DNA of 64,000 bases, from IMG/VR virus record IMGVR_UViG_3300013286_000010, positions 1 to 64,000 of that record. The stretch is one strand, 5' to 3'. Made by a program: the position numbers and the translations under genes. Shown here in pieces: positions 1 to 64,000 of this stretch. The notes beneath the pieces were generated by a model. The model was not told the DNA's origin. It ran no database searches and worked only from the letters and a program-made list of their open reading frames with translations. Source of the DNA: a virus. Within the stretch, counting starts at the first letter, position 1; each line of letters opens with the position of its first letter.

Positions 1-150
1 AAAGGTTGCATGGAATACTATCATCATAAAAAGATGAAGGGCCGTCCTGAAAAATCATTTACCGAAGAGTTGCGTAAAGAACTATGCGAGAAGTTGTTCA
101 ATCATTTCCGCGAAGATATTGTCAAAGACAAATATAAGTTAGGACAATGA
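1..150 (+). CDS. 3' end of an unidentified CDS
   Basis: An open frame runs from base 1 to the TGA at 148-150. The visible product is a short, charged, Lys/Glu-rich helical tail ending KYKLGQ. An internal ATG at 10 would give a 46-residue protein, but the frame is open to the window edge, so a truncated larger gene is as likely. It stops 1 nt before the next gene, as in a late-type operon. I do not recognise the family. Confidence 0.55.
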   Translation, partial: KGCMEYYHHKKMKGRPEKSFTEELRKELCEKLFNHFREDIVKDKYKLGQ

Positions 151-151
151 T

Positions 152-1117
152 ATGAGAATTAGAGAACTACTATCAGAAGGTGGAAATGTATTTGCAGGTA
201 AAACAACTGGCATTAGGCTAGAATATATTGAACCTACTCTTGCAGCATACTTTACAGAATTAAAACATATTTTTCCAAACAAAGCTGGTATTTTTAGTAA
301 ACAAAATTTTGTACCACTAGGGTCGGTTGGTAAGAAAGCAGTTAGCGGAGATATCGATCTAGGCGTTAGCGCAACTGATTTACTAGACAAAGCAATGAGC
401 GACGAGAGTATTGCAGCATGGGGAGTTGATCCCAAAGCAGTACAGGCAGAATTTGAAGCCCTGCAAAAGCGTGCCAGAACCAGTACACCAGAACAGCTAC
501 GCATGAAAGCGTTCCTAAAACAATTAACATTGTATATCAACAGTCATGCACCTAGCCTGTACTGTGATGAAAAGAAAGTTACTGATGGCAACATCTTTGG
601 CTTATTTCCACAGTTAACTGACAAAGGTGAACATGTAGGTAGCGGTGTTCAAATTGATTGGATGATCGGTGATCTAAATTGGTTAAAGTTTAGCTATCAC
701 TCTGCGGCATACCCAGAACAATCTAATGTTAAAGGGCTGCATCGTACACAGTTAATGTTGAGTGCATTCCAAGTAGCCAATTTAAGTTTCAATCATGTGG
801 CTGGCGTTAAGGATAAGGCAACAGGAGAAGTAATTGCCCGTGATCCAGACGATGCATTAAAAGTATTAGGTCAACGTTTGGGATTTAAGATTACACAAGC
901 CGATGCCGAAGACTATTACAAACTACACGCATTGTTAAAAGCTAGATTAAAACCTGAAGATTACAACACATTGTTGAATGTATACTTTAAAATTTTAGAT
1001 AGCACTCGTGCAGATATTCCGGACGACATGCAGGACGAATGGCGTAAGCGCAAGGATGCACTAGGCCTAACTGGCAAGTTCCTCCCGGACAATTCAGCAT
1101 TAAAGGTGAGACAATAA
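152..1117 (+). CDS. Nucleotidyltransferase-fold protein with capsid-targeting-like leader
   Basis: 321 residues. The N-terminus MRIRELLSE resembles the short hydrophobic leader of T4 internal proteins and ends in L-x-E followed by Gly, a T4 gp21-type cleavage context. Around residues 56-72 a GS motif followed about ten residues later by GDIDLGV is the DNA polymerase-beta-type nucleotidyltransferase signature (GS...DxD), which binds metal and NTP. The substrate cannot be told from sequence. The remainder is helical with no further recognised motif. An AGGA Shine-Dalgarno lies upstream, and the TAATG joint to the next gene, itself an NTase-fold protein, suggests the two act together. Packaging in the capsid is inferred from the leader only. 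Confidence 0.7.
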   Translation: MRIRELLSEGGNVFAGKTTGIRLEYIEPTLAAYFTELKHIFPNKAGIFSKQNFVPLGSVGKKAVSGDIDLGVSATDLLDKAMSDESIAAWGVDPKAVQAEFEALQKRARTSTPEQLRMKAFLKQLTLYINSHAPSLYCDEKKVTDGNIFGLFPQLTDKGEHVGSGVQIDWMIGDLNWLKFSYHSAAYPEQSNVKGLHRTQLMLSAFQVANLSFNHVAGVKDKATGEVIARDPDDALKVLGQRLGFKITQADAEDYYKLHALLKARLKPEDYNTLLNVYFKILDSTRADIPDDMQDEWRKRKDALGLTGKFLPDNSALKVRQ

Positions 1118-2961
1118 TGAGCGGCGTAGCAGGTGCAGATCGAGTTAAAAGCAGATTAGACTTTCAACAGTTTCTCGCTTCTTATCAACATTTACTGGGA
1201 CAGTTCCCGGGCTTTGTCAGCATGAAGCCAAGTGGTAGTTATAATAGCAATCCAGACAAACAAGACTTTGGTGACATTGACTTAATCGTACATATCCAAA
1301 GCGAAAAGGATAAGGCAACACTAAAGAAAGAACTTCAAGCGTTCTTTATGAAACAACCCGAGACTGTTATTGTTCCGTTCAGTAGTGCCAAACATGCTGG
1401 TAAGCGTACATACAATGCAGGTGAATTAGTCAGTGTTCGCTTCCATGATGATGCACTGGGCTACAGCGCACAAATCGATAACATTGTAGCATTGGATCAT
1501 TTGGAAGCAGGATTCAAACAGCAATTCTTAGACATGCCCGCAGAAATACAAGGACTGGTCTTGGGATTAGTTAAGATCTCTACTATCGAAACCGAGCCTG
1601 CTATCTTATTCCAAAAGTTAGGTATCAAAGCACAACCACAATTAGAACCTGATCAAGAATACGAGTTTAATTTAAGCGGAGTTGAATTGCAACTGCGCAA
1701 GGTCACTTACGAACCAGGTACATTCAAACAAGTTGGCAGAGACATAATCTGGAGTAGTAGGAATTACGACGACCTACAGAAGTTATTATATCAATACGAT
1801 TTGAATACCAACTTTGACAGTTTATTACAACAGGCTAAACAAAACATACGCAACCCACGTAGTAATCAACGTATGCAAGGTGTATTCAGCAGTATGATCA
1901 GCGTTAAGAGCGGCGAAGTCGGAACTCAAAAAGGTGCAGACAAAGAGGCAGCGTTGGCTAGAGTACAACAGGCATTTGGTGAATCTCGTAGATCAATATT
2001 TAGATCGTTGATGGAAAGTAATAATAAAACTGTTGCATTTGCATTTGGACGATTTCAACCTCCGACAATCGGACACGAACTATTGATTGTTGCTGTTAAA
2101 GAGGCCGCTGCTCAAGCAGGTGCCGATCATGTCATTTATGTTTCTAAAACACAGGATGCTAAAACTAACCCATTAGACATCGGAACTAAAATGGCATACT
2201 TACAAAAGATGTTCCCGGGAACAAACTTTGTAGCAGCCGATGCAACTGTAAGAACACCAGTTGAAGCAATCAAACATTTAAATCAAAAGTATAATGGGTT
2301 AATTTGGGTTGCAGGTTCGGATCGTTTGCCTGTATTCACAAAGTTGGCAAATGACTATAACGGTAAAGAATATCAGTATCAAAATATACAGGTCATTTCT
2401 TCCGGGGCACGAGATCCCGATTCAGAAGGAACTGAAGGCATGAGTGGTACAAAGATGCGTGCTGCGGCTTTGGAAGATAACTTGCAGGAATTTATGCAAG
2501 GACTACCAGGAAATATAAGTGAGCAAGATGCTATGAAATTAATGAACTTAATAAAACAAGGTATGCAAAAACCTGTCAAAGCAGCACCTGGCCCTAAATT
2601 GCCTAACACAACTGAAGCGACATTTAAGAAAAGTCCTTATGGTCGTACTGCCGCTAGCCAACAGCGTGCTAAAGATTTATTAAATCCTCCAAAGCCGCCA
2701 GAGCCAAAGAAAGATGAACCAGTTGCAGAAAAGATGATGCCAGCAAGTAATTTTGCAGGAACTCCTAAAAACAAATTAGGTTCAGCAGGACAATTAAAAG
2801 GCAATATGAAGCGTCCAGCAAGAGCAGGTGACCTGGTAGGTAGTGCTGAAGAAAGCCGAATTGTTAAAGGCGTTCCAATCAGTGAAGATGTTCAAAACAT
2901 CATGGACGCATTGATCAATAAGATTATATTCAATGAAGCAGTATCGAATAAGCGTAAATGA
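1117..2961 (+). CDS. Fusion: nucleotidyltransferase fold + NMNAT-like adenylyltransferase
   Basis: 614 residues. Residues about 40-60 carry GSYNSNP and then FGDIDLIVHI, a GS...DxD nucleotidyltransferase signature like that of the preceding gene. Residues about 305-470 form a cytidylyltransferase/NMNAT-type domain: GRFQPPTIGHE (the (H/T)xGH ATP-binding motif) and later GMSGTKMR (the ISGTxxR-type motif). NMNATs make NAD from NMN and ATP; other members act on FMN or pantetheine phosphate, so the substrate is inferred. Directly before this domain is LME followed by SNN, a gp21-like (L/I)xE site. The last ~130 residues are Pro/Lys-rich and look disordered. The gene starts at a TAATG joint with an AGGTGAG ribosome site. 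Confidence 0.75.
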   Translation: MSGVAGADRVKSRLDFQQFLASYQHLLGQFPGFVSMKPSGSYNSNPDKQDFGDIDLIVHIQSEKDKATLKKELQAFFMKQPETVIVPFSSAKHAGKRTYNAGELVSVRFHDDALGYSAQIDNIVALDHLEAGFKQQFLDMPAEIQGLVLGLVKISTIETEPAILFQKLGIKAQPQLEPDQEYEFNLSGVELQLRKVTYEPGTFKQVGRDIIWSSRNYDDLQKLLYQYDLNTNFDSLLQQAKQNIRNPRSNQRMQGVFSSMISVKSGEVGTQKGADKEAALARVQQAFGESRRSIFRSLMESNNKTVAFAFGRFQPPTIGHELLIVAVKEAAAQAGADHVIYVSKTQDAKTNPLDIGTKMAYLQKMFPGTNFVAADATVRTPVEAIKHLNQKYNGLIWVAGSDRLPVFTKLANDYNGKEYQYQNIQVISSGARDPDSEGTEGMSGTKMRAAALEDNLQEFMQGLPGNISEQDAMKLMNLIKQGMQKPVKAAPGPKLPNTTEATFKKSPYGRTAASQQRAKDLLNPPKPPEPKKDEPVAEKMMPASNFAGTPKNKLGSAGQLKGNMKRPARAGDLVGSAEESRIVKGVPISEDVQNIMDALINKIIFNEAVSNKRK

Positions 2962-3196
2962 TGTTCCGCAAGACAGCGGCGATGATGCATATCTAGCACC
3001 CGAAGATCCTATTCATGCTCTAAAAGCAGTTAGTATTATGGGCGGATTAGGTGGGCAACAGCGTCTTGCAGAATACAATGCTACATTAAGACCAGTAGTT
3101 GCGGGCAACAATAAAGGGCAAATACAACGCGAACAGAACATACGTCCTGGCACCGATGCGTGGTTTAAACTTTGGTTTGGACAAAATAATAAATAA
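2933..3196 (+). CDS. Conserved small protein of unknown function
   Basis: 87 residues, overlapping the previous gene by 29 nt in another frame. The start at 2933 has no clear Shine-Dalgarno and may depend on translational coupling. The product has an acidic N-terminal half (DSGDDAYLAPEDP), a Gly-rich turn (IMGGLGGQQRL) and a C-terminal WFKLWFGQNNK. No membrane segment or catalytic motif is seen. It sits between the NTase/NMNAT fusion and Dps in the cargo cluster. Function unknown. Confidence 0.6.
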   Translation: MKQYRISVNDVPQDSGDDAYLAPEDPIHALKAVSIMGGLGGQQRLAEYNATLRPVVAGNNKGQIQREQNIRPGTDAWFKLWFGQNNK

Positions 3197-3202
3197 TATA
3201 TC

Positions 3203-3646
3203 ATGGATAAATTAATTCAACTTACTCGCATTGGTTTTGGCACAACTTTTAGTTTTTATGTAAAAGTTCATTCTTTTCACTGGAACGTAGAGGGCAGTGA
3301 TTTCTACGAATATCATAAACTGTTTGAAGAAATCTACACAGAAGTCTACGGTGCAATAGACCCCTACGCAGAAAATGTGCGTAAATTAGGGGGATACATT
3401 CCTACTAGTTATCATAACCTCAGCATGTTAACCAAGATCGAAGACGAAGATCGTGTGCCCAACAAAGACGAAATGATACAAGAATTGTTACAAGACAGTG
3501 AGCGTATACAGATTGTTCTCAAGAAAAACTACGATGCTGCTGAAGCTGCGGGTGAACACGGGCTTTCAAACTTCCTTGCCGAAAGGCTTGACAACCATAA
3601 AAAACATGCATGGTTCCTGCGTGCTAGTTTAAAAGGATCAATGTAA
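3203..3646 (+). CDS. dps: Dps/ferritin-like DNA-protection protein
   Basis: 147 residues, close to the usual Dps length. The segment KVHSFHWNVEG followed by FYEYHKLFEEIYTEVY matches the Dps signature, where His plus downstream Asp/Glu residues form the ferroxidase site at the dimer interface. Dps proteins form 12-mers that oxidise and store iron and shield DNA from peroxide. The gene has no visible Shine-Dalgarno; an AATAAATA element ends 7 nt before the ATG. It lies among leader-bearing probable internal capsid proteins, with an SOD gene 4 kb downstream, suggesting an antioxidant role for phage DNA or the early-infected host. It lacks an obvious capsid leader itself. Confidence 0.85.
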   Translation: MDKLIQLTRIGFGTTFSFYVKVHSFHWNVEGSDFYEYHKLFEEIYTEVYGAIDPYAENVRKLGGYIPTSYHNLSMLTKIEDEDRVPNKDEMIQELLQDSERIQIVLKKNYDAAEAAGEHGLSNFLAERLDNHKKHAWFLRASLKGSM

Positions 3647-4017
3647 TGCGAGCTAAAGATTTTGTTAACGAAGTTAGAGGTGATGGTAAGATGCATCCTC
3701 ATATGGACAACGCTAACCAAGGCGCTGTTCGTATGCGTGATATCGGTGGATACGATCGTACCTATCACCTAAACCGTATTTGGATGGCCGCTGCAATGGC
3801 TGATGGTAAGAGTGCAAAAGCTGTTGATATGGATAGTGCCAGTTTTGTCGAAAAGTATAATGTGGCATTTCCTTACACTGATGCAGAACACTTGATGATA
3901 TTGGCTGCTATGGCCACTATTCCAACTGATAGCCAAGAATTAACCAAACGTGGTAAAAGTAAAGAACCGGATGATACTTATACAGTAAGTCCCGTAGCAA
4001 ATTGGATGAAGAAATGA
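3646..4017 (+). CDS. Leader-bearing probable capsid-internal protein, unknown function
   Basis: 123 residues. The N-terminus MRAKDFVNE followed by VRGDGKMHPH resembles a T4-type capsid-targeting leader with a V-x-E cleavage context. The body has a conserved-looking block (GGYDRTYHLNRIWMAAAM) and a C-terminal basic stretch. There is no enzyme motif. It begins at a TAATG joint after Dps with an AAAGGA site and ends in an ATGA overlap with the next gene. Function unknown; location in the virion is inferred from the leader. Confidence 0.65.
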   Translation: MRAKDFVNEVRGDGKMHPHMDNANQGAVRMRDIGGYDRTYHLNRIWMAAAMADGKSAKAVDMDSASFVEKYNVAFPYTDAEHLMILAAMATIPTDSQELTKRGKSKEPDDTYTVSPVANWMKK

Positions 4018-6125
4018 ACAACGAATTTAAAAAAGTAAAATCAAATGGCGAAACACGATTCGTGTTAGAATTCTCCGACGGTGGATCAACAAGTGCAGGC
4101 AGTATAGCTAGCGTAGAAAAACCACTAGGTGAACTACAGCGTAGAGCTGAACCGCCAAAACCTCGCAACTTCGTTGCCAAGAATGCCAAGATGGGCGGGG
4201 CTGGTCAGCACAAGGATAAGAAGAAGGCTGATAAGCAGGGTGATGTTAAACATCGTAAACCATTTGCTGAAGGCGATGTTGTTCCACTAGGTAAAAAGCA
4301 TCGTGGAGATTTAGAGGATACACGCTCATGCCCCAAGTGCGGTGGCGACTTACAAGGTGGAACATACATGGGACACCGAGTAAAAGTGTGCCATCCTTGT
4401 TCACAAGTTTATCTACCACCTAACAGCGGTATTGACCAAAAGGGTAATAAAATAGGCGAGCAAGGTGTGGCGGAAGGCTCTGAACAATATGATGAAATTA
4501 GTGACAAAGCATTCGATGAAGGATATGCTGGGTATTCTTATCGCAACATTTATCCCAAAGGCACTAGAGAATATGAGGAATATCACGAAGGGTGGTACGA
4601 CGGTCGCTTGGCTTTTGAAAAAGCAAACGACTACGAAAGCGACTTTTATATTTCAAGACCGGAGCAAGGTGTGGCGGAAGGTGAAAAGACTATGAGTCGC
4701 GCTGCCAAAGGTAATGAGAAATATGGCAAGGACGGCATGAAGGCACTAGCCAAGGCAGGTCGTGAAGGTGCTAGCGATGAGAAGCTAGATAAGATTCGAG
4801 ACAAGTATGACAACTATAATGAAGAAGCCAAACACGGTCTCTACTACAATGTAAACAAACGCAAGGCTGCTGGAACCAGTAGACCCGCATCAAGTCCCAA
4901 AGCACCCACAGCACAGGCGTGGAAGGATGCAGCCAAAACTGCTAAAAAAGAAAGTATAGCAGAGAGTGAAGGACGTTGTATGCAGTGCGGTATGAAAGAC
5001 TGCAAGTGTCCAGGTACCAGTTGCAAATGCAAACCTATTGCAGGTTGGGTACCGGGCAAAGGTTTCAAGAAAGCCACGGACGAAGCTGCCAATGCCGCAC
5101 AACAAGCTGCCATTGCAATTGCCAAAAAGAAAAAGCAAGGTGTAGAAGAAGAGTGGAGCAAGAAATACAAATCTAGTATCAACTGTAGTCATCCAAAAGG
5201 ATTCAGTCAAAAGGCTCACTGTGCCGGTAAGAAGAAGCACAATGAAAGTATGATGACAATGGAAGCGGTGTGCCCAGATTGCGGCATGTGCCAAACACAC
5301 GGCAATATTAGCGAGATTAAAAAAGGTGCTAAAGATTCAAATGGAGTTAGCAGTTGCTGGTCAGGCTATCATGCGGCTGGTACTAAAAAAGGCCGTAATG
5401 GTGGACAGGTTCGCAACTGTGTGCCCAACGAAGGTATAGCAGAAAATCCAGACTGGTACAATGACGAGGCAAATAGTATGTCTAGTAGTCAACTAAAAAG
5501 TCTATATAAACATGCAATGAAATTACGCCAAGCAGTTAAACGAATGCAGGCACAGGGTGATACATTAGAACCATGGCAACAGAGCAAAGTTACCAAAGCT
5601 GCTGATTATTTAGATGCTGTGTTCAATGCGGTGGACGACGAGCATGATATGGGCGAGCAGACTGAATTAGAAAGTGTAGGTATTCCATCATACGGCGTGG
5701 GCGGTTATCGCAATCGTGGCGATGATGAAAGACACGATCTAGATGATCCAGAACTACAACGTAATCGTCAAGAAGTCACATATTACAACATCACAATCGA
5801 CGGCAAACCTATTAATCCTGAACCAATCTTTGGTCGTAGTGCTACAATTGCATGGGGTAAGAAACATGCTGCCACTGGCGTGGATCTTTCCAACGCTATG
5901 ATATCTCCAGTTAAGTATACCGAAGATGCCTATATGGAATCACTGCAAAATATGTTAGAGCGTTCTGTGAGTCAAGCACAACATAACCTAATGGTAGGTG
6001 TTGCACACAATCCAGCATTTGCCCAAAAGGTAAAAGTTAAACGAGCTGTTGGACAAGAGTTTGCCAATGCAGATCAAGGTCACGACATTAGCAAACTACC
6101 AATCCGTGTTCCAAAAAAGAAATGA
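4014..6125 (+). CDS. Modular polyprotein-like capsid cargo with repeated cleavage-type linkers
   Basis: About 703 residues from the ATG at 4014, chosen over an upstream TTG at 4002 because it makes the ATGA overlap used throughout the window. The protein is a string of short modules. Linkers of one pattern lie near residues 151 and 219 (QGVAE then G), 314 (SIAE then S), 376 (QGVEE) and 474 (GIAE then N), each matching the (I/V)-x-E site of T4 protease gp21. Modules include a CPKCGGD...CHPC zinc ribbon, a Lys-rich NEKYGKDGMKALAKAG block, a Cys-cluster (CMQCGMKDCKC), a KYKSSINCSHPKGFSQKAHC block with further CPDCGMC cysteines, and a helical block beginning NPDWYNDEAN. Many modules are basic or zinc-binding, fitting DNA contact inside the head. 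Processing is inferred. Confidence 0.6.
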   Translation: MNNEFKKVKSNGETRFVLEFSDGGSTSAGSIASVEKPLGELQRRAEPPKPRNFVAKNAKMGGAGQHKDKKKADKQGDVKHRKPFAEGDVVPLGKKHRGDLEDTRSCPKCGGDLQGGTYMGHRVKVCHPCSQVYLPPNSGIDQKGNKIGEQGVAEGSEQYDEISDKAFDEGYAGYSYRNIYPKGTREYEEYHEGWYDGRLAFEKANDYESDFYISRPEQGVAEGEKTMSRAAKGNEKYGKDGMKALAKAGREGASDEKLDKIRDKYDNYNEEAKHGLYYNVNKRKAAGTSRPASSPKAPTAQAWKDAAKTAKKESIAESEGRCMQCGMKDCKCPGTSCKCKPIAGWVPGKGFKKATDEAANAAQQAAIAIAKKKKQGVEEEWSKKYKSSINCSHPKGFSQKAHCAGKKKHNESMMTMEAVCPDCGMCQTHGNISEIKKGAKDSNGVSSCWSGYHAAGTKKGRNGGQVRNCVPNEGIAENPDWYNDEANSMSSSQLKSLYKHAMKLRQAVKRMQAQGDTLEPWQQSKVTKAADYLDAVFNAVDDEHDMGEQTELESVGIPSYGVGGYRNRGDDERHDLDDPELQRNRQEVTYYNITIDGKPINPEPIFGRSATIAWGKKHAATGVDLSNAMISPVKYTEDAYMESLQNMLERSVSQAQHNLMVGVAHNPAFAQKVKVKRAVGQEFANADQGHDISKLPIRVPKKK
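4458..4477 (+). repeat. 20-bp direct repeat, copy 1 (cleavage-type linker)
   Basis: GAGCAAGGTGTGGCGGAAGG occurs here and, identically, at 4662-4681, 204 bp (68 codons) apart and in the same reading frame. It encodes the EQGVAEG linker of the modular protein. A shorter degenerate copy (AGCAAGGTGT) is at 5134-5143. Confidence 0.9.
4662..4681 (+). repeat. 20-bp direct repeat, copy 2
   Basis: Exact second copy of the linker-encoding repeat at 4458-4477. The flanking modules differ, so the identity is confined to the linker. Such repeats could let modules be exchanged by recombination. Confidence 0.9.
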
Positions 6126-6913
6126 AAATAAACGATTTATTAGAGTCAGACGACTACGAAATACATAACCAAGAAAAACTAGATCGAATATTGGTCAAGT
6201 TATGTGAGATGGTCATTGAAGCACAACAAGAAGATAGTGAATACTATGGTATGGTTGCTGCCGGTGTCCTCGATCCTGATAATAATTTAGCAGCTGGAGT
6301 AAATTATCCTCATGAAGAAGGCGGTCGTGTCCATGCAGAAAGAGCCGCAATGGAATTATATGAAAGCCAATATGGATCACCGGTTCCCAAAGGCAGCATC
6401 ATTATTACAACATTAAGTCCGTGTAATGAACACGCAGATCGAACAGCAGATAAGCGCCATGGCGAAAGTTGCACTGAACTAGTCAACAATTCTACTGTGC
6501 ATAAAGTATACTGCGGATACATGGATCCTAGTCAAGGTGACGACGAGCACGATGAGAGAACATTCACTTTAGAAGAAACTCGCAACCCTGCTATACGCGA
6601 GCTTTGCAAAAAGTTTGCAGATACATTCCTAGATGGTCATGTGTCTGAATCAGCAGCTTGGCATCGCAAGGCAGGCAAAAGTAAAACAGGTGGACTAAAC
6701 GATAAAGGCATTGCCAGCTATCGTAGAGAGCATCCCGGAAGTCACTTACAAAAAGCTGTAACTACTAAACCTAGTAAATTAAAACCCGGAAGTAAAGCTG
6801 CCAAACGCCGTAAATCATTCTGTGCTAGAATGGGCGGCAGTAAAGGTCCAATGAAAAAACCCAACGGTGAACCAACCCGTAAAGCCCTAGCATTGCGTAA
6901 GTGGAACTGTTAA
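6122..6913 (+). CDS. Zinc-dependent deaminase fused to a basic C-terminal module
   Basis: 263 residues. The leader MKINDLLE followed by S fits the capsid-targeting/cleavage pattern. Residues ~40-130 form a cytidine/deoxycytidylate-deaminase-like domain: HAE near residue 71 (zinc His and catalytic Glu) and SPC near 100. The second metal Cys comes only after a 15-residue insert (CX15C rather than the usual CX2C). Near residue 175, HVSE followed by S is another (V)-x-E site; after it comes a strongly basic ~85-residue module starting AWHRKAGKSKTGG and ending TRKALALRKWNC. The substrate may be a nucleotide, free base or nucleic acid; this cannot be decided here. It is joined by ATGA to the polyprotein-like gene and by TAATG to the next basic protein. 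Confidence 0.7.
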   Translation: MKINDLLESDDYEIHNQEKLDRILVKLCEMVIEAQQEDSEYYGMVAAGVLDPDNNLAAGVNYPHEEGGRVHAERAAMELYESQYGSPVPKGSIIITTLSPCNEHADRTADKRHGESCTELVNNSTVHKVYCGYMDPSQGDDEHDERTFTLEETRNPAIRELCKKFADTFLDGHVSESAAWHRKAGKSKTGGLNDKGIASYRREHPGSHLQKAVTTKPSKLKPGSKAAKRRKSFCARMGGSKGPMKKPNGEPTRKALALRKWNC

Positions 6914-7107
6914 TGCGTATCTTTGAACTTGTAGAAAACTTTGCAGATGGTCGAAATCCCCAAGACAAGGGCGACAGCAAGAGACATGGCATCAATACCA
7001 AAGCCAGTGTAAGTAGTCTGCGTAAAACTGCCAAACAAGGTGGTCGCAAAGGACAATTAGCTCATTGGCTAGCCAATATGAAAGCTGGACGAGCAAAGAA
7101 GAAATAA
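6913..7107 (+). CDS. Small basic leader-bearing protein
   Basis: 64 residues from the ATG at 6913, which overlaps the upstream stop (TAATG); an in-frame GTG at 6901 is less likely. The start MRIFELVE followed by N is a clear leader plus (L)-V-E site. The rest is very Lys/Arg-rich (KDGRK-type composition, ending KAGRAKKK) and looks DNA-binding. The block NPQDKGDSKRHGI looks like a module that could equally be a segment of the polyprotein-type gene upstream. Likely packaged with DNA, by inference. Confidence 0.65.
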   Translation: MRIFELVENFADGRNPQDKGDSKRHGINTKASVSSLRKTAKQGGRKGQLAHWLANMKAGRAKKK

Positions 7108-7109
7108 AA

Positions 7110-7207
7110 TCAAGTGCCGATTTACCTTTAAGCCACATTGGCTGTACTACGAAAAAACAGGGAAAGCTCATAGTTAGGGGTCCTCGGATGCCCGGTTAAC
7201 CACTTGA
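7110..7207 (+). ncRNA. Possible small structured RNA in the gap before SOD
   Basis: The ends TCAAGTG (7110-7116) and CACTTGA (7201-7207) are perfectly complementary and would close a 7-bp helix around 84 nt. Inside are AGCCA/TGGCT (7131-7143, 3-nt loop), CTGT/ACAG (7142-7160, overlapping) and a GGG/CCC hairpin near 7177-7194. There is no tRNA T-loop and no U-tract. It could be a cis-regulatory leader or mRNA 3'-end structure. No known class recognised. Confidence 0.3.
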
Positions 7208-7232
7208 CATGATATTTACCGATAAATATATC
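7204..7232 (+). promoter_or_regulatory. Promoter region of SOD gene: sigma70-like and late-type elements overlapping
   Basis: TTGACA at 7204-7209, 17 nt, then TATATC at 7227-7232. Within it, GATAAATA at 7221-7228 is a T4 late-type element. The late start would fall about 7234, at the A of the SOD ATG, so that transcript would be leaderless. The sigma70 start would fall inside the gene, so the late element is the more useful reading. Confidence 0.45.
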
Positions 7233-7233
7233 C

Positions 7234-7776
7234 ATGTATAACTTTATAAAACAACTACAAGAAGGTAGAGTAATTAAAAAATTAGAGCAGGTAACATTGC
7301 CCTATGCTCGTGACGGTCTTGGTCGTAGTCTAAGTAAAAAAGCAATAGATTATCATTATGGCAAATTATACGGCGGATATGTAACACGATTCAACGCCGG
7401 GGAGGGTGATCCAGATTTTAACGAAGCCGGTGCTTTCTTACACAGCATTTATTTCCCACAAATGCAGCCACCAAAAAATTCAAATCAACCTGCTGGTAAA
7501 TCTCTAGAATTTATCAACCAGCATTTTAAAAGTTTTGACAAGTTTAAAGAAACGTTTGAAAAAATTGCTATGGGCATACAGGGCAGCGGATGGGTCTATC
7601 TTGCCAAGAATGGAGAAATCAAAACTATCGTTAATCACCAAATCAAGAATGATATCATACTGCTAATAGACTGGTGGGAACACTCTTGGGTTCTGGATTA
7701 CCAAGCGGACAAGAAAGGTTATTTAAATAACCAATGGAAAATTATTAATTGGAATTTAATTAACGAAAGATTGTAA
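7234..7776 (+). CDS. Iron/manganese superoxide dismutase homologue
   Basis: 180 residues. Matches the Fe/Mn SOD family: LPYARDGL near the N-terminus, DYHYGK (first metal His), AGAFLHSIYF (second His, in place of the usual NH-x-F/W-Y-W), GSGWVYLA, and DWWEHSW (metal Asp and His). All four metal ligands are therefore present; the family's active-site His in KHH is Leu here, while the following Tyr is kept. SODs convert superoxide to peroxide and oxygen. The gene has no Shine-Dalgarno. The N-terminus MYNFIKQLQE followed by G looks like a capsid leader with an L-x-E site, unusual for SOD. With Dps nearby, this suggests an antioxidant set carried in the virion; that is inference. Confidence 0.85.
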   Translation: MYNFIKQLQEGRVIKKLEQVTLPYARDGLGRSLSKKAIDYHYGKLYGGYVTRFNAGEGDPDFNEAGAFLHSIYFPQMQPPKNSNQPAGKSLEFINQHFKSFDKFKETFEKIAMGIQGSGWVYLAKNGEIKTIVNHQIKNDIILLIDWWEHSWVLDYQADKKGYLNNQWKIINWNLINERL

Positions 7777-7781
7777 TTAAA

Positions 7782-7805
7782 CATAAATACTCGTGGGAGC
7801 ACGAG
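7782..7805 (+). promoter_or_regulatory. Late promoter plus RBS-masking hairpin of the HNH gene
   Basis: CATAAATA (7782-7789) is a late-type element. CTCGTG (7790-7795) pairs perfectly with CACGAG (7800-7805), placing the Shine-Dalgarno GGAG (7796-7799) in the 4-nt loop, 7 nt before the ATG. Read-through mRNA would hide the site. A late transcript starting 6 nt past the element (about 7795) lacks the left arm and leaves the site open. This is the arrangement known for T4 homing endonuclease and some T4 late genes. Confidence 0.7.
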
Positions 7806-7806
7806 A

Positions 7807-8274
7807 ATGGCAAAATACGAAACAAAACAGCATAGAAAAATCTACGAACAATATCATGGCATAAAAATTCCAAAAGGAATGGAGATACATCATATAGATG
7901 GAACCCATGCTAATAATGATATTAATAATCTTAAATTAGTTACATGGCAAGAACATTACGATATTCATTATTCGCAAGGTGATTGGGCCGCTTGTTTATT
8001 AATTTCTGGAAGACATTCTATACCTCCGGAAGAAAGAAGCAGATTAGCATCATTAGCCGCTACTAAAGCAAATAAAGAAGGTAAGTGTGGATTTAAATTA
8101 GGACACGCATCTGCTGCCGGAAAAATAGGCGGAAAAAAGGGAGGTAACTATGCTAAAGAAAATCGCACAGGTATTTTTGCTTTAAGTCCTGAAAAAAATA
8201 AAGAAAGGCATCTCAATTCTGTTATATCAAAATTAATAAAAAATGGTAAGATGTGTGCTTGGCCACAACAATAA
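7807..8274 (+). CDS. HNH homing endonuclease
   Basis: 155 residues. The HNH core is EIHHIDGTHANNDINNLKLV followed by WQEHYDIHY, with paired His, Asn and a C-terminal His. The C-terminal half has NUMOD3-like DNA-binding repeats (GFKLGHASAAGKIGGKKGG region). Such free-standing endonucleases cut related phages at cognate sites and spread by repair. The gene stands alone between SOD and a strong early promoter and is more AT-rich than its neighbours, fitting a mobile insertion. Translation is probably limited to late times by the upstream hairpin. Confidence 0.85.
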   Translation: MAKYETKQHRKIYEQYHGIKIPKGMEIHHIDGTHANNDINNLKLVTWQEHYDIHYSQGDWAACLLISGRHSIPPEERSRLASLAATKANKEGKCGFKLGHASAAGKIGGKKGGNYAKENRTGIFALSPEKNKERHLNSVISKLIKNGKMCAWPQQ

Positions 8275-8278
8275 AAAT

Positions 8279-8307
8279 TTGACACTTCTCCTTGTGTAGT
8301 ATATACT
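8279..8307 (+). promoter_or_regulatory. Sigma70-type promoter
   Basis: TTGACA (8279-8284), 17-nt spacer, TATACT (8302-8307). It sits 21 nt before the ATG of the DsbA-like gene, which also has a strong AAGGAG ribosome site. It probably drives the DsbA-like, membrane protein and gp43 genes. Confidence 0.85.
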
Positions 8308-8327
8308 AGCTAACAAGGAGATTTTTT

Positions 8328-8600
8328 ATGAGTAAAGCGTTTGGAGCCCCAGAGCAGGCCAAAATTAAACAAATCGTTGCAGAGGGAATGACGGTAATGC
8401 AGGAAATTCAAGACCTAACTGAAGGTCTCAACGAAACCATCAAAGCTGTAGCAGAAGAACTAGAAGTCAAGCCCAGTGTTATCAAGAAGGCAATTAAGAT
8501 TGCACAGAAAGATACATGGGATCAAGTGTTCCGCGAATTCGACGACTTGGAAACTATTGTGGATATCAGTGGTCACAGCTTCCGTCGTGAGGATCAATGA
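8328..8600 (+). CDS. dsbA: DsbA-like dsDNA-binding protein
   Basis: 90 residues, the size of T4 DsbA, a double-stranded-DNA-binding protein that binds late promoters and aids late transcription. The pattern of a helical N-terminus, then AEELEVKPSVIKKAIKIAQK and an acidic C-terminal DDLETIVD segment, resembles that family. The match is by overall pattern rather than a catalytic motif. First gene behind a strong sigma70-type promoter; overlaps the next gene by ATGA. Confidence 0.55.
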   Translation: MSKAFGAPEQAKIKQIVAEGMTVMQEIQDLTEGLNETIKAVAEELEVKPSVIKKAIKIAQKDTWDQVFREFDDLETIVDISGHSFRREDQ

Positions 8601-8893
8601 TCAAAATATTCAAGCCAACATTAGAATGGATCAAAAATGACTACCGTACTAATCCTTTTCGCTTCTGCATTGAGCTGCTTGCTTGGGGCATTAGTATCGG
8701 GTGTTCGATTACCATGGCTATTACAGTCCCGAATCCGCCCCTACTATCTCTCTATCCTATTTGGATCCTCGGCTGCGGTCTCTACGCTTGGGCTGCTTTT
8801 AGCCGGAAATCTTTTGGCATGCTGGCTAACTATATCCTGCTGGTTAGTATAGATTCTATTGGCCTAGTTAGAATGATGGCTAAATATTTTTAA
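8597..8893 (+). CDS. Small integral membrane protein
   Basis: 98 residues with three hydrophobic segments: about 23-45 (CIELLAWGISIGCSITMAIT), 50-67 (LYPIWILGCGLYAWAAF) and 75-90. The ends are basic. No catalytic motif; the layout resembles small phage or transporter-like inner-membrane proteins but no substrate can be named. Coupled to the upstream gene by ATGA and directly upstream of gp43. Confidence 0.7.
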   Translation: MIKIFKPTLEWIKNDYRTNPFRFCIELLAWGISIGCSITMAITVPNPPLLSLYPIWILGCGLYAWAAFSRKSFGMLANYILLVSIDSIGLVRMMAKYF

Positions 8894-8902
8894 GAATGGT
8901 AC

Positions 8903-8920
8903 GATCAACCATAAGTGATC
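8903..8920 (+). promoter_or_regulatory. Hairpin in the gp43 leader
   Basis: GATCA/TGATC, a 5-bp stem with the 8-nt loop ACCATAAG, in the leader of DNA polymerase. The T4 gp43 translational operator is also a 5-bp stem with an 8-nt loop. Here it lies about 32 nt before the Shine-Dalgarno, so any operator role is tentative. Confidence 0.3.
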
Positions 8921-8963
8921 AACAAGGTATGTGTATGCCGCAAATTACACAAGGGAGAAAAAT

Positions 8964-11633
8964 ATGAGTTATGTCGATGCTCGGTGGGACCGAGAAAAGG
9001 ACATCGTTCAGGTTATTGAACGTGATCCAAAGAAAGGCAGGTTGTATCAAGAATACCCTGCAAAGTATATGTTCTATTACCCAGACCAACGGGGTAAGTA
9101 TAAATCCATTCACGGAGAGAATCTTTCAAAAGTTACAGCCCGTAATTGGAAAGAGTTCATTAAAGAACAGAAAATTCACAGCGCACACAAGCTATACGAA
9201 AGTGATATTAATCCAGTATTCCGTTGTCTAGAAGAAAATTATCTAGGTAAAGATGCCCCAAAACTAAATGTTGCGTTCTTCGACATTGAGGTGGACTTCG
9301 ATCCAGAACGTGGCTACAGCACTCCTGAAGATGCTTTCATGCCAATTACTGCTATCGCTGTTCACCTACAATGGTTAGATACGCTTGTTTGTCTTGCTGT
9401 GCCGCCAAAGACACTGACTATGGAACAGGCACAAGACCAAATCAAAGACTTTCCTAATACTATGTTGTTTGAAACAGAACACGAGATGTTAGATACTTTC
9501 CTAGATCTTATACAAGACAGTGATGTATTAAGTGGATGGAACAGCGAAGGCTTTGATATTCCATATACAGTAAATAGAGTAACAAAGGTCTTGAGTAAAG
9601 AGGATACACGTAGATTCTGTTTATGGGACCAAATGCCAAAGAAACGGGAGTACGAAAAGTATGGAAAAGCGGCTGTTACTTATGACCTTATTGGTCGTGT
9701 TCATCTGGACAGTCTCGAGTTGTACCGCAAGTACACCTATGAAGAACGCCACACCTACCGATTGGATGCAATCGGAGAGATGGAGGTAGGAGAATCTAAA
9801 ACTGTCTATGAAGGCACATTAGATCAACTATACAACAACGACTTCCGTAAGTTTATCGAATACAACAGGCAGGATACTGCACTGTTAGATAAACTAGATA
9901 AGAAACTAAAGTTCCTAGACCTTGCCTGCACCATCGCACACGAGAACACAGTGTTGCTACAGACTACAATGGGTGCTGTTGCAGTGACTGAACAGGCTAT
10001 TGTAAACGAAGCTCACCATCGTGGACTGATTGTTCCAAGTCGCCCCAAACGAGATGAGGATGCTAACAATCAGGCAGCAGGTGCATATGTTGCATATCCT
10101 AAAAAAGGATTACATGATTACATCGGTTCGATGGACATTAACAGTCTGTATCCTTCAGTGATTCGTGCCCTTAACATGGGTCCAGAAACAATTATTGGTC
10201 AGTTGCGTCAGGATTACACCAAGGCAGAAATTGATGCCAAGATTGCCAAAGGATCTAGCTTTGCGGCTGCATGGGAAGGTAAGTTCGGCAGTAACGAATA
10301 TGAATTTGTTATGGCAAAAGATCGAACTAACGATGTTATCATCGATTGGGAGAATGGCGAAACAGATGTAATGAGTGGCGCACAGATCTATGAACTGATC
10401 TTTGAAAGTAATAAACCTTGGATGTTAAGTGCTAATGGAACAATCTTTACACACGAACGCGAAGGTATTATTCCCGGTTTGTTAAAGCGTTGGTATGCTG
10501 AACGAAAAGAGATGCAGGCTAAACTAAAAGAATGTATCAAAGCGGAGAATAAAATTGAAGAAGAATATTGGGACAAACGTCAATTGGTTAAGAAAATTAA
10601 CCTCAATAGTTTATACGGTGCTATTCTTAATGCTGGTTGTCGTTTCTTTGATAACCGTATTGGTCAATCAACCACCCTTACAGGGCGTGGAATTGCCCGA
10701 CATATGGCTGCTAAAATCAATGAGGTTATCACCGGAGAATACGACCACGTTGGAAAATCAATCATCTACGGTGATACAGACTCTGCATATTTCAGTGCCT
10801 ACAATTCACTAAAGGTTGAAATTGCCAAAGGACAGATACCTTGGGATAAGAACACAGTGGTGCAACTGTATGACACTATTGCCGATGAAGTTAACAGTAC
10901 ATTCCCACAGTTCATGTCGGATGCACATCACTGTCCAAAGAGTCGTGGTGAAGTTATTAAAGCAGGACGTGAGATTGTTGCTATCAAAGGTCTGTTCATT
11001 ACCAAGAAGCGTTATGCAGTTCTTTATTACGATAAAGAAGGCAAGCGTAGTGACGTAGATGGCAAGCCAGGTAAGATTAAAGCCATGGGTTTGGATTTGA
11101 AGCGCAGTGATACTCCGGAATTTATGCAGAAGTTCTTGGAAGAAGTACTGACAAAAGTTCTAAATAATGCTCAAGAGTCAGAAATTCTAGAGATGATTAC
11201 AGAGTTTAGAACTGAATTTAAAGCCCGGCCAGGTTGGGAGAAAGGCAGTCCTAAACGAGCTAACAACATTGCCGAGTATCAAAAGAAAGAAGAAAAACAA
11301 GGCAAGGCCAATATGCCCGGACACGTTCGTGCTGCCATTAACTGGAATACATTAAAACGTATGAACGGCGACAAATATAGTCAACAAATTGTTGACGGTA
11401 TGAAAGTTATTGTCTGCAAGGTCAAGGCAAATCCATTGGGTTATACAAGTATTGCATATCCAGTTGATGAATTGCGTTTGCCAAAGTGGTTCCAAGAACT
11501 GCCATTTGATCATGCAGAAATGGAAGCTACCATTATCAATAACAAGCTAGATAACCTCATCGGTGTTCTAGACTGGGATCTTAATTCCACAACTGAAACA
11601 AATACATTTCACAGCTTATTCAGCTTTGACTAA
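8964..11633 (+). CDS. 43: Family B DNA polymerase (gp43)
   Basis: 889 residues (T4 gp43 is 898). The ATG at 8964 with an AGGGAG ribosome site is preferred to an in-frame GTG at 8931. Exonuclease motifs are FFDIEVDF (Exo I), WNSEGFDIPY (Exo II) and YNRQDTALLDKL (Exo III). Polymerase motifs are DINSLYPSVIRALN (A), KINLNSLYGAIL (B) and YGDTDSAYF (C, with catalytic DTDS). The C-terminus ends in a hydrophobic/acidic tail (FHSLFSFD) of the kind that binds the sliding clamp. Replicates the phage genome and proofreads. Followed directly by the clamp gene. Confidence 0.97.
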   Translation: MSYVDARWDREKDIVQVIERDPKKGRLYQEYPAKYMFYYPDQRGKYKSIHGENLSKVTARNWKEFIKEQKIHSAHKLYESDINPVFRCLEENYLGKDAPKLNVAFFDIEVDFDPERGYSTPEDAFMPITAIAVHLQWLDTLVCLAVPPKTLTMEQAQDQIKDFPNTMLFETEHEMLDTFLDLIQDSDVLSGWNSEGFDIPYTVNRVTKVLSKEDTRRFCLWDQMPKKREYEKYGKAAVTYDLIGRVHLDSLELYRKYTYEERHTYRLDAIGEMEVGESKTVYEGTLDQLYNNDFRKFIEYNRQDTALLDKLDKKLKFLDLACTIAHENTVLLQTTMGAVAVTEQAIVNEAHHRGLIVPSRPKRDEDANNQAAGAYVAYPKKGLHDYIGSMDINSLYPSVIRALNMGPETIIGQLRQDYTKAEIDAKIAKGSSFAAAWEGKFGSNEYEFVMAKDRTNDVIIDWENGETDVMSGAQIYELIFESNKPWMLSANGTIFTHEREGIIPGLLKRWYAERKEMQAKLKECIKAENKIEEEYWDKRQLVKKINLNSLYGAILNAGCRFFDNRIGQSTTLTGRGIARHMAAKINEVITGEYDHVGKSIIYGDTDSAYFSAYNSLKVEIAKGQIPWDKNTVVQLYDTIADEVNSTFPQFMSDAHHCPKSRGEVIKAGREIVAIKGLFITKKRYAVLYYDKEGKRSDVDGKPGKIKAMGLDLKRSDTPEFMQKFLEEVLTKVLNNAQESEILEMITEFRTEFKARPGWEKGSPKRANNIAEYQKKEEKQGKANMPGHVRAAINWNTLKRMNGDKYSQQIVDGMKVIVCKVKANPLGYTSIAYPVDELRLPKWFQELPFDHAEMEATIINNKLDNLIGVLDWDLNSTTETNTFHSLFSFD

Positions 11634-11641
11634 AATATTTG

Positions 11642-11670
11642 TTGACATTTACTCTAAATCTAAATAAACT
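11642..11670 (+). promoter_or_regulatory. Sigma70-type promoter for the clamp gene
   Basis: TTGACA (11642-11647), 17 nt, TAAACT (11665-11670). The spacer region also contains CTAAATAA, similar to the cyanophage late element, so the gene may be read both early and late. The gp47 promoter at 55156-55184 has the same boxes and spacing. Confidence 0.65.
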
Positions 11671-11687
11671 TATACAAAGGAAACATT

Positions 11688-12437
11688 ATGACATCAAACC
11701 CCATGCAAAGCATATTACAAGACATCGTTGCTCACACCAACAAACTAGGCTTTTTGAACATTGTAAAAATTACAGGTACAGAAGCTAAAACATTGATCGA
11801 CTCTATGGCAGATGACCGTAGCGTTATCATGTATGCAGAAACTACCAATCCACATCCCAACATGATTGGAACATTTGGTATGCCACAGCTTGAGAAACTT
11901 CGCTATCTAGTAGATGGTAAAGAATATCAAGAAGATGCTAAAATTGAAGTTGTCACAGGTCAACGCAACGGTGAAGAAATCCCAGTCGGTCTCCACTTTG
12001 AAAACAAAGACGGTGACTTCAAGAACGATTACCGTTTCATGAATCAAGATATTATCAACGAGAAATTGAAGACTGTCAAGTTCCGTGGCGTTAACTGGCA
12101 CGTTGAAGTTGCTCCTACAGTCAGTGCTGTACAGCGTTTCCAATTCCAAGCAGGTGCTAACACAGAGCACACAACATTCTTGGCTAAAACAGATGGCGAC
12201 AAATTGATCTTTACATTTGGTGATCAAGCTAGTCATGGTGGCGAGTTTGTATTTGCCACAGGCGTTACTGGTAAGATTACCAAAGCGTGGACATGGCCTG
12301 TTATGCCAGTGTTGAGCATTTTGAAGATTGCAGATGCTAACAATGCTAAAATTGGTTTTAGTAATGATGGCGCTATGCAGATTGAATTAGACAGCGGTCT
12401 TGCTACTTACAAATACATTATTCCAGCACAGGCATGA
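11688..12437 (+). CDS. 45: Sliding clamp (gp45)
   Basis: 249 residues (T4 gp45 is 228). Two-domain beta-clamp pattern with no catalytic site; family resemblance is strongest in FGMPQLEKLRYLV, the YRFMNQDIINEKL block and the C-terminal YKYIIPA strand. The trimeric clamp tethers gp43 to DNA and, in T4, also activates gp55-dependent late promoters, which fits the late elements seen here. Strong AAAGGA ribosome site. Clamp-loader genes are not in this window. Confidence 0.93.
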   Translation: MTSNPMQSILQDIVAHTNKLGFLNIVKITGTEAKTLIDSMADDRSVIMYAETTNPHPNMIGTFGMPQLEKLRYLVDGKEYQEDAKIEVVTGQRNGEEIPVGLHFENKDGDFKNDYRFMNQDIINEKLKTVKFRGVNWHVEVAPTVSAVQRFQFQAGANTEHTTFLAKTDGDKLIFTFGDQASHGGEFVFATGVTGKITKAWTWPVMPVLSILKIADANNAKIGFSNDGAMQIELDSGLATYKYIIPAQA

Positions 12438-12805
12438 TAAAAGGGATATCCCAAGGCGGGCGTTATATTACGGTAACTGGAGGTAGTCCTTCCAACCCCT
12501 ATATTTCGCCTGGCAGTCAATCAGCAGGCATGATGCGCTATAATACCAACATGAATACTGTAGAAGTGTATGATGGGCAATCTTGGAAAGATATTAGTTC
12601 AAATTATGCCAACATATCATTAACTATGGAAGCAGAATCGTTGCTCGATTGGGCTCGTAAAAAGCGTGATGAAGAATTACAATACAAATCATTAGCCGAG
12701 AGTCATCCTGCTGTTAAAATTGCCATGGACAATTTAGAGAAGGCTAAACTACAATTAGATGCTACAATAATATTAAGTAAAGAACATGATACATCAACAA
12801 GTTAA
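12434..12805 (+). CDS. Unknown protein with a fibre-like strand motif
   Basis: 123 residues, coupled to gp45 by ATGA and overlapping the next gene by 20 nt. The N-terminal half (GMMRYNTNMNTVEVYDGQSW) is a beta motif common in phage fibre and baseplate-attached proteins; the C-terminal half is a charged helix (LLDWARKKRDEE). No enzyme signature. It might be a structural or accessory protein that happens to lie among replication genes. Function unknown. Confidence 0.6.
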   Translation: MIKGISQGGRYITVTGGSPSNPYISPGSQSAGMMRYNTNMNTVEVYDGQSWKDISSNYANISLTMEAESLLDWARKKRDEELQYKSLAESHPAVKIAMDNLEKAKLQLDATIILSKEHDTSTS

Positions 12806-14417
12806 TTTAACACCATTACAGCAGGATTATGCTGTATATCTTCCGGCCATCAGCTCGTTTTACAGCACCTATATTGCTAAACAACGTTTAGAAAAGTTTA
12901 TCTCCGACGATCGTATTCCCGCTGGATTTGATCGCGGCGTTGAAGGTATGAACTTCCTTAATCCAGAACAAGGATACTTTACTTACAAGTACGGTTTGTA
13001 TTCAGCAGGTCACGCACAGTTAGATCTACAAAAGAGTCTTACACAAGAGTCAATGATCCAACAACGTGATCGTAATAACACCATGATTCTAGGCGACTCC
13101 GGTGGATACCAGATTGGTAAGGGTGTTCTTAAGTTTGATTGGTTAGATTTTGAAGGTAAAGAAGCCACAAAGACTCGTCAGAAGATTCTTGAGTGGTTAG
13201 AAGTAACTGCTGACTGGTCAATGATGCTAGACGTTCCTACTTGGGCATGTGACCATATTCACAGTCCAAAGACTGGATTGAAAACATTTGAAGACTGTCT
13301 AGACAAAACACGTTATAACAACGATTACTTCTTAATGAATCGGTTGGGTCAAACTAAATGGCTTAACGTGCTACAAGGTGGCGATTGGGAAACTGCCGAG
13401 AAATGGTACGACGGTGTTAAAGAATTCAGCGATCCAGCAGGTAAGTATGCGGGTCGCGAAGCAGAAGGTTGGGCCTTTGGTGGCGCTAACATGTGCAAAA
13501 TGGATATCACGTTAAAGCGTCTCATGACCTTGCGTGAAGACGGTTTGCTGAAGGGCAAAAACTGGATCCACTTCTTGGGTACAGCGCAACTTGACTGGAG
13601 TTGTTACTTAACTTTAATCCAAAGACAAATCAGGAAACATATCAATGAAGAAATTACCATATCTTTTGACTGCGCCTCACCTTTCATCGCAACAGCGCAC
13701 GGACTTGTCTACACGAACGCCCAGCACACGCCAAAAAGGTGGAGTGTTATTATGGACAAAGCCCCAGACAACAAATCACTGTCAGGAAGCGACATCCCGT
13801 TCCCATTCGAGTCAAGTATCGGTCGCAGACTAACAATGGCAGACATTGCCTATTATAATCTAGGCGAGCGTAAAACTGATAAAGAACTAAATGGTGTCAA
13901 GTTTGATCACTTAAATCCAGATCACTATCATGTTGTTCCGCGCCGTAACAAGCTAGATAAGATTCCTAACAAAACATCGTGGGACAGTTTTGCCTATGCA
14001 TTAATGATGGGTCATAACGTAGAATGTCATATTGTTGCTGTACAACGTGCTCAACAATTAATGGACATTGAGATTGCCAAAGTTAAAGATCGGCTAACAT
14101 GGAAACAATGGAAGAAGGTCAAAGGCTCTGATATGAGCGACGAGCACAGCGATTGGGTTCCGCGTAATATCTTGTATTTCTCTAGTCTAATTAAAGACTT
14201 GTTTAATACCAAGACCAAGGCAGAAGCATTTGATATGATTGATAAAGCTGGTCCCTTCCTGCGTAGTTTAGAAGGTGCTCGCTTGCAAGGTGGTCCTGCT
14301 CAAAACACCTTTGGAAATTTGTTCGAAATTGAACAAGTAACATCAGTTGAAGAAATTGATTTAGCTAATCCAGATGACGACGAATTGAGAGCACTTGAAG
14401 AAGCTATAGGAGAATAA
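12786..14417 (+). CDS. dpdA: DpdA-like DNA 7-deazaguanine transglycosylase
   Basis: 543 residues. Tracks the tRNA-guanine transglycosylase (TGT) barrel: GDSGGYQIG (TGT DSGGFQ), MMLDVPTW, VLQGG, GWAFGGANMCKMD (TGT ALGG), HFLGTAQLDW (TGT HYLMG), and SFDCASPFIATAHG, which aligns with the TGT nucleophile segment FDCVxPTRxARxG. DpdA proteins use this fold to swap guanine in DNA for a 7-deazaguanine base such as preQ0, which blocks restriction enzymes. The typical TGT zinc cysteines are not evident. QueD-like and QueE genes downstream supply precursors. Early-type context on the replication strand. Confidence 0.85.
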   Translation: MIHQQVNLTPLQQDYAVYLPAISSFYSTYIAKQRLEKFISDDRIPAGFDRGVEGMNFLNPEQGYFTYKYGLYSAGHAQLDLQKSLTQESMIQQRDRNNTMILGDSGGYQIGKGVLKFDWLDFEGKEATKTRQKILEWLEVTADWSMMLDVPTWACDHIHSPKTGLKTFEDCLDKTRYNNDYFLMNRLGQTKWLNVLQGGDWETAEKWYDGVKEFSDPAGKYAGREAEGWAFGGANMCKMDITLKRLMTLREDGLLKGKNWIHFLGTAQLDWSCYLTLIQRQIRKHINEEITISFDCASPFIATAHGLVYTNAQHTPKRWSVIMDKAPDNKSLSGSDIPFPFESSIGRRLTMADIAYYNLGERKTDKELNGVKFDHLNPDHYHVVPRRNKLDKIPNKTSWDSFAYALMMGHNVECHIVAVQRAQQLMDIEIAKVKDRLTWKQWKKVKGSDMSDEHSDWVPRNILYFSSLIKDLFNTKTKAEAFDMIDKAGPFLRSLEGARLQGGPAQNTFGNLFEIEQVTSVEEIDLANPDDDELRALEEAIGE

Positions 14418-14418
14418 T

Positions 14419-14655
14419 ATGGCAACACGTAAAAAGAAAACAGATGTTATTATATCTGCTGATATTGCAGAAATGACAGGACCTAAAGTAGTCAAAGGTA
14501 ATCACTTAACAGTGACCACACACCCAGATGGTAGAACAGATTTAGCATGGGATGATGATGCATTGTTAGCAGAAGTCCAAGCAGCATTGGCTAGTGTAGG
14601 AATTAAACCAAAACGTAAAACAAAGTTAAAACAAGACGGCAACTTGGACAATTAA
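14419..14655 (+). CDS. Small conserved protein, unknown
   Basis: 78 residues, one nucleotide after dpdA with a GGAG ribosome site inside the dpdA 3' end. Basic ends (MATRKKKTD and KPKRKTKLKQDG) flank a mildly acidic centre (DLAWDDDALLAEVQ). No motif recognised. Co-transcription with dpdA is likely from the spacing. Confidence 0.6.
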   Translation: MATRKKKTDVIISADIAEMTGPKVVKGNHLTVTTHPDGRTDLAWDDDALLAEVQAALASVGIKPKRKTKLKQDGNLDN

Positions 14656-14659
14656 GCTA

Positions 14660-14688
14660 TTGACTCATACTATAAAACCTGCTACAAT
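14660..14688 (+). promoter_or_regulatory. Sigma70-type promoter, probably leaderless
   Basis: TTGACT (14660-14665), 17 nt, TACAAT (14683-14688). The start would fall at about 14694-14695, the first base of the next ATG, and there is no Shine-Dalgarno upstream of that ATG. Confidence 0.65.
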
Positions 14689-14694
14689 TAATTT

Positions 14695-15207
14695 ATGAAA
14701 CGTGATTACACAACTGGCGAAGCTGATAACATTCAATTCTTTATTGGTAAAGAAGTTGAGCATACACCTGCATTTGGAAAACTAACCTTGTTTGTTACAG
14801 GTATTCATTCCGCAGAGGAGATTGCCCTAAACTTAAATGGCGCAGAACATATCTTCTTTGGTGCTAATCACAGCTTTAATCCGCAAAATAATTTGGAATG
14901 GCAACGTTGGGAAACTATGATTGAATTCTTTTTACGTAAAGAATATTTGTGTAGTTTAGATATTCCAATGAGTGCTGTAGAAGAATTTAATGAAAACGGT
15001 CTTAACGATTACAATAACTTTATTCCGCAAATTCGTGTCCCAATTCCCTACATTAAATTGTGGAACTACAATACAATGATTAAAATTGATGATAAAGATT
15101 TTAATGCAACTAACCCAGGTGTATGGTCACACAGTCTACATGCACTTAAAGACCGTAGTAAGTTTACGGACTGGGCACAATATAAAAATGACAAGGTAAT
15201 TAAATGA
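14695..15207 (+). CDS. Conserved protein in the deazaguanine cluster, unknown
   Basis: 170 residues. Contains EVEHTPAFGKLTLFVTG near the N-terminus, a Trp/Phe-rich centre (WQRWETMIEFFL) and IPYIKLWNYNTMIKIDD. I do not recognise an enzyme family. Its position at the head of an ATGA-linked group ending in the QueD-like gene suggests a role beside base modification. Probably translated from a leaderless transcript (see the promoter just upstream). Confidence 0.6.
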   Translation: MKRDYTTGEADNIQFFIGKEVEHTPAFGKLTLFVTGIHSAEEIALNLNGAEHIFFGANHSFNPQNNLEWQRWETMIEFFLRKEYLCSLDIPMSAVEEFNENGLNDYNNFIPQIRVPIPYIKLWNYNTMIKIDDKDFNATNPGVWSHSLHALKDRSKFTDWAQYKNDKVIK

Positions 15208-15371
15208 TTAATCCTAAACTAACAAAAACAACTCCACAAACAAGCGAAGAGCGACTGTTTAAGTTACTAGAAGGTATTGACTGGAAGCTATGGGAAATAT
15301 ATAATATGATGAAAGACAATCTCCCAGAAAAGGCAAATACTAAAAAATCTGTAAAGAAAGTAAACGAATGA
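15204..15371 (+). CDS. 55-residue linker gene in the deazaguanine group
   Basis: Reads MINPKLTKTTPQT and continues as a short Lys/Glu-rich helix (LFKLLEGIDWKLWEIYNMM) to a basic tail. It overlaps the genes on both sides by ATGA, so the three-gene chain is translationally coupled, which supports it as real despite its size. Function unknown. Confidence 0.65.
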   Translation: MINPKLTKTTPQTSEERLFKLLEGIDWKLWEIYNMMKDNLPEKANTKKSVKKVNE

Positions 15372-15721
15372 ATAAAACATATATTCGAGTACGCACAGAA
15401 TTTGAAGGCTTTCATTTCTACCCAGGTGCAGGATCAATTAATCCTAAAATTGCATTCCTAGAAAAAGAACATCGTCACATGTTTAAAGTAGAAGTAAAGA
15501 TTTCAGTTGATCATCTTGACAGAGAATTAGAGTTTTTTCTAGTCAAATGGGCACTACAAGATTTCATCAAATCGGGCAATCAAAATCATAAGAGCTGCGA
15601 AATGATGGCAACAGATATTCTGCAACAACATTTAATTCCCAACTACGGATATCAAAGATACTATGAGATCACAGTTTCCGAAGATGGCGAATCGGATGGC
15701 ATTGTAGAATATATTCCCTAA
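15368..15721 (+). CDS. queD: QueD / 6-pyruvoyl-tetrahydropterin synthase-like protein
   Basis: 117 residues, the usual size. Three zinc His fit the family: one in EGFHFYPG and two in EHRHMF (usual HGH). The C-terminal ITVSEDGE strand matches the region carrying the catalytic Glu. In QueD a catalytic Cys lies four residues before HGH; here that position is Leu (FLEKEHRH), so the normal 6-carboxytetrahydropterin reaction is doubtful. It may make another pterin or use a different residue. Neighbouring dpdA and queE still argue for a 7-deazaguanine role. Confidence 0.7.
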   Translation: MNKTYIRVRTEFEGFHFYPGAGSINPKIAFLEKEHRHMFKVEVKISVDHLDRELEFFLVKWALQDFIKSGNQNHKSCEMMATDILQQHLIPNYGYQRYYEITVSEDGESDGIVEYIP

Positions 15722-15755
15722 ACTTTTTATCAACTTCCAATTAAGGAAAAACAAA

Positions 15756-15983
15756 ATGGCAAATCTTTCTGCCCATGTTCAAAAAACTCTCCGCATGAAA
15801 CCCGAAGTTACTCGGATCTTTGATGATCTTGATAACTGGTTGGACTATTGCCGGTTCAATATGATTGCATTTAATCCCAGTGATTTGTATCGCAGTCAAG
15901 AGTATCGCAACTTCCAGCGTGGACAAGAATATCTTGAACGTAAGGCTCGTCGCGAAAATCGAGCACCACGTCAGGAATATTAA
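15756..15983 (+). CDS. Small basic protein, unknown
   Basis: 75 residues with an AAGGAAA ribosome site. Helical, with several Arg near the C-terminus (YLERKARRENRAPRQEY) and an acidic/Trp centre (FDDLDNWLDYCRF). No recognised motif. Ends 1 nt before the glycosyltransferase gene, so they are likely co-expressed. Confidence 0.6.
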   Translation: MANLSAHVQKTLRMKPEVTRIFDDLDNWLDYCRFNMIAFNPSDLYRSQEYRNFQRGQEYLERKARRENRAPRQEY

Positions 15984-15984
15984 A

Positions 15985-17088
15985 ATGGCGAACGTTTTCC
16001 TAGTTGATCTGGAAAGCGTAGAAACTAGGTACACGGGACAATGGAAGTCTCATGTACCTAATCTACTTAAAAAGGCAGGACATAATGTTCAAGTTATCTG
16101 TGGCCCTGAGGATATTCCTTCTGCTACCACTCCAGGCGCTTTTCTTAATTTTGGTGGCACCAATATATATAAGTCTCGTCAAGTTGAAACCATGGGTAGG
16201 CTATTTTGTGACGGAGCCGTTCGCCCCGGCGATCACTTTGTTTTTACTGATGCTTGGCACCCTGGCATTATCAACCTAAAGTACATGAGTGAATTACTGG
16301 GTATTCCTGTAGTTACACATGGGCTTTGGCATGCTGGCAGTTATGATCCTCAAGACTTCCTAGGTCGGCTAGTTGGCAATAAGCCTTGGGTTAGACATGC
16401 AGAACAGAGTTTCTTCTATGCGTTTGATCATAACTACTTTGCTACAGAATTTCATATTGAATTATTCCATAGAGAATTACTCAACGGTGGATTTCAAACT
16501 GAAAATCCTTGGTACGAAGAAGAACTTGCAGAAATACTAAACGGCGAGTACACAAAGATTGTACGCACAGGTTGGCCCATGGAATATATGAACAGTACAT
16601 TGACCATGTACAAGAATATGCCCAAGCGTGACTTAATTCTTTTTCCACATCGCATTGCACCAGAGAAGCAAGTTGAAATATTCAGAGACTTGGCTACACA
16701 CTTACCGCAGTATGAATTTGTAGTGTGTCAGGATCAACAACTAACAAAGAATGAATACCATAATTTACTAGGTGAAGCTAATATTGTGTTTAGTGCAAAC
16801 TTGCAAGAAACACTGGGCATTAGTTGTTACGAAGGTGCATTGGTTGATGCCATTCCTATGGTACCAGATCGGTTGTCATACAGTGAAATGTATTACGATG
16901 GATTCAAGTATCCCAGTGAATGGACACAGGACTGGGACAGTTATTTGCAACATAGACAAGAGTTATGTCATCACATCGTTGTAACAATGACACACTATGA
17001 AAAGAGTCTTCCGCAATTACGCAAGCAGGCAACTGATTTAACAGAAAAGTTTTTTAGTGCAAATAAACTGTTGGAGATGATCAAATGA
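15985..17088 (+). CDS. GT-B type glycosyltransferase
   Basis: 367 residues from the ATG at 15985, immediately after the previous stop; an upstream in-frame start at 15865 would overlap that gene fully and gives a non-homologous N-terminus. GT-B features: N-terminal Rossmann start (ANVFLVDLESV), a middle strand LILFPHRIAPEKQ (LFVGRL-like), EFVVCQDQ, and the C-terminal donor site ETLGISCYEGALVDAIPMVP (E-x7-E type). Acceptor unknown: the phage's modified DNA base, a virion protein and a host glycan are all possible. Linked by ATGA to a cupin gene. Confidence 0.8.
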   Translation: MANVFLVDLESVETRYTGQWKSHVPNLLKKAGHNVQVICGPEDIPSATTPGAFLNFGGTNIYKSRQVETMGRLFCDGAVRPGDHFVFTDAWHPGIINLKYMSELLGIPVVTHGLWHAGSYDPQDFLGRLVGNKPWVRHAEQSFFYAFDHNYFATEFHIELFHRELLNGGFQTENPWYEEELAEILNGEYTKIVRTGWPMEYMNSTLTMYKNMPKRDLILFPHRIAPEKQVEIFRDLATHLPQYEFVVCQDQQLTKNEYHNLLGEANIVFSANLQETLGISCYEGALVDAIPMVPDRLSYSEMYYDGFKYPSEWTQDWDSYLQHRQELCHHIVVTMTHYEKSLPQLRKQATDLTEKFFSANKLLEMIK

Positions 17089-17546
17089 AATGGTTATTAA
17101 ACTTTTTAGAACGTGTCGGTCGTAAACGTGTTGTAATGGATAGACAAGCAAATGAACCGTATCTCGAACGCTACTATATTTTTCTTAAGGATCGAAAGCA
17201 TTTCCCCTTTAATGTGTTCATTCACAAGTTTCTTAAGTCAGACCCCGACGATGTGCATGATCATCCATGGCCTTACGCTACGCTTATCTTGAAAGGCGGT
17301 TATTACGAATGGACTCCGTTGTTTGATGGAAAAGGAAAGAAGATTGCAGAAACCTGCACATGGCGCGGACCTGGACATTTCCGTATTTCAAGTGCCAGTA
17401 GCTATCATCGAATTGAGCTCGATCCTGCTGTAGAGTGTTGGACTATGTTTATGCCCGGACCACAAAAACGTGAATGGGGTTTCCTTGTCAATAACAAGTG
17501 GATTCACAACGATGTTTATCTAACACAGCGAGCGACTCATGAATGA
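17085..17546 (+). CDS. Cupin-fold protein
   Basis: 153 residues. HDHPWPYATLILKGGYYE resembles cupin motif 1 (HxH...G), and SSYHRIEL in the C-terminal half matches motif 2 with its metal His. Cupins of this size are often sugar isomerases or small dioxygenases; the substrate is not evident. ATGA coupling to the glycosyltransferase suggests a shared pathway. Overlaps the MazG-like gene by 8 nt. Confidence 0.65.
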   Translation: MKWLLNFLERVGRKRVVMDRQANEPYLERYYIFLKDRKHFPFNVFIHKFLKSDPDDVHDHPWPYATLILKGGYYEWTPLFDGKGKKIAETCTWRGPGHFRISSASSYHRIELDPAVECWTMFMPGPQKREWGFLVNNKWIHNDVYLTQRATHE

Positions 17547-17814
17547 TAAAATCAAAGAAGCGATGGGCATTTTACAAGAAGAATGTGCTGAAGTTATTGT
17601 AGAGGTTAGTAAGTGTAATAGATTTGGTATCAATTCTCTACACTACAAAGCAGGCCTAGCACATAACAAGATGCTAGAAATTGAAGTCGGCGATGTTCTT
17701 GCAATGGTTGATATTTTAATCGAGCAAGGTGTATTAGATACACAAGCATTAGATAGTGCCAAAGCTGCAAAAAGAGAAAAATTAAAAGTTTGGTCAACTA
17801 TCTTTACAGATTAA
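17539..17814 (+). CDS. mazG: MazG-like nucleotide pyrophosphohydrolase
   Basis: 91 residues. EECAEVIVEVSKC and EIEVGDVLAMVDIL give the EExxE...ExxD metal site of the all-alpha NTP pyrophosphatases. These hydrolyse NTPs or dNTPs to monophosphates; in phages MazG is proposed to adjust nucleotide pools or ppGpp. Its 3' end overlaps the opposing radical SAM gene by 11 nt. Confidence 0.8.
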   Translation: MNDKIKEAMGILQEECAEVIVEVSKCNRFGINSLHYKAGLAHNKMLEIEVGDVLAMVDILIEQGVLDTQALDSAKAAKREKLKVWSTIFTD

Positions 17815-18670
17815 ACTTTGTAATTTGTTGATCGCTTATTGATATACAAGAAATCATTCCGCACTTTTGAGGTTGAGAAGGTGGCGTCCATCCAGAATTC
17901 CAGATATTTCCTAGAGAAATATTGTTACAATTACTACCCGATACCCAACCTAAATGCCCAATAACCAATGATTCAATTCCTGCATTACACATCTGTCCTG
18001 TAAAACTAGGATTAGAATTATATGTGTCTTGATATCGATCATTCCAGCTTTTGTGTGTAACTTCATGCTCGATAACAAGTTCAGGATCTCTACCTTGCAT
18101 AATTGCTAGTTGTTTCGGAGTATAGTTAAATGATCCTGCCATAGGATCTGCATCAATGTTTAATGTAGCTTTACTCACAACAATGCCTTTAGTTTTTTCT
18201 ATCTCAAGTGCCCGATTCAAATCTTTGTCAAAGTGGTCGGGTCTCATAGGAACAATAACTCCAAGTCCCTTATTATTCTTCTGGAATGTATCTATAATAT
18301 AATTGATTAATGCAGGTTGTTGCCAATAATGATATGTAAGACATAAGTGATCTACATAAGGTTCAATTGCCCACCAATCCATCCATAGCTTTCCGCCATT
18401 AGTATGAAGCGTTAACCAATTACCATTCTCTCTACAAAGTTTTAACAATGAGGGGAAGTAATCGTTATCTAAAGGTTCTCCACCATTGAAAGTCCATTCG
18501 ATTGTTCTGCCCATTTTACCGTAGCCATCAATTAGGAGTTGAGCTATCCGTTTATATTCTTCAATGTCCCTAGGTTCTTCACCACCACGCAATGATACTG
18601 GACAGTAACTACATTCCGATTTACAATAGTTGTTTAAACTCCAAGACACTTTGGTTTTTAAATTGTTCAT
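17804..18670 (-). CDS. Radical SAM enzyme with SPASM-like C-terminus
   Basis: 288 residues from MNNLKTKVSW; an ORF start 57 nt further upstream would cross the queE promoter and is rejected. The cluster motif CKSECSYC (CX3CX2C) binds the SAM 4Fe-4S cluster; FNGGEP is the SAM-binding GGE motif. C-terminal cysteines (QMCNAG, GSNCNN, QKCGMISC) suggest an auxiliary cluster as in SPASM/twitch proteins, which often modify peptides. It is the only minus-strand gene between 0 and 27 kb, convergent with mazG and divergent from queE, and looks like a separate insertion. Substrate unknown. Confidence 0.8.
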   Translation of the reverse strand: MNNLKTKVSWSLNNYCKSECSYCPVSLRGGEEPRDIEEYKRIAQLLIDGYGKMGRTIEWTFNGGEPLDNDYFPSLLKLCRENGNWLTLHTNGGKLWMDWWAIEPYVDHLCLTYHYWQQPALINYIIDTFQKNNKGLGVIVPMRPDHFDKDLNRALEIEKTKGIVVSKATLNIDADPMAGSFNYTPKQLAIMQGRDPELVIEHEVTHKSWNDRYQDTYNSNPSFTGQMCNAGIESLVIGHLGWVSGSNCNNISLGNIWNSGWTPPSQPQKCGMISCISISDQQITKFNL

Positions 18671-18675
18671 ATGTA

Positions 18676-18704
18676 TTGACAAGCCTAAATAAACTCTATA
18701 TACT
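18676..18704 (+). promoter_or_regulatory. Sigma70-type promoter for queE
   Basis: TTGACA (18676-18681), 17 nt, TATACT (18699-18704), 22 nt before the ATG with AAGGA between. It occupies the divergent gap between the radical SAM gene and queE. Confidence 0.85.
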
Positions 18705-18725
18705 ATACTTATCTCAAGGATTAAC

Positions 18726-19586
18726 ATGAAAATAAAAGTATCCGAATTATTCTATTCCATTCAAGGTGAAGGTCGCTTTATGGGCGTCCCTAGTGTGTTC
18801 TTAAGAACATATGGCTGCAACTTCACCTGTCAAGGTTTTGGTATGCCACGCGGCACATTGAGCACAGAAGCAGACAAGGTTGCAGTAATGCATGCCATGC
18901 ATCCATTTAAAGATTATAAAGAACTACCACTTGTCGGCACAGGGTGTGACAGTTATGCAAGTTGGCATCCAGACTTTAAAGAATTAAGTCCAATGGTAGA
19001 AGTCGACGGACTTGCAAAGAACATAGTAGGTACATTGCCTTTTAAAGAATGGCGTGATGAACATCTTGTCATTACAGGTGGCGAGCCATTGTTAGGGTGG
19101 CAACGGGCATATCCAGAATTATTAGATCAGCCTTGCATGACGAACTTAAAAGAAATTACTTTTGAGACAAACGGAACAATGCGTCTGACCAAAGACTTTA
19201 GACAATATCTACTTAACTGGACATTGGGCAATAAGTCAAGAGGTCGAGATGCACTTACATTTTCCATCAGTACTAAACTGCCGTCGAGTGGTGAAGCATG
19301 GGAAGATGCTATCAAGCCGGAAGTGGTATTAACATACGAAGATGTCGGACACGCATATCTCAAGTTTGTTGTAGCAACAGAACAAGATATCGAAGATGCA
19401 TTAAAGGCAACACAACAATATCGTGATGCTGGATTCAAAGGTAATGTCTACTTAATGCCGGTCGGCGGCGTTGAAAGTGTATACAGCGTTAATAACAAAA
19501 CTGTTGCATTAGCTGCAATGAAACATGGTCTCCGTTATAGTGATCGTTTGCAGGTGCCGTTGTTTAAAAATGAGTGGGGAACTTAA
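18726..19586 (+). CDS. queE: QueE-like 7-carboxy-7-deazaguanine synthase
   Basis: 286 residues. N-terminus VSELFYSIQGEGRFMGVPSV is the QueE signature, with LRTYGCNFTC following and VITGGEPLL as the SAM-binding motif. QueE makes 7-carboxy-7-deazaguanine from 6-carboxytetrahydropterin. The cluster cysteines are unusual: CNFTC supplies the first two, but the expected third Cys two residues on is missing. A later GCDSYASWH, matching the usual CDTxYAW, comes after 38 residues, giving CX3CX38C. E. coli QueE has no such insert. It starts behind its own sigma70-type promoter and leads the operon with RNase H. Confidence 0.88.
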   Translation: MKIKVSELFYSIQGEGRFMGVPSVFLRTYGCNFTCQGFGMPRGTLSTEADKVAVMHAMHPFKDYKELPLVGTGCDSYASWHPDFKELSPMVEVDGLAKNIVGTLPFKEWRDEHLVITGGEPLLGWQRAYPELLDQPCMTNLKEITFETNGTMRLTKDFRQYLLNWTLGNKSRGRDALTFSISTKLPSSGEAWEDAIKPEVVLTYEDVGHAYLKFVVATEQDIEDALKATQQYRDAGFKGNVYLMPVGGVESVYSVNNKTVALAAMKHGLRYSDRLQVPLFKNEWGT

Positions 19587-20044
19587 TGAAAAACTTTTTT
19601 AAAAAGATAACCGGACTAGCTGCTATAGAAGAAGCCAAAGTTAAGGCAATTGCAGAAGCAGAAAAGATTAAATCAGATGCCAAAGAAGCAGCAGTTAAAG
19701 CAGTAAAAGTAGCCGAACAAGCAAAAGAAGAAGCTCGCATTGCCGCCCTATCTCCAAAAGAAGCAGCAACTGAAAAGAAAGAGCCATACATTATGGTTCT
19801 TAACACACATGTTAATATGGACAATGTGCGTAATGGATTCTTTGAGCTTGACTGGAACGAGTACTTTGTGTTACAGTTAAAGAGTGCTGGATACACAGGC
19901 GAATCAGACGAGGCTGTTGTAGATCAATGGTTCAGCGAGCTTTGCCGAAATGTCGGCGCCGAAGAAGGCGTCAACATGGACCGTAGAGGCAGTGGATTTA
20001 TCAGCGTAAATAATTTAGGTAACGGAAAGTCAGAGGTTTCTTAA
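19586..20044 (+). CDS. Coiled-coil protein of unknown function
   Basis: 152 residues from the ATG at 19586 (TAATG with queE; GGGGA ribosome site), preferred to a GTG at 19574. Residues ~15-65 are an Ala/Lys/Glu heptad-rich helix (coiled coil). The C-terminal half (NTHVNMDNVRNGFFELDW) is a small globular block. It is TAATG-coupled to RNase H, so a replication-linked role is possible but not shown. Confidence 0.6.
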   Translation: MKNFFKKITGLAAIEEAKVKAIAEAEKIKSDAKEAAVKAVKVAEQAKEEARIAALSPKEAATEKKEPYIMVLNTHVNMDNVRNGFFELDWNEYFVLQLKSAGYTGESDEAVVDQWFSELCRNVGAEEGVNMDRRGSGFISVNNLGNGKSEVS

Positions 20045-21036
20045 TGTCAAAGACATATATTCTCGTAGATACTGCAAATACTTTCTTTCGGGCACGTCAT
20101 GTTATTCGTGGTAGCTTGGAAGACAAAGTTGGTATGAGCTTACAAACAGTGTTTATGAGTGTGCGTAAGGCATGGCGTGAATTTAAAGGCGATCATGTTA
20201 TCTTCTTTTTGGAGGGGCGTAGCTGGCGCAAAGATTACTATGCTCCTTACAAGCGCCAACGCACAGAAGCTCGTGCGGCACAGAGTCCTCGAGAAGCGGA
20301 AGAAGATCGTGTATTTTGGGAAACGTTTGATCAGTTTAAAGAGTTTATCACTGCAAAGACCAATGCCACAGTATTGCAACATCCACAATTAGAAGCTGAT
20401 GATTTGATTGCAGGTTGGATACAAAGTCATCCAGAAGACAGCCATGTTATTATCTCAACAGATGGCGACTTCGCACAATTGATTGCACCTAATGTGAAAC
20501 AATACAATGGTGTAATGCAGATTACAACAACACATCTAGGATACTTTGATGAAAAAGGTAAGTATGTCGTTGATAAGAAAACTGGATTGCCAAAAGGGCC
20601 GCCGGAGCCTGAATGGCTACTATTCGAAAAGTGTATGCGTGGCGACACCTCCGACAACATCTTTAGTGCATATCCGGGAGTACGTGAGAAAGGGACAAAG
20701 AATAAAGTTGGTCTCCGTGATGCGTTTGCCGATAGAGCGTCCAAAGGATATTCTTGGAACAACATGATGTTGCAACGTTGGACCGACCACGAAGGTGTCG
20801 AACATCGTGTGCTGGATGATTACTTCCGCAATGTAAAACTCTGTGATCTAACTGCTCAACCAGCCGATATTCGTACACTTATCAACGAAACAATCGAAAG
20901 TGCAACTACAGCCGATAAGAATATTTCACAAGTTGGTATCCGTTTGTTAAAACTTTGTTCAGAATTTGACCTAGTAAAGATTAGCGAACAGATACAGAGC
21001 TACGCAGAACCGCTTAACGCAAGGTATATTAAATGA
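20044..21036 (+). CDS. rnh: RNase H / 5'-3' flap exonuclease
   Basis: 330 residues (T4 Rnh is 305). FEN-family acidic residues are in ILVDTANTFFRA, FLEGRSWRKDYY...YKRQR, EADDLIAGW, STDGDFAQL and RGDTSDNIF. The enzyme removes RNA primers and some adjacent DNA from lagging-strand fragments. Overlaps the next gene by ATGA. Confidence 0.92.
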   Translation: MSKTYILVDTANTFFRARHVIRGSLEDKVGMSLQTVFMSVRKAWREFKGDHVIFFLEGRSWRKDYYAPYKRQRTEARAAQSPREAEEDRVFWETFDQFKEFITAKTNATVLQHPQLEADDLIAGWIQSHPEDSHVIISTDGDFAQLIAPNVKQYNGVMQITTTHLGYFDEKGKYVVDKKTGLPKGPPEPEWLLFEKCMRGDTSDNIFSAYPGVREKGTKNKVGLRDAFADRASKGYSWNNMMLQRWTDHEGVEHRVLDDYFRNVKLCDLTAQPADIRTLINETIESATTADKNISQVGIRLLKLCSEFDLVKISEQIQSYAEPLNARYIK

Positions 21037-21515
21037 TCTCAACAGCCAAGGTATTGATTCCAAATAAAGAATGGTTGGTCCGCGACGAAAGTCGTAAAAT
21101 TGGTAGCATTGCCAAAGGTAAACAAGGCTATAGTTTCTTACATAAAGGAAATCAAATAGATTTTAAAAATCTAGCAGATATCAAAGCTCAATTTGGTATT
21201 GCGATATTTGAAGAAGGTATTAAGAAGGTTAAAAAAGATACCGCAGAAGGTAAGAACTACTATATCTATGACTTTCCTTGCAGTAGCAAACCCTACGAAT
21301 CTGTTTATAGCGTTAAAAAGAAACTGCCGTTGTATGCCAAAAGTGCCAAAAGTAAAAGTCAATATTGTGCAGGACATTACATTATACAATTCCGTAAAGG
21401 TTGGGTAAAAAGTTTCTGTCCAAAATTGATTACATTAGAACGATATCCTTATCAAGGACCGTTTAAAACAGAAACAGAAATGAAAACTGCATTAAATAAT
21501 GTGAATAAATTATGA
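21033..21515 (+). CDS. Conserved phage protein, unknown
   Basis: 160 residues, basic. Recognisable blocks are YDFPCSSKPYESVY, KKLPLYAKSAKSKSQYCAGHYII and WVKSFCPKLITLERYPYQGP, with three Cys that might bind metal. No known catalytic motif. Coupled on both sides by ATGA overlaps within the RNase H operon, which suggests a nucleic-acid role. Confidence 0.65.
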   Translation: MISTAKVLIPNKEWLVRDESRKIGSIAKGKQGYSFLHKGNQIDFKNLADIKAQFGIAIFEEGIKKVKKDTAEGKNYYIYDFPCSSKPYESVYSVKKKLPLYAKSAKSKSQYCAGHYIIQFRKGWVKSFCPKLITLERYPYQGPFKTETEMKTALNNVNKL

Positions 21516-21733
21516 AACAACTTAACACATTACCAATTGAAGACTTTCTAGACAAGACCCGTATTGCAATTAAGTCAAATCAAAAGAATCTTACACTAAC
21601 TATCAAAGAAGCTACCGATCTTCAAAATAGTTTGAGTGTGGTTATGACTAGATTAGCAGGGGAGCTGGATCAAATGGCTGCAACTGCACAACCTAGCACT
21701 GTAGAAATTAAGATGGATGGTGGCACATTCTAA
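21512..21733 (+). CDS. Small helical protein, unknown
   Basis: 73 residues, predicted mostly alpha-helical (LTLTIKEATDLQNSLSVVMTRLAGEL), then a short VEIKMDGGTF end. No motif. Last member of the ATGA-linked chain from RNase H. Confidence 0.6.
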   Translation: MKQLNTLPIEDFLDKTRIAIKSNQKNLTLTIKEATDLQNSLSVVMTRLAGELDQMAATAQPSTVEIKMDGGTF

Positions 21734-21777
21734 TTAAACCTGCTAAATATATACGCACTTTTCGGAGAGATGTATAT

Positions 21778-22077
21778 ATGAGTAGGCCAAAACCCAAAGT
21801 CTTATTAGAGGTAACTAGTAAAAAGACTTATAAAACAGAACAAGTTCTAGAAGCTGATGCTATCTGGGCAGTATTCTATCAGGATAAACCTATCAATCTG
21901 AAAACAAGTAGTCTTGTAGCACAGCAATTAGGTCCAAAATATAAGAAAGTTAGTTTCTCAAATAGCGGACATGCAATTAATCTTGCCGAAAAGCTCAATA
22001 AGCAATTCAATACTACAGAATTTGCTGTTTTTAAATTGGTAACTGGAGATAAGTTAACCAATGAATCAAAAGACTGA
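21778..22077 (+). CDS. Conserved small protein, unknown
   Basis: 99 residues with a GGAGAG site ahead of the ATG. Contains ADAIWAVFYQDKPINLKT and GPKYKKVSFSNSGHAINLAEKLN, a compact alpha/beta-looking protein without a catalytic signature. Overlaps the next gene by 17 nt. Confidence 0.6.
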   Translation: MSRPKPKVLLEVTSKKTYKTEQVLEADAIWAVFYQDKPINLKTSSLVAQQLGPKYKKVSFSNSGHAINLAEKLNKQFNTTEFAVFKLVTGDKLTNESKD

Positions 22078-22438
22078 CATAACCAAATACGTAGCAGAGC
22101 AATCTAATCTTTCTACGGACGACAAATCCATTAGAAAACTTATTTCCCAATGGTGGATCAATCCTCGCCAAAAGGTCAAGGGCGGGTTGAGACTATCCGA
22201 CGATGGGTTTGCCAGACTAACTACTCAATTCAAATCCTATAAAGTTAAGTTTGATGAGCCCGTAGACTACACGAATCAACTGATTATCCGTTTGGATAAC
22301 TTCATAGACTGTCCTTGGTATCTTACCAAAAAGGAAATTTATGTTTTTAACGACAAAATGGCTGTGCAATTAGTGTTGTTTTCTGGTAACATTGCAAAAT
22401 TTAGCACTGCAAAGGCAAAAAGTCTAAAATCTGCTTGA
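22061..22438 (+). CDS. Conserved small protein, unknown
   Basis: 125 residues. Blocks WWINPRQKVKGGLRLSDDGF and IDCPWYLTKKEIYVF, then KMAVQLVLFSGNI, look conserved. Cys/Trp content is notable but no function can be assigned. The stop overlaps the strong promoter of the ATPase gene. Confidence 0.6.
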   Translation: MNQKTDITKYVAEQSNLSTDDKSIRKLISQWWINPRQKVKGGLRLSDDGFARLTTQFKSYKVKFDEPVDYTNQLIIRLDNFIDCPWYLTKKEIYVFNDKMAVQLVLFSGNIAKFSTAKAKSLKSA

Positions 22439-22463
22439 CATAGACACTGTTTCCGTGTATAAT
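22435..22463 (+). promoter_or_regulatory. Consensus sigma70 promoter
   Basis: TTGACA (22435-22440), 17 nt, TATAAT (22458-22463): a full match to the bacterial consensus. It drives the MoxR-like ATPase, with a leader of about 55 nt. Confidence 0.92.
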
Positions 22464-22525
22464 TAATACATACTGAAGCACAAGGCAGTCAGTATTTAAA
22501 TTAACCCAAACACTGAAAGTTTAAA

Positions 22526-23605
22526 ATGGCAGAACAAATTAGTTCAAACCGCACAGTTACACCCAACGAAGCTAAACGCTCAATTCGTAAGTGTGTTAAA
22601 ATCCAGCGTCCTATCTTTATGTGGGGCCCTCCCGGTATCGGTAAGTCCGATATCGTTAAACAAATCGGCGATGAACAAGGTCGTGAAGTTATCGACGTTC
22701 GCCTGTCACTGTGGGAACCCACTGACATTAAAGGTATTCCATATTACAATAGTACCGAAAACACAATGACATGGGCTCCTCCTGCTGAATTGCCCACAGA
22801 TCCAGAGTCTACTGCTATCTTGTTCTTGGATGAGTTGAACTCTGCGGCTCCTGCTACACAGGCAGCGGCTTTTCAATTGGTGTTAAACCGTAAAGTTGGC
22901 ACATATTCATTGCCAAAGGGTGTTTCAATTGTTGCCGCAGGTAACCGTGAAACTGACAAGGGTGTTACTTATCGTATGCCTGCTCCGCTGGCTAACCGTT
23001 TTGTTCACTTGGAACTGAAAACTGACTACGAAGATTGGTTGCAGTGGGCTACTAATAACCATGTGCATGAGCAGGTTGTAGGTTATGTTGGCTTTGCCAA
23101 ACAAGACTTGTACGATTTTGATCCAAAGTCTAGCTCACGTGCATTTGCTACTCCGCGTAGCTGGTCTTTCGTTAGCGAATTGTTGTCAGACGACGACTTG
23201 GATGAAGGCACATTGACTGACTTGGTGTCAGGTGCAGTTGGCGAAGGCTTGGCATGTAAGTTTATGGCACACCGTAAAGTGGCAAAACAAATGCCTAAAC
23301 CCGAAGACATCCTGTCTGGCAAGGTTAAGAAGTCCGATATCAAAGAGATCTCTGCAATGTATTCTTTGACTGTGTCACTATGCTACGAACTTCAAGGCGC
23401 TGACCAGAAGAAAGTTAAAGGTTGGGATGCTATGGCAGACAACTTCTTTGGCTTTATGATGGATAATTTCCCAACTGAATTGGTTGTTATGGGTGCAAAG
23501 GTTGCGTTGACTAACTATCAACTGCCATTTGATGCTAGTAAGATGCAGAACTTTGATCGGTTCCATGCAAAATACGGCAAGTACATTATCCAAGCAATGG
23601 AATAA
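22526..23605 (+). CDS. MoxR-like AAA+ ATPase
   Basis: 359 residues. Walker A GPPGIGKSDIVKQ, Walker B AILFLDELNSA, sensor-1 region IVAAGNRETD, and PAPLANRFVHLEL. MoxR/CobS-type ATPases work with a VWA-domain partner to remodel or insert metal into target proteins. The VWA protein is the next gene, as in bacterial pairs. In phage genomes such genes are often labelled cobaltochelatase-like, but no chelatase role is implied. Read from a consensus promoter and closed by an intrinsic terminator. Confidence 0.85.
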   Translation: MAEQISSNRTVTPNEAKRSIRKCVKIQRPIFMWGPPGIGKSDIVKQIGDEQGREVIDVRLSLWEPTDIKGIPYYNSTENTMTWAPPAELPTDPESTAILFLDELNSAAPATQAAAFQLVLNRKVGTYSLPKGVSIVAAGNRETDKGVTYRMPAPLANRFVHLELKTDYEDWLQWATNNHVHEQVVGYVGFAKQDLYDFDPKSSSRAFATPRSWSFVSELLSDDDLDEGTLTDLVSGAVGEGLACKFMAHRKVAKQMPKPEDILSGKVKKSDIKEISAMYSLTVSLCYELQGADQKKVKGWDAMADNFFGFMMDNFPTELVVMGAKVALTNYQLPFDASKMQNFDRFHAKYGKYIIQAME

Positions 23606-23609
23606 AACT

Positions 23610-23629
23610 GGCCCGCAAGGGCCTTTTTT
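23610..23629 (+). terminator. Rho-independent terminator
   Basis: GGCCC (23610-23614), GCAA loop, GGGCC (23619-23623), then six T. A compact GC stem with tetraloop directly after the ATPase stop codon. Confidence 0.9.
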
Positions 23630-23688
23630 ACTCGCATTTTTTCTAATTTGAATGTATAATTGTATATATACACTAGTAAAGGACCGAT

Positions 23689-24945
23689 ATGTCAAGCGTA
23701 ATGAAAACTGAAAAAGTTAAAAAGCCCGTAGCTACCAAAGAGTATACGCAGGCAGAAAAGAATAAAATTGTTGAGAAGCTGGTCACAGCCCGTATTGGCC
23801 TGTTGTTGCGCCATCCGTTTTTTGGCAATTTGGCAACACGCATGAAGTTAATTGATGCATCAGACTGGTGTGCTACACTGGCTACAGATGGTCGTAACTT
23901 CTATTACAATAACGACTTTGTCAACAAACTCAAACCCAAAGAGGCAGAGTTTGGATTTGCACACGAAGTTCTCCATAATGTGTTTGACCATATGGGCCGT
24001 CGTGATCACCGTGATCCCACATTGTCAAACATTGCCGCTGACTATGCCGCCAATCAAATTCTTAAAGATGAGCGCATTGGTGAAGTGCCTACATTCATTA
24101 AGATTTTCCAAGATAACAAATATCGTGGCATGAGCTATGAACAGATCTATGATGACCTGTATGAAAAGGCTGACAAGATTGACATCGGTTCTTTAGGCGA
24201 GCTGTTAGACGAGCACTTGGATGGTGATGACGAAAGTGACGGCGGCGGTGAGGACGGTGATCAAGAAGGTAAGGGCAAACGTCCAAAACTCACTGCTGAA
24301 GAAAAGAAAGCTATCCGCGATGAGATCAAGGAAGCTATGGTAGCGGCTGCACAGGCAGCAGGTGCTGGGAAAGTGCCTGCAGGTATCCAGCGCATGATTA
24401 GTTCATTCACTGAACCTAAAATGGACTGGCGTCAAATGTTGCGTATGAATATCCAAAGTATTCTTAAGAGCAACTTCAGCTTCAGCCGCCCTAACCGCAA
24501 GTCACAACACTGTGGCGCTATCTTGCCAGGCATGATGAACGAAGAAACTATCGATGTGTCCGTAGCAATTGACATGTCTGGTTCTATTAGTGACTCAATG
24601 GCAATGGACTTCTTGAGTGAAGTCAAGGGCATTATGGATGAATATCAAGACTTTAAATTAGATCTGTGGACATTCGATACCCGTGTGTATGGCTATCAAC
24701 GTTTTACTGGTGATACTGCTGATGAGATCTTGTCCTACAAGTGCCAAGGGGGTGGTGGAACTGACTTCGATGTTAACTACGATTTTATGAAAGAGGAAGG
24801 CATCGAGCCCAAGCGTTTCATTATGTTTACAGATGGCTACCCTTGCGGCAGTTGGGGTGATGAGAACTATTGTGAAAGTCTGTTTATTATCCACGGTAAT
24901 GACAGCATCGTTTCTCCATTCGGTCAGACTGCGCATTATAAATAA
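23689..24945 (+). CDS. VWA-domain protein with HExxH metallopeptidase-like domain
   Basis: 418 residues. N-terminal half has FAHEVLHNVFDH, an HExxH zinc motif as in putative metallopeptidase domains of the DUF2201 type. A Glu/Asp-rich linker lies near residues 165-200. The C-terminal VWA domain has a MIDAS start VAIDMSGSISDSM and later GGGTDFD and FTDGY. It is the expected partner of the MoxR-like ATPase upstream. A TATAAT at 23655-23660 with a poor -35 may give it its own promoter. The target protein is unknown. Confidence 0.82.
   Translation: MSSVMKTEKVKKPVATKEYTQAEKNKIVEKLVTARIGLLLRHPFFGNLATRMKLIDASDWCATLATDGRNFYYNNDFVNKLKPKEAEFGFAHEVLHNVFDHMGRRDHRDPTLSNIAADYAANQILKDERIGEVPTFIKIFQDNKYRGMSYEQIYDDLYEKADKIDIGSLGELLDEHLDGDDESDGGGEDGDQEGKGKRPKLTAEEKKAIRDEIKEAMVAAAQAAGAGKVPAGIQRMISSFTEPKMDWRQMLRMNIQSILKSNFSFSRPNRKSQHCGAILPGMMNEETIDVSVAIDMSGSISDSMAMDFLSEVKGIMDEYQDFKLDLWTFDTRVYGYQRFTGDTADEILSYKCQGGGGTDFDVNYDFMKEEGIEPKRFIMFTDGYPCGSWGDENYCESLFIIHGNDSIVSPFGQTAHYK
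24937..24944 (+). promoter_or_regulatory. Late promoter TATAAATA
   Basis: Exact match to the T4 late consensus, overlapping the end of the VWA gene. The predicted start near 24950 gives a leader of about 7 nt before the next ATG. Confidence 0.55.
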
Positions 24946-24956
24946 GTAGGTAGTTA

Positions 24957-25253
24957 ATGCCATTAAGCAGAGGTGAGATTAACCCATTAGGTGTTCTGAA
25001 GTTAAGGAAACTTTCCTTTATTCCAGAACACTTTGGTAAAATATCAGTAGATCAATACGTTGATATCAAACTTATTGACCACTGGATTAGCTACAACTTA
25101 AATAGTAGGTATGCAATAAAGAAGAAGATAACATTAGACCCTAATAAAAAAATGGTTGACGTTATTGAAATAGGCATGGAGGATCCTCGGGAGATTACTA
25201 TGTTGACTTTAGGATGTCCCTACTTACATAAAACATTAAAGGATAAATTTTAA
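24957..25253 (+). CDS. Unknown protein
   Basis: 98 residues. N-terminal LSRGEINPLGVLKLRKLSFIPEHF region followed by VDIKLIDHWISYNLNSRYAI and a C-terminal TLGCPYLHKTL. No known motif. Preceded by a perfect late element, so expression may be late although its neighbours look early. Confidence 0.55.
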   Translation: MPLSRGEINPLGVLKLRKLSFIPEHFGKISVDQYVDIKLIDHWISYNLNSRYAIKKKITLDPNKKMVDVIEIGMEDPREITMLTLGCPYLHKTLKDKF

Positions 25254-25254
25254 A

Positions 25255-25497
25255 ATGGAAAATCAAGAACAAACTCAAATGCCAACTGAAGAAGGCGTAG
25301 CACCCCAGGCTCCTCAACCAGAGTTGAGCATCAATGATCTTCAAAATCTACGCGGCATTATCAATGTAGCAGTTAAGCGTGGCGCATTTGAAGCCGCAGA
25401 ATTAACTCCAGTCGGTGCTGTATATGATCGATTGAACGCATTTTTAAATGCAGTAACACCAGCACAACCTGCACCAGACCAGGCTCCAGCAGCCTAA
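25255..25497 (+). CDS. Small acidic protein, unknown
   Basis: 80 residues: a disordered Gln/Pro/Glu N-terminus, a helical core (LSINDLQNLRGIINVAVKRG), and an Ala/Pro-rich end. Likely co-transcribed with the next gene (AGGAG in the 12-nt gap). Function unknown. Confidence 0.6.
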   Translation: MENQEQTQMPTEEGVAPQAPQPELSINDLQNLRGIINVAVKRGAFEAAELTPVGAVYDRLNAFLNAVTPAQPAPDQAPAA

Positions 25498-25509
25498 TAG
25501 GAGAATCAC

Positions 25510-26121
25510 ATGAAACATGTGGGAAAAATGAAAAACAATGGAGCCAAGGTAGTTGTTGCATATCGCACACTGCCCGGAGATCCACATAGTGCCCTAGTCG
25601 TAGGCACTAATAATCTAGGCGATACTTATCATGATTCATTGATGAGCACCGTTCAAGACAATAGTGCCCAACAGGCAAACGAACTTGCAGACATTTTAGC
25701 TGTTCGTCGTTTCCCCGATGGTAGCAATATGCTGGAATGGTTGCACAGGCGTGGCAATCTTAAGAAAGTTCCCACTGACGGCGTGTTGATGACTCCTACT
25801 CCGCAAACAAGCATTTCGTTAGATGAATTGAATGTATTGATTGCAGAACAAAAGGGTATTACTCTAGATGAGTTAGCTGTCACTGATGGCAACACTCCTA
25901 ATCCAAAGAGTAAAAAATCCGATCCAACTAAAACTACCAGCGCCAGCGTAAATGGTGAGGATGAGATTGTCGTAGTCGAAACTGCTGAAGAAGATATGAC
26001 TCCTGCTCAACTACGTAGCAAGGCCGATGCATTGTTCAAGCAGGCCCAAGTCTTGCGTAAGCAGGCAGACGCTATTGATCCTCCAAAGAGCAAGAAAAAA
26101 GCCTCTGTAGAAGTTGAATGA
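25510..26121 (+). CDS. Conserved protein, unknown
   Basis: 203 residues. N-terminal domain (AKVVVAYRTLPGDPHSALVV ... MLEWLHRRGNLKKV) and a disordered, highly charged second half with a Lys/Glu coiled segment (LFKQAQVLRKQADAI). Ends in an ATGA overlap with thymidylate synthase. No function assigned. Confidence 0.6.
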   Translation: MKHVGKMKNNGAKVVVAYRTLPGDPHSALVVGTNNLGDTYHDSLMSTVQDNSAQQANELADILAVRRFPDGSNMLEWLHRRGNLKKVPTDGVLMTPTPQTSISLDELNVLIAEQKGITLDELAVTDGNTPNPKSKKSDPTKTTSASVNGEDEIVVVETAEEDMTPAQLRSKADALFKQAQVLRKQADAIDPPKSKKKASVEVE

Positions 26122-27002
26122 GCCAATCTGAAGTAGCATACCTAAACGCACTGCGAGACATTTTGGATCACGGTGAGGATCGTCCTGATCGTACAGGAAC
26201 TGGTACTCGCAGTATCTTTGGTCTCCAGATGCGTTTTGAGTTGACCGAAGGCTTTCCTGCTATCACTACAAAGAAGTTGGCATGGAAGGCGTGTGTTAGT
26301 GAACTAATTTGGTTTATTGAAGGCAGCGGTGACGAATATCGTTTGAGAGAAATCCTACACGGTGATCGTTATAGCGACAAGAAAACTATTTGGACTGACA
26401 ATGCACAATCTGACTATTGGGTCAAGCAACGTCTCCAACGTCATCCAGGTGACCTAGGTCGTGTCTATGGTGTTCAATGGCGCAGATGGCGCAAGCCTTT
26501 GATCCGTGTTAACAAGGTTGTGCTACAAAATCACGATCAGTTAATTGAATTGATCAACGGCATTAAAGATGATCCATACAGTCGCAGGCACATTATCAGT
26601 GCATGGAATCCTGGAGAATTGGACCTAATGGCACTTCCGCCTTGTCATATGATGGCACAGTTCTATGTCAGCAATGGTAAGTTGAGCTGCCAAATGTATC
26701 AACGTAGTGCTGACATGTTCTTGGGAATGCCCTTTAACATTGCATCATATGCATTGTTCACTCATATGATTGCACAAGTATGTAATTTAGAAGTAGGCGA
26801 TTTGATTATCAGTGTAGGTGATGCTCATATCTATGACAATCACTTTGATCAGGTCAAAGAACAATTGGCTCGTAAGCCGTTTCCATTACCAACATTAAAA
26901 TTGAATCCAGATATTTCTGTTATTACAGAATTTGATATGAATGATATTAATCTAGACGGTTATGAAAGCCACGAAGCTATTAAGGCTCCAATGGCTGTTT
27001 AA
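26118..27002 (+). CDS. thyA: Thymidylate synthase
   Basis: 294 residues, similar to bacterial ThyA. DRTGTGT and TTKKLAWKACVSELIWF near the N-terminus; ALPPCHMMAQFYV carries the catalytic Cys; QRSADMFLGMPFNIASYALF contains the Asn that selects dUMP (dCMP hydroxymethylases have Asp there), and GDAHIYDNH follows. Makes dTMP from dUMP with methylene-tetrahydrofolate. Last gene of the left plus-strand region; the stop overlaps the opposing fibre gene by 4 bp. Confidence 0.95.
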   Translation: MSQSEVAYLNALRDILDHGEDRPDRTGTGTRSIFGLQMRFELTEGFPAITTKKLAWKACVSELIWFIEGSGDEYRLREILHGDRYSDKKTIWTDNAQSDYWVKQRLQRHPGDLGRVYGVQWRRWRKPLIRVNKVVLQNHDQLIELINGIKDDPYSRRHIISAWNPGELDLMALPPCHMMAQFYVSNGKLSCQMYQRSADMFLGMPFNIASYALFTHMIAQVCNLEVGDLIISVGDAHIYDNHFDQVKEQLARKPFPLPTLKLNPDISVITEFDMNDINLDGYESHEAIKAPMAV

Positions 27003-28234
27003 ACTACTAATACTTCAATAACTCCGACAGGCCCTTGGAAATCTTCAAGGGCCTTTCCTATTACAGCGTTAGAACTATCTGTAGGTAGTTTAGCACAAGC
27101 ATGTCCTAGACGGGCACTAGTTACTAGAAGATCACCCTTTTTAATACTGCCTATAATTTTGCACGGAACACGGCCTTTTAAGGCAATATAGGGGTGAGTT
27201 TCGTCGGTTCCGGCGTCGGAATTCATCATATAGGCTGGATTTTTAGATACTATGCCTGCGACTGCGGTACTGGCACGTTCTTCACATGCTGTTACTTCTT
27301 TATCTCCACCTATTACAACTACAGTTCCGGATTCGTATAGCATATCGGCAGCATAGCGCTCTGCCAAATCAGCATAACGAGCTGCACTAGCAACAGTTGA
27401 TAATACGTTTGTAGATGGATTATATGTTATGCCTGCATCAGTTTTTAAAGGTTGATCGCCAGTTGCTCCGGGTGCAAATGGTACATAAAATGTAGCATCA
27501 GACGACGAAGCGGAAAGTGTAACATTAGTTGCAGTAGTTGCCCTTTGAGCATTGGCAGCACTAACTGTAGTCAACGATTCGGCTGCTGTTCCCCAAAAAT
27601 AGTAACCAGCATCTTTAGTAGATCCAGATGCATTAGCTCCTGGTAAGGTTATACCGCGTTTAACATTTATAAAATTTTCAGAAAGATCAGATGTTGCTAC
27701 TGGAACAAAATCAGTATCTCCATAATTAGAAATTACAGCAACAGGTGCTGATCCAATTTTAGCTTTAAGTAATGTACTAAAAGAATCGAGACCACCCTGA
27801 CGTGTTTCATCAACTGCGGTCCATGCCGCTTTAGATGCTGCCGGTGATACAGGTCCAATTAATACAAAGTTGTTGCCGTCAAATCCTTTTAATTGTTTGT
27901 TAGAAGAATCCCACCACAGGTCCCCTGCCCTGACTCCAGATGTAGGTTGCAATGCCTGTATTTGTAAATTAGCAATGCCTTTGAAAGACTTTCCATTGTA
28001 AGATACATTAAGTTGTTGTGTAGTGTTATTAAACCAAAGTTGACCTTGTATAGGTTTAGATGGTGCTGTTGTATTTGAAAAATTTTCTAAAAGTTTTAGA
28101 AGGTTTTCGTTAACTATCTCTCCGTATCCGGAATAGTTTCTTCCAACAAATGTTAAGTTAGTAGTAATGTCCGTTGCAGCATCGTTTACTGTAGTAAGAA
28201 CACTTCCGTTGGTTTTGTTTAAAATATATGGCAT
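26999..28234 (-). CDS. Tail fibre paralogue 3
   Basis: 411 residues, last gene of the minus-strand late block. The N-terminal ~80 residues (LTFVGRNYSGYGEIVNENLL, then GQLWFNN and GDLWWDS) match the two upstream genes, indicating tandem duplication. The C-terminal ~140 residues differ: ARYADLAERYAADMLYESGT and LKGRVPCKIIGSIKKGDLLV resemble the terminal domain of phage fibres that folds or is cleaved like an intramolecular chaperone. Probably baseplate-attached and involved in host recognition. Confidence 0.7.
   Translation of the reverse strand: MPYILNKTNGSVLTTVNDAATDITTNLTFVGRNYSGYGEIVNENLLKLLENFSNTTAPSKPIQGQLWFNNTTQQLNVSYNGKSFKGIANLQIQALQPTSGVRAGDLWWDSSNKQLKGFDGNNFVLIGPVSPAASKAAWTAVDETRQGGLDSFSTLLKAKIGSAPVAVISNYGDTDFVPVATSDLSENFINVKRGITLPGANASGSTKDAGYYFWGTAAESLTTVSAANAQRATTATNVTLSASSSDATFYVPFAPGATGDQPLKTDAGITYNPSTNVLSTVASAARYADLAERYAADMLYESGTVVVIGGDKEVTACEERASTAVAGIVSKNPAYMMNSDAGTDETHPYIALKGRVPCKIIGSIKKGDLLVTSARLGHACAKLPTDSSNAVIGKALEDFQGPVGVIEVLVV
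27029..27054. terminator. Bidirectional terminator candidate within coding sequence
   Basis: AGGCCCTTG (27029-27037) and CAAGGGCCT (27046-27054) are perfect complements around an 8-nt loop, followed by TTTCC on the plus strand. It lies at the convergence of thyA and the late block, inside the last codons of the fibre gene. The U-tract is short. Confidence 0.5.
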
Positions 28235-28248
28235 AGTTTATTTTCAAT

Positions 28249-29457
28249 TTAAGATACAAATGTCCATGCTCCGCCGGATATTGTAAATGTTTTTACAACC
28301 CTAGCAACGGATACAGTAGGAATACTTGCACTAGCAGTTGCTCCAGTTAATGCTGGTCCAGTAGTTGACGGGGTTATCATGAATGTGCTGGTTGTGGTAC
28401 TTAAAGTTACTGTAGAAGAACTAACGGTGACTGTTGAGCATAAAATTCTAGCATTTGTACCATTCTTATATTCAGCTACAGGAGCAATTTGAGCAAGGTA
28501 ATTAATAATACCAGAATTATTTAAACCGTCTGATATGTCTATGCTTAGTACAATACTTCTACCATATAGATATTGTCTAGTCACTGCATCTGTGTCAGCG
28601 ATCGGATCTGCCATATTAGTAATTTTATTACTACCCATACTCAACTTTGAAGTTACTACAACATTAGTAAGAGTTGCATTAGTAGCGGTAAAATTTGTAA
28701 TAGTTGCACTGGTTGATACTAAATTTGTAGAAGTAACAGTTCCTGTTGAAACAATATTTTTTGCAGTAAAATTAATAGTAACAATGCCAGCAGATGTTAC
28801 AGTATTGTATACCTTCAGTGAATTAAACAATGTTAAACCACTTTCAACAATAACCGTTGATGTGTTTACTGTAGCTGTAAACTCTGAATATGTAGTTACA
28901 AATGAATTTGTAGAAAGGACACCCAATGTAGTATGGTGATTCTTTAACAATGCTACAAACTGTTTAACGTTGCCAAGATCGTTTACTGGATTTTGATAAG
29001 GGGGTAATACCCATCCACTATCTTGCCCATAATATGCAGGGAATGTTGGACCAACGGTAGTCCACACACTACCGTCCCAAACATTTAATTGAAAATTATC
29101 TTTATCCCACCACAAGTCGCCCGCTGATGGATTAGTTAACGATACAGGAGTAGGAGGATTAGCAACCGACGGAGAAGATACTACTGCACCCGACACAGGT
29201 CTAAATGTACCATCATACACTTTTAATCTTCTAGATGTAGTATCAAACCATAGTTGACCAGTTAGTGGACTGCGTGGAGGACTGCTAGAAGAACTAGCTG
29301 AATTAGCTAATAATCTTACAAAGTTATTGTTAATGTACTGACCATAAGCGTTAATGTTTTTGCCAACAAGAGCTAGACTAGTAGCAGATTGATTAACTGT
29401 ATTATCTGCCAATAACAACAGAGTAGTGCCATCAGTGTTTAAAATTTTATATGCCAT
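28249..29457 (-). CDS. Tail fibre paralogue 2
   Basis: 402 residues. Shares the N-terminal pattern LALVGKNINAYGQYINNNFV plus GQLWFDT/GDLWWDK with its neighbours. The remainder is Ser/Thr/Val-rich beta sequence (TSTNLVSTSATITNFTATN) typical of trimeric fibre shafts, and VTRQYLYGR appears near residue 300. Separated by 4-14 nt from the flanking paralogues, so co-transcribed. Receptor not known. Confidence 0.7.
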   Translation of the reverse strand: MAYKILNTDGTTLLLLADNTVNQSATSLALVGKNINAYGQYINNNFVRLLANSASSSSSPPRSPLTGQLWFDTTSRRLKVYDGTFRPVSGAVVSSPSVANPPTPVSLTNPSAGDLWWDKDNFQLNVWDGSVWTTVGPTFPAYYGQDSGWVLPPYQNPVNDLGNVKQFVALLKNHHTTLGVLSTNSFVTTYSEFTATVNTSTVIVESGLTLFNSLKVYNTVTSAGIVTINFTAKNIVSTGTVTSTNLVSTSATITNFTATNATLTNVVVTSKLSMGSNKITNMADPIADTDAVTRQYLYGRSIVLSIDISDGLNNSGIINYLAQIAPVAEYKNGTNARILCSTVTVSSSTVTLSTTTSTFMITPSTTGPALTGATASASIPTVSVARVVKTFTISGGAWTFVS

Positions 29458-29461
29458 ATTT

Positions 29462-30967
29462 TTATGTCTTTATAATATAGTAGGAGGTTGCAGTTCCGCC
29501 TGTAGTTGTAGATGTTTCAAATAAGTTTGGGATATAAAACTCACTTCCCGATATAGGTGTACCATATTTATTTTTAATTAATGCAAATAGATCAGGATAA
29601 GTAGCTCGAACTTTTGACGAACCATCACACTTTAACCATCCAGTAGGAGGTACATCCGATACTGACAATTGAAGTGTTCCTACAGGCCATATAACATTTG
29701 AGGAATATACATTAGATGCATATATAGTAGAAACATACAAGGACCTAAAATAGTTAGTAGCAGTTCCAATATCATAACTATTATGATGGTTGGATACGAG
29801 TGCAACCCCCGAACCTGCATTTGCACCAACTGTTATTTTTCCAGTTGATGTTGTCACACCACCGATAATTATACCACTAGTAACAGCTAGACTTTCACCA
29901 ACTGATGCACTTCCTAAAATATTCGTTGACGAAGAAACTGTCAATGTACTTGCAACTAACAAGGTTCCTGTAATCGTAGTAGCAGCATTAATAGATACCA
30001 AATTACTGTTAACACTTAACGAAGCAGTTGTAATTCCGCTAGGGTTTTTAGTTCTAATAACGACAGACCCGCCTGCTTTATTATTATAAAGTACGCCATC
30101 ATTAATATTTTTATATAATTGTATAAATTCTGTAGATATGCCAGCATCAATAACAATACCATTGTTATAGTTAGCACCGTCAGTAGCGGCTGCATTACTT
30201 TGAGAAAAAACAATGTGACCTTTTACTACCTGACCTCGATTAGAATAATCGTTCTTTTGTAAAAATTCTTTGCCTGGTGTAGAGAATCCGTCAACTAAAA
30301 CGTTAGTAGCATTATCAGCAGTACCATGCAATGCGATTCCCACTCTATTATAATCCACATCTGCTGATAAATTAATACCACGCTTAATAGTTGTAAATCC
30401 ATTTATGACAGGATTAGGAATAAATTCTTCATTAGATACAATCGATATAAGAACATCATTTGCATAATTTTTTATTACATTATATGTTTCAGTAGATGTT
30501 TCAATTGTACTTGCTTCAGATCCAGTTCCGTTACTGATTGAAGGACCAACGGTAATCCAATTATCGTTAGCATAGATGCTTAATTTTTTAGCTGACGTAT
30601 TGACCCATATGTCTCCATCCCTTAATCCTGGATTGATTGAGTTTTTAGGATCAATGTCTTGTTGATATATACCTGTAGCAGCCGGCCATCTAGCAGCAGT
30701 TGCAGTACCATCCATTATTCGAAGAACTTTTTTAGATGGTACACTTGTATCATACCACAATTGCCCTTCCATTGGATTCTCTGGAGGAACAGGGCTTGCA
30801 AAGTTTTCTAATAATCGAATTAAATTTGCTGCAAATGTTTCGCCATAGTTAGGATATCCACGACCGACTAAACTTAAACTTGTATCAACAGTATTAACTC
30901 CCGGAGGCATGTCCGGAACGTAAATTGGATCTTTAGTAGGATCTGAATGTTTTATGTAATATGGCAT
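29462..30967 (-). CDS. Tail fibre paralogue 1 with tail-collar domain
   Basis: 501 residues. N-terminal LSLVGRGYPNYGETFAANLI and GQLWYDT match the paralogues. The C-terminal ~65 residues (GWLKCDGSSKVRATYPDLFA ... FYIPNLFET) form a phage tail-collar domain, as in T4 short-tail-fibre-type proteins. The middle is repetitive beta structure. The longest of the three and probably a functional fibre tip. Confidence 0.75.
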   Translation of the reverse strand: MPYYIKHSDPTKDPIYVPDMPPGVNTVDTSLSLVGRGYPNYGETFAANLIRLLENFASPVPPENPMEGQLWYDTSVPSKKVLRIMDGTATAARWPAATGIYQQDIDPKNSINPGLRDGDIWVNTSAKKLSIYANDNWITVGPSISNGTGSEASTIETSTETYNVIKNYANDVLISIVSNEEFIPNPVINGFTTIKRGINLSADVDYNRVGIALHGTADNATNVLVDGFSTPGKEFLQKNDYSNRGQVVKGHIVFSQSNAAATDGANYNNGIVIDAGISTEFIQLYKNINDGVLYNNKAGGSVVIRTKNPSGITTASLSVNSNLVSINAATTITGTLLVASTLTVSSSTNILGSASVGESLAVTSGIIIGGVTTSTGKITVGANAGSGVALVSNHHNSYDIGTATNYFRSLYVSTIYASNVYSSNVIWPVGTLQLSVSDVPPTGWLKCDGSSKVRATYPDLFALIKNKYGTPISGSEFYIPNLFETSTTTGGTATSYYIIKT

Positions 30968-30969
30968 AA

Positions 30970-31626
30970 TTATACTCCGCTGGTAAGACTTTGAATTCTA
31001 ACGGTATAATCAATTTGAATCATTCTGTTCAACGACTTCTGCACGGGATGAAAAATAACGTGTGTTAATAAATCTCCTAAACCTGCTCCGTCAGGTGTAT
31101 ATGCCTTTAATCCCAATTCGTCAAATACAAATGGCCCGTCTGATTGTGTTGTATTATCAAATGCTGATTGACTCAATGGTTCTCCAAAATCTAACAAACA
31201 ACTTACTAAAATATCAGTATATGCTGTTCCAGCAACGTGACGAGTTTCCATAAAATTTCTTACAGGATCTAAATCACTGGATTGTTTAGCATCCACTGTT
31301 TTGTAATAAGTTTGATTATAGAGACTAGCGTTAGTTCCAATAACATTTGGAGTAAGATATGTAATGATACCAGTCTGATCAACTCGTGTTCCACCATTAC
31401 CAAATGCCATTTCTGCAATAGTACCGTATCCCTGATTACTTAATCCGCGGGCCAATGCAATACTAAAATTTTCATAATGGATAGCATTACGTTTATCTAT
31501 AAAGACTTCTTTAGTTTCAGGGTCAAATATTTTAATGTGGCCCTGAACGCCAACCGTTCCCTGCTCGTTAGGCCTAGCTACAGGAGGTGTATTCTGTTGA
31601 TTTTTCATAGTTTCAGTCTGTTCCAT
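30970..31626 (-). CDS. Virion structural protein, unknown
   Basis: 218 residues. VQGHIKIFDPETKEVFIDKR and EMAFGNGGTRVDQTG are distinctive; the rest is beta-rich. A CATAAATA element lies 4 nt before this ATG, so the true start may be the in-frame ATG at 31608 (MKNQQN), 18 nt inside. Position between the giant protein and the fibre genes suggests a baseplate or fibre-adaptor role. Confidence 0.65.
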   Translation of the reverse strand: MEQTETMKNQQNTPPVARPNEQGTVGVQGHIKIFDPETKEVFIDKRNAIHYENFSIALARGLSNQGYGTIAEMAFGNGGTRVDQTGIITYLTPNVIGTNASLYNQTYYKTVDAKQSSDLDPVRNFMETRHVAGTAYTDILVSCLLDFGEPLSQSAFDNTTQSDGPFVFDELGLKAYTPDGAGLGDLLTHVIFHPVQKSLNRMIQIDYTVRIQSLTSGV

Positions 31627-31630
31627 ATGG

Positions 31631-31638
31631 TATTTATG
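31631..31638 (-). promoter_or_regulatory. Minus-strand late element CATAAATA
   Basis: Reads CATAAATA on the minus strand, upstream of the 30970-31626 gene. The predicted start falls at that gene's ATG. Confidence 0.45.
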
Positions 31639-31643
31639 CTGTA

Positions 31644-31943
31644 TTAAAATGTGCTTGCAGGAACTCTACGCCAGGTATTTTCTGCTACACAGATATATAC
31701 ATACTCATTGTCAAACGCTATATTTCCAACATGTCCAGTAGATGTACTACTTAACGGTTTAGATTTTGCATTTTGACGACTAGCGGTTGCAAAATTACTA
31801 TAAGCTATAGCATTTATAAGACCTTCAACCGCTAGAGTAGAAACACGAGTTGCTACTCTGTCTTGTATTGATAAAAAGTAATTTGTGTTACCAATAATGC
31901 CGTCAGCGGTAGTTATTGCAGGTAATTCGTTAATATTTGGCAT
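31644..31943 (-). CDS. Small fibre-like structural protein
   Basis: 99 residues. N-terminal helix-rich segment, then GHVGNIAFDNEYVYICVAENTW, the strand motif seen at the ends of many phage fibre and baseplate-associated proteins. It begins immediately after the giant gene (stop and start adjacent), so expression is coupled. Could be a fibre adaptor or trimerisation piece. Confidence 0.6.
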   Translation of the reverse strand: MPNINELPAITTADGIIGNTNYFLSIQDRVATRVSTLAVEGLINAIAYSNFATASRQNAKSKPLSSTSTGHVGNIAFDNEYVYICVAENTWRRVPASTF

Positions 31944-34900
31944 TTAAAATCCTTCAGTTAATGGTTTATTGTTATCATCTAACAAGGGAGATCCGTCATT
32001 ATCAGTTAATGTAATATCTCCTCCGTAGTAGTACTTATCAGGTAATTCAGCTGTTTTCTCTTGTAAGAATTTAGCAGGCAATGTTGTGCTATCTATAATT
32101 GATAAAGTTCTTCTAGAATTATTAGGATCAACGTCATTCCATTCTGCAGATTTATCAAATTCTTTTTTAACAACTGCTAACTTAATCCGATCACCGACAC
32201 CGCCTGTAATATTTAATATTAATTGTTGTGTATTCGATATAGTAAATTCGGGAGGTAAGTATTGTAGTCCTCGGTATACATATCCTTTAAACGAATCAGG
32301 TTCGATAGAATCTGTGTAGACCCAGACTTGATTTGTTGATGTTACTGTATATGCCTTGCCAATTTCTGTGGTATACGGCAATCCCGCAACAGTAGATGTT
32401 GTTCCAATTTTAATACCTTTGGTGTCCGGACTGTCATATGTGATAGTAGTATCGTGTATATAGGTTCCAGATTTTCTTAATAATCTACCACCATAAAATA
32501 CCTGTACCTGATCTTCAGGATTGACGATACTATTCAATATTATACCGTCGCTAATTAATACCTCATTGGTGCCAGTAACTGTTAATTTTTGTGTAACAGT
32601 ATTGATACTATATGTCGATACTCCATTACTTGTATAATGAACTTGTGTTTTAATTGTTTCTGTAAAAGGAATAGTTTGATTAACACTTTGGTCTATTACT
32701 TTAGTACCTGGAGCAGAATAACGACTAGGAGCTGTACCTAATGTACCTCTTCTTAATTGACTCAATACAGTCTTACTTGCCTTCATAAATTCAATACGTT
32801 CACCGTCAATAATAACAACGCCGGGTATTTTTTTACTTAACATAGGTTGTGTAAGAACAGTAGCATCAGCCACATGAATTTCAGTATCTTTATAAGACAA
32901 TGGGCTGGTTAGATAAGTTGTATTTTCTTTAGATAAACGTTTAAATGAAGTTCTATTAAACATATCATTGAAAATTCTATAACCTAGCAGAGTAGTAGCC
33001 AACCGTTGATCAACCATACTCCTAATAACAATGGAGTCAGTTGATAGAATTGAATATGCATCACTAATTTGAATTGTTAATTGATCGTCCAATACATCAA
33101 AATCTAATCCGCTAGTTAGAGGTGTTCCGTTCAATTGTACCCATACATAATTTATATTAGTTACAGGGCGAGTAACTTTAAATCTTCTATTTGGATTACC
33201 ATCAAATCTTTCTGTTCTTATCATCATATCGTCATTATCGTTATATGTGAGAACTTTGATTTCTCCTGTAGAAGTACTAACACTTAATTGTAATTTAGGA
33301 ATTCCTGCGTTGTCATAATATATATCATAGTCATAATCTTTATCTCCACCAGTTGGTAGATCTACTATTGCAATTGCATCTCCGCTAACTAGTGCCACAC
33401 GTGATATATCAATTGTCAATAAATTATCAGACACTGTATAATCAAATCCAGGAGTTAGTTTATTTCCATTTCTATATGCCCTAACTGTTCCGTCGTATGT
33501 GTTAAATGTTCCTTGATTGTTGATTAAGAATACATTATTTGTAGACGATGTTACCTGATAGTAATCAATATGAGGAGGTGTCAATTGCTTACGAATCTTT
33601 GTATTAGGATTATAATACTCAACAATAGGAGCAGCAACAATTGGATCTATCTCATTTGATTTTATGTTTATACAGGTAGCAGTAAATGCAGAAGTATTCA
33701 ATGCAATAGTCTGTTCACTGATCTCGTTAAAATAATCGTATTGTGTACCAAAGAACCAAGCCTGTATAGTGCTTGTGGTCCCCGGAGTTAATCCGTAAAC
33801 ATTAACAGCAGCACGATCGTTTTCTATATTAGAAAATGTTAATTCAAAATAAGGTAATGCAGTTGTAATTGTAGTTATTGCAGATCCGTTAACAGTTACA
33901 TATGCGCTCTTGACAGAACTAGTTGATGCTAAACTAGAAACTTGAGCAATAGTTTCAAATCCAAAAATAGTAGAACTACCGGGCAAGTGTGTTGCAGAAG
34001 CAGAATCAATTATTCCATTCTCACGTCCAATATGACCGCCACCTATACTTATGATGGTATAACCTAGATACCCACTAACTGATTGAGGTCCAACTACAAT
34101 TTCATTGTGTTCCCAATCTATATAAAAGAATGGGCTATCAAGTTCAGTAGGAATAAAATCACTTACACTAAACATTTTACCATTAAAGGAAACTGTGATA
34201 TTGTTATTGCTTGGAGGTACTATACCTAATTTTCTGCGAGTAGTAACATTAGATATTATGTCTATTGAATGTGAAAATACAACAGGAGCTCCATAAAATG
34301 TTTTAGTATAGACATTTATTCCTACACTGTCAGATGCTTGTCCAGGTAAAAATTCTTCCGGAGCATGGCTAGTATCCGCTGTATAAAAGGCGTCGCCGTT
34401 AATAATAACTTCAGGAGAACTGCTATTTCCGTCTATTGCACTATCAAGTAAGTTAGAATTCTCTTCATATTTCCAGAATTCTATAACATAACCTTTTGGT
34501 ATTTCTGTGGTAGAAAAGTCACTAACTTCTATAGAACTCGAAAGTGCATAGACTGCACTAACTAATACATTTGTTATCTTAAATACCGTAGACGTGGTAC
34601 TGATAATATTAACATTTTGACCCGCTTCAATACCGGTAACTGAATCTAAAATAAATGTATTAGAACCAATAGTAGCCGTAGTGGTTACTACAGCCGTTGT
34701 ATAAAATCCAACATCGTCAGCATACGGGACAGTATCAAATGTATTTGTAGAGCCAGAACCGTATAAAAAATCCCATGCAGAATTTGTAAATGGCAATCCT
34801 TCAATTATTGTTTTAGGATAATTAATACCTGAAATTAATTGATCAAATTCTGGATTCTCTGGATCAAAACCGGGCATACCAGAAGCCGCTTTATAATAAT

Positions 34901-37900
34901 TTTGAATCCTCTCCGAAGCATTGAAAAGATTTATACTCTTTGTGTATATTACTTTTAATACTTGAGAGACTAATGGTACATAATTTAAAAATACCACTTT
35001 ACTAAACTTTTTTGTATATCCGTTGTACTGCGCTGTAAAATACTTAATTGTATAATCCGAACGTAGCACAACATTGCCATCTAGTGTAATAGTAATTTTA
35101 GATTTGTCTGCATCTGCTAACCAGTTTAAAGTAAACTCTTCAACCGATCCGTTACATACAAATTGATCAACTACAATATTATTTCCTATTTGATCAGTTG
35201 ACCCCACTCTATCAAATTTCATACCTATTTGATTAGTACGAACTTGTTTATTTGTTAAATGCGTGTAGGCAATTGCTACTACTCCAGTTGTTCCGCCTTG
35301 CAACTTAACAGTCGGTTGTCGATAAAAAGTGCTAGTAGTGTTATTAGTAATCTCAATTGAAATTACTTTTCCAGACTCTATATGAGCAATTGCTCTAAAA
35401 TCTTCAATTACTTGATAGTATTCGTTGAACACCAAAACCGTTGGAGCAGATGTATAATTAGTCCCAGGATGTGATACCGAAATATGATCAAGAGCAAAAC
35501 CTCTATTAAGCAAAAATGACTCTTGAGGTTTAGGAAGATTTAAACTTTTGATGTAATCAGTAGTAGCATCTACATCACCGACAGCAAAATTGTCTGTTTG
35601 ATAGTAATCAACCAAGTTGCCGTTTACCCAACGATACGGATTATCAAAATCAGTTGAAAAAGTATTTGTAGGTTCTACCAATGTATGGTTAGATGTAAAG
35701 CTACGAACAATTGTATGATAGGGTTTTACTTCATCTAGATATTGTTCGTAGTAATCGCTACTAGAGATTTTGTAAACAGGTCGTTGATCTAATGCACCTG
35801 CATAATTTACTACGTTAATGAATGAAGTTTTAAATGCCCAGTCCAATAATTTCTGTTCAGACAATGCATACTTAACTGCCTTGAAGAAGAATAAATTCCA
35901 ATTAACTTTTAATTCATTAACAAAAATATCATCTCTCAATGCAATCAACATATATTGCAATTCAATATCTGGAGTTTGATCATACAATGTTTGATCATAA
36001 CTATTATTTTGATCAAACCCATAGCTGCTTAATGGCAGGTCCCAGATAGTATCTAATATTTGTATTGTGCCATTCTCATTGTAGACAATATTGTAATCAG
36101 TACTAAACGATCCAACAATACCCAAAGCAGTTTTTTCTAATATTATGTAATGACCCGATCCGCCATTTTTAATTTTAACATACTGGCCTGCTGACAATGT
36201 TAATTCGTTTATTTCATAAACATCATTGACTGTAGCTGTAAAATCCAAGAAAGGATTATAATCAGTACTGACCCAGTCTACATATTTCCAATATAGAGGA
36301 GTATTATATTGTTGAGTTGCTACTCGTGCCCAAGTTAATGTATCAAGGTCGTAAATAAATTTAGACCATCTGTTTTTAAATTGGGTATCAGCTAATACAA
36401 TAACAGTATAGGGTCTAACTTCTAATGTAGGCGCTTCTGTAAATCCGTTGCCAGCATTGACAACTTTGACAGATATAACCCTACCTTGATTGTCAATTTC
36501 TGTAGAAATTTCTGCATCAGATTTAACATCACTAATAATTTTAACTGTCGGAGATATCTTATATCCAAATCCCGGATTATCAATTATAACAGTTTGAATC
36601 TTACCGTTATCAATTACACATCTTAATTTAGGAATGGCAAATAATCTAGTGTCAATTATTAATAAACCTTCATTATCTTCAACTGTTTGATCGTACTCGT
36701 GGCTATTAATGTCAGAAACTAACTGCTGTTTATTTAGATTTGCAAAACTATAATTTCCAGTTATTCTATTTTTAAGTAGAACAGAATTTGTAAATTCCAC
36801 TAAATTTCTCAACGCTTCCAATCTATCTTTGAACAAAGTTTGTTGAGGTCTAATGCCAATTCCATATCGCGTTCTAGATGTTAGTGTTGGATTAGGAACA
36901 GGATTTCCTAACTTGTCATGTCCTAATAAACTATCAATTAATTTTTTCTCAAGCAATGCATTAGGTCTGCTGGTCGCAGAACCTTCTTGCAATAGCAACC
37001 ATTCAGTATGGCGGTTTGTACTTGATTCAGCAATATTTTTATTAGTAGAATCGATTGCGACATTTAAATGTATTCTATTACCGACTAATAAAGATCCAAT
37101 ATTAGCTAATGCAATTGCATTAGTATCAATAATTGCCGCATATTGAACTCCGTATGCAGTAGGATTATAGATCATAGATGCAACTTGATAGCTACTGGCT
37201 CTTCTATTTTTAACATCAGGAACTGTAGATTTATTCTTAACCCAGTAGTAATAACGAGTGCTGAATGAATTCGTTACAGAATTATAAACTTGTTTAGAAG
37301 ATATTACACTATCATCGGCAACTTTAGGTTGTCCGCTGATTCCTTCTGTTAGGCCCAAGGCAGTATCTGCCAGTTGACTCCACTCACTAGGAAGATAACT
37401 AGATCCAACCCACTCATATACATCGATACTAGCACCTGGGAATAATTTGCCCCAGTTATTCTTTCTATAAGTTAGGTCGCTTTGTTCATACCAAACATAT
37501 TTTGCAGTGCTCAAATCCCACCATAGCTCACCTACGTGGTCTTCTAACCAGTTTGTTTCGGAGTCAATAACGGTTGAAGTAGTTCCTGCAGAATAAACTG
37601 CTGGATCAAATGTTGTTCTATAGGTCAATTCTTGATCAGCAATGCCAACGATCTTTCCTTTTAGAGGATCAACAACATCAAGATAGTTGATAATTTCTTC
37701 AGTAAAAGAGTTAATCAAAGTCACACGTTGTATTGCATCAACCATGGTCAAGCTATCTTGTTCTCTTAAAATTTTAAAACCATTAGTAGATTTATCAATC
37801 TTATTAAACTGATAGAAGGCATTAACTGTATTTGAATTTTTTAAAGAAGGTGCACCTACTAGTATGCAATCATCAATTGTTACGCTAGTTCCGTAGAATG

Positions 37901-40900
37901 TGTCGTCATCAATAACAGTTGATTCTAAATCGTCTGCTAATACGAATCTTGTGTCTTTTCGGTTGTAAACATAGACTGTACCAGAATTTTTAATGGTACC
38001 ATAGAACATAGTCGAGTCAACATCAAATATTGATTCTGTGTTTGTAATATCAAACGTACTATATAGGTTCTTATTATTGCCAATTGCTGAAATAACTAAT
38101 GAATCATTAGATACAGTAATATCAATGTCCTTACCAAAATACATACCCGGACCAGGTGCAGGGTTTGTTAAAACAGACTGTAAAACAAATAGGCCGTTAG
38201 TAGCAGTATAGATTGCAACTTTACCATATGACAAATTGTCATTTTTAGAGTAAGGCGCCGATACAAACAAATATGCACCGTTCGGTGATACTAATAATTT
38301 TTCTCCAAACTGTCCATATTTTCCAAAAGGTGAAACTAAAGTCTGTGAGAATACTGCAGAAGTTCCTGTAAATATAGAAACTAATCCAGTGTTGGTAAAA
38401 TGTCCGGGTGCTCCGATAGCAAGTATGTTAGCATTATCAGATCCACTGATACTATATCCCCATTTACTTCCGATAGTAGTAACTGACGAAGTAGTAAGTT
38501 GTTTAACATATGCTACATTAATTGAATTAGTAGCAGTAGTGATCTGATAAGCATATACAGTTCCGGTGCCGGTGTTGTTTGTGCCCGGAGCTCCGACTAA
38601 CATTAATTTTGTATTGATGTTACGTTGAACGTAAATTGAATGTCCAAAGTGTTGATAACTAGAAGTAGATACCGGTACTGTTAAAACTGCCTGTGTATTT
38701 TCCTCAAGTATTTGGGGATTGATACTACTAATTTTTATTAGACCCTGTTCTACATAATTAGAATAATTTGATCCTGTAGTGGATACATAGCTAGCCAACG
38801 GGGCACTAGCAAAGATTAAACCATAGGTTGTTGTACTAAAAGCAGTATCATCATAAACCACACAATGACCAAAATCTGTAATAGGTGCCCGCTCAACATC
38901 GTAATAATGCAGTGTTCCATCATTTAATGTATAATTTAATTGCCCGCGGAAATCATCTCCTGTCTTTTTATAAACAGAAACTTTACCTCGAATTGCAATG
39001 CTGGTTGCAGTATATGCAGGTGATCCAACAACAAATATATCGCTGCCTTTTCTCTTGCTGATGCTGCGTCCAAGTTGTTCGTTTTTATTTGTACCTGTAG
39101 AAATTACAGGAGTAAAGTTATTAATTTTCTGATAAACTTTCCATTTGTAGTTGTCATCATTGTCTACCCAGAATATAGTATTGTCTGAGAATTTTAATAG
39201 TTCGTCATCTGTAGGTAAATTATCATAAGACGATGTTCTTGCACTCTTAAATTTATACAACGGTATTGGGTCAACTCCTAACGAGGTTAACGAAATAGAA
39301 GGAGAAGCAACAGTGAATTCAGATACAGAAGGAGTTTTGATAACAGTGTATATTCCGTCAGCATCACTACTAAATTTAGATACTGATACAATATCTCCAA
39401 CTGACAAACCGTGGAATAAATTTGTTTTAAATGTAATTTCTCCAGAGTAAGTAACTACATCTACTCCAATAATATCTGCATCTACCCTAGAGTAACGATA
39501 TACATCCCAGTCGCTATTTTTTTTAAATCCCATCCATACAGTGTCACCTTCTTTAATAGTGCCATTGTTTGCAAGATTTAACAAACTAGATTCGTTGTAT
39601 GCGGTTGCAGTTACATCATCAATTCTTACATAACCTGCTGTAATTAATTCAAATTCAAAATCAGTATCTGTTTCTACAGGAAACGTTGTCAACGGATTAT
39701 AGTCCGTAGGAACTATAATTTGATCAGTTACTGCACTGTAGTAGATTAAATCATTAGGTGCAGAAGGTGCAGAATTGACAAAGTTAACAACTTGCGGATT
39801 TTCAATGAACTTACCTTCTGTTAACGGAACTTCTAATTCTTGATAAGTTTCATATGCTCCATAATATCCAATACGGAACGCCCACTCTTCTGAATATCCC
39901 AACTGCCCTTGCAAGTTATGAATACTAGCCTTAGCAAGTTTTGTAATAGCATTACGGGTTCCTTTTTCTTTGATAAATCCTTGATAGAATTTATATTGAG
40001 CAATAGGATTAGTGAAGATATTGTTTAGATAAACACGAGGTGTATATCCAATTAAGTGCTGTGCCATTTTTTGTTGGCCACTATCAAAGTTATCAATATC
40101 TAAACTATAGAAATCTTCAAATTGATTAATCTTGTAATCAAAGTTTGGTAACAATCCAGCAACAGGTTTGTTACCTAGTAAGGTCCACAAATTAAAATCA
40201 AATTTTGCAGAACCAGTAATATTTTTATTAGCAGAATAATATTGACTATTGAATCGAACTACATCACCTGATTGATAATCAGTATATTGCAACCAATCGT
40301 TTATTTGAGCACTGTCATAAACAAACCCAGGACTAAAATAATCACCATTCCAATTTGCAGTACGGAATCCCGTTAACTTCATTCTGCGTTGACGGTATCC
40401 AGTTTCGATATCATAGATAGTATCGTTGAAAATTGTAGTGTTATTAAACACCATTGCATGTTCTTTTTGTACAGAATATATTGTAGCAAAATAGATACCG
40501 TCTGTAGAGTTTGATGTTTTAATTGTGCAAACTCCGTTGTCTCTAGTTACAGAAAGATTTTGTCTAGGAAACGATGTGCCGTTTGCCGACAACAAACTGT
40601 AATCGTAAAAACTATCAAACACACTATCAACAACTGTATTAGCTAATGAATATTTTATTTGATTTGCAAAAGGACTTACGGTGATTATACTGTTGTTAGA
40701 CCAATTCTGACTAGTCCAATATAAAAATTCTTTAGAGGAGAAGTTCCAATCGATAGTTGTTGCAAAATCTGAATTATATTCATCAAATATAAAACCTTGG
40801 GCTTCTAACCATTTTCCGTAACCAACGATTATATCATATACTTCTTGTATAGTAGAAAATTCTGTCTTATAAGGAATCTGTTTAACTTCTGTTTCAAAAC

Positions 40901-43900
40901 TACTCGCTAGCTGAACCGTCGTTCCACCTATGATAGGCAAAGTAGGAATTGATTGAAAGTATACTAGATTAAATGTTGTTCCGCTTTGATGACTAGTTTT
41001 TACTCTGTAATAATTATTATTATAAGAAACTAGTTGACCTGCTTGATAAAATGTTCCTGTAGGTGCAGAATTAGCAGATGTTGTATCTGCCGACGAAAGT
41101 CCAGTTGCTCCAGAAGACGAACCGCTAGTCCATGTTACATATGATTCAGAAACTCCACCAACTGTTATTGTAGGCGTATTAGAATTTCTAACTGGCATGT
41201 ATATATCAAAATAAGGATTACTAGAATCGTAACCTTGGATAGAATATTTGTCATTTATCTTCTGTACAACTAGACCAGAAATGCTTACTTTCTTTACAGG
41301 ATTACTAGTGTTTAAAATTAAATTATAATTTTCTTGAGGCAGTAACGCACCTGGACTAGTGCTATTTGGTTCGTATGCATCAATGACAATTTGTAGTTTA
41401 TCTTTGCTAACAAACCCGCCAACTTTATAGAATAAATTAAAATCAATATAAGATAAATCTTGTTTTAATTGATCAATATAATTTGTAGATCGTTGTTGAC
41501 CCACTTCGGAAACATAAACACTATACCCACTAGTTTGTGTTTTATCAACATCATCGTGAATTTTAACTGCGGTAATATTTAAAAATTCTCCAGCAGTTCC
41601 ATATGTCCATTGTCCGGCGGCATTTTTAATTACTCTGCTAGTATCGTACATCGATGATGCATAGACAGCAGGTTTAGTTAATGCTAATAATTTTTGTACA
41701 ACAAACGGCCAATAGCTACTACGTCGCCACGATGTTTCAGCAGGACCCTGATCACCAAATTTCCAAGGCTGACGCGTGTTATAATCAGTAACGTCAGTTA
41801 CTAAATGTGCAGGGGGCGGTAATAAATGACCAAAGCGGTCAACTGGAATTATTCCTAATAAACCAGGACGAGCATAAACGCTATTGGTAGTGTTATTGTG
41901 ACGATTGTATCCGTTTGATAAATCAGTCCATAGTTTAGTATTTGTAGATAAGTAAGGAGCATTACCATATTCTGCAACCCACCATGATGGCCTTTCAGCA
42001 AATCCTAACATTTCCCAAGGATGAGTATGAGGTTTGTCAGTATCATAAAAATATTTAGATACGCCTCTCCAATATCCCGGAACATACGTTGAGTGAGCTG
42101 CATTATAGCTACCTGTATAATTCCAAGTAAATTCAGCAGTGTTAATACCATCATATAAAATGCCGCTGTCTTCAAACACAGTATTAGTAGTATAATCTAT
42201 GCCGTAGAATCCAGCCCATTTAATGAAGTCACTTTGTAGAATAGAATTAATTTCGTCTACAGAGTAATCAGTAGTTCTAAATGCTCCGGGCATTACACTG
42301 TTAACATCTAATAATTCTGATCTGTATTCTGTTTTGATGTTATTGTAAACACGTTTTTCAAATTCAAGAATAATAGCATCTCTATAATCATTGTAGGCTA
42401 CCATTAAGCTACCATCATGACCTTGAATAACATTTACAGGAGTAAGATATGTGTTATCTTCAAATATGCTAGGAGCAAATCTTGGGAATAATCCCAACTT
42501 AGTAGGAGTAGAAGGTACAAAAGATCCTTCAGTACTAAAGTAATCATCAACAACTAATACATCACCCTTTGTTAAAGATTTTAAAATTCTAACAGATGAA
42601 TCATTAGTTACAAACTCGTAGTCGTGATCACGTAGTAATTGTCCTCCATTTAAGTAAACAATAATAGAACGTAGGCTTAACGTAGAAAGACTAAAGTCAC
42701 TAGTAATAGGATATACAGTATTACGAGAATCTGTTACTGTCCATGTTCTAGTAGTTTTATCAGTTCCGTAGGCAATCATGTCTGATAGATAGTACGGAGA
42801 CAATAAATCTTTATCTACATTTAATTCTTTTAATGCTCTGTCAAGGCTTCCTATTGGATTAGTTTGTGTATCAATTTCAGAAATCTTCTTTAAAAATAAC
42901 AACTTGAATTGATTATATTGATCAGCAGATTTTGTTAGTGCATCGATAACACTGTGTTCTTTCTTACCAATAAAAAAGTTTGCAAATGCTAACGGATTAG
43001 CATTAGAAATTAATCTAGTGCCATAACTAGCAACACCAAAAACATCTCTTAAATTTAAAACGCCAGAATAGTCTCCGTGAAGATGACGATACCTGGTTAA
43101 CGCTGTTTGTAAATGATCACTCAATTCACTTAAGGTTAAAGATGCGATTGGACCATTTAATGGATTGTTAGTTAACGACAATGGCAATTCATAATAGCTA
43201 GAAGTAGCTCCATGAATAATAGGAATCGGATATGGTTTAGAAGTTGCCCAAACATTGCCATATGTACTATTGTTTATAAATTTGAAATAAGTGTCAGCAG
43301 TCGGTACCGTTGTAATATTCTGATTTGTTTCAGAAATATCAAATGTACCGTCCATGAAATAGTTTTTAAACAGATAACTGCCTAGCCCTGCACTATTTTT
43401 ATATTTTAGCGGGAATCCCAATACTGAATCATTTGCACCTGTGCCTATGTCATAACTGAATAATTTGTTCCCTGTAAAATTAGTCAAATAATGTGCAGTA
43501 TCACTATAACTATTTCCGTTACTGTCAAACAAATCAAATAATGGTGCCTGATTTAATGTGGGATGTTGTTGTGCATATTGCCACTTACTGCTATCAAACC
43601 ACCAATTTGTTCCAGCATACTGGTTGCCTGTGTTTATGCTAACATTAACTTTGTCCGATACATTGATAATATTAACTAGCTCTATTCTCGGATACCCACC
43701 AACGGTTACAAAGTTAACTTGAAAAATTTTGTTACGTACTGTTGCATCAGTGTCGGCATTAAAGATAATAGTATTTCCTTGCTCCAGTAAAGTTCCATCA
43801 ACATAATATCCTGCAGAACCTTCTACTTTATTAAATGCGTCTAAAGTAACTGTATCAATAAAATCGATGTTAGAAATTCCAATTTCTCCAAAATTAAATA

Positions 43901-44837
43901 ATTTTAGATTTGCATTAAATTCAACAATAGGACGCTGTGCTCTTTTATTTGCAGGATATAATGGAATTTGATTATTAACTTCCGAACTTATTTTAATTAC
44001 ATCACCGTGTATCCATCTATTGTATTTTGACCAAGGGTTAACATCTTGACTAGCACGGTTGATAGTTATATATTCAGGAGTAATAGGCAATGTTTTAAAA
44101 TTATCAAACGGATAATCATCAAATGCATTAGCATCAAAGTTATCATTAAAGACAGTTTTTATACTCTGAGAGCCCGACAATAAATCATAACTGACTAATT
44201 TAATACTACCTCCTACACCTTCTACAAAATATTCTTTTTCATAATACGACGAAGGAGTAACATTTCCCCTAAAACGTAACTTCATTCCATTTGATAAAGG
44301 CAATTCAGACGCATATGAGACAACTGTACCTATGGTCAGTGTATAATTTGTTTGACCTACTATGGCTTTTTCTAAATTGCCAATAGAAGTTGCATCAACT
44401 ACAATAGTTTCTGGACCAGTTACTAACCAATAATATTCTTGATAATTTATAAGTTTGTCCCAATCAACTTGGGGATCAAAAGAATACACCTCTGATCTAA
44501 ACATCCTATCAAAGTTATCATTTTTTCCGCCTTTTGTAGAGATTTCATTTGTTAAATCATCAATACCTATTACATCGTTAACTGTACTAGAATTATCTTT
44601 AACTACCAATGCGGGCTCTAACTGATAATCTCTACGCAAAGGCAACGATTCAGTAATATAAACATCTGTTAAAGAATTGTATGTTGCAGTTTGTGTGGAT
44701 CCAATGTATCCGTCAATTCGTTCTAACTGGGGAGGCTGTATTAATTGGTCAATAGTACTGGATAAGAATTTTGCGTTCTTATCCGTTCTAAATATTTCAG
44801 GTAGTAGATTGATAGACTTGATAACTTTATTTGCCAT
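31944..44837 (-). CDS. Giant baseplate/tail structural protein (gp7 position) with beta-propeller
   Basis: 4297 residues, 12.9 kb, starting 1 nt after gp6, where T4 has gp7 (1032 residues). The N-terminus (NLLPEIFRTDKNAKFLSSTI) looks like a baseplate-attachment segment. Around residues 1920-2345 are seven FG-GAP-like repeats (FGHCVV...FASAP, FGHSIY...LVGAPG, WGYSIS...AIGAPG, FGEKLL...FVSAP and others), predicting a seven-bladed propeller like that of integrin-alpha. The rest is repeating beta-sandwich or Ig-like sequence with many TSTT/VTST strands. No enzymatic motif seen. It is probably a baseplate wedge component extended into an adhesin; the gp7 equivalence rests on gene order. Confidence 0.75.
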   Translation of the reverse strand: MANKVIKSINLLPEIFRTDKNAKFLSSTIDQLIQPPQLERIDGYIGSTQTATYNSLTDVYITESLPLRRDYQLEPALVVKDNSSTVNDVIGIDDLTNEISTKGGKNDNFDRMFRSEVYSFDPQVDWDKLINYQEYYWLVTGPETIVVDATSIGNLEKAIVGQTNYTLTIGTVVSYASELPLSNGMKLRFRGNVTPSSYYEKEYFVEGVGGSIKLVSYDLLSGSQSIKTVFNDNFDANAFDDYPFDNFKTLPITPEYITINRASQDVNPWSKYNRWIHGDVIKISSEVNNQIPLYPANKRAQRPIVEFNANLKLFNFGEIGISNIDFIDTVTLDAFNKVEGSAGYYVDGTLLEQGNTIIFNADTDATVRNKIFQVNFVTVGGYPRIELVNIINVSDKVNVSINTGNQYAGTNWWFDSSKWQYAQQHPTLNQAPLFDLFDSNGNSYSDTAHYLTNFTGNKLFSYDIGTGANDSVLGFPLKYKNSAGLGSYLFKNYFMDGTFDISETNQNITTVPTADTYFKFINNSTYGNVWATSKPYPIPIIHGATSSYYELPLSLTNNPLNGPIASLTLSELSDHLQTALTRYRHLHGDYSGVLNLRDVFGVASYGTRLISNANPLAFANFFIGKKEHSVIDALTKSADQYNQFKLLFLKKISEIDTQTNPIGSLDRALKELNVDKDLLSPYYLSDMIAYGTDKTTRTWTVTDSRNTVYPITSDFSLSTLSLRSIIVYLNGGQLLRDHDYEFVTNDSSVRILKSLTKGDVLVVDDYFSTEGSFVPSTPTKLGLFPRFAPSIFEDNTYLTPVNVIQGHDGSLMVAYNDYRDAIILEFEKRVYNNIKTEYRSELLDVNSVMPGAFRTTDYSVDEINSILQSDFIKWAGFYGIDYTTNTVFEDSGILYDGINTAEFTWNYTGSYNAAHSTYVPGYWRGVSKYFYDTDKPHTHPWEMLGFAERPSWWVAEYGNAPYLSTNTKLWTDLSNGYNRHNNTTNSVYARPGLLGIIPVDRFGHLLPPPAHLVTDVTDYNTRQPWKFGDQGPAETSWRRSSYWPFVVQKLLALTKPAVYASSMYDTSRVIKNAAGQWTYGTAGEFLNITAVKIHDDVDKTQTSGYSVYVSEVGQQRSTNYIDQLKQDLSYIDFNLFYKVGGFVSKDKLQIVIDAYEPNSTSPGALLPQENYNLILNTSNPVKKVSISGLVVQKINDKYSIQGYDSSNPYFDIYMPVRNSNTPTITVGGVSESYVTWTSGSSSGATGLSSADTTSANSAPTGTFYQAGQLVSYNNNYYRVKTSHQSGTTFNLVYFQSIPTLPIIGGTTVQLASSFETEVKQIPYKTEFSTIQEVYDIIVGYGKWLEAQGFIFDEYNSDFATTIDWNFSSKEFLYWTSQNWSNNSIITVSPFANQIKYSLANTVVDSVFDSFYDYSLLSANGTSFPRQNLSVTRDNGVCTIKTSNSTDGIYFATIYSVQKEHAMVFNNTTIFNDTIYDIETGYRQRRMKLTGFRTANWNGDYFSPGFVYDSAQINDWLQYTDYQSGDVVRFNSQYYSANKNITGSAKFDFNLWTLLGNKPVAGLLPNFDYKINQFEDFYSLDIDNFDSGQQKMAQHLIGYTPRVYLNNIFTNPIAQYKFYQGFIKEKGTRNAITKLAKASIHNLQGQLGYSEEWAFRIGYYGAYETYQELEVPLTEGKFIENPQVVNFVNSAPSAPNDLIYYSAVTDQIIVPTDYNPLTTFPVETDTDFEFELITAGYVRIDDVTATAYNESSLLNLANNGTIKEGDTVWMGFKKNSDWDVYRYSRVDADIIGVDVVTYSGEITFKTNLFHGLSVGDIVSVSKFSSDADGIYTVIKTPSVSEFTVASPSISLTSLGVDPIPLYKFKSARTSSYDNLPTDDELLKFSDNTIFWVDNDDNYKWKVYQKINNFTPVISTGTNKNEQLGRSISKRKGSDIFVVGSPAYTATSIAIRGKVSVYKKTGDDFRGQLNYTLNDGTLHYYDVERAPITDFGHCVVYDDTAFSTTTYGLIFASAPLASYVSTTGSNYSNYVEQGLIKISSINPQILEENTQAVLTVPVSTSSYQHFGHSIYVQRNINTKLMLVGAPGTNNTGTGTVYAYQITTATNSINVAYVKQLTTSSVTTIGSKWGYSISGSDNANILAIGAPGHFTNTGLVSIFTGTSAVFSQTLVSPFGKYGQFGEKLLVSPNGAYLFVSAPYSKNDNLSYGKVAIYTATNGLFVLQSVLTNPAPGPGMYFGKDIDITVSNDSLVISAIGNNKNLYSTFDITNTESIFDVDSTMFYGTIKNSGTVYVYNRKDTRFVLADDLESTVIDDDTFYGTSVTIDDCILVGAPSLKNSNTVNAFYQFNKIDKSTNGFKILREQDSLTMVDAIQRVTLINSFTEEIINYLDVVDPLKGKIVGIADQELTYRTTFDPAVYSAGTTSTVIDSETNWLEDHVGELWWDLSTAKYVWYEQSDLTYRKNNWGKLFPGASIDVYEWVGSSYLPSEWSQLADTALGLTEGISGQPKVADDSVISSKQVYNSVTNSFSTRYYYWVKNKSTVPDVKNRRASSYQVASMIYNPTAYGVQYAAIIDTNAIALANIGSLLVGNRIHLNVAIDSTNKNIAESSTNRHTEWLLLQEGSATSRPNALLEKKLIDSLLGHDKLGNPVPNPTLTSRTRYGIGIRPQQTLFKDRLEALRNLVEFTNSVLLKNRITGNYSFANLNKQQLVSDINSHEYDQTVEDNEGLLIIDTRLFAIPKLRCVIDNGKIQTVIIDNPGFGYKISPTVKIISDVKSDAEISTEIDNQGRVISVKVVNAGNGFTEAPTLEVRPYTVIVLADTQFKNRWSKFIYDLDTLTWARVATQQYNTPLYWKYVDWVSTDYNPFLDFTATVNDVYEINELTLSAGQYVKIKNGGSGHYIILEKTALGIVGSFSTDYNIVYNENGTIQILDTIWDLPLSSYGFDQNNSYDQTLYDQTPDIELQYMLIALRDDIFVNELKVNWNLFFFKAVKYALSEQKLLDWAFKTSFINVVNYAGALDQRPVYKISSSDYYEQYLDEVKPYHTIVRSFTSNHTLVEPTNTFSTDFDNPYRWVNGNLVDYYQTDNFAVGDVDATTDYIKSLNLPKPQESFLLNRGFALDHISVSHPGTNYTSAPTVLVFNEYYQVIEDFRAIAHIESGKVISIEITNNTTSTFYRQPTVKLQGGTTGVVAIAYTHLTNKQVRTNQIGMKFDRVGSTDQIGNNIVVDQFVCNGSVEEFTLNWLADADKSKITITLDGNVVLRSDYTIKYFTAQYNGYTKKFSKVVFLNYVPLVSQVLKVIYTKSINLFNASERIQNYYKAASGMPGFDPENPEFDQLISGINYPKTIIEGLPFTNSAWDFLYGSGSTNTFDTVPYADDVGFYTTAVVTTTATIGSNTFILDSVTGIEAGQNVNIISTTSTVFKITNVLVSAVYALSSSIEVSDFSTTEIPKGYVIEFWKYEENSNLLDSAIDGNSSSPEVIINGDAFYTADTSHAPEEFLPGQASDSVGINVYTKTFYGAPVVFSHSIDIISNVTTRRKLGIVPPSNNNITVSFNGKMFSVSDFIPTELDSPFFYIDWEHNEIVVGPQSVSGYLGYTIISIGGGHIGRENGIIDSASATHLPGSSTIFGFETIAQVSSLASTSSVKSAYVTVNGSAITTITTALPYFELTFSNIENDRAAVNVYGLTPGTTSTIQAWFFGTQYDYFNEISEQTIALNTSAFTATCINIKSNEIDPIVAAPIVEYYNPNTKIRKQLTPPHIDYYQVTSSTNNVFLINNQGTFNTYDGTVRAYRNGNKLTPGFDYTVSDNLLTIDISRVALVSGDAIAIVDLPTGGDKDYDYDIYYDNAGIPKLQLSVSTSTGEIKVLTYNDNDDMMIRTERFDGNPNRRFKVTRPVTNINYVWVQLNGTPLTSGLDFDVLDDQLTIQISDAYSILSTDSIVIRSMVDQRLATTLLGYRIFNDMFNRTSFKRLSKENTTYLTSPLSYKDTEIHVADATVLTQPMLSKKIPGVVIIDGERIEFMKASKTVLSQLRRGTLGTAPSRYSAPGTKVIDQSVNQTIPFTETIKTQVHYTSNGVSTYSINTVTQKLTVTGTNEVLISDGIILNSIVNPEDQVQVFYGGRLLRKSGTYIHDTTITYDSPDTKGIKIGTTSTVAGLPYTTEIGKAYTVTSTNQVWVYTDSIEPDSFKGYVYRGLQYLPPEFTISNTQQLILNITGGVGDRIKLAVVKKEFDKSAEWNDVDPNNSRRTLSIIDSTTLPAKFLQEKTAELPDKYYYGGDITLTDNDGSPLLDDNNKPLTEGF

Positions 44838-44838
44838 A

Positions 44839-47800
44839 TTAACTGCTGGTTACTATTGATGTTGTGTTTAATTGTGATGCTGTAATTGCATCAATAATCT
44901 CTATGTCGAATACTGTTGCACCGCTGATAAAAATCTCGTTGCTCAAACAGGCTACCTCATATAGACTTCCAAAATTATTTGATTTGGGAACTATTACAAA
45001 GTTTGTAATATCAGGTGTTAGTAAATTCATTACATAAGTTGATAACTCGCTGAAGTAAAATGTTTGACCAAAATCCCAATTAGATAAAGCAAAAAAATTA
45101 TTAATTGCAGATAATATTCTAGTCTTTAATTCATTATCACTGATTGGTCTAGCAGGATTTTTTACAGCTTTAAAAGTTGCTTGTAGATTAATGGTTGCTT
45201 TTTTACCAAATAATACTTTGTATTTTACAGGTTGGAAAATAATTTCATCGCTAATTGTTTTAATATTTTCTAACGATGCTGCAAAATTTTCTTCTAGACT
45301 CTGACTAGTAGGAGCCAACGGCTCTGTGCCAACACCCGTAGATAACCAATTACGATAACTGGTATCATATGACGAAGTTAACAAATACACATCCATGATG
45401 TTACTCTTACTAGGATCAATTCTTCTGTCTTCTCCACTATTATGTACATAATGGAAATTTAATCCAGACTTACCAGGATATGCAAAGTACGATGGTTCAT
45501 ACACCAATTGGTTATATGTACCAGATGCTGTAGAAACGCTTTTTACAACATTTATTTTAGGATTGTAAAAATAATAAAGCGTACCAGTAGATAATTCAGC
45601 TGGAAGATCGGCTTCTGTAGGATATGTTTCAAACTGATTACTATTCATTAATGTGTATCTTAAACCGTCTGCTGATTTTTTAAAATAAACAAATTTATCT
45701 TTAAAATTAGTATCAGAAGTATCAGGTTCTACGATATTATTAAATGTATCAAGATCAAGAATTTGACCTGAATTATTATAATCATAGAAACTTACTTTGA
45801 CTTTTTTAGGTTCTACATATCCATCAGCTTCAACAACTGCTCCGTCAATTTGCCATTGATAATCTTTTCCTAGACTTCCTGGATTAATTGTATTTGCAAT
45901 AGCGTTAGTGGCTGTATTGATTGATAATACATTAATTTGATCTTTGACTACCTTGTCGTTGACAAAGTCATAGTTAACTGTATTAGGATCGATAAAGAAC
46001 GAAGTTTCTTTTTCACTTTCAAATATAAAATCAGTAGTTCTATATCTAACTTTGTAACCTTTACCTGTCCATACAAATGCAACAAACCAACTAGCATCTA
46101 AACTAGAGTTAGACGTATCGCCTTGTGTATCTAAATTAAAAGGATTAGTTAAATCTAAATTTACAGCTGAAATTATGTTCCATGCCCTATCATCTTTTAA
46201 AAAACTTAATCCAAAATTTATTTGGTTAATGCAAAAATTTGCAAGTTCAGTTTCAAAAGAAGTTGAAAATACATTAACAAATTTAGGAATAATTTTTGTA
46301 GGTATTGCAGAACTAGGAATAACATTATTTAATATGATAGGTCCAGTGCCGTTATCCAATGTACCTAATCCCGAATTAGATCCATCGCCTACCACTTGAG
46401 AAACTTTGACCCAAATATATTTTAATGTTGTTCTAGTTTGTTTATCAACTAGTTTACCGTTAGGAGAAAAATATTTCCCTGTAGGTGGAACAAATTTTAT
46501 CATTGCTCCGGGTGCAGTGTATTTTAAATTATTTGAAGAAAAATACCCAACATTAACCGGACCGTCAGTGTTACTAAAATATCCTCTAGATTGTGTGGAA
46601 GATTTATTAACCTGGTTCCATGTCAATTCTAAATTACTGATATCAGTTTGTTGATATTGATCAAAGTAAAATGAACGCATTGCCGCAGATGCAATAACTG
46701 GTTCTAATTGCTGTTTGATAACAGCCAATATTTCATTACGGCTAGTGAAATTAAATTCAAAACTATCTTCTCTATTATCTTTGTACAAGATACCGTCTGT
46801 CGCAAAGATGTTGGTCTTACTATATTTTCCACTAACATCGCTTAATTCAAAATACTTACTTAACCCACTAGATACTCTGTTGACACTTTTAACTTTAATA
46901 ATATCACTGCCCAATGTTAGTGGAGCAATATTATAATCTTCAGCAGTAACCATTCTATTCTGTACATAGAAAGCCTGCGGAGCTTTGCTTTGTATACTAG
47001 CATTAGATTCTGCGCCAGAACTATTGCTAACAGTATATTGTAGTCCCATGGTCAATGTTAATGTGTGACCTTGCCCATTTTTATTATGATAAGGAATCTC
47101 AATAACAATGCCACTCATCTGTCCTGGTTTAATAGAATATGTTAGTCCATTACTTTGTCTGTAAAATAACTTAAATTGACCTCTTGGTAAATTACCAAAA
47201 CTTCCATCAGCAAAATTTAAATCAATCTGATCACGGTCTCTACTAGTAACACTATAGATGTTTCTTACATCGTTGTTCAAACTATTGTATATAATGTTAT
47301 TACCAACTACATCAGATACTTTAGTCCATAGATTTGAATAAGCACCGTTACTATCAAGTTGCCATAACCATACATCAGTATTATTGATATCGTTAGTATT
47401 AACTCCAACGATTTCATTAGGTACAGGATTATCTATCGAAAAACTAGATAGATTTAATGCACCTTGGCGGAAATATGTAAAGAATCCTGTATTTGCACTA
47501 CCCGATCCTTGATTATCATTTTTATAAATTAAACTAAACGAGTTTGCAGGCAACGGAGCATCTTCATATATAGATGTCTTTCCAGAAAATGTTGCTGGAA
47601 CAATTTCAAAATTCATTGCTGTACCGTTTATGTTCTTTAAAAAACTGTAAACAGGAATATCGTTATTTGTGCTGTTTATTTTATATTGTTCAGTTAGCAT
47701 ACCGTCAATAGTTTTTCTATCGTAAGGTTTTCCAAAAGCAAAACTGCCCGCCATAGTAGAATTGATAATAGTAATAAATTGTTGATACCAATTTGAATTA

Positions 47801-48240
47801 GCAGGATCGTTCCATCCAATTGTAGTGTTGGCTAAATTAATTCCATTGCCATCAATGACATTATCTGTTGTAGAAATGCCGGTAACTTTTAAGAATCCGC
47901 TAGCAGGGGTGTTACGTTTAGGAACATAACTGATTAACTGAGCAAGGCGCAGGATACTATCACGACGTTGGGCTGTTTCTAAAAAGTTTTCGCGGGCATT
48001 TAAGTCAATACGGAAACTTAAATTCTGTCCTAGGTATGCAATAAGGTCAATAAGAGCAACATATTCACTACTGTCAATAAAATCGTTAAAGTCTTCAGGA
48101 AAGTTTTCCTGAAGATATTGAATCATTGTTCGGCGTAGAGTTTCAAAATCATAACTTTGAAAGTCAGCATTGCGGAAGCTCTGATAGATCTTTTTCCAAT
48201 CTTCAGCCACTAGCAGTTTGTTATTTGTAGATGGAATCAT
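44839..48240 (-). CDS. 6: Baseplate wedge protein gp6
   Basis: 1133 residues (T4 gp6 is 660). N-terminal DWKKIYQSFRNADFQSYDFETLRRTMIQYL region and YIAYLGQNLSFRIDLNARENF-type segment fit the J-like wedge family; the C-terminal third (NPARPISDNELKTRILSAIN ... FYFSELSTYVMNL) is characteristic of gp6/J. It joins neighbouring wedges and forms the baseplate ring. The extra length suggests inserted domains in the middle. Between gp25 and the giant protein in the usual T4 order. Confidence 0.88.
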   Translation of the reverse strand: MIPSTNNKLLVAEDWKKIYQSFRNADFQSYDFETLRRTMIQYLQENFPEDFNDFIDSSEYVALIDLIAYLGQNLSFRIDLNARENFLETAQRRDSILRLAQLISYVPKRNTPASGFLKVTGISTTDNVIDGNGINLANTTIGWNDPANSNWYQQFITIINSTMAGSFAFGKPYDRKTIDGMLTEQYKINSTNNDIPVYSFLKNINGTAMNFEIVPATFSGKTSIYEDAPLPANSFSLIYKNDNQGSGSANTGFFTYFRQGALNLSSFSIDNPVPNEIVGVNTNDINNTDVWLWQLDSNGAYSNLWTKVSDVVGNNIIYNSLNNDVRNIYSVTSRDRDQIDLNFADGSFGNLPRGQFKLFYRQSNGLTYSIKPGQMSGIVIEIPYHNKNGQGHTLTLTMGLQYTVSNSSGAESNASIQSKAPQAFYVQNRMVTAEDYNIAPLTLGSDIIKVKSVNRVSSGLSKYFELSDVSGKYSKTNIFATDGILYKDNREDSFEFNFTSRNEILAVIKQQLEPVIASAAMRSFYFDQYQQTDISNLELTWNQVNKSSTQSRGYFSNTDGPVNVGYFSSNNLKYTAPGAMIKFVPPTGKYFSPNGKLVDKQTRTTLKYIWVKVSQVVGDGSNSGLGTLDNGTGPIILNNVIPSSAIPTKIIPKFVNVFSTSFETELANFCINQINFGLSFLKDDRAWNIISAVNLDLTNPFNLDTQGDTSNSSLDASWFVAFVWTGKGYKVRYRTTDFIFESEKETSFFIDPNTVNYDFVNDKVVKDQINVLSINTATNAIANTINPGSLGKDYQWQIDGAVVEADGYVEPKKVKVSFYDYNNSGQILDLDTFNNIVEPDTSDTNFKDKFVYFKKSADGLRYTLMNSNQFETYPTEADLPAELSTGTLYYFYNPKINVVKSVSTASGTYNQLVYEPSYFAYPGKSGLNFHYVHNSGEDRRIDPSKSNIMDVYLLTSSYDTSYRNWLSTGVGTEPLAPTSQSLEENFAASLENIKTISDEIIFQPVKYKVLFGKKATINLQATFKAVKNPARPISDNELKTRILSAINNFFALSNWDFGQTFYFSELSTYVMNLLTPDITNFVIVPKSNNFGSLYEVACLSNEIFISGATVFDIEIIDAITASQLNTTSIVTSS

Positions 48241-48260
48241 AATTTTATTGTTCTATACCG

Positions 48261-48268
48261 TATTTATT
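48261..48268 (-). promoter_or_regulatory. Minus-strand late element AATAAATA upstream of gp6
   Basis: One mismatch to TATAAATA. The predicted start near 48255 gives a 15-nt leader to the gp6 ATG. Confidence 0.45.
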
Positions 48269-48288
48269 GTATTAATAAACTTGGTATA

Positions 48289-48723
48289 TTATTGTGTCCT
48301 TAAGCCAATTGACTGGTCAAATGTCAACTTCATGTTAGCAGTTTGATCAGTTCCATTCATTTGCAATGTTAATTCTAATTGATAACCGTTGGCATATTCA
48401 GTTAGATCAATTTGTGTAGGTGTTACTCTAGGATCAAATGTACAAATACGATTAATATCTTCTGTTAACGTATCGCGAACTTGGTCTGTTAATGGCTCCA
48501 TTAATAGGTCCCAAATGATACTACCAAAATTAGGTTTCATTAATCTTTCACCTCTTTTGGTATTGAAGTGATTTATAATGTCTTGTTTAATTAACTCAAA
48601 ATCATATAAACTTGTATTGGCGGTTGTATTTGCAGAATTAAAACCTTTATAAAAATGATCTAATTTTGTCAAAGGCTGGACTGTTGTACCAGGATTATTA
48701 AGTTCAATTGTTTTGTAGGCCAT
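48289..48723 (-). CDS. 25: Baseplate wedge protein gp25
   Basis: 144 residues (T4 gp25 is 132). The GPW/gp25 fold is supported by INHFNTKRGERLMKPNFGS followed by IWDLLMEPL, which carries the EPR-like core found also in type VI secretion TssE. It starts sheath assembly at the baseplate. An AATAAATA element 4 nt before the ATG may give a leaderless late transcript. Confidence 0.92.
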   Translation of the reverse strand: MAYKTIELNNPGTTVQPLTKLDHFYKGFNSANTTANTSLYDFELIKQDIINHFNTKRGERLMKPNFGSIIWDLLMEPLTDQVRDTLTEDINRICTFDPRVTPTQIDLTEYANGYQLELTLQMNGTDQTANMKLTFDQSIGLRTQ

Positions 48724-48727
48724 GATG

Positions 48728-48735
48728 TATTTATT
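48728..48735 (-). promoter_or_regulatory. Minus-strand late element AATAAATA upstream of gp25
   Basis: Reads AATAAATA on the minus strand. The expected start coincides with the gp25 ATG (48721-48723). Confidence 0.4.
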
Positions 48736-48744
48736 TTTTAATTT

Positions 48745-50778
48745 TTATGCAACTGCTGTGCCGCCCGCTTGCTTATAAAGTGCAAGGGCAACAGGCAATG
48801 TTTTAGGATGTTGGTTGTAAGGACTGCCTGGCAGACTAGCCCATATTTTATTTGTCCTAGAAATTGCTTTAGTAAAGTTACCTGCTTTGATATCGTTAAC
48901 TGCACCTTGCATCTGTAATAGATATATGGCTGCAAGATCTTGATTATGTGGGCTAAAATCAGACAAGTTAAGAGCCTTCTTACACATATCCCAAGTCTTT
49001 GATAAGAATTGATATGCGCCTGCTGCCGTAGAAGTTAGACCGCCACCTTTGTTAGCAATACGAGGATGGTCGGCAAAGCTAGTAAACAGTTTACCTGTAA
49101 ACATAGTCTTATATCCATCAGGACCACTAGTTCCTTCACACACTCTGATCATCCATAAAAATGCTGCTAGGTTATCATCAGCAGTATTACCAGTTGGTGT
49201 AGGAGGTGTTCCTTGAACGTTCGGTGCTTTATTAAATGCCACATTTGGCGAACCGCCTACTGAAGAATCTATTGTTGCATCTGTATTATTAGAATTAAAT
49301 TTTGCAGGGTCTGTGCTTTCATGATCCGGCCATGGCTCATGTGTAGGAACACGTTTCATGATACTTATTAGATCATCAGTTTTGTATGCATTGCCATTTT
49401 CCCAGCCTGCACTAACACTCCTGTTAGGCAAACTAAATGTCTTTAATGAATTGGCAGATGCAGCAGATGTAGGAGTTGTAGCGACTGCGGCTGCTGGACC
49501 ATTCATATGTATCTTTGGAGCAGTTTCTTTATAGGTACCACCTGCTTTAACATTAAACTCACCTCCAGATGTTTGATACATTATACCGCTAGATATAACA
49601 TGAACATCTGCCGACGATCCTTGATATAAAGAGCCAATAGCTGTTACATGCAGATCAGCTGCCGATGTTATTTTAGTTGTATCATCTGCATTAATATCTA
49701 GTGTTGATCCAAAATCTAACTTTCCTGCTTGAGAAGAGTTTACGGTATAGTTGCCAGTGACATCTATATGATGATCTCCGCCTACTGATATATTAAAACT
49801 ACCACCAGCTTCCATGTTGATATTTCTATCGGCTCGAAAATTGAAATCTGCTTCTGTATGAATACTAACACTGTCCGCAGCATAGATATCTAACTTGCCT
49901 TCGCTGGTCATTTCTATCCAAGATGTTCCGCCAGCATTGGCAATGTAAATCAAATCTTTTGTATTGTGCATTAAGATTTGATGTCCGGTCCTAGTTCGTA
50001 TTCTAACTAATTCATTATCTCCATTGATGTCACCGTCATCCATTACAAATGTGCTGCCACCTAATCTACTTACAGGTGCCTGTGTATTGCCCGTATATCC
50101 TATCTTACCTCGTTTGGCGCCGGCACTAGTGTCTAAAGGTCCAGGTGTACTGATACCAAATACGCTACTAGGAACTTCACGACGGGCACTACTTGAAGTA
50201 ACACCCCTAACATCATCAAGCAATAACCCTTGAGAAAGCAATCTATCCGCAAACGGATGAACTGGTTTCTTAATTGTTTTAATATTAGGTGTATCTAATT
50301 TTTGACTTTTCTTATGTAACTCTGCACTAGGCAAATAAGATGTGCCGTATTTCTTTTTTTGTTCTTGAGTAGCCTCAATACTGTCTGTAGCAGCGATACC
50401 TGGAACCATTTGATTTTGAAAAATGTCAGGGACACATCCAATCCAATAACATTGATTAGGATCACCGTCAACAAATATAACCAGTACTGTTGTTCCTACA
50501 TCTGGCGGTACCATCCACATGCCATATGATTTCTGTACGTCATTAAACTCGCCTGGATTATTTCCCTCGTATCTAACAGAGGTTGCTCCGTAGAATGGGC
50601 TTAAATATCTAGCAACATAGGTGTTACCTTGTAACACCACTGAACTAGGAACACCTTTAGACAATACTACTTCCACTCCGCCCATGTAAGTAGGATCTAA
50701 ATGATTAGTTATTTCAGCAAGGTACGGACCCGGAGCAGGCAGCTTACCTTTTCGACGCTGTTCAAATCCTGATGACAT
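48745..50778 (-). CDS. 5: gp5-type baseplate spike with C-terminal lambda-R-like lytic domain
   Basis: 677 residues. An N-terminal OB-fold (about 15-125: GPYLAEITNHLDP, YGMWMVPPDVGTTVLVIF, WIGCVPD) matches gp5/VgrG. Residues ~290-430 are short beta repeats (KLDIYAADSVSIHTEADFNF and so on), a spike beta-helix. The last ~140 residues match the lambda R lytic transglycosylase (GH104): RVCEGTSGPDGYKTMF with catalytic Glu, DHPR, STAAGAYQFLSKTW, LSDFSPHNQDLAA, IWASLPGSPY. T4 gp5 instead has a GH24 lysozyme between OB-fold and helix. It pierces the outer membrane and cuts peptidoglycan. Confidence 0.85.
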   Translation of the reverse strand: MSSGFEQRRKGKLPAPGPYLAEITNHLDPTYMGGVEVVLSKGVPSSVVLQGNTYVARYLSPFYGATSVRYEGNNPGEFNDVQKSYGMWMVPPDVGTTVLVIFVDGDPNQCYWIGCVPDIFQNQMVPGIAATDSIEATQEQKKKYGTSYLPSAELHKKSQKLDTPNIKTIKKPVHPFADRLLSQGLLLDDVRGVTSSSARREVPSSVFGISTPGPLDTSAGAKRGKIGYTGNTQAPVSRLGGSTFVMDDGDINGDNELVRIRTRTGHQILMHNTKDLIYIANAGGTSWIEMTSEGKLDIYAADSVSIHTEADFNFRADRNINMEAGGSFNISVGGDHHIDVTGNYTVNSSQAGKLDFGSTLDINADDTTKITSAADLHVTAIGSLYQGSSADVHVISSGIMYQTSGGEFNVKAGGTYKETAPKIHMNGPAAAVATTPTSAASANSLKTFSLPNRSVSAGWENGNAYKTDDLISIMKRVPTHEPWPDHESTDPAKFNSNNTDATIDSSVGGSPNVAFNKAPNVQGTPPTPTGNTADDNLAAFLWMIRVCEGTSGPDGYKTMFTGKLFTSFADHPRIANKGGGLTSTAAGAYQFLSKTWDMCKKALNLSDFSPHNQDLAAIYLLQMQGAVNDIKAGNFTKAISRTNKIWASLPGSPYNQHPKTLPVALALYKQAGGTAVA

Positions 50779-50779
50779 A

Positions 50780-53071
50780 TTATCCTTGTAACGTTAATTT
50801 AGCAAGTGGACTAAACTTACTGGCAACTGAAGATGCATCTGTAACAACCGCAGGCAGATTAAAAGACGGCACAGCAGGCAAAGATGCACTAACTGCTTGA
50901 TCGTTTTTATCTGGTGAAGTTTTCACTGCATCGGCAGGTTTATCTTCAACTACATTACCACCACCTGCATCAATTTGTCCAGGTATCCTTGCTATGCTCA
51001 ATGTCTGCTTAAACTGTCCGTCTTTAAACGAACTTCGTGCAGATAGAACATGATAAACTCCACCAAACGGTACTTTACCATCTTGGAAATACATTAATCC
51101 GCCCGATTCAAAAGTTCCTATATCTATAGGATTTCTAAAAGTAATGGTGATGAATACACTTCCATAATGTTGAGTCGCTTCGCCGTTTACAGTTATTCCT
51201 CTGCTCTTGGGTTTAGGATTAGTATTACCAATTCCACCCGTAGCTATATAAAAAGGATCGCCTAGTATGGTTATTTCTCCAGTGATCAATGAGGCATTTG
51301 AATTAATAATTGCTTCGTGCATACTTTTGGCAAGAATGCTATACGGATCATCTAATGGTTGCCCCGCAGACCCTCCGGATTTTTCTGACATCTCGCCTGC
51401 ATTTGATGCCGGTAATGTTAATCCTCCAGAAGTTTCACTAATTGCTGTACGAGTTATCCTTTGATCCGATGTTTCTAATTTTGGATCAACGGTATTACTA
51501 TTACCAAGTGCTGTTTTTGATCCGGGAATATCATTATTACCCATGGCTCTTGGGATAGCTTCAAAATATAATGTATTAAAATTTAAATTAAAATCTATTA
51601 TATCTAAATTTTTTCCTGTATAGATATAATTATAATCTCGCAAACTTAACAATTTTAATTTTGCAGCGTCTATGGTATCTGTTGCAAATGCCGGAATTGT
51701 AGTATGATAGACTTTATATTTTGTAACAACATAGGTAAACTTTTGATAAGGTCTGCGAGAAATCTTATCAATCACTTCTGAATTTTCAACATTCAGTGTT
51801 ATTAGAAAATAATCCACCATTCCATATGCATCAGGATTTGTTCCCTTACCCATACTACTGTAAATATCTCTAATGTACTTGCTGTCTCTTATCAATGAAG
51901 AAATACAATCATGAATATTTGCTCCGTTGGCAAATTGTACTGTAGAGGTCCTCGGAGTATATGCTACACCCGAAGGTGCTGTTCCTTCAGTAGGAGGTTT
52001 TGTTGCGGCATCGGCATGTAATGCATTTTCTTTTGTAGTAGTAGCCGGATCATCAAACTTATAAAGTTGATTATCTTTAAGTAATTCAACTACATCTGAT
52101 TTTGCAATTTCATTATCGGGATTATTCAAATCAAACCCTGTAGTTTCAGACCAACTGGGGAATTTTATTTCATATGTGTCATGTTCATTTGATGAAAGAT
52201 CGGTTCTAGATGCCTTATCTGCTTCAGCAACTTGTTCAGTAATTTTCTTCATCAAATCTGTTAAAATTTCTTTAACTGTTTTACCTGACATATTTGCAGG
52301 TTGTTTTAATATATTAGATTGACCGTAACCCTTTTGAGCAAATGGTAGACCAGAACATCTATATCTAGTTCCTTTTTCGGTCACTGACACTTCTAAACCA
52401 GAGAATCCAAATACAAAATATCTAGTACCGCCTTCAACAATTTCTGGATCAGTGAATGTATCACTATCAGAATATCCAACAAATTCCATTTTTAAAATAA
52501 AACTTGCCGACGAGTATGTAATATATCCTGCAGCCACCGCAGACACGTGCAATGCTTCAATAAATCCATTAATACTGTAGGGTTCTATTACTTCAAATTT
52601 TATACTGGTAGGAAGAGTTGTGCCGCTAGTTTTAGAAAATGCCATTGTTGCATCAATGTCGACATTGTCAATAAACAAATCAAATCTGCCAGGGCTCTTT
52701 TCGTTAAAATCACTTACTAACTTTTTAACAGATGGAGAAGCTTGAACAATATCTGTAGTGACTCCAGAGACTTCACCATTGTTTTCGTATTGAGTAGTAG
52801 TTTTAGTTGCACTAACTGTTGTTATACCAGAAGTACCTTTACCACCTGTTTTAGCAATGACAAAATTTAATGCACTGTTTTCATATTTTTTAGGATTATT
52901 AACATCAGCTTTATTCAATGCTGCTAATGTAAAATTATATGTATAAGACCTATAGTTGTTTAATACATTCTGCACGCCAGATGATACAACTTTAGGCGGA
53001 ACTTTAGGTAATACAGTCTTACGAGTAGTATCCTCGTATACTCCGGCTTGTACGTCAATTCTTCCGCCCAT
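50780..53071 (-). CDS. Baseplate hub protein, probable gp27 counterpart
   Basis: 763 residues, one nucleotide from the spike gene. Contains beta-barrel-like blocks (FDLFIDNVDIDATMAFSKTS, RYFVFGFSGLEVSVTEKGTR) and LKLLSLRDYNYIYTGKNLDI then FNLNFNTLYFEA, typical of hub proteins that cap the tube and carry the spike. Longer than T4 gp27 (391). N- and C-terminal tails are Ser/Pro/Ala-rich. Assignment rests on position beside gp5 and gp53 and overall character, not on a diagnostic motif. Confidence 0.6.
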   Translation of the reverse strand: MGGRIDVQAGVYEDTTRKTVLPKVPPKVVSSGVQNVLNNYRSYTYNFTLAALNKADVNNPKKYENSALNFVIAKTGGKGTSGITTVSATKTTTQYENNGEVSGVTTDIVQASPSVKKLVSDFNEKSPGRFDLFIDNVDIDATMAFSKTSGTTLPTSIKFEVIEPYSINGFIEALHVSAVAAGYITYSSASFILKMEFVGYSDSDTFTDPEIVEGGTRYFVFGFSGLEVSVTEKGTRYRCSGLPFAQKGYGQSNILKQPANMSGKTVKEILTDLMKKITEQVAEADKASRTDLSSNEHDTYEIKFPSWSETTGFDLNNPDNEIAKSDVVELLKDNQLYKFDDPATTTKENALHADAATKPPTEGTAPSGVAYTPRTSTVQFANGANIHDCISSLIRDSKYIRDIYSSMGKGTNPDAYGMVDYFLITLNVENSEVIDKISRRPYQKFTYVVTKYKVYHTTIPAFATDTIDAAKLKLLSLRDYNYIYTGKNLDIIDFNLNFNTLYFEAIPRAMGNNDIPGSKTALGNSNTVDPKLETSDQRITRTAISETSGGLTLPASNAGEMSEKSGGSAGQPLDDPYSILAKSMHEAIINSNASLITGEITILGDPFYIATGGIGNTNPKPKSRGITVNGEATQHYGSVFITITFRNPIDIGTFESGGLMYFQDGKVPFGGVYHVLSARSSFKDGQFKQTLSIARIPGQIDAGGGNVVEDKPADAVKTSPDKNDQAVSASLPAVPSFNLPAVVTDASSVASKFSPLAKLTLQG

Positions 53072-53072
53072 T

Positions 53073-53375
53073 TTATAATCCTAATGCAGTATTGATAGTA
53101 GTAATTTTAGGGAGATAAATTTTAACTCCTGCAATTAGATCAAATGTAGGATCTTTAATTATAGATTTATTCCTAATGGCAAATACCCACCATAGATTAA
53201 CATCCCCATACAAATCGTATGCTAATAGGTCTGGTCTATTTTCATATGTACTTGTAACTTCAAACAAGATATCATCAGTTTCTGCAGGGATATCTCTAAA
53301 ACTCATAACATCCAGATACCCATTTTCGAGACTGGTAGAATAATAGGGACTTTTTTTACTGTAAGTTGCGACCAT
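53073..53375 (-). CDS. 53: Baseplate wedge protein gp53
   Basis: 100 residues (T4 gp53 is 196). YENRPDLLAYDLYGDVNLWW followed by VFAIRNKSIIKDP and GVKIYLPK is the gp53/LysM-like signature. In T4 gp53 binds the wedge and helps it join the hub. Overlaps the upstream stop by 1 nt and is 1 nt from the hub gene. Confidence 0.88.
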   Translation of the reverse strand: MVATYSKKSPYYSTSLENGYLDVMSFRDIPAETDDILFEVTSTYENRPDLLAYDLYGDVNLWWVFAIRNKSIIKDPTFDLIAGVKIYLPKITTINTALGL

Positions 53376-54121
53376 TATAATATTCCTGATTTTCTAACTT
53401 TTGAATCACTTAACCAACCATTGACTGTAAACTGTTGCATCTCTGCTCTGCTGTACATAGGTACACATGTTATTGCAATAGTTGATAATACAGGAACAGA
53501 AGCTTCTCCAAATGAAGGAGTTTTAGTGGTAAAATAATCTACACCGTCCGGAAGTTCTAATCTAAAACTGCCGATTGCTACTGGCACATTAGATAACATG
53601 TAATCTCCATATGCATCTAAACGACAAACTGGCGGAGGAGCTCCGCTATTTGGTTCGCCGCCTGATAACATTTTTGTTAATGATCTTAATAAATGAACTG
53701 TAGCAAGATAAACTGCTGCATCTTTATCATTTTGTACTGTAAATTTTCCCGAAATGCTAATATTGCTAATGCCGCTACGTTGATAAAAATTTTGAGTAAA
53801 GTTGCTATGGATAGGAGTAGCAGTTGCATAGTCGGCTTTTTGTTCATAACTGATACTAGGAGTATAGGGGAAAATAATGCCACCTAAATTGTATAACTCT
53901 CCTGCGGAACCTCTAGTGGTCATTCTGATATAGTTATCGGGCACTCGAATCTTAACACGAAGATCAGAAGGAGGAGTATTTCCAGATATTGATTTAGTGT
54001 TGACTTTTGCGGCAGTAGCATAGTCAGGCATAGCACCTTTTAACAATGATCCAAGCCTGGAACTTTGAACAAAGTTTGAAACCGATGCTCCAAGATTACT
54101 GATAGGGTTAGTGAATGCCAT
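53375..54121 (-). CDS. Baseplate tail-tube junction protein (gp48/gp54-like)
   Basis: 248 residues, first gene of the minus-strand late block. Blocks include GGIIFPYTPSISYEQKADYA, HSNFTQNFYQRS, ISISGKFTVQNDKDAAVYLA and APPPVCRLDAYGDYMLSNVP. These look like the tube-like fold of proteins that cap the baseplate and start the tail tube. Whether it stands for gp48 or gp54 cannot be decided; only one such gene is present here. Possible late element GGTAAATA upstream on the minus strand. Confidence 0.6.
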   Translation of the reverse strand: MAFTNPISNLGASVSNFVQSSRLGSLLKGAMPDYATAAKVNTKSISGNTPPSDLRVKIRVPDNYIRMTTRGSAGELYNLGGIIFPYTPSISYEQKADYATATPIHSNFTQNFYQRSGISNISISGKFTVQNDKDAAVYLATVHLLRSLTKMLSGGEPNSGAPPPVCRLDAYGDYMLSNVPVAIGSFRLELPDGVDYFTTKTPSFGEASVPVLSTIAITCVPMYSRAEMQQFTVNGWLSDSKVRKSGIL

Positions 54122-54180
54122 GTTTATTCCTTTATATGCTATTTACCAATAAATAAAATGCTAACTTAATATATAAATGG

Positions 54181-54208
54181 TTGACACTATCCAATTATAT
54201 GTTATACT
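54181..54208 (+). promoter_or_regulatory. Sigma70-type promoter for gp55
   Basis: TTGACA (54181-54186), 16 nt, TATACT (54203-54208). It sits in the 112-bp divergent gap; TATAAATG at 54172-54179 just upstream is one base from a late element. Confidence 0.85.
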
Positions 54209-54232
54209 AAAATAAGGAATAACAATAATAAG

Positions 54233-55159
54233 ATGAACCTTATACCAACAATACGAAAAGTAAAATACTTAAACAATAGAGACCTGTTAGCAGAAATACA
54301 TTATAGTAAATGCAGTTTTTCAAGTTTTACACAACCTGATTACAGTCAACACGACATTATTTTATCAAGTCTCGACAAAGTTAACATTCGCACACTAGCA
54401 GACGCTAAACGTGCCAGAGCCAAAAGAATAGGTCTTATTGCATTTGCAATAGCTCGCAACGGTGGCGATAAGAAAACCAAACTAGCAGAAGTTACTCCAG
54501 ATTATACCACTGTTGCAAAAACTGATGTTATTATCCGTATAATGACATTTGATCATATTCCGCTAGCACCAGGTCGCAAGAAGACAGTCAAGAGCACAGC
54601 AGATAGCCACGAAAAAGTAAATTTTCCTCCTTTCCAGCATTGGAAGTTTGACGAAGTTACAGGTGAATTAGTATGCGTGGGTAAGAGCCATTGGAAAGGG
54701 CTACTAGATACAGGGTACTTTAGCAAGGACCACGGACGTATTACTGAAAACTTAGGTAAGATGTTTATCAAACTAAGCGAGAGATACGCACAGCGTAGCA
54801 ACTGGCGTGGTTATACCTATATTGAAGAGATGCGCGGACAAGCTATCCTACAGTTAAGTCAGATCGGACTACAGTTTGACGAATCAAAATCTGAAAATCC
54901 ATTTGCCTACTACACCGCAGCAGTAACAAACTCATTTACTCGTATCTTAAACATTGAGAAGAAAAGCCAAAACATCCGTGATGACTTGTTGGAAGAAGCT
55001 GGATTAACTCCTAGTTCAACAAGACAAAACGCTCACGAGTACGCAGATGAGATTGCCCGACAGGCAGTACTGTATAAAAATATGCGTATGCCCAAGAGTG
55101 AAGAAGACGTCTTCGAAGATGGAGAAGGCGATGGCGAAACTGACGAAACTAATCCTTGA
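54233..55159 (+). CDS. 55: Late sigma factor gp55
   Basis: 308 residues (T4 gp55 is 185). The C-terminal half has the sigma-like core: RGYTYIEEMRGQAILQLSQI, then NPFAYYTAAVTNSFTRILNI and EKKSQNIRDDLLEEAG, as in other gp55 proteins. The N-terminal ~120 residues (basic, with ADAKRARAKRIGLIAF) are extra compared with T4. gp55 directs host RNA polymerase to TATAAATA promoters, together with clamp gp45, fitting the late elements seen here. The C-terminal tail is acidic (EDVFEDGEGDGETDE). Confidence 0.87.
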   Translation: MNLIPTIRKVKYLNNRDLLAEIHYSKCSFSSFTQPDYSQHDIILSSLDKVNIRTLADAKRARAKRIGLIAFAIARNGGDKKTKLAEVTPDYTTVAKTDVIIRIMTFDHIPLAPGRKKTVKSTADSHEKVNFPPFQHWKFDEVTGELVCVGKSHWKGLLDTGYFSKDHGRITENLGKMFIKLSERYAQRSNWRGYTYIEEMRGQAILQLSQIGLQFDESKSENPFAYYTAAVTNSFTRILNIEKKSQNIRDDLLEEAGLTPSSTRQNAHEYADEIARQAVLYKNMRMPKSEEDVFEDGEGDGETDETNP

Positions 55160-55184
55160 CATTTAAAATACGTCCTGCTAAACT
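55156..55184 (+). promoter_or_regulatory. Sigma70-type promoter for gp47/gp46
   Basis: TTGACA (55156-55161), 17 nt, TAAACT (55179-55184), overlapping the gp55 stop. Same boxes and spacing as the gp45 promoter. Confidence 0.7.
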
Positions 55185-55204
55185 CGTAGCTAGGAGAATA
55201 ATAA

Positions 55205-56218
55205 ATGCCCTTGTTTAAAAAGGTAGCGTGTTTCACAGATATACACTTTGGTTTAAAATCAAATAGTGGAACACATTTACGAGATTGCGAAGAATTTGTA
55301 GACTGGTTTATCCAAGAAGCGCAGAAAGAGGGTTGCGAGACCTGTATCTTTCTAGGTGACTGGAGCCATAATCGAAATAGTCTAAACTTGTTTACGCTAG
55401 ATAGCAGTCTACGCTGTTTAGAAAAACTAGGTGCAGCATTTGATCAGTTCTACTGGTTCCCAGGTAATCATGATCTCTTTTATAAAGACAAACGTGATAT
55501 CCATAGTAGTGCGTTTGGACGACATATCCCCGGTGTAACCGTAGTCGAAAGTATAACAACAATTGGTGATGTCACGCTTGTTCCGTGGCTTGTGGGCGAC
55601 GAGTGGAAGACTTTAGGTAAGATCAAAAGCAAATATATGTTTGGGCATTTTGAATTGCCCCTGTTCTATATGAATGCCATGGTGCAAATGCCCGATCATG
55701 GTGAGTTATCCCCTGGACATTTTGTACATCAGGACTATGTGTTCAGCGGACATTTCCACAAACGCCAGAATAAAGAACGAGTATGGTATATTGGTAATGC
55801 ATTTCCGCATAACTTTGCAGATACCGGCGACGATGCTCGAGGCATGATGGTCATGGAATGGGGCGGTACTCCAGAGTTTATTGATTGGCTGGACTGCCCG
55901 AAGTATAGAACTGTTAAGCTAAGTGATCTTATCGACAAGAAAGATGAGATCATGAAATCAAAGATGCATATCAAAGTCAATTTAGATATTGATATCAGCT
56001 TTGAAGAAGCCAACTTTATCAAAGAAACATTTATTGCAGACTATGATATCCGTGAGATCAGTCTAATTCAGGATAAAACTAACTTAGACGGAACTATCGA
56101 TGACAATCCAGATGCTACATTTGAAAGTGTTGATCAGATTGTGGCTGAACAATTGATCAATATTGAGAACGGACAGTTTGATAAGAACACACTACTTGAA
56201 ATCTATAATAATCTCTAA
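55205..56218 (+). CDS. 47: Recombination nuclease subunit gp47 (SbcD/Mre11-like)
   Basis: 337 residues (T4 gp47 is 339). Calcineurin-type phosphoesterase motifs are FTDIHFGLKS, FLGDWSHNRN, WFPGNHDLFY, FGHFE and FSGHFHKR, which bind two metals. With gp46 it forms the Mre11/Rad50-like exonuclease that resects DNA ends for recombination-dependent replication. AGGAG ribosome site and TAATG joint to gp46. Confidence 0.95.
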   Translation: MPLFKKVACFTDIHFGLKSNSGTHLRDCEEFVDWFIQEAQKEGCETCIFLGDWSHNRNSLNLFTLDSSLRCLEKLGAAFDQFYWFPGNHDLFYKDKRDIHSSAFGRHIPGVTVVESITTIGDVTLVPWLVGDEWKTLGKIKSKYMFGHFELPLFYMNAMVQMPDHGELSPGHFVHQDYVFSGHFHKRQNKERVWYIGNAFPHNFADTGDDARGMMVMEWGGTPEFIDWLDCPKYRTVKLSDLIDKKDEIMKSKMHIKVNLDIDISFEEANFIKETFIADYDIREISLIQDKTNLDGTIDDNPDATFESVDQIVAEQLINIENGQFDKNTLLEIYNNL

Positions 56219-57999
56219 TGTTTAAACTAAAGAATATAACCGTAAAAAACTTTATGAGTGTGGGCAACCAGACTCAAGCAGTTGATTTTGACAAACAAGC
56301 TCTAACATTAGTGCTAGGTAGTAACCACGATCTAGGTGGAGATGACACAGGTTCCCGCAACGGTACTGGTAAAACTACCATTGTCAATGCGTTAAGCTAC
56401 GCGATGTACGGGCAAGCCCTAACCAACATCAAGAAAGAAAATTTGATCAATAAGACCAACGGTAAGAACATGTTGGTCACTGTTGAGTTTGAAAAGAATA
56501 GTACCAAATATCGCATCGAGCGGGGTCGTAAACCTAATGTCCTACAGTTATTTGTCAATGACAATCAATTAAAAACAGATGAACATGAAGATGATAGTCA
56601 GGGCGATAGCCGTGAGACACAGAAGGTAATTGAGCAGATGCTGGAAATGTCGCACACAATGTTCAAACATTTGGTTGCACTAAACACTTATACCGAACCG
56701 TTCCTGTCTATGAAAGCAGCGGATCAACGTGAGGTTATTGAACAGCTATTAGGTATTACATTACTATCGGAAAAAGCCGAAGCCCTTAAAGTATTAGTCA
56801 AAGAAAGCAAGGATCTTATTCAAAAAGAAGAATTTAAGATTGAAGGTATTAAGGCTGCTAATGAAAATGTGCAAAAAAGTATCAACAGTTTAGAGATCAA
56901 GAGTTCTGCCTGGGAAACTAAAAAAGAAAATGATATCGAAGGGTTAGGTCGTGCTATGATGCGATTAGAAAATGTCGACATCGAAACTGAACTAGCTGCA
57001 CATCTGCAACTTAAACAATGGTCCGAGAACAATGTTAAGATTAATAACCTTAACAAACAGAAGGCTACACTAGAATCTGCGGCCATACAAGCTGAAAAAA
57101 CTTTAGCCAAATATAAAAAAGAATTAGAAAGTCTAGCAAATAAAACATGTCATGCGTGTGAACAGGAGTTACACGATCATAAACATGAAGAAATGACTAC
57201 TACGGCTACACAGCACTATGACGAAGCATACGAATATTGGCAACGGATTCGTGCTCAACTTAAACAAGTAATCGAGGAAGTCACTGCAATCGGAGAACAG
57301 CCACATCGCCCGCAGACATTCTATGATACAGAAGCAGAAGCACTGGGTCACAAGAACAATTTAGACGGTCTTGAAAAGAGTTTGACTGCAAAGATTGATG
57401 AATCAAATCCTTACCAAGAACAGATAGCCGAACTTAAGAAGACTGCGATCCAAGAGATCACTTGGGATCATATCAACGAATTGACCAAATTAAAAGATCA
57501 TCAAGAGTTCTTACACAAGCTATTGACCAACAAAGATAGCTTTATCCGTAAGAAGATCATTGATCAGAATTTAAGTTACTTAAACAAACGGTTAGGTTAC
57601 TATATTGACAAGCTAGGGTTGCCGCATCGTGTTGTATTCCAAAACGATCTATCAGTTGAAATTACTCAACTAGGACAAGATCTAGACTTTGATAATCTAT
57701 CTCGTGGCGAGCGCAATCGTTTGATTCTATCAATGAGCTTTGCGTTCCGAGATGTTTGGGAAGGCTTATATCAAAGCATCAATTTATTGTTTATTGACGA
57801 ACTTGTGGATGCAGGTATGGATGCCGCAGGAGTAGAAAGTGCCCTAGCGGTCCTAAAAAAGATGGCACGAGAACGCAATAAGAATATATACTTAATATCA
57901 CACAAGGACGAATTAATAGGTCGTGTAAACAACGTTCTAAGAGTAGTCAAAGAAAACGGTTTTACCTCCTATAGTAATGATGTAGATTATGTTGACTGA
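56218..57999 (+). CDS. 46: Recombination nuclease ATPase gp46 (SbcC/Rad50-like)
   Basis: 593 residues (T4 gp46 is 560). Walker A GTGKTTIVNALSYAMYG, then long coiled-coil arms with a zinc hook CHAC at about residue 305, then signature LSRGERNRLILSMSF and Walker B LLFIDELVDAGMD. It is the SMC-like ATPase partner of gp47. The 3' end overlaps the next small gene by 11 nt. Confidence 0.95.
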   Translation: MFKLKNITVKNFMSVGNQTQAVDFDKQALTLVLGSNHDLGGDDTGSRNGTGKTTIVNALSYAMYGQALTNIKKENLINKTNGKNMLVTVEFEKNSTKYRIERGRKPNVLQLFVNDNQLKTDEHEDDSQGDSRETQKVIEQMLEMSHTMFKHLVALNTYTEPFLSMKAADQREVIEQLLGITLLSEKAEALKVLVKESKDLIQKEEFKIEGIKAANENVQKSINSLEIKSSAWETKKENDIEGLGRAMMRLENVDIETELAAHLQLKQWSENNVKINNLNKQKATLESAAIQAEKTLAKYKKELESLANKTCHACEQELHDHKHEEMTTTATQHYDEAYEYWQRIRAQLKQVIEEVTAIGEQPHRPQTFYDTEAEALGHKNNLDGLEKSLTAKIDESNPYQEQIAELKKTAIQEITWDHINELTKLKDHQEFLHKLLTNKDSFIRKKIIDQNLSYLNKRLGYYIDKLGLPHRVVFQNDLSVEITQLGQDLDFDNLSRGERNRLILSMSFAFRDVWEGLYQSINLLFIDELVDAGMDAAGVESALAVLKKMARERNKNIYLISHKDELIGRVNNVLRVVKENGFTSYSNDVDYVD

Positions 58000-58297
58000 A
58001 AATTTAGAACGTTATAAACAGTTATATTCAGAATATATAGAGCTGTCTATAGAACTGCATAACTATCAACAAGCGTTCCTTGCTACTCTAGGGCAAGTTC
58101 CTAGAGAGAAAGTAGGGAGCGCCTGGTATAGGATGGGCAAGTTATGTAAAGAAATGAAAAAACTTGCCCGATTAGTACACAGAGACCATTTAGCAAATAG
58201 AATAGAGCTGAAAGCAATTGCAGAAGCAGAAGCCGCTCATAGAAGAGCAAACCCAAAAAAACCGGGCCCAAAAGGTCCATGGAAACATAAAAAATGA
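57989..58297 (+). CDS. Small basic helical protein, unknown
   Basis: 102 residues, helical throughout, ending in a basic Pro/Lys tail (NPKKPGPKGPWKHKK) like those of DNA-binding tails. Overlaps gp46 and, by ATGA, the next gene. No recognised family. Confidence 0.6.
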   Translation: MLTENLERYKQLYSEYIELSIELHNYQQAFLATLGQVPREKVGSAWYRMGKLCKEMKKLARLVHRDHLANRIELKAIAEAEAAHRRANPKKPGPKGPWKHKK

Positions 58298-58491
58298 ACG
58301 ATACAAATACACAACTACAACAACAATTTGCAGAATTCCTAGCCGAAGATGCAAAATTTACAGCAGGTAATGCTGCCGCAGGCACACGCTCACGCAAGGC
58401 TCTAGGAGAGTTAGGCAAGTTAGTCAAAGCTCGCCGTAATGAAATCACTGCCGAGAAGAACGCTCGCAAGGAAGCTAAGGCCGTAAAGTAA
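58294..58491 (+). CDS. Small basic, histone-tail-like protein
   Basis: 65 residues: acidic N-terminal helix then a basic Ala/Lys/Arg-rich half (TRSRKALGELGKLVKARRNE). The composition suggests nucleic-acid binding. Coupled to the upstream gene by ATGA. Function unknown. Confidence 0.6.
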   Translation: MNDTNTQLQQQFAEFLAEDAKFTAGNAAAGTRSRKALGELGKLVKARRNEITAEKNARKEAKAVK

Positions 58492-58494
58492 TTA

Positions 58495-58923
58495 ATGATT
58501 TGGACTTATCAAGGTCAAGTTGTAAATGAATTACCCGAGGATTGTGTGGGATATGTTTATTGCATAACCAATTTAATCACCGGGCGCCAATATATTGGCA
58601 AAAAATTAGCAAAATTCTCTAAAACGACCTACAAGACAATCACGTTAAAGAACGGCACAAAAAAGAAAAAGAAAATCAGATCTAAAATAGATTCAGATTG
58701 GAAAGAATATTGGGGTAGTAGCCCCAATCTTCAGGCAGATATAGACACCCTAGGCAAAGAAAAATTCTCTCGCGAAATATTATATTATTGTAAAAGTAAA
58801 AGTGAATGTACCTATATAGAAGCAAGAACCCAGTTCGAAAGAAAAGTATTAGAATCAGACGATTATTATAATGGGCAGATAAGTTGCAGGATACACCAGT
58901 CACATATCAAAGGCAAGATATGA
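58495..58923 (+). CDS. GIY-YIG endonuclease-like protein
   Basis: 142 residues. VGYVYCITNLITGRQYIGKK is the GIY-YIG signature, and KEYWGSS with downstream Glu residues fits the catalytic region. The C-terminal part (FERKVLESDDYYNGQISCRI) differs from T4 DenA. It may be a mobile (Seg-like) nuclease or a DNA-repair/host-DNA nuclease. It stops in an ATGA overlap with the following gene. Confidence 0.75.
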   Translation: MIWTYQGQVVNELPEDCVGYVYCITNLITGRQYIGKKLAKFSKTTYKTITLKNGTKKKKKIRSKIDSDWKEYWGSSPNLQADIDTLGKEKFSREILYYCKSKSECTYIEARTQFERKVLESDDYYNGQISCRIHQSHIKGKI

Positions 58924-59201
58924 CAAAACTTGATTATAGCAAAACTAATAAAAGTGACACAGCTTTCTTAAATGATCCGTTTTGGACCAATCCAAAGGCG
59001 GGTTTTGATAAAGCATGGCATGAACAAAGAAATAAACTCAGGCAACATTTAGGCATACACAAAGAACATGATTGGGAAATCATTAACGAACCCACTGGTC
59101 CACATGCAGGCAAAGTAGTCTGTAACACTTGCAAGAGCAAAAAAGGCAAAAGTATGTTCGTATCATGGCTTCCCAAAGGTTATATATCATCTAACACCTA
59201 A
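58920..59201 (+). CDS. Small protein with a Cys pair, unknown
   Basis: 93 residues from the ATG at 58920 (ATGA overlap), preferred to a TTG at 58884. Contains HKEHDWEIINEPTGPHAGKV followed by CNTCKSKKG, a single CxxC that could bind zinc with the nearby His. No family recognised. Last gene before the long non-coding gap. Confidence 0.6.
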   Translation: MTKLDYSKTNKSDTAFLNDPFWTNPKAGFDKAWHEQRNKLRQHLGIHKEHDWEIINEPTGPHAGKVVCNTCKSKKGKSMFVSWLPKGYISSNT

Positions 59202-59204
59202 GGC

Positions 59205-59670
59205 TGGCGGGCCGGTTTGTAATACCGCTGTGGAAAAACCGGGGAATAACCGGACACGTGACATATTGAGACACTCCCCTAGGTAGATCCTAGTATCCTG
59301 AAAAATTGGAAGTGAGTATGAGAGCGCGAACCCTAATGCTCGACGTATTGATATAGTATGAATGTTAGCATACGAAAAACCGTGCTATAAACACTTAGAC
59401 ATTAGGAACGAGGTCTAAGACGCATTATGCGAGTCGATGTAGGTTGGGAAAGATCAGAGCCCATTAGCAACACGGTAAAACACCTATTTCCAATGTCTCG
59501 GCTGTGACAACTCACATGAAGACAAAAAGATGGAACCGTGCAAAACGGTTCCGTCTGACTAAAACAATCTACATGAATTTAAAAACACTTCGTGTATATC
59601 ATAATAAGTAAAAACAAACAACTGCTATGAGCGATTAGCGAAAGAGCAAGTGAACGTAGTTCACTTTAAT
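59205..59670 (+). ncRNA. Structured non-coding RNA candidate
   Basis: This gap of 514 bases (59202-59715) has no ORF of note but many perfect inverted repeats: CCGGTTT/AAACCGG (59212-59242), CTAGG/CCTAG (59279-59293), GTATG/CATAC (59356-59373), CTTAGAC/GTCTAAG (59394-59419), CGCA/TGCG (59421-59431), GGAACCGT/ACGGTTCC (59532-59552, loop GCAAA) and AAGTGAAC/GTTCACTT (59648-59666). GNRA-like and A-rich single-stranded stretches lie between. The last hairpin lacks a U-tract but sits just before a late promoter. Orientation is taken from the flanking genes. It does not match tRNA, tmRNA or RNase P patterns I know. Confidence 0.45.
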
Positions 59671-59678
59671 AGATTGAC

Positions 59679-59686
59679 TATAAATA
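59679..59686 (+). promoter_or_regulatory. Late promoter TATAAATA
   Basis: Perfect T4 late consensus at the end of the non-coding gap. The start near 59692 gives a 24-nt leader carrying AAGGAA before the ATG at 59716. Confidence 0.8.
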
Positions 59687-59715
59687 AAAGATCGTAATCC
59701 CCAAAGGAATAATAT

Positions 59716-60315
59716 ATGAAGATTGAACAGTTAATTAAAGCAGTAAATGAATCCGCAAGTAATGAGGATTTTAATGCAATGTCTCAAAAAGCTAATGCTA
59801 TCAAACAGCAACAGGGTGTTACAAAACCAACAGGTACGGTTCTTCCTTTTCCTAAAACTACCACAGCTACTCCTGGTCCTGCGGGAACTACAGGTCCAAG
59901 TGCTTTAGATAAATTTAAGCAGGGAGCTAGCGCAGTTGGTTCTGCTATTAAAACAGGTGCCCAAGCTGTAGCTAAAAACGCTCCAGCAGTTGGTCAAGGG
60001 GTTAGCAATGTTGCCCAAGGGTTAGGCACAGCAGGTACAGGTATTGTTAAAGGTGCTGGAGATATTGCCAGTCAAGCAGTTGGTGGCGCAACACAAGCAG
60101 TCGGTGCCGGTCTAGGTGGTATTGTTCATGGATACAAAGCTGCTCGTGGTGGACAACAATTTGGCGGAGGTGGTACTGCTGGAACTCCTAGTTCGGCAGG
60201 TGCTCCAAGTACACCTAGTTCTGCAGGTGCCGCAGCAGGCGGTAATGACGAGATGGATCAGTTAAGATCTACACTACAGACAATGGATCAAAGACTACGC
60301 AGGGCAGGTATTTAA
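59716..60315 (+). CDS. Gly/Ala-rich leader-bearing head-interior or scaffold-like protein
   Basis: 199 residues. N-terminal MKIEQLIKAVNE followed by S resembles the capsid-targeting leaders and (V)-x-E sites of the 0-7 kb cargo genes. The rest is Gly/Ala/Thr low complexity with amphipathic repeats (AVGSAIKTGAQAVAKNAPAV) and a short C-terminal coiled helix (QLRSTLQTMDQRLRRAG). Behind a perfect late promoter, so a late virion protein. Prohead core or packaged protein is likely; a tail role is possible from its position. Confidence 0.6.
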   Translation: MKIEQLIKAVNESASNEDFNAMSQKANAIKQQQGVTKPTGTVLPFPKTTTATPGPAGTTGPSALDKFKQGASAVGSAIKTGAQAVAKNAPAVGQGVSNVAQGLGTAGTGIVKGAGDIASQAVGGATQAVGAGLGGIVHGYKAARGGQQFGGGGTAGTPSSAGAPSTPSSAGAAAGGNDEMDQLRSTLQTMDQRLRRAGI

Positions 60316-60539
60316 AAGAAAGGAAGCTGACTTTCTTTTGTAGTTTCGAGATTTTCTTTAACAATCTCACTTATTATTTCTCTCTCACCTACATCTAGCA
60401 TATATGCTTGCTCAAAGTTTAATGAGCCACGCATGAACCACGCTAGTTTATAAAGTTCTTTCTTTAAGGCTTTTGACTCTTTATCTAATTTTTCGACTTC
60501 TCTATGGATTTCTTCCATAGACATAGTCAAAAGCCTCAT
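60312..60539 (-). CDS. Tail assembly chaperone, downstream (frameshift) partner
   Basis: 75 residues, helical: EEIHREVEKLDKESKALKKE, then LYKLAWFMRGSLNFEQAYML and a short tail. Its start overlaps the end of the preceding gene by 4 nt, and its frame is the -1 frame at a TTTTTTC slippery site just upstream. It may be made alone from its ATG and as the C-terminal part of a fusion. Adjacent to the tape-measure gene, as tail chaperones usually are. Its own family is not certain. Confidence 0.6.
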   Translation of the reverse strand: MRLLTMSMEEIHREVEKLDKESKALKKELYKLAWFMRGSLNFEQAYMLDVGEREIISEIVKENLETTKESQLPFF

Positions 60540-60548
60540 GCGAAAAAA
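60501..60548 (-). promoter_or_regulatory. Probable -1 ribosomal frameshift site
   Basis: On the minus-strand mRNA, T TTT TTC (plus 60542-60548) is in the correct codon phase, two codons before the TGA of the upstream gene (60536-60538). A -1 slip joins directly to the downstream frame. A 7-bp hairpin TCTATGG/CCATAGA (plus 60501-60521) starts about 20 nt downstream and could act as stimulator. Confidence 0.6.
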
Positions 60549-61405
60549 TCAGAATCGTTAAAGTTAATGGGAACTGTGTAAGTAGCAGGTGCACCTAGAG
60601 CCTGCTGTTCTTCGGTAGTGGCAAACTCGAGTGGCTTCAATTCGTTATTTTTCTTTAGCTCATTAAGATGATTCTGTACTGTTTCAAAAATACTCTTATC
60701 AGCATTAGAAACGAACTCTGAAATATAACGCTTTTCAGTTACTTCACCGTCTGCCGTAATGATCTTATATACACTTTCAGATAATAAATCAACTGTAACT
60801 TTGGTCAAGTTATTGAAGCTGTTATTGAACATTTCTAATTTCTTTTCATCGGAAATGCTTTCGTCGTTAACCATATTGAGAATTCTGGTTGTTTCAAAAC
60901 TCTTAATGTTGGTCTGCGTCATATGACGATAGGTCAACGGCTTAACACATATAATAAAATCTGGACTGATTGCAACTTGATCAATCCAATAGTTACTTTG
61001 TTGCTGATCTAACAACATTCTTAAATCAATTTCGTATTCAACATCTTCTGTTGTGTTGGGAATTTTATGCGTAAACGGCATCTTTGCACCGTAGGTTGCT
61101 AGACGGATAGCAATCAATATAGTATCTAAATCTAGTGTAGGAGTTAACCAAGCATCTTTAATATTGGGCATACAACTTTGAATAACATCCACAACTGCCT
61201 GACCGTTCATTAATGCATCGGGTGTTTTAAACAACAGCTCATCTCGAGCCGTCATGGAGAAAACAGGAAACTCACAGTTCTCGGGGATAACAATACTGCC
61301 TTTGGGCCAAAACTCTCCTCCGCTAGGCAGTTTGATATAGATCTTTGGCTGGCGCATATAATTGGCCAGTGGATTGATTCTTGGTTGGAACGTTGGGGTT
61401 TGCAT
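60536..61405 (-). CDS. T4-type baseplate-hub assembly / tail chaperone protein (gp26-like)
   Basis: 289 residues. PLANYMRQPKIYIKLPSGGE followed by FWPKG, MTARDELLFKTPDALMNGQA and IKDAWLTPTLDLDTILIAIR are the blocks typical of the T4 baseplate-assembly family (gp26-like). Such proteins help assemble the hub or tail and are not kept in the virion. The gene runs opposite to the tape-measure gene. Strong GGAG site and its own late element (61448-61455). A -1 frameshift near its end would add about 76 residues from the next gene. Confidence 0.7.
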   Translation of the reverse strand: MQTPTFQPRINPLANYMRQPKIYIKLPSGGEFWPKGSIVIPENCEFPVFSMTARDELLFKTPDALMNGQAVVDVIQSCMPNIKDAWLTPTLDLDTILIAIRLATYGAKMPFTHKIPNTTEDVEYEIDLRMLLDQQQSNYWIDQVAISPDFIICVKPLTYRHMTQTNIKSFETTRILNMVNDESISDEKKLEMFNNSFNNLTKVTVDLLSESVYKIITADGEVTEKRYISEFVSNADKSIFETVQNHLNELKKNNELKPLEFATTEEQQALGAPATYTVPINFNDSDFFA

Positions 61406-61416
61406 TTTTTATCTCC

Positions 61417-61455
61417 GATAAATAAACTATATATGGATATTCTCTTTTATTTATC
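61417..61455. promoter_or_regulatory. Face-to-face late promoters
   Basis: GATAAATA on the plus strand (61417-61424) points to the tape-measure gene; GATAAATA on the minus strand (61455-61448) points to the chaperone gene. Predicted starts are near 61430 (+) and 61442 (-), so the two transcripts would overlap by about 12 nt and the polymerases would meet head-on. Confidence 0.6.
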
Positions 61456-61482
61456 TATACACTTAATGATGGTTTTTAATCT

Positions 61483-63762
61483 ATGAACGGCGCAACCGAA
61501 GCAACACAAGCAGAACTATTAGCTACTGCCCAAGCCATGAATGTCAATCTAATTAAACTTCAAGGTTTGTTGGGTGGTGCAAGAGGCGCTGGCGGATCCG
61601 GGGGTGGTGTTGCAGGATTAGCGGCCGCAGCAGGGCCCGCTGGGTTAGCAATGAAAGCATTAAGTGGTGCTAGCAGTGTAGTATCTGGATTATTTTCAGC
61701 TATGGGCAATATCATAGGAAAAGTTATTGGCGGGTTGGCCAACACTGCAAGTAATCTTTTTAACTTTGCCAAAGCTGCTGCAAACGGCACAGCTAAATTA
61801 AGCGATTTTTATGATGCCTTTAAAGACTTACCATTCTTTGTAGGCGAAGTTGCAAGTATATTTGCTAGTATTGTTCGATACTCTGAAGGGTTATTAGCGT
61901 CATACAGAGACATGACCAAAGCAGGTGCAAGTTTCAGTGGCGACTTATTTGTTATGGCGCAAATGGCAACTAGGGGTTATTTGTCTCTACAAGAATTTAG
62001 CAAAATAGTTCGTGCAAATTCTGAAATATTCAGCACCCTAGGCGGCAATGTTGAATCGGGCATGGGTAAGTTTGTAGATGTGCAAAACAAGCTAATGGGT
62101 CCGGGTAGTGCATATTCTAAAAGTATTTTAGGATTAGGTTTTACTGCTGAAGAAACTGCCGATGTATTAGCATCTGTAATGAATTTACAAGGCAACTTGA
62201 ACAAGAAAGAACTTGCAAACAATGATAAAGTTGCTGCCAGTGTCAATAATGTTATTAACGAAATGGACCTGTATGCAAAACTAACAGGCAAGACTAGAGA
62301 AGATCAAGAAAAAGCATTAAAGAAAGCATCGTTTGATAATGCATGGAAAACATTTACACAAGGATTAAATCCAGATCAAGCTGCATCAGCAACATTGGCT
62401 GTAGACAGAGCACTGCAAGAAGGTGGAGAAGGTGCCTCTGATAATTTAAGACAAATGTTTATGACTGGTGGAGCAATTTCTACACCTATAACTGATGCAG
62501 CAAAAGCATTTTATGTGCAGACTCAAGGTGCAGGTGATGAGTATACTCGTGCATTGTTTGATTCTGTAATGAATATGAAAGCAGGTAGTAAAGAGCAGGC
62601 AGTTGCACAGGCAAAGGCAAGAACTCTCATTGCTGATCAATACAACGATTACATATCTAAATTTGGACCAATGGGTGGTTTGTTAAGTGTAATGGGCAAC
62701 AAATTTGTTAACAATGCAAACTTAATGGGCAACGCATTAAAGAACGGCGGACTTTCCGCTGATCAGAATGCAAAAAGAGTTGACGATGCATCGAAACAAC
62801 AGGCTAAACAAGCAACAGGGACTGCGGCAGCATTAGGAGAAGCTGGATTGAATATTAAAAACTTTGGTATCATGATAATGGGTTTAGTTAACACTATTAT
62901 TGGACCTATTGCTGGAGAATTAATTAACGTTGGACAAGAGATAACAACTGCACTATTGCCAGTGATGAAATCAGTTGCAGCGTGGTTCAAGACAGCAGTT
63001 ACTGATTTAAGAGGGGCGTTTGACACAGGCGGATTCTCTGGTCTAATGAAGAAGTTTGGTGAAAAAATTACTGAAGGAGCAGGAAATGTGTGGACATTTA
63101 TAAAACCAATTTGGTTAGAGCACATACAACCTGCATTGGAAAGTGCGTTTAAATCAATAATGGATTTCTTACAACCATATTTTAAATCTGCAATGGATCA
63201 AGTATCCGATATGCTTAATGCTTGGGTATATACCTTGCCAGGCGGTAACAAAGTGTTCAATGCAGAGGATCCTGAACAACGGGCTAAACGACGACAATAT
63301 GAACAGGCGCTTGCCGAAGATGATGCAAAAATTAAATCTTTAAAAGATCAAATAGAAGCTAATAGATCTGCTATGGGGGCCGACCGTCGATTAGATGTCA
63401 ATCCTGAATATAAAAGAACAATCTCTAGATTACAAGAGTTACTGGAAGGTGCAGAATTTAAAAGAAGAGCAGATGCAGAAATGGCTAGACCTGGAAAACG
63501 ACATTCCGGAACAATTGGAATGACTGGAAATTGGTGGGAGAAAGCTGATACAACGGTTAATATACAGCAAGGTGAATCAGTAGTTACACAGTCCCAAATG
63601 GATCAAATTGTTAATACAGCAAGTCAGAACGGTGTTGCACAGGCGCTACAACAGTTAAATAGCTTAACTGCACAATTGTTAAGGCAAGCAAAGGATACTG
63701 CCGAAAATACTAGATTGACTCACGAAGCAACTAGAAGATTAGATGGTAATTTATTTGCATAA
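61483..63762 (+). CDS. Tape-measure-like tail protein
   Basis: 759 residues. Long helices with Gly/Ala-rich hydrophobic segments: residues ~40-80 (GGVAGLAAAAGPAGLAMKAL, GLFSAMGNIIGKVIGGLANT) and ~460-500 (NFGIMIMGLVNTIIGPIAGE), as in tape-measure proteins that span the tube and enter the membrane. Charged coiled coils fill the C-terminal third. Position beside the chaperone pair supports this. T4 gp29 is 590 residues. A weak TGATGG precedes the ATG. Alternative: a packaged tail/ejection protein. Confidence 0.65.
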   Translation: MNGATEATQAELLATAQAMNVNLIKLQGLLGGARGAGGSGGGVAGLAAAAGPAGLAMKALSGASSVVSGLFSAMGNIIGKVIGGLANTASNLFNFAKAAANGTAKLSDFYDAFKDLPFFVGEVASIFASIVRYSEGLLASYRDMTKAGASFSGDLFVMAQMATRGYLSLQEFSKIVRANSEIFSTLGGNVESGMGKFVDVQNKLMGPGSAYSKSILGLGFTAEETADVLASVMNLQGNLNKKELANNDKVAASVNNVINEMDLYAKLTGKTREDQEKALKKASFDNAWKTFTQGLNPDQAASATLAVDRALQEGGEGASDNLRQMFMTGGAISTPITDAAKAFYVQTQGAGDEYTRALFDSVMNMKAGSKEQAVAQAKARTLIADQYNDYISKFGPMGGLLSVMGNKFVNNANLMGNALKNGGLSADQNAKRVDDASKQQAKQATGTAAALGEAGLNIKNFGIMIMGLVNTIIGPIAGELINVGQEITTALLPVMKSVAAWFKTAVTDLRGAFDTGGFSGLMKKFGEKITEGAGNVWTFIKPIWLEHIQPALESAFKSIMDFLQPYFKSAMDQVSDMLNAWVYTLPGGNKVFNAEDPEQRAKRRQYEQALAEDDAKIKSLKDQIEANRSAMGADRRLDVNPEYKRTISRLQELLEGAEFKRRADAEMARPGKRHSGTIGMTGNWWEKADTTVNIQQGESVVTQSQMDQIVNTASQNGVAQALQQLNSLTAQLLRQAKDTAENTRLTHEATRRLDGNLFA

Positions 63763-63777
63763 GATAAGAGATAATAT

Positions 63778-64000
63778 ATGGCAACTTGGAAAAAATACTT
63801 CACCCCCGTTAATACATCAGGTAAACTGAGCCCAGTTAGCGGCAGCATGGGAGGCGGTGGTAGCAATCCTAGCAGAACAAACTATTCTAGCTATTTGCCC
63901 GATGTATATGCTGGTCATCCAAACCGGTTAGAGCGTTACGGTCAATATGATACAATGGATACAGACAGTGAAGTTAACGCCGCCCTTGATATCCTAGCAG
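63778..64000 (+). CDS. 20: Portal vertex protein gp20, 5' end only
   Basis: The first 74 residues are visible before the window ends. After a Gly/Ser-rich start, RLERYGQYDTMDTDSEVNAA followed by LDILA is the conserved N-terminal block of T4-type portals (RYRQYDxMDxDPEV). The portal forms the dodecamer through which DNA is packed and starts head assembly. Starts 15 nt after the tape-measure stop with an AAGAGA site. In T4 the prohead protease gene 21 follows, outside this window. Confidence 0.85.
   Translation, partial: MATWKKYFTPVNTSGKLSPVSGSMGGGGSNPSRTNYSSYLPDVYAGHPNRLERYGQYDTMDTDSEVNAALDILA

Follow-up and report, generated by a model that had tools for sequence, protein, structure and literature searches.

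Why should genes for a nucleotidyltransferase, a deaminase, a superoxide dismutase and small basic proteins, lying within 8 kb of one viral genome, begin with similar short leaders ending in (L/I/V)-x-E? The window, 64 kb taken from an 83-kb IMG/VR contig, derives from an uncultured T4-type myophage with no megablast match among phage isolates. The phage carries genes for gp20, gp23, a late sigma factor and a prohead protease of its own, of the gp21 type (Pfam S77). In T4 the internal proteins IPI-III and Alt carry a capsid targeting sequence and are cut by gp21 (PMC9026906, PMC3012670). We conclude that the genes described here probably encode head cargo of the T4 type, with leaders cut by the gp21-type protease and with swapped modules joined by linkers.

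The original prediction listed six leader-bearing genes (Table 1), and all six N-termini are present as written, although the site of the deaminase is poorly kept, in only 5/29 relatives. Five of the leaders were said to cluster within 8 kb, and this holds: a loose pattern, M-x(3-10)-[LIV]-x-E, matches 5/9 genes of the cluster against 1.1 expected from shuffles, which ignore the relatedness of sequences (P about 0.001). Within the cluster, the ferritin/Dps-like gene at 3203, ORF 1117 and ORF 2933 lack a leader. Over this one genome as a whole, 18 of 74 genes fit the loose pattern where shuffles predict 7.4; part of these matches is therefore chance, and genome-wide counting of this pattern alone was dropped as too noisy.

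A strict pattern, M[KR]x(2,3)[EDQK][FLI][ILVF]xE, was applied to loci in related contigs that had been obtained without using leader or linker as a criterion; 214 of 2,111 distinct genes match it where shuffles, again ignoring relatedness, give 0.5, and Glu stands at residue 9 in 16.8% of genes in these loci, against a baseline of 5.3%. Among all viral loci fetched, 311 proteins conform to the strict pattern and fall into 64 unrelated clusters of mature sequence (by BLAST, which replaced an earlier shared-3-mer clustering that chained). The leaders are about 8-12 residues long with the consensus MRAxEFIxE, and the mature sequences behind them in relatives include ADPrib_exo_Tox, NUDIX, GNAT, deaminase and cytidylyltransferase domains. 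The expectation that related phages would carry the leader on unrelated folds is thus borne out, and the observation is much broader than first noted. The notion that the leaders reflect a common amphipathic-helix start or chance, with an incidental xE, accounts for the noise in the loose list but is hardly credible otherwise, and is ruled out by the excess of strict matches and by a junction Glu that is present whatever stands upstream; M1 and E9 are moreover the sole invariant columns across the 64 unrelated proteins, E9 being partly inherent in the selection.

Table 1. Features of the window (a slash marks the predicted cut).
Feature	Coordinates	Strand	Evidence or remark
Pol-beta-superfamily nucleotidyltransferase, leader MRIRELLSE/GGNVF	152..1117	+	AlphaFold2, Foldseek, conserved junction
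Nucleotidyltransferase leader, 9 aa, predicted cut after E9	152..178	+	junction comparison
Second NTase-like N-terminal part and cytidylyltransferase behind SLME/S, tail with more xE sites	1117..2961	+	phrog_3041 5e-60
Ferritin/Dps-like protein, leaderless	3203..3646	+	PF00210 2e-20
Small protein, no assigned fold, leader MRAKDFVNE	3646..4017	+	E9 conservation
703-aa predicted cargo polyprotein, several small modules	4014..6125 (ORF 4011-6122)	+	internal xE sites
Linker gagcaaggtgtggcggaaggc, encoding EQGVAEG	4458..4478	+
Linker gagcaaggtgtggcggaaggt, encoding EQGVAEG	4662..4682	+
Degenerate linker copy aagcaaggtgtagaagaagag, encoding KQGVEEE	5133..5153	+
Deaminase domain, leader MKINDLLE/S, joined via VSE/SAAW to basic DUF6321	6122..6913	+	PF00383 2e-8, PF19846 3e-21
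Small basic protein, leader MRIFELVE/NFADGRNP	6913..7107	+	junction in homologues
T4-late-promoter-like GATAAATA, 13 bp before SOD start	7221..7228	+
Fe/Mn superoxide dismutase (SOD), leader MYNFIKQLQE/G, metal ligands kept	7234..7776	+	PF02777 2e-23
Late sigma factor	54233-55159		phrog_12791 2e-80
Gly/Ala-rich protein, MKIEQLIKAVNE/S, behind TATAAATA late promoter	59716..60315	+	candidate member

The xE junction is the constant part of these proteins, and the sequence upstream of it varies. Glu occupies P1 before the GGNVF of the nucleotidyltransferase in 22/22 homologues with a leader and in 4/4 with a polyprotein module upstream, and it precedes NFADG in 91/91 homologues of the 6913 protein (21 leader-borne, 70 within polyproteins), which has no match among phage isolates. 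E9 is invariant in the 3646 family, in 15/15 homologues by alignment (an ungapped register undercounts it, at 12/33), while residues 10-25 vary; [LIVM]xE is kept in 47/47 leader-bearing homologues of the SOD, and it lies upstream of DUF6321 in 56/70 polyprotein cases. Four podophages with DUF6321 have neither S77 nor a leader. The AlphaFold2 model of the nucleotidyltransferase has a pLDDT of 89.6 overall and below 50 for leader residues 4-10, and its Foldseek match is DNA polymerase beta (probability 1.00, E 6e-6, TM about 0.38). Leaderless homologues of unchanged fold, named in the original prediction as grounds for refuting it, do occur, but six leaderless nucleotidyltransferases start with M directly before GGNVF, precisely where the predicted cut would leave the mature protein, in keeping with a removable tag; some leaderless forms are found in S77-bearing contigs (G025, G030), indicating that the tag is optional. 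It could be argued that the conserved Glu is simply the first residue of the domain, a helix cap, in ordinary fusions that are left uncleaved, as it is constant before NFADGRNP even within polyproteins, where P3 is hydrophobic in 53/70 and hence not always. However, the six leaderless nucleotidyltransferases lack this Glu, the P3/P1 rule is common to several unrelated domains, and this phage's scaffold-position protein likewise has more [LIV]xE sites than expected (22 vs 10.2); we regard the helix-cap reading as quite improbable.

These sequences are best read as bearing a capsid-targeting-like leader that a gp21-type protease cuts, and this part of the original prediction is supported by the junctions, by the protease gene and by virion data from a cyanophage. 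The protease matches Peptidase_S77 (PF03420) at 5e-26 and the T4 prohead protease structure (PDB 5jbl) at 2e-15, and S77 is present in 10/10 contigs of at least 150 kb with the linker or the nucleotidyltransferase. In gp23, [LIV]xE occurs three times within residues 1-60 and once in the remainder, and HLAE41/S lies at most about 3 residues from the mature start of T4 gp23. The cytidylyltransferase of ORF 1117 has a homologue in cyanophage S-SM1, T4-GC190, which bears the leader MKKFSAFLNE/A and was detected in virions by mass spectrometry; the text consulted reports its presence there, not N-terminal processing (PMC3037559). Virion data for PA5oct covering its SOD were not found in the literature. 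Packaging and delivery in the phage studied here, which the original prediction also proposed, are well supported but unproven.

The products could instead be tail or capsid parts that are processed during assembly and not injected as effectors. In S-E7 the cyanophage protein T4-GC119 has a structural-protein annotation, DUF6321 adjoins a capsid gene in podophages, and there are late promoters, including a late-promoter-like AATAAATA 15 bp upstream of the ferritin/Dps-like gene. Yet the enzyme folds retain active-site residues (SOD, deaminase), and a leader-bearing ADP-ribosyltransferase recalls T4 Alt; a structural role thus appears unlikely, if less so than a helix cap.

The most striking feature of the cluster, passed over in the original prediction, is the polyprotein encoded by ORF 4011. 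Its modules are separated by VAE/G, IAE/S, IAE/N, VEE/E and FAE/G, and over its whole length it has 9 [LIV]xE vs 6.3 expected, which is not significant. The commonest polyprotein site, (E/K)QGVAE/G, is encoded by a nearly invariant DNA linker, AAGCAAGGTGTGGCGGAAGGC, a plain sequence of 18-21 bp. Its codon use is strongly skewed (GCG 90% where 9% is expected, GTG 86% against 25%, and GGT 95% against 44%), and 311/311 copies are in frame 0, ruling out a frame-independent mobile repeat. Where homology between contigs ends, it does so inside linkers in 263/835 cases, against 47 expected, and the head module has 14 different right neighbours across 14 ORFs. With its DNA conserved, always in frame and marking the points where homology breaks, the linker looks like a cassette-swapping point, and we infer from this identity, frame and break-point pattern that the linker DNA may promote recombination. 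A search of 257 Gb of bacterial and archaeal genomes gave three matches to the linker, judged to be chance. We found no paper that reports GVAEG together with phage, that combines polyprotein, prohead protease and cargo, or that uses DUF6321.

The linker DNA might be kept for a reason other than shuffling, such as translation pausing or an RNA- or DNA-binding signal, with modules moving by ordinary illegitimate recombination; by eye, its core looks rich in G and in part resembles a Shine-Dalgarno sequence. Against this, homology ends cluster at the linkers and modules retain their linkers while their neighbours change, and we consider this reading rather unlikely, though it fares best among the alternatives. 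We tentatively suggest, at somewhat short of even confidence, that the QGVAEG linker, besides being cut by the protease, is a dedicated site of recombination, serving a shared, exchangeable pool of tiny head-cargo cassettes in uncultured T4-type phages that are spliced in frame into polyproteins by DNA identity and freed by the prohead protease.

T4 IPI-III and Alt share with these proteins an N-terminal leader of about 10 residues cut C-terminal to Glu, an S77 protease, the T4 head genes, unrelated mature folds and ADP-ribosyltransferase cargo; the present system differs in its far greater number of folds, a shorter consensus (MRAxEFIxE) with V allowed at P3, and polyproteins with internal sites and DNA-identical linkers. 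Ejection proteins of the phiKZ-like giant phages SPN3US and 201phi2-1 are alike in that many head proteins are cut after x-x-E and have propeptides, but the protease is S80 with an S/A-x-E motif, and the text consulted reports no reused DNA linker or module arrays (PMC5694885). Polyvalent proteins (Iyer et al. 2017, PMC5512222) likewise have several effector domains per polypeptide and are predicted to be packaged and injected, but their defining domains differ (ARTs, metallopeptidases, MuF), and the text consulted describes autoproteolysis by a built-in peptidase, not a prohead protease acting at repeated linkers; Pfam finds none of their hallmark domains (metallopeptidase, ART, MuF, ParB) in ORFs 1117 and 4011. 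Cyanophage T4-GC119 and T4-GC190 (Kyanoviridae) offer homologous modules (DUF6321 and a leader-bearing cytidylyltransferase) alongside S77, but no QGVAEG linker in the sequences examined.

From the tag, the constancy of its junction and the protease gene we infer a pathway of cleavage, packaging and injection. The leader would target its protein to the core of the assembling prohead, and its removal after (L/I/V)-x-E by the gp21-type protease would leave the enzyme free inside the head. The freed cargo would be injected with the DNA: the nucleotidyltransferase, SOD, small basic proteins and possibly the deaminase, and in relatives also ADP-ribosyltransferase, Nudix and GNAT proteins. Polyproteins would be cut at this xE site as well, giving several small proteins per gene, and modules would be exchanged between phages at the 18-21 bp linker.

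Similar tagging appears in hundreds of relatives, on dozens of unrelated enzymes. It amounts to a sequence rule predicting phage head cargo, which is diverse, mostly unannotated and long a blind spot; the rule already flags 64 groups of unrelated proteins, most of which have no recognised domain, and the leaders and linkers could serve to load proteins into T4 heads. The findings also suggest fast evolution of cargo through in-frame cassettes, with one linker acting as both protein cutting site and DNA identity patch; if the linker is indeed a dedicated recombination site, the injected virion payload would evolve like a cassette array.

All six short N-terminal leaders ending in (L/I/V)-x-E that the original prediction assigned to this phage are present in the sequence. 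A loose pattern (M-x(3-10)-[LIV]-x-E) matches 18 of 74 genes in this genome where 7.4 are expected, only a two-fold excess; the proposed concentration within 8 kb is evident, with five of nine genes matching (P ~0.001) and the ferritin lacking a leader. We collected relatives of the NTase, the SOD, the deaminase, and the 6913 and 3646 proteins (named by gene start), and in their loci a strict pattern, M[KR]x(2,3)[EDQK][FLI][ILVF]xE, occurs on 214 of 2,111 distinct genes against 0.5 in shuffles, noting that the collections hold related, partly redundant sequences and that shuffle expectations do not model relatedness. The leaders do sit on unrelated proteins, as had been suggested: the 311 leader proteins from all fetched viral loci form 64 clusters without similarity past the leader, and M1 and E9 are the sole invariant columns of their joint alignment, E9 being partly forced by the way the proteins were picked. 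Pfam names a few of the cargo, ADP-ribosyltransferase, NUDIX, deaminase, cytidylyltransferase, GNAT, LysM, GH19 and M48 folds; Alt, the classic injected cargo of T4, is an ADP-ribosyltransferase (PMC9026906).

The conserved part of these proteins, judged from homologues, is the junction. The 22 NTase homologues with leaders vary in leader sequence (for example MITFKEFITE, MKSFVEFITE, MRIFELLME and MRIKELLTE), and all have [LI]xE immediately before GGNVF; four more carry the domain inside longer proteins, likewise immediately after xxE. Contrary to the expectation that homologues would not keep the fold while lacking the leader, six leaderless NTases exist, but these begin M/GGNVF or M/GGNIF (a slash marks the predicted cut), the residue right after the cut. 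An AlphaFold2 model of the NTase has a confident Pol-beta-type fold and a disordered leader. A glutamate precedes NFADGRNP in 91/91 homologues of the 6913 protein, 21 with a leader and 70 after many different upstream modules; [LIVM]xE lies ahead of DUF6321 in 56/70 fused and 11/21 leader cases; and the 3646 family has E9 in 15/15, followed by 15 variable residues. Relatives of the deaminase often have the MR-x-x-(E/D)F start but not the site. Because Asp at position 10 of the T4 capsid targeting sequence (CTS) stops processing while targeting is still possible (PMC9026906), the deaminase tag may be left uncut. Recurrence of the GS..DID motif in the neighboring cytidylyltransferase ORF places two NTase-like domains side by side.

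Features of the window, its flank and related loci (L)
Coordinates	Feature	Match
1117-1990	second GS..DID nucleotidyltransferase-like motif, N-terminal part of cytidylyltransferase ORF	
4014-6125	polyprotein of small modules split by xE sites	
12786-14417	DpdA-like (phage tRNA-guanine-transglycosylase-like), by eye	Pfam: nothing
15368-15721	QueD-like, by eye	Pfam: nothing
18726-19586	QueE-like, by eye	Pfam: weak radical SAM, below cut-off
31944-44837, minus strand	one 4,297-aa ORF adjacent to genes for baseplate and tail; a length rarely seen in phage structural proteins	
within the 19 kb past window end	T4 portal	1e-110
within the 19 kb past window end	Gp23 capsid	6e-97
within the 19 kb past window end	Peptidase_S77 prohead protease	5e-26
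L214:8455-9147, L279:2134-3045, L107:6588-7457, L230:3143-3505	leader-bearing; kinase-like and ADP-ribosyltransferase-like, by eye	Pfam: zero hits

The source virus, from its gene content, is classed as a T4-type myophage. The full IMG/VR record is 83,092 bp, the window covering bases 1-64000, and the phage encodes a family B DNA polymerase and a late sigma factor (phrog_12791, 2e-80); the isolate phage collection holds no near relative. Its prohead protease is similar to the T4 enzyme of known structure (5jbl, 2e-15). The scaffold-position protein, probably gp22 by synteny, has 22 [LIV]xE sites against 10.2 expected and no enrichment of [LIV]xD, and the capsid protein has three [LIV]xE within residues 1-60 and one in the other 333 (4.1 expected), with HLAE41/S falling ~3 residues or less from the T4 gp23 mature start. 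Three ORFs elsewhere in the window resemble, by eye, a 7-deazaguanine DNA modification pathway.

Late-promoter-like DATAAATA lies 13-37 bp upstream of the SOD, ferritin and 59716 genes, and likewise before several structural genes. The S-SM1 T4-GC190 cytidylyltransferase, homologous to the ORF 1117 domain, begins MKKFSAFLNE/A, and purified virions were found to contain it (PMC3037559). Pseudomonas phage PAC2 encodes both S77 and an SOD with the N-terminus ...YISIAE/A. Stand-alone DUF6321 occurs in four Pelagibacter and Prochlorococcus podophages (L435, L437, L438, L439) with neither S77 nor leader in any; in the three pelagiphages it has the scaffold gene on one side and the capsid gene on the other, and in the fourth it adjoins the capsid gene, positions that suggest a head protein.

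Two sites in the polyprotein are EQGVAE/G, coded by 20 identical bases. This linker 20-mer recurs in other viral contigs, in more than 100 stretches and often with several copies per gene, but bacterial and archaeal genomes totaling 257 Gb contain it only three times, the number that chance predicts. Among 83 linker contexts picked by protein motif in loci not selected for the linker, Ala is GCG in 90% (expected 9%), Val is GTG in 86% (25%) and Gly is GGT in 95% (44%). Random linker pairs, in a set that includes loci fetched by linker, show third-position identity of 0.85 against 0.44 expected, and information content is at background level beyond ~20 bp. Because the reading frame is identical in 311/311 DNA copies, the linker is constrained both as protein and as DNA.

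The 198 linker ORFs contain 275 inner modules (median 78 residues), and of the 32 module families in at least three ORFs, left neighbors differ in 25 and right neighbors in 21; one N-terminal module, also in the window, has 14 different right neighbors across 14 ORFs. DNA homology between ORFs stops inside linkers at 263 of 835 internal ends (47 expected), left ends clustering where the linker begins and right ends where it finishes.

The CTS was proposed earlier as a general head-cargo route for T4-like phages (PMC9026906); the breadth of tagging, polyproteins cut at the same site and a DNA-identical linker were absent from the freely accessible papers searched. We propose that in this phage the tagged proteins would be cleaved, packaged into heads and injected, and that linker DNA may favor module exchange.
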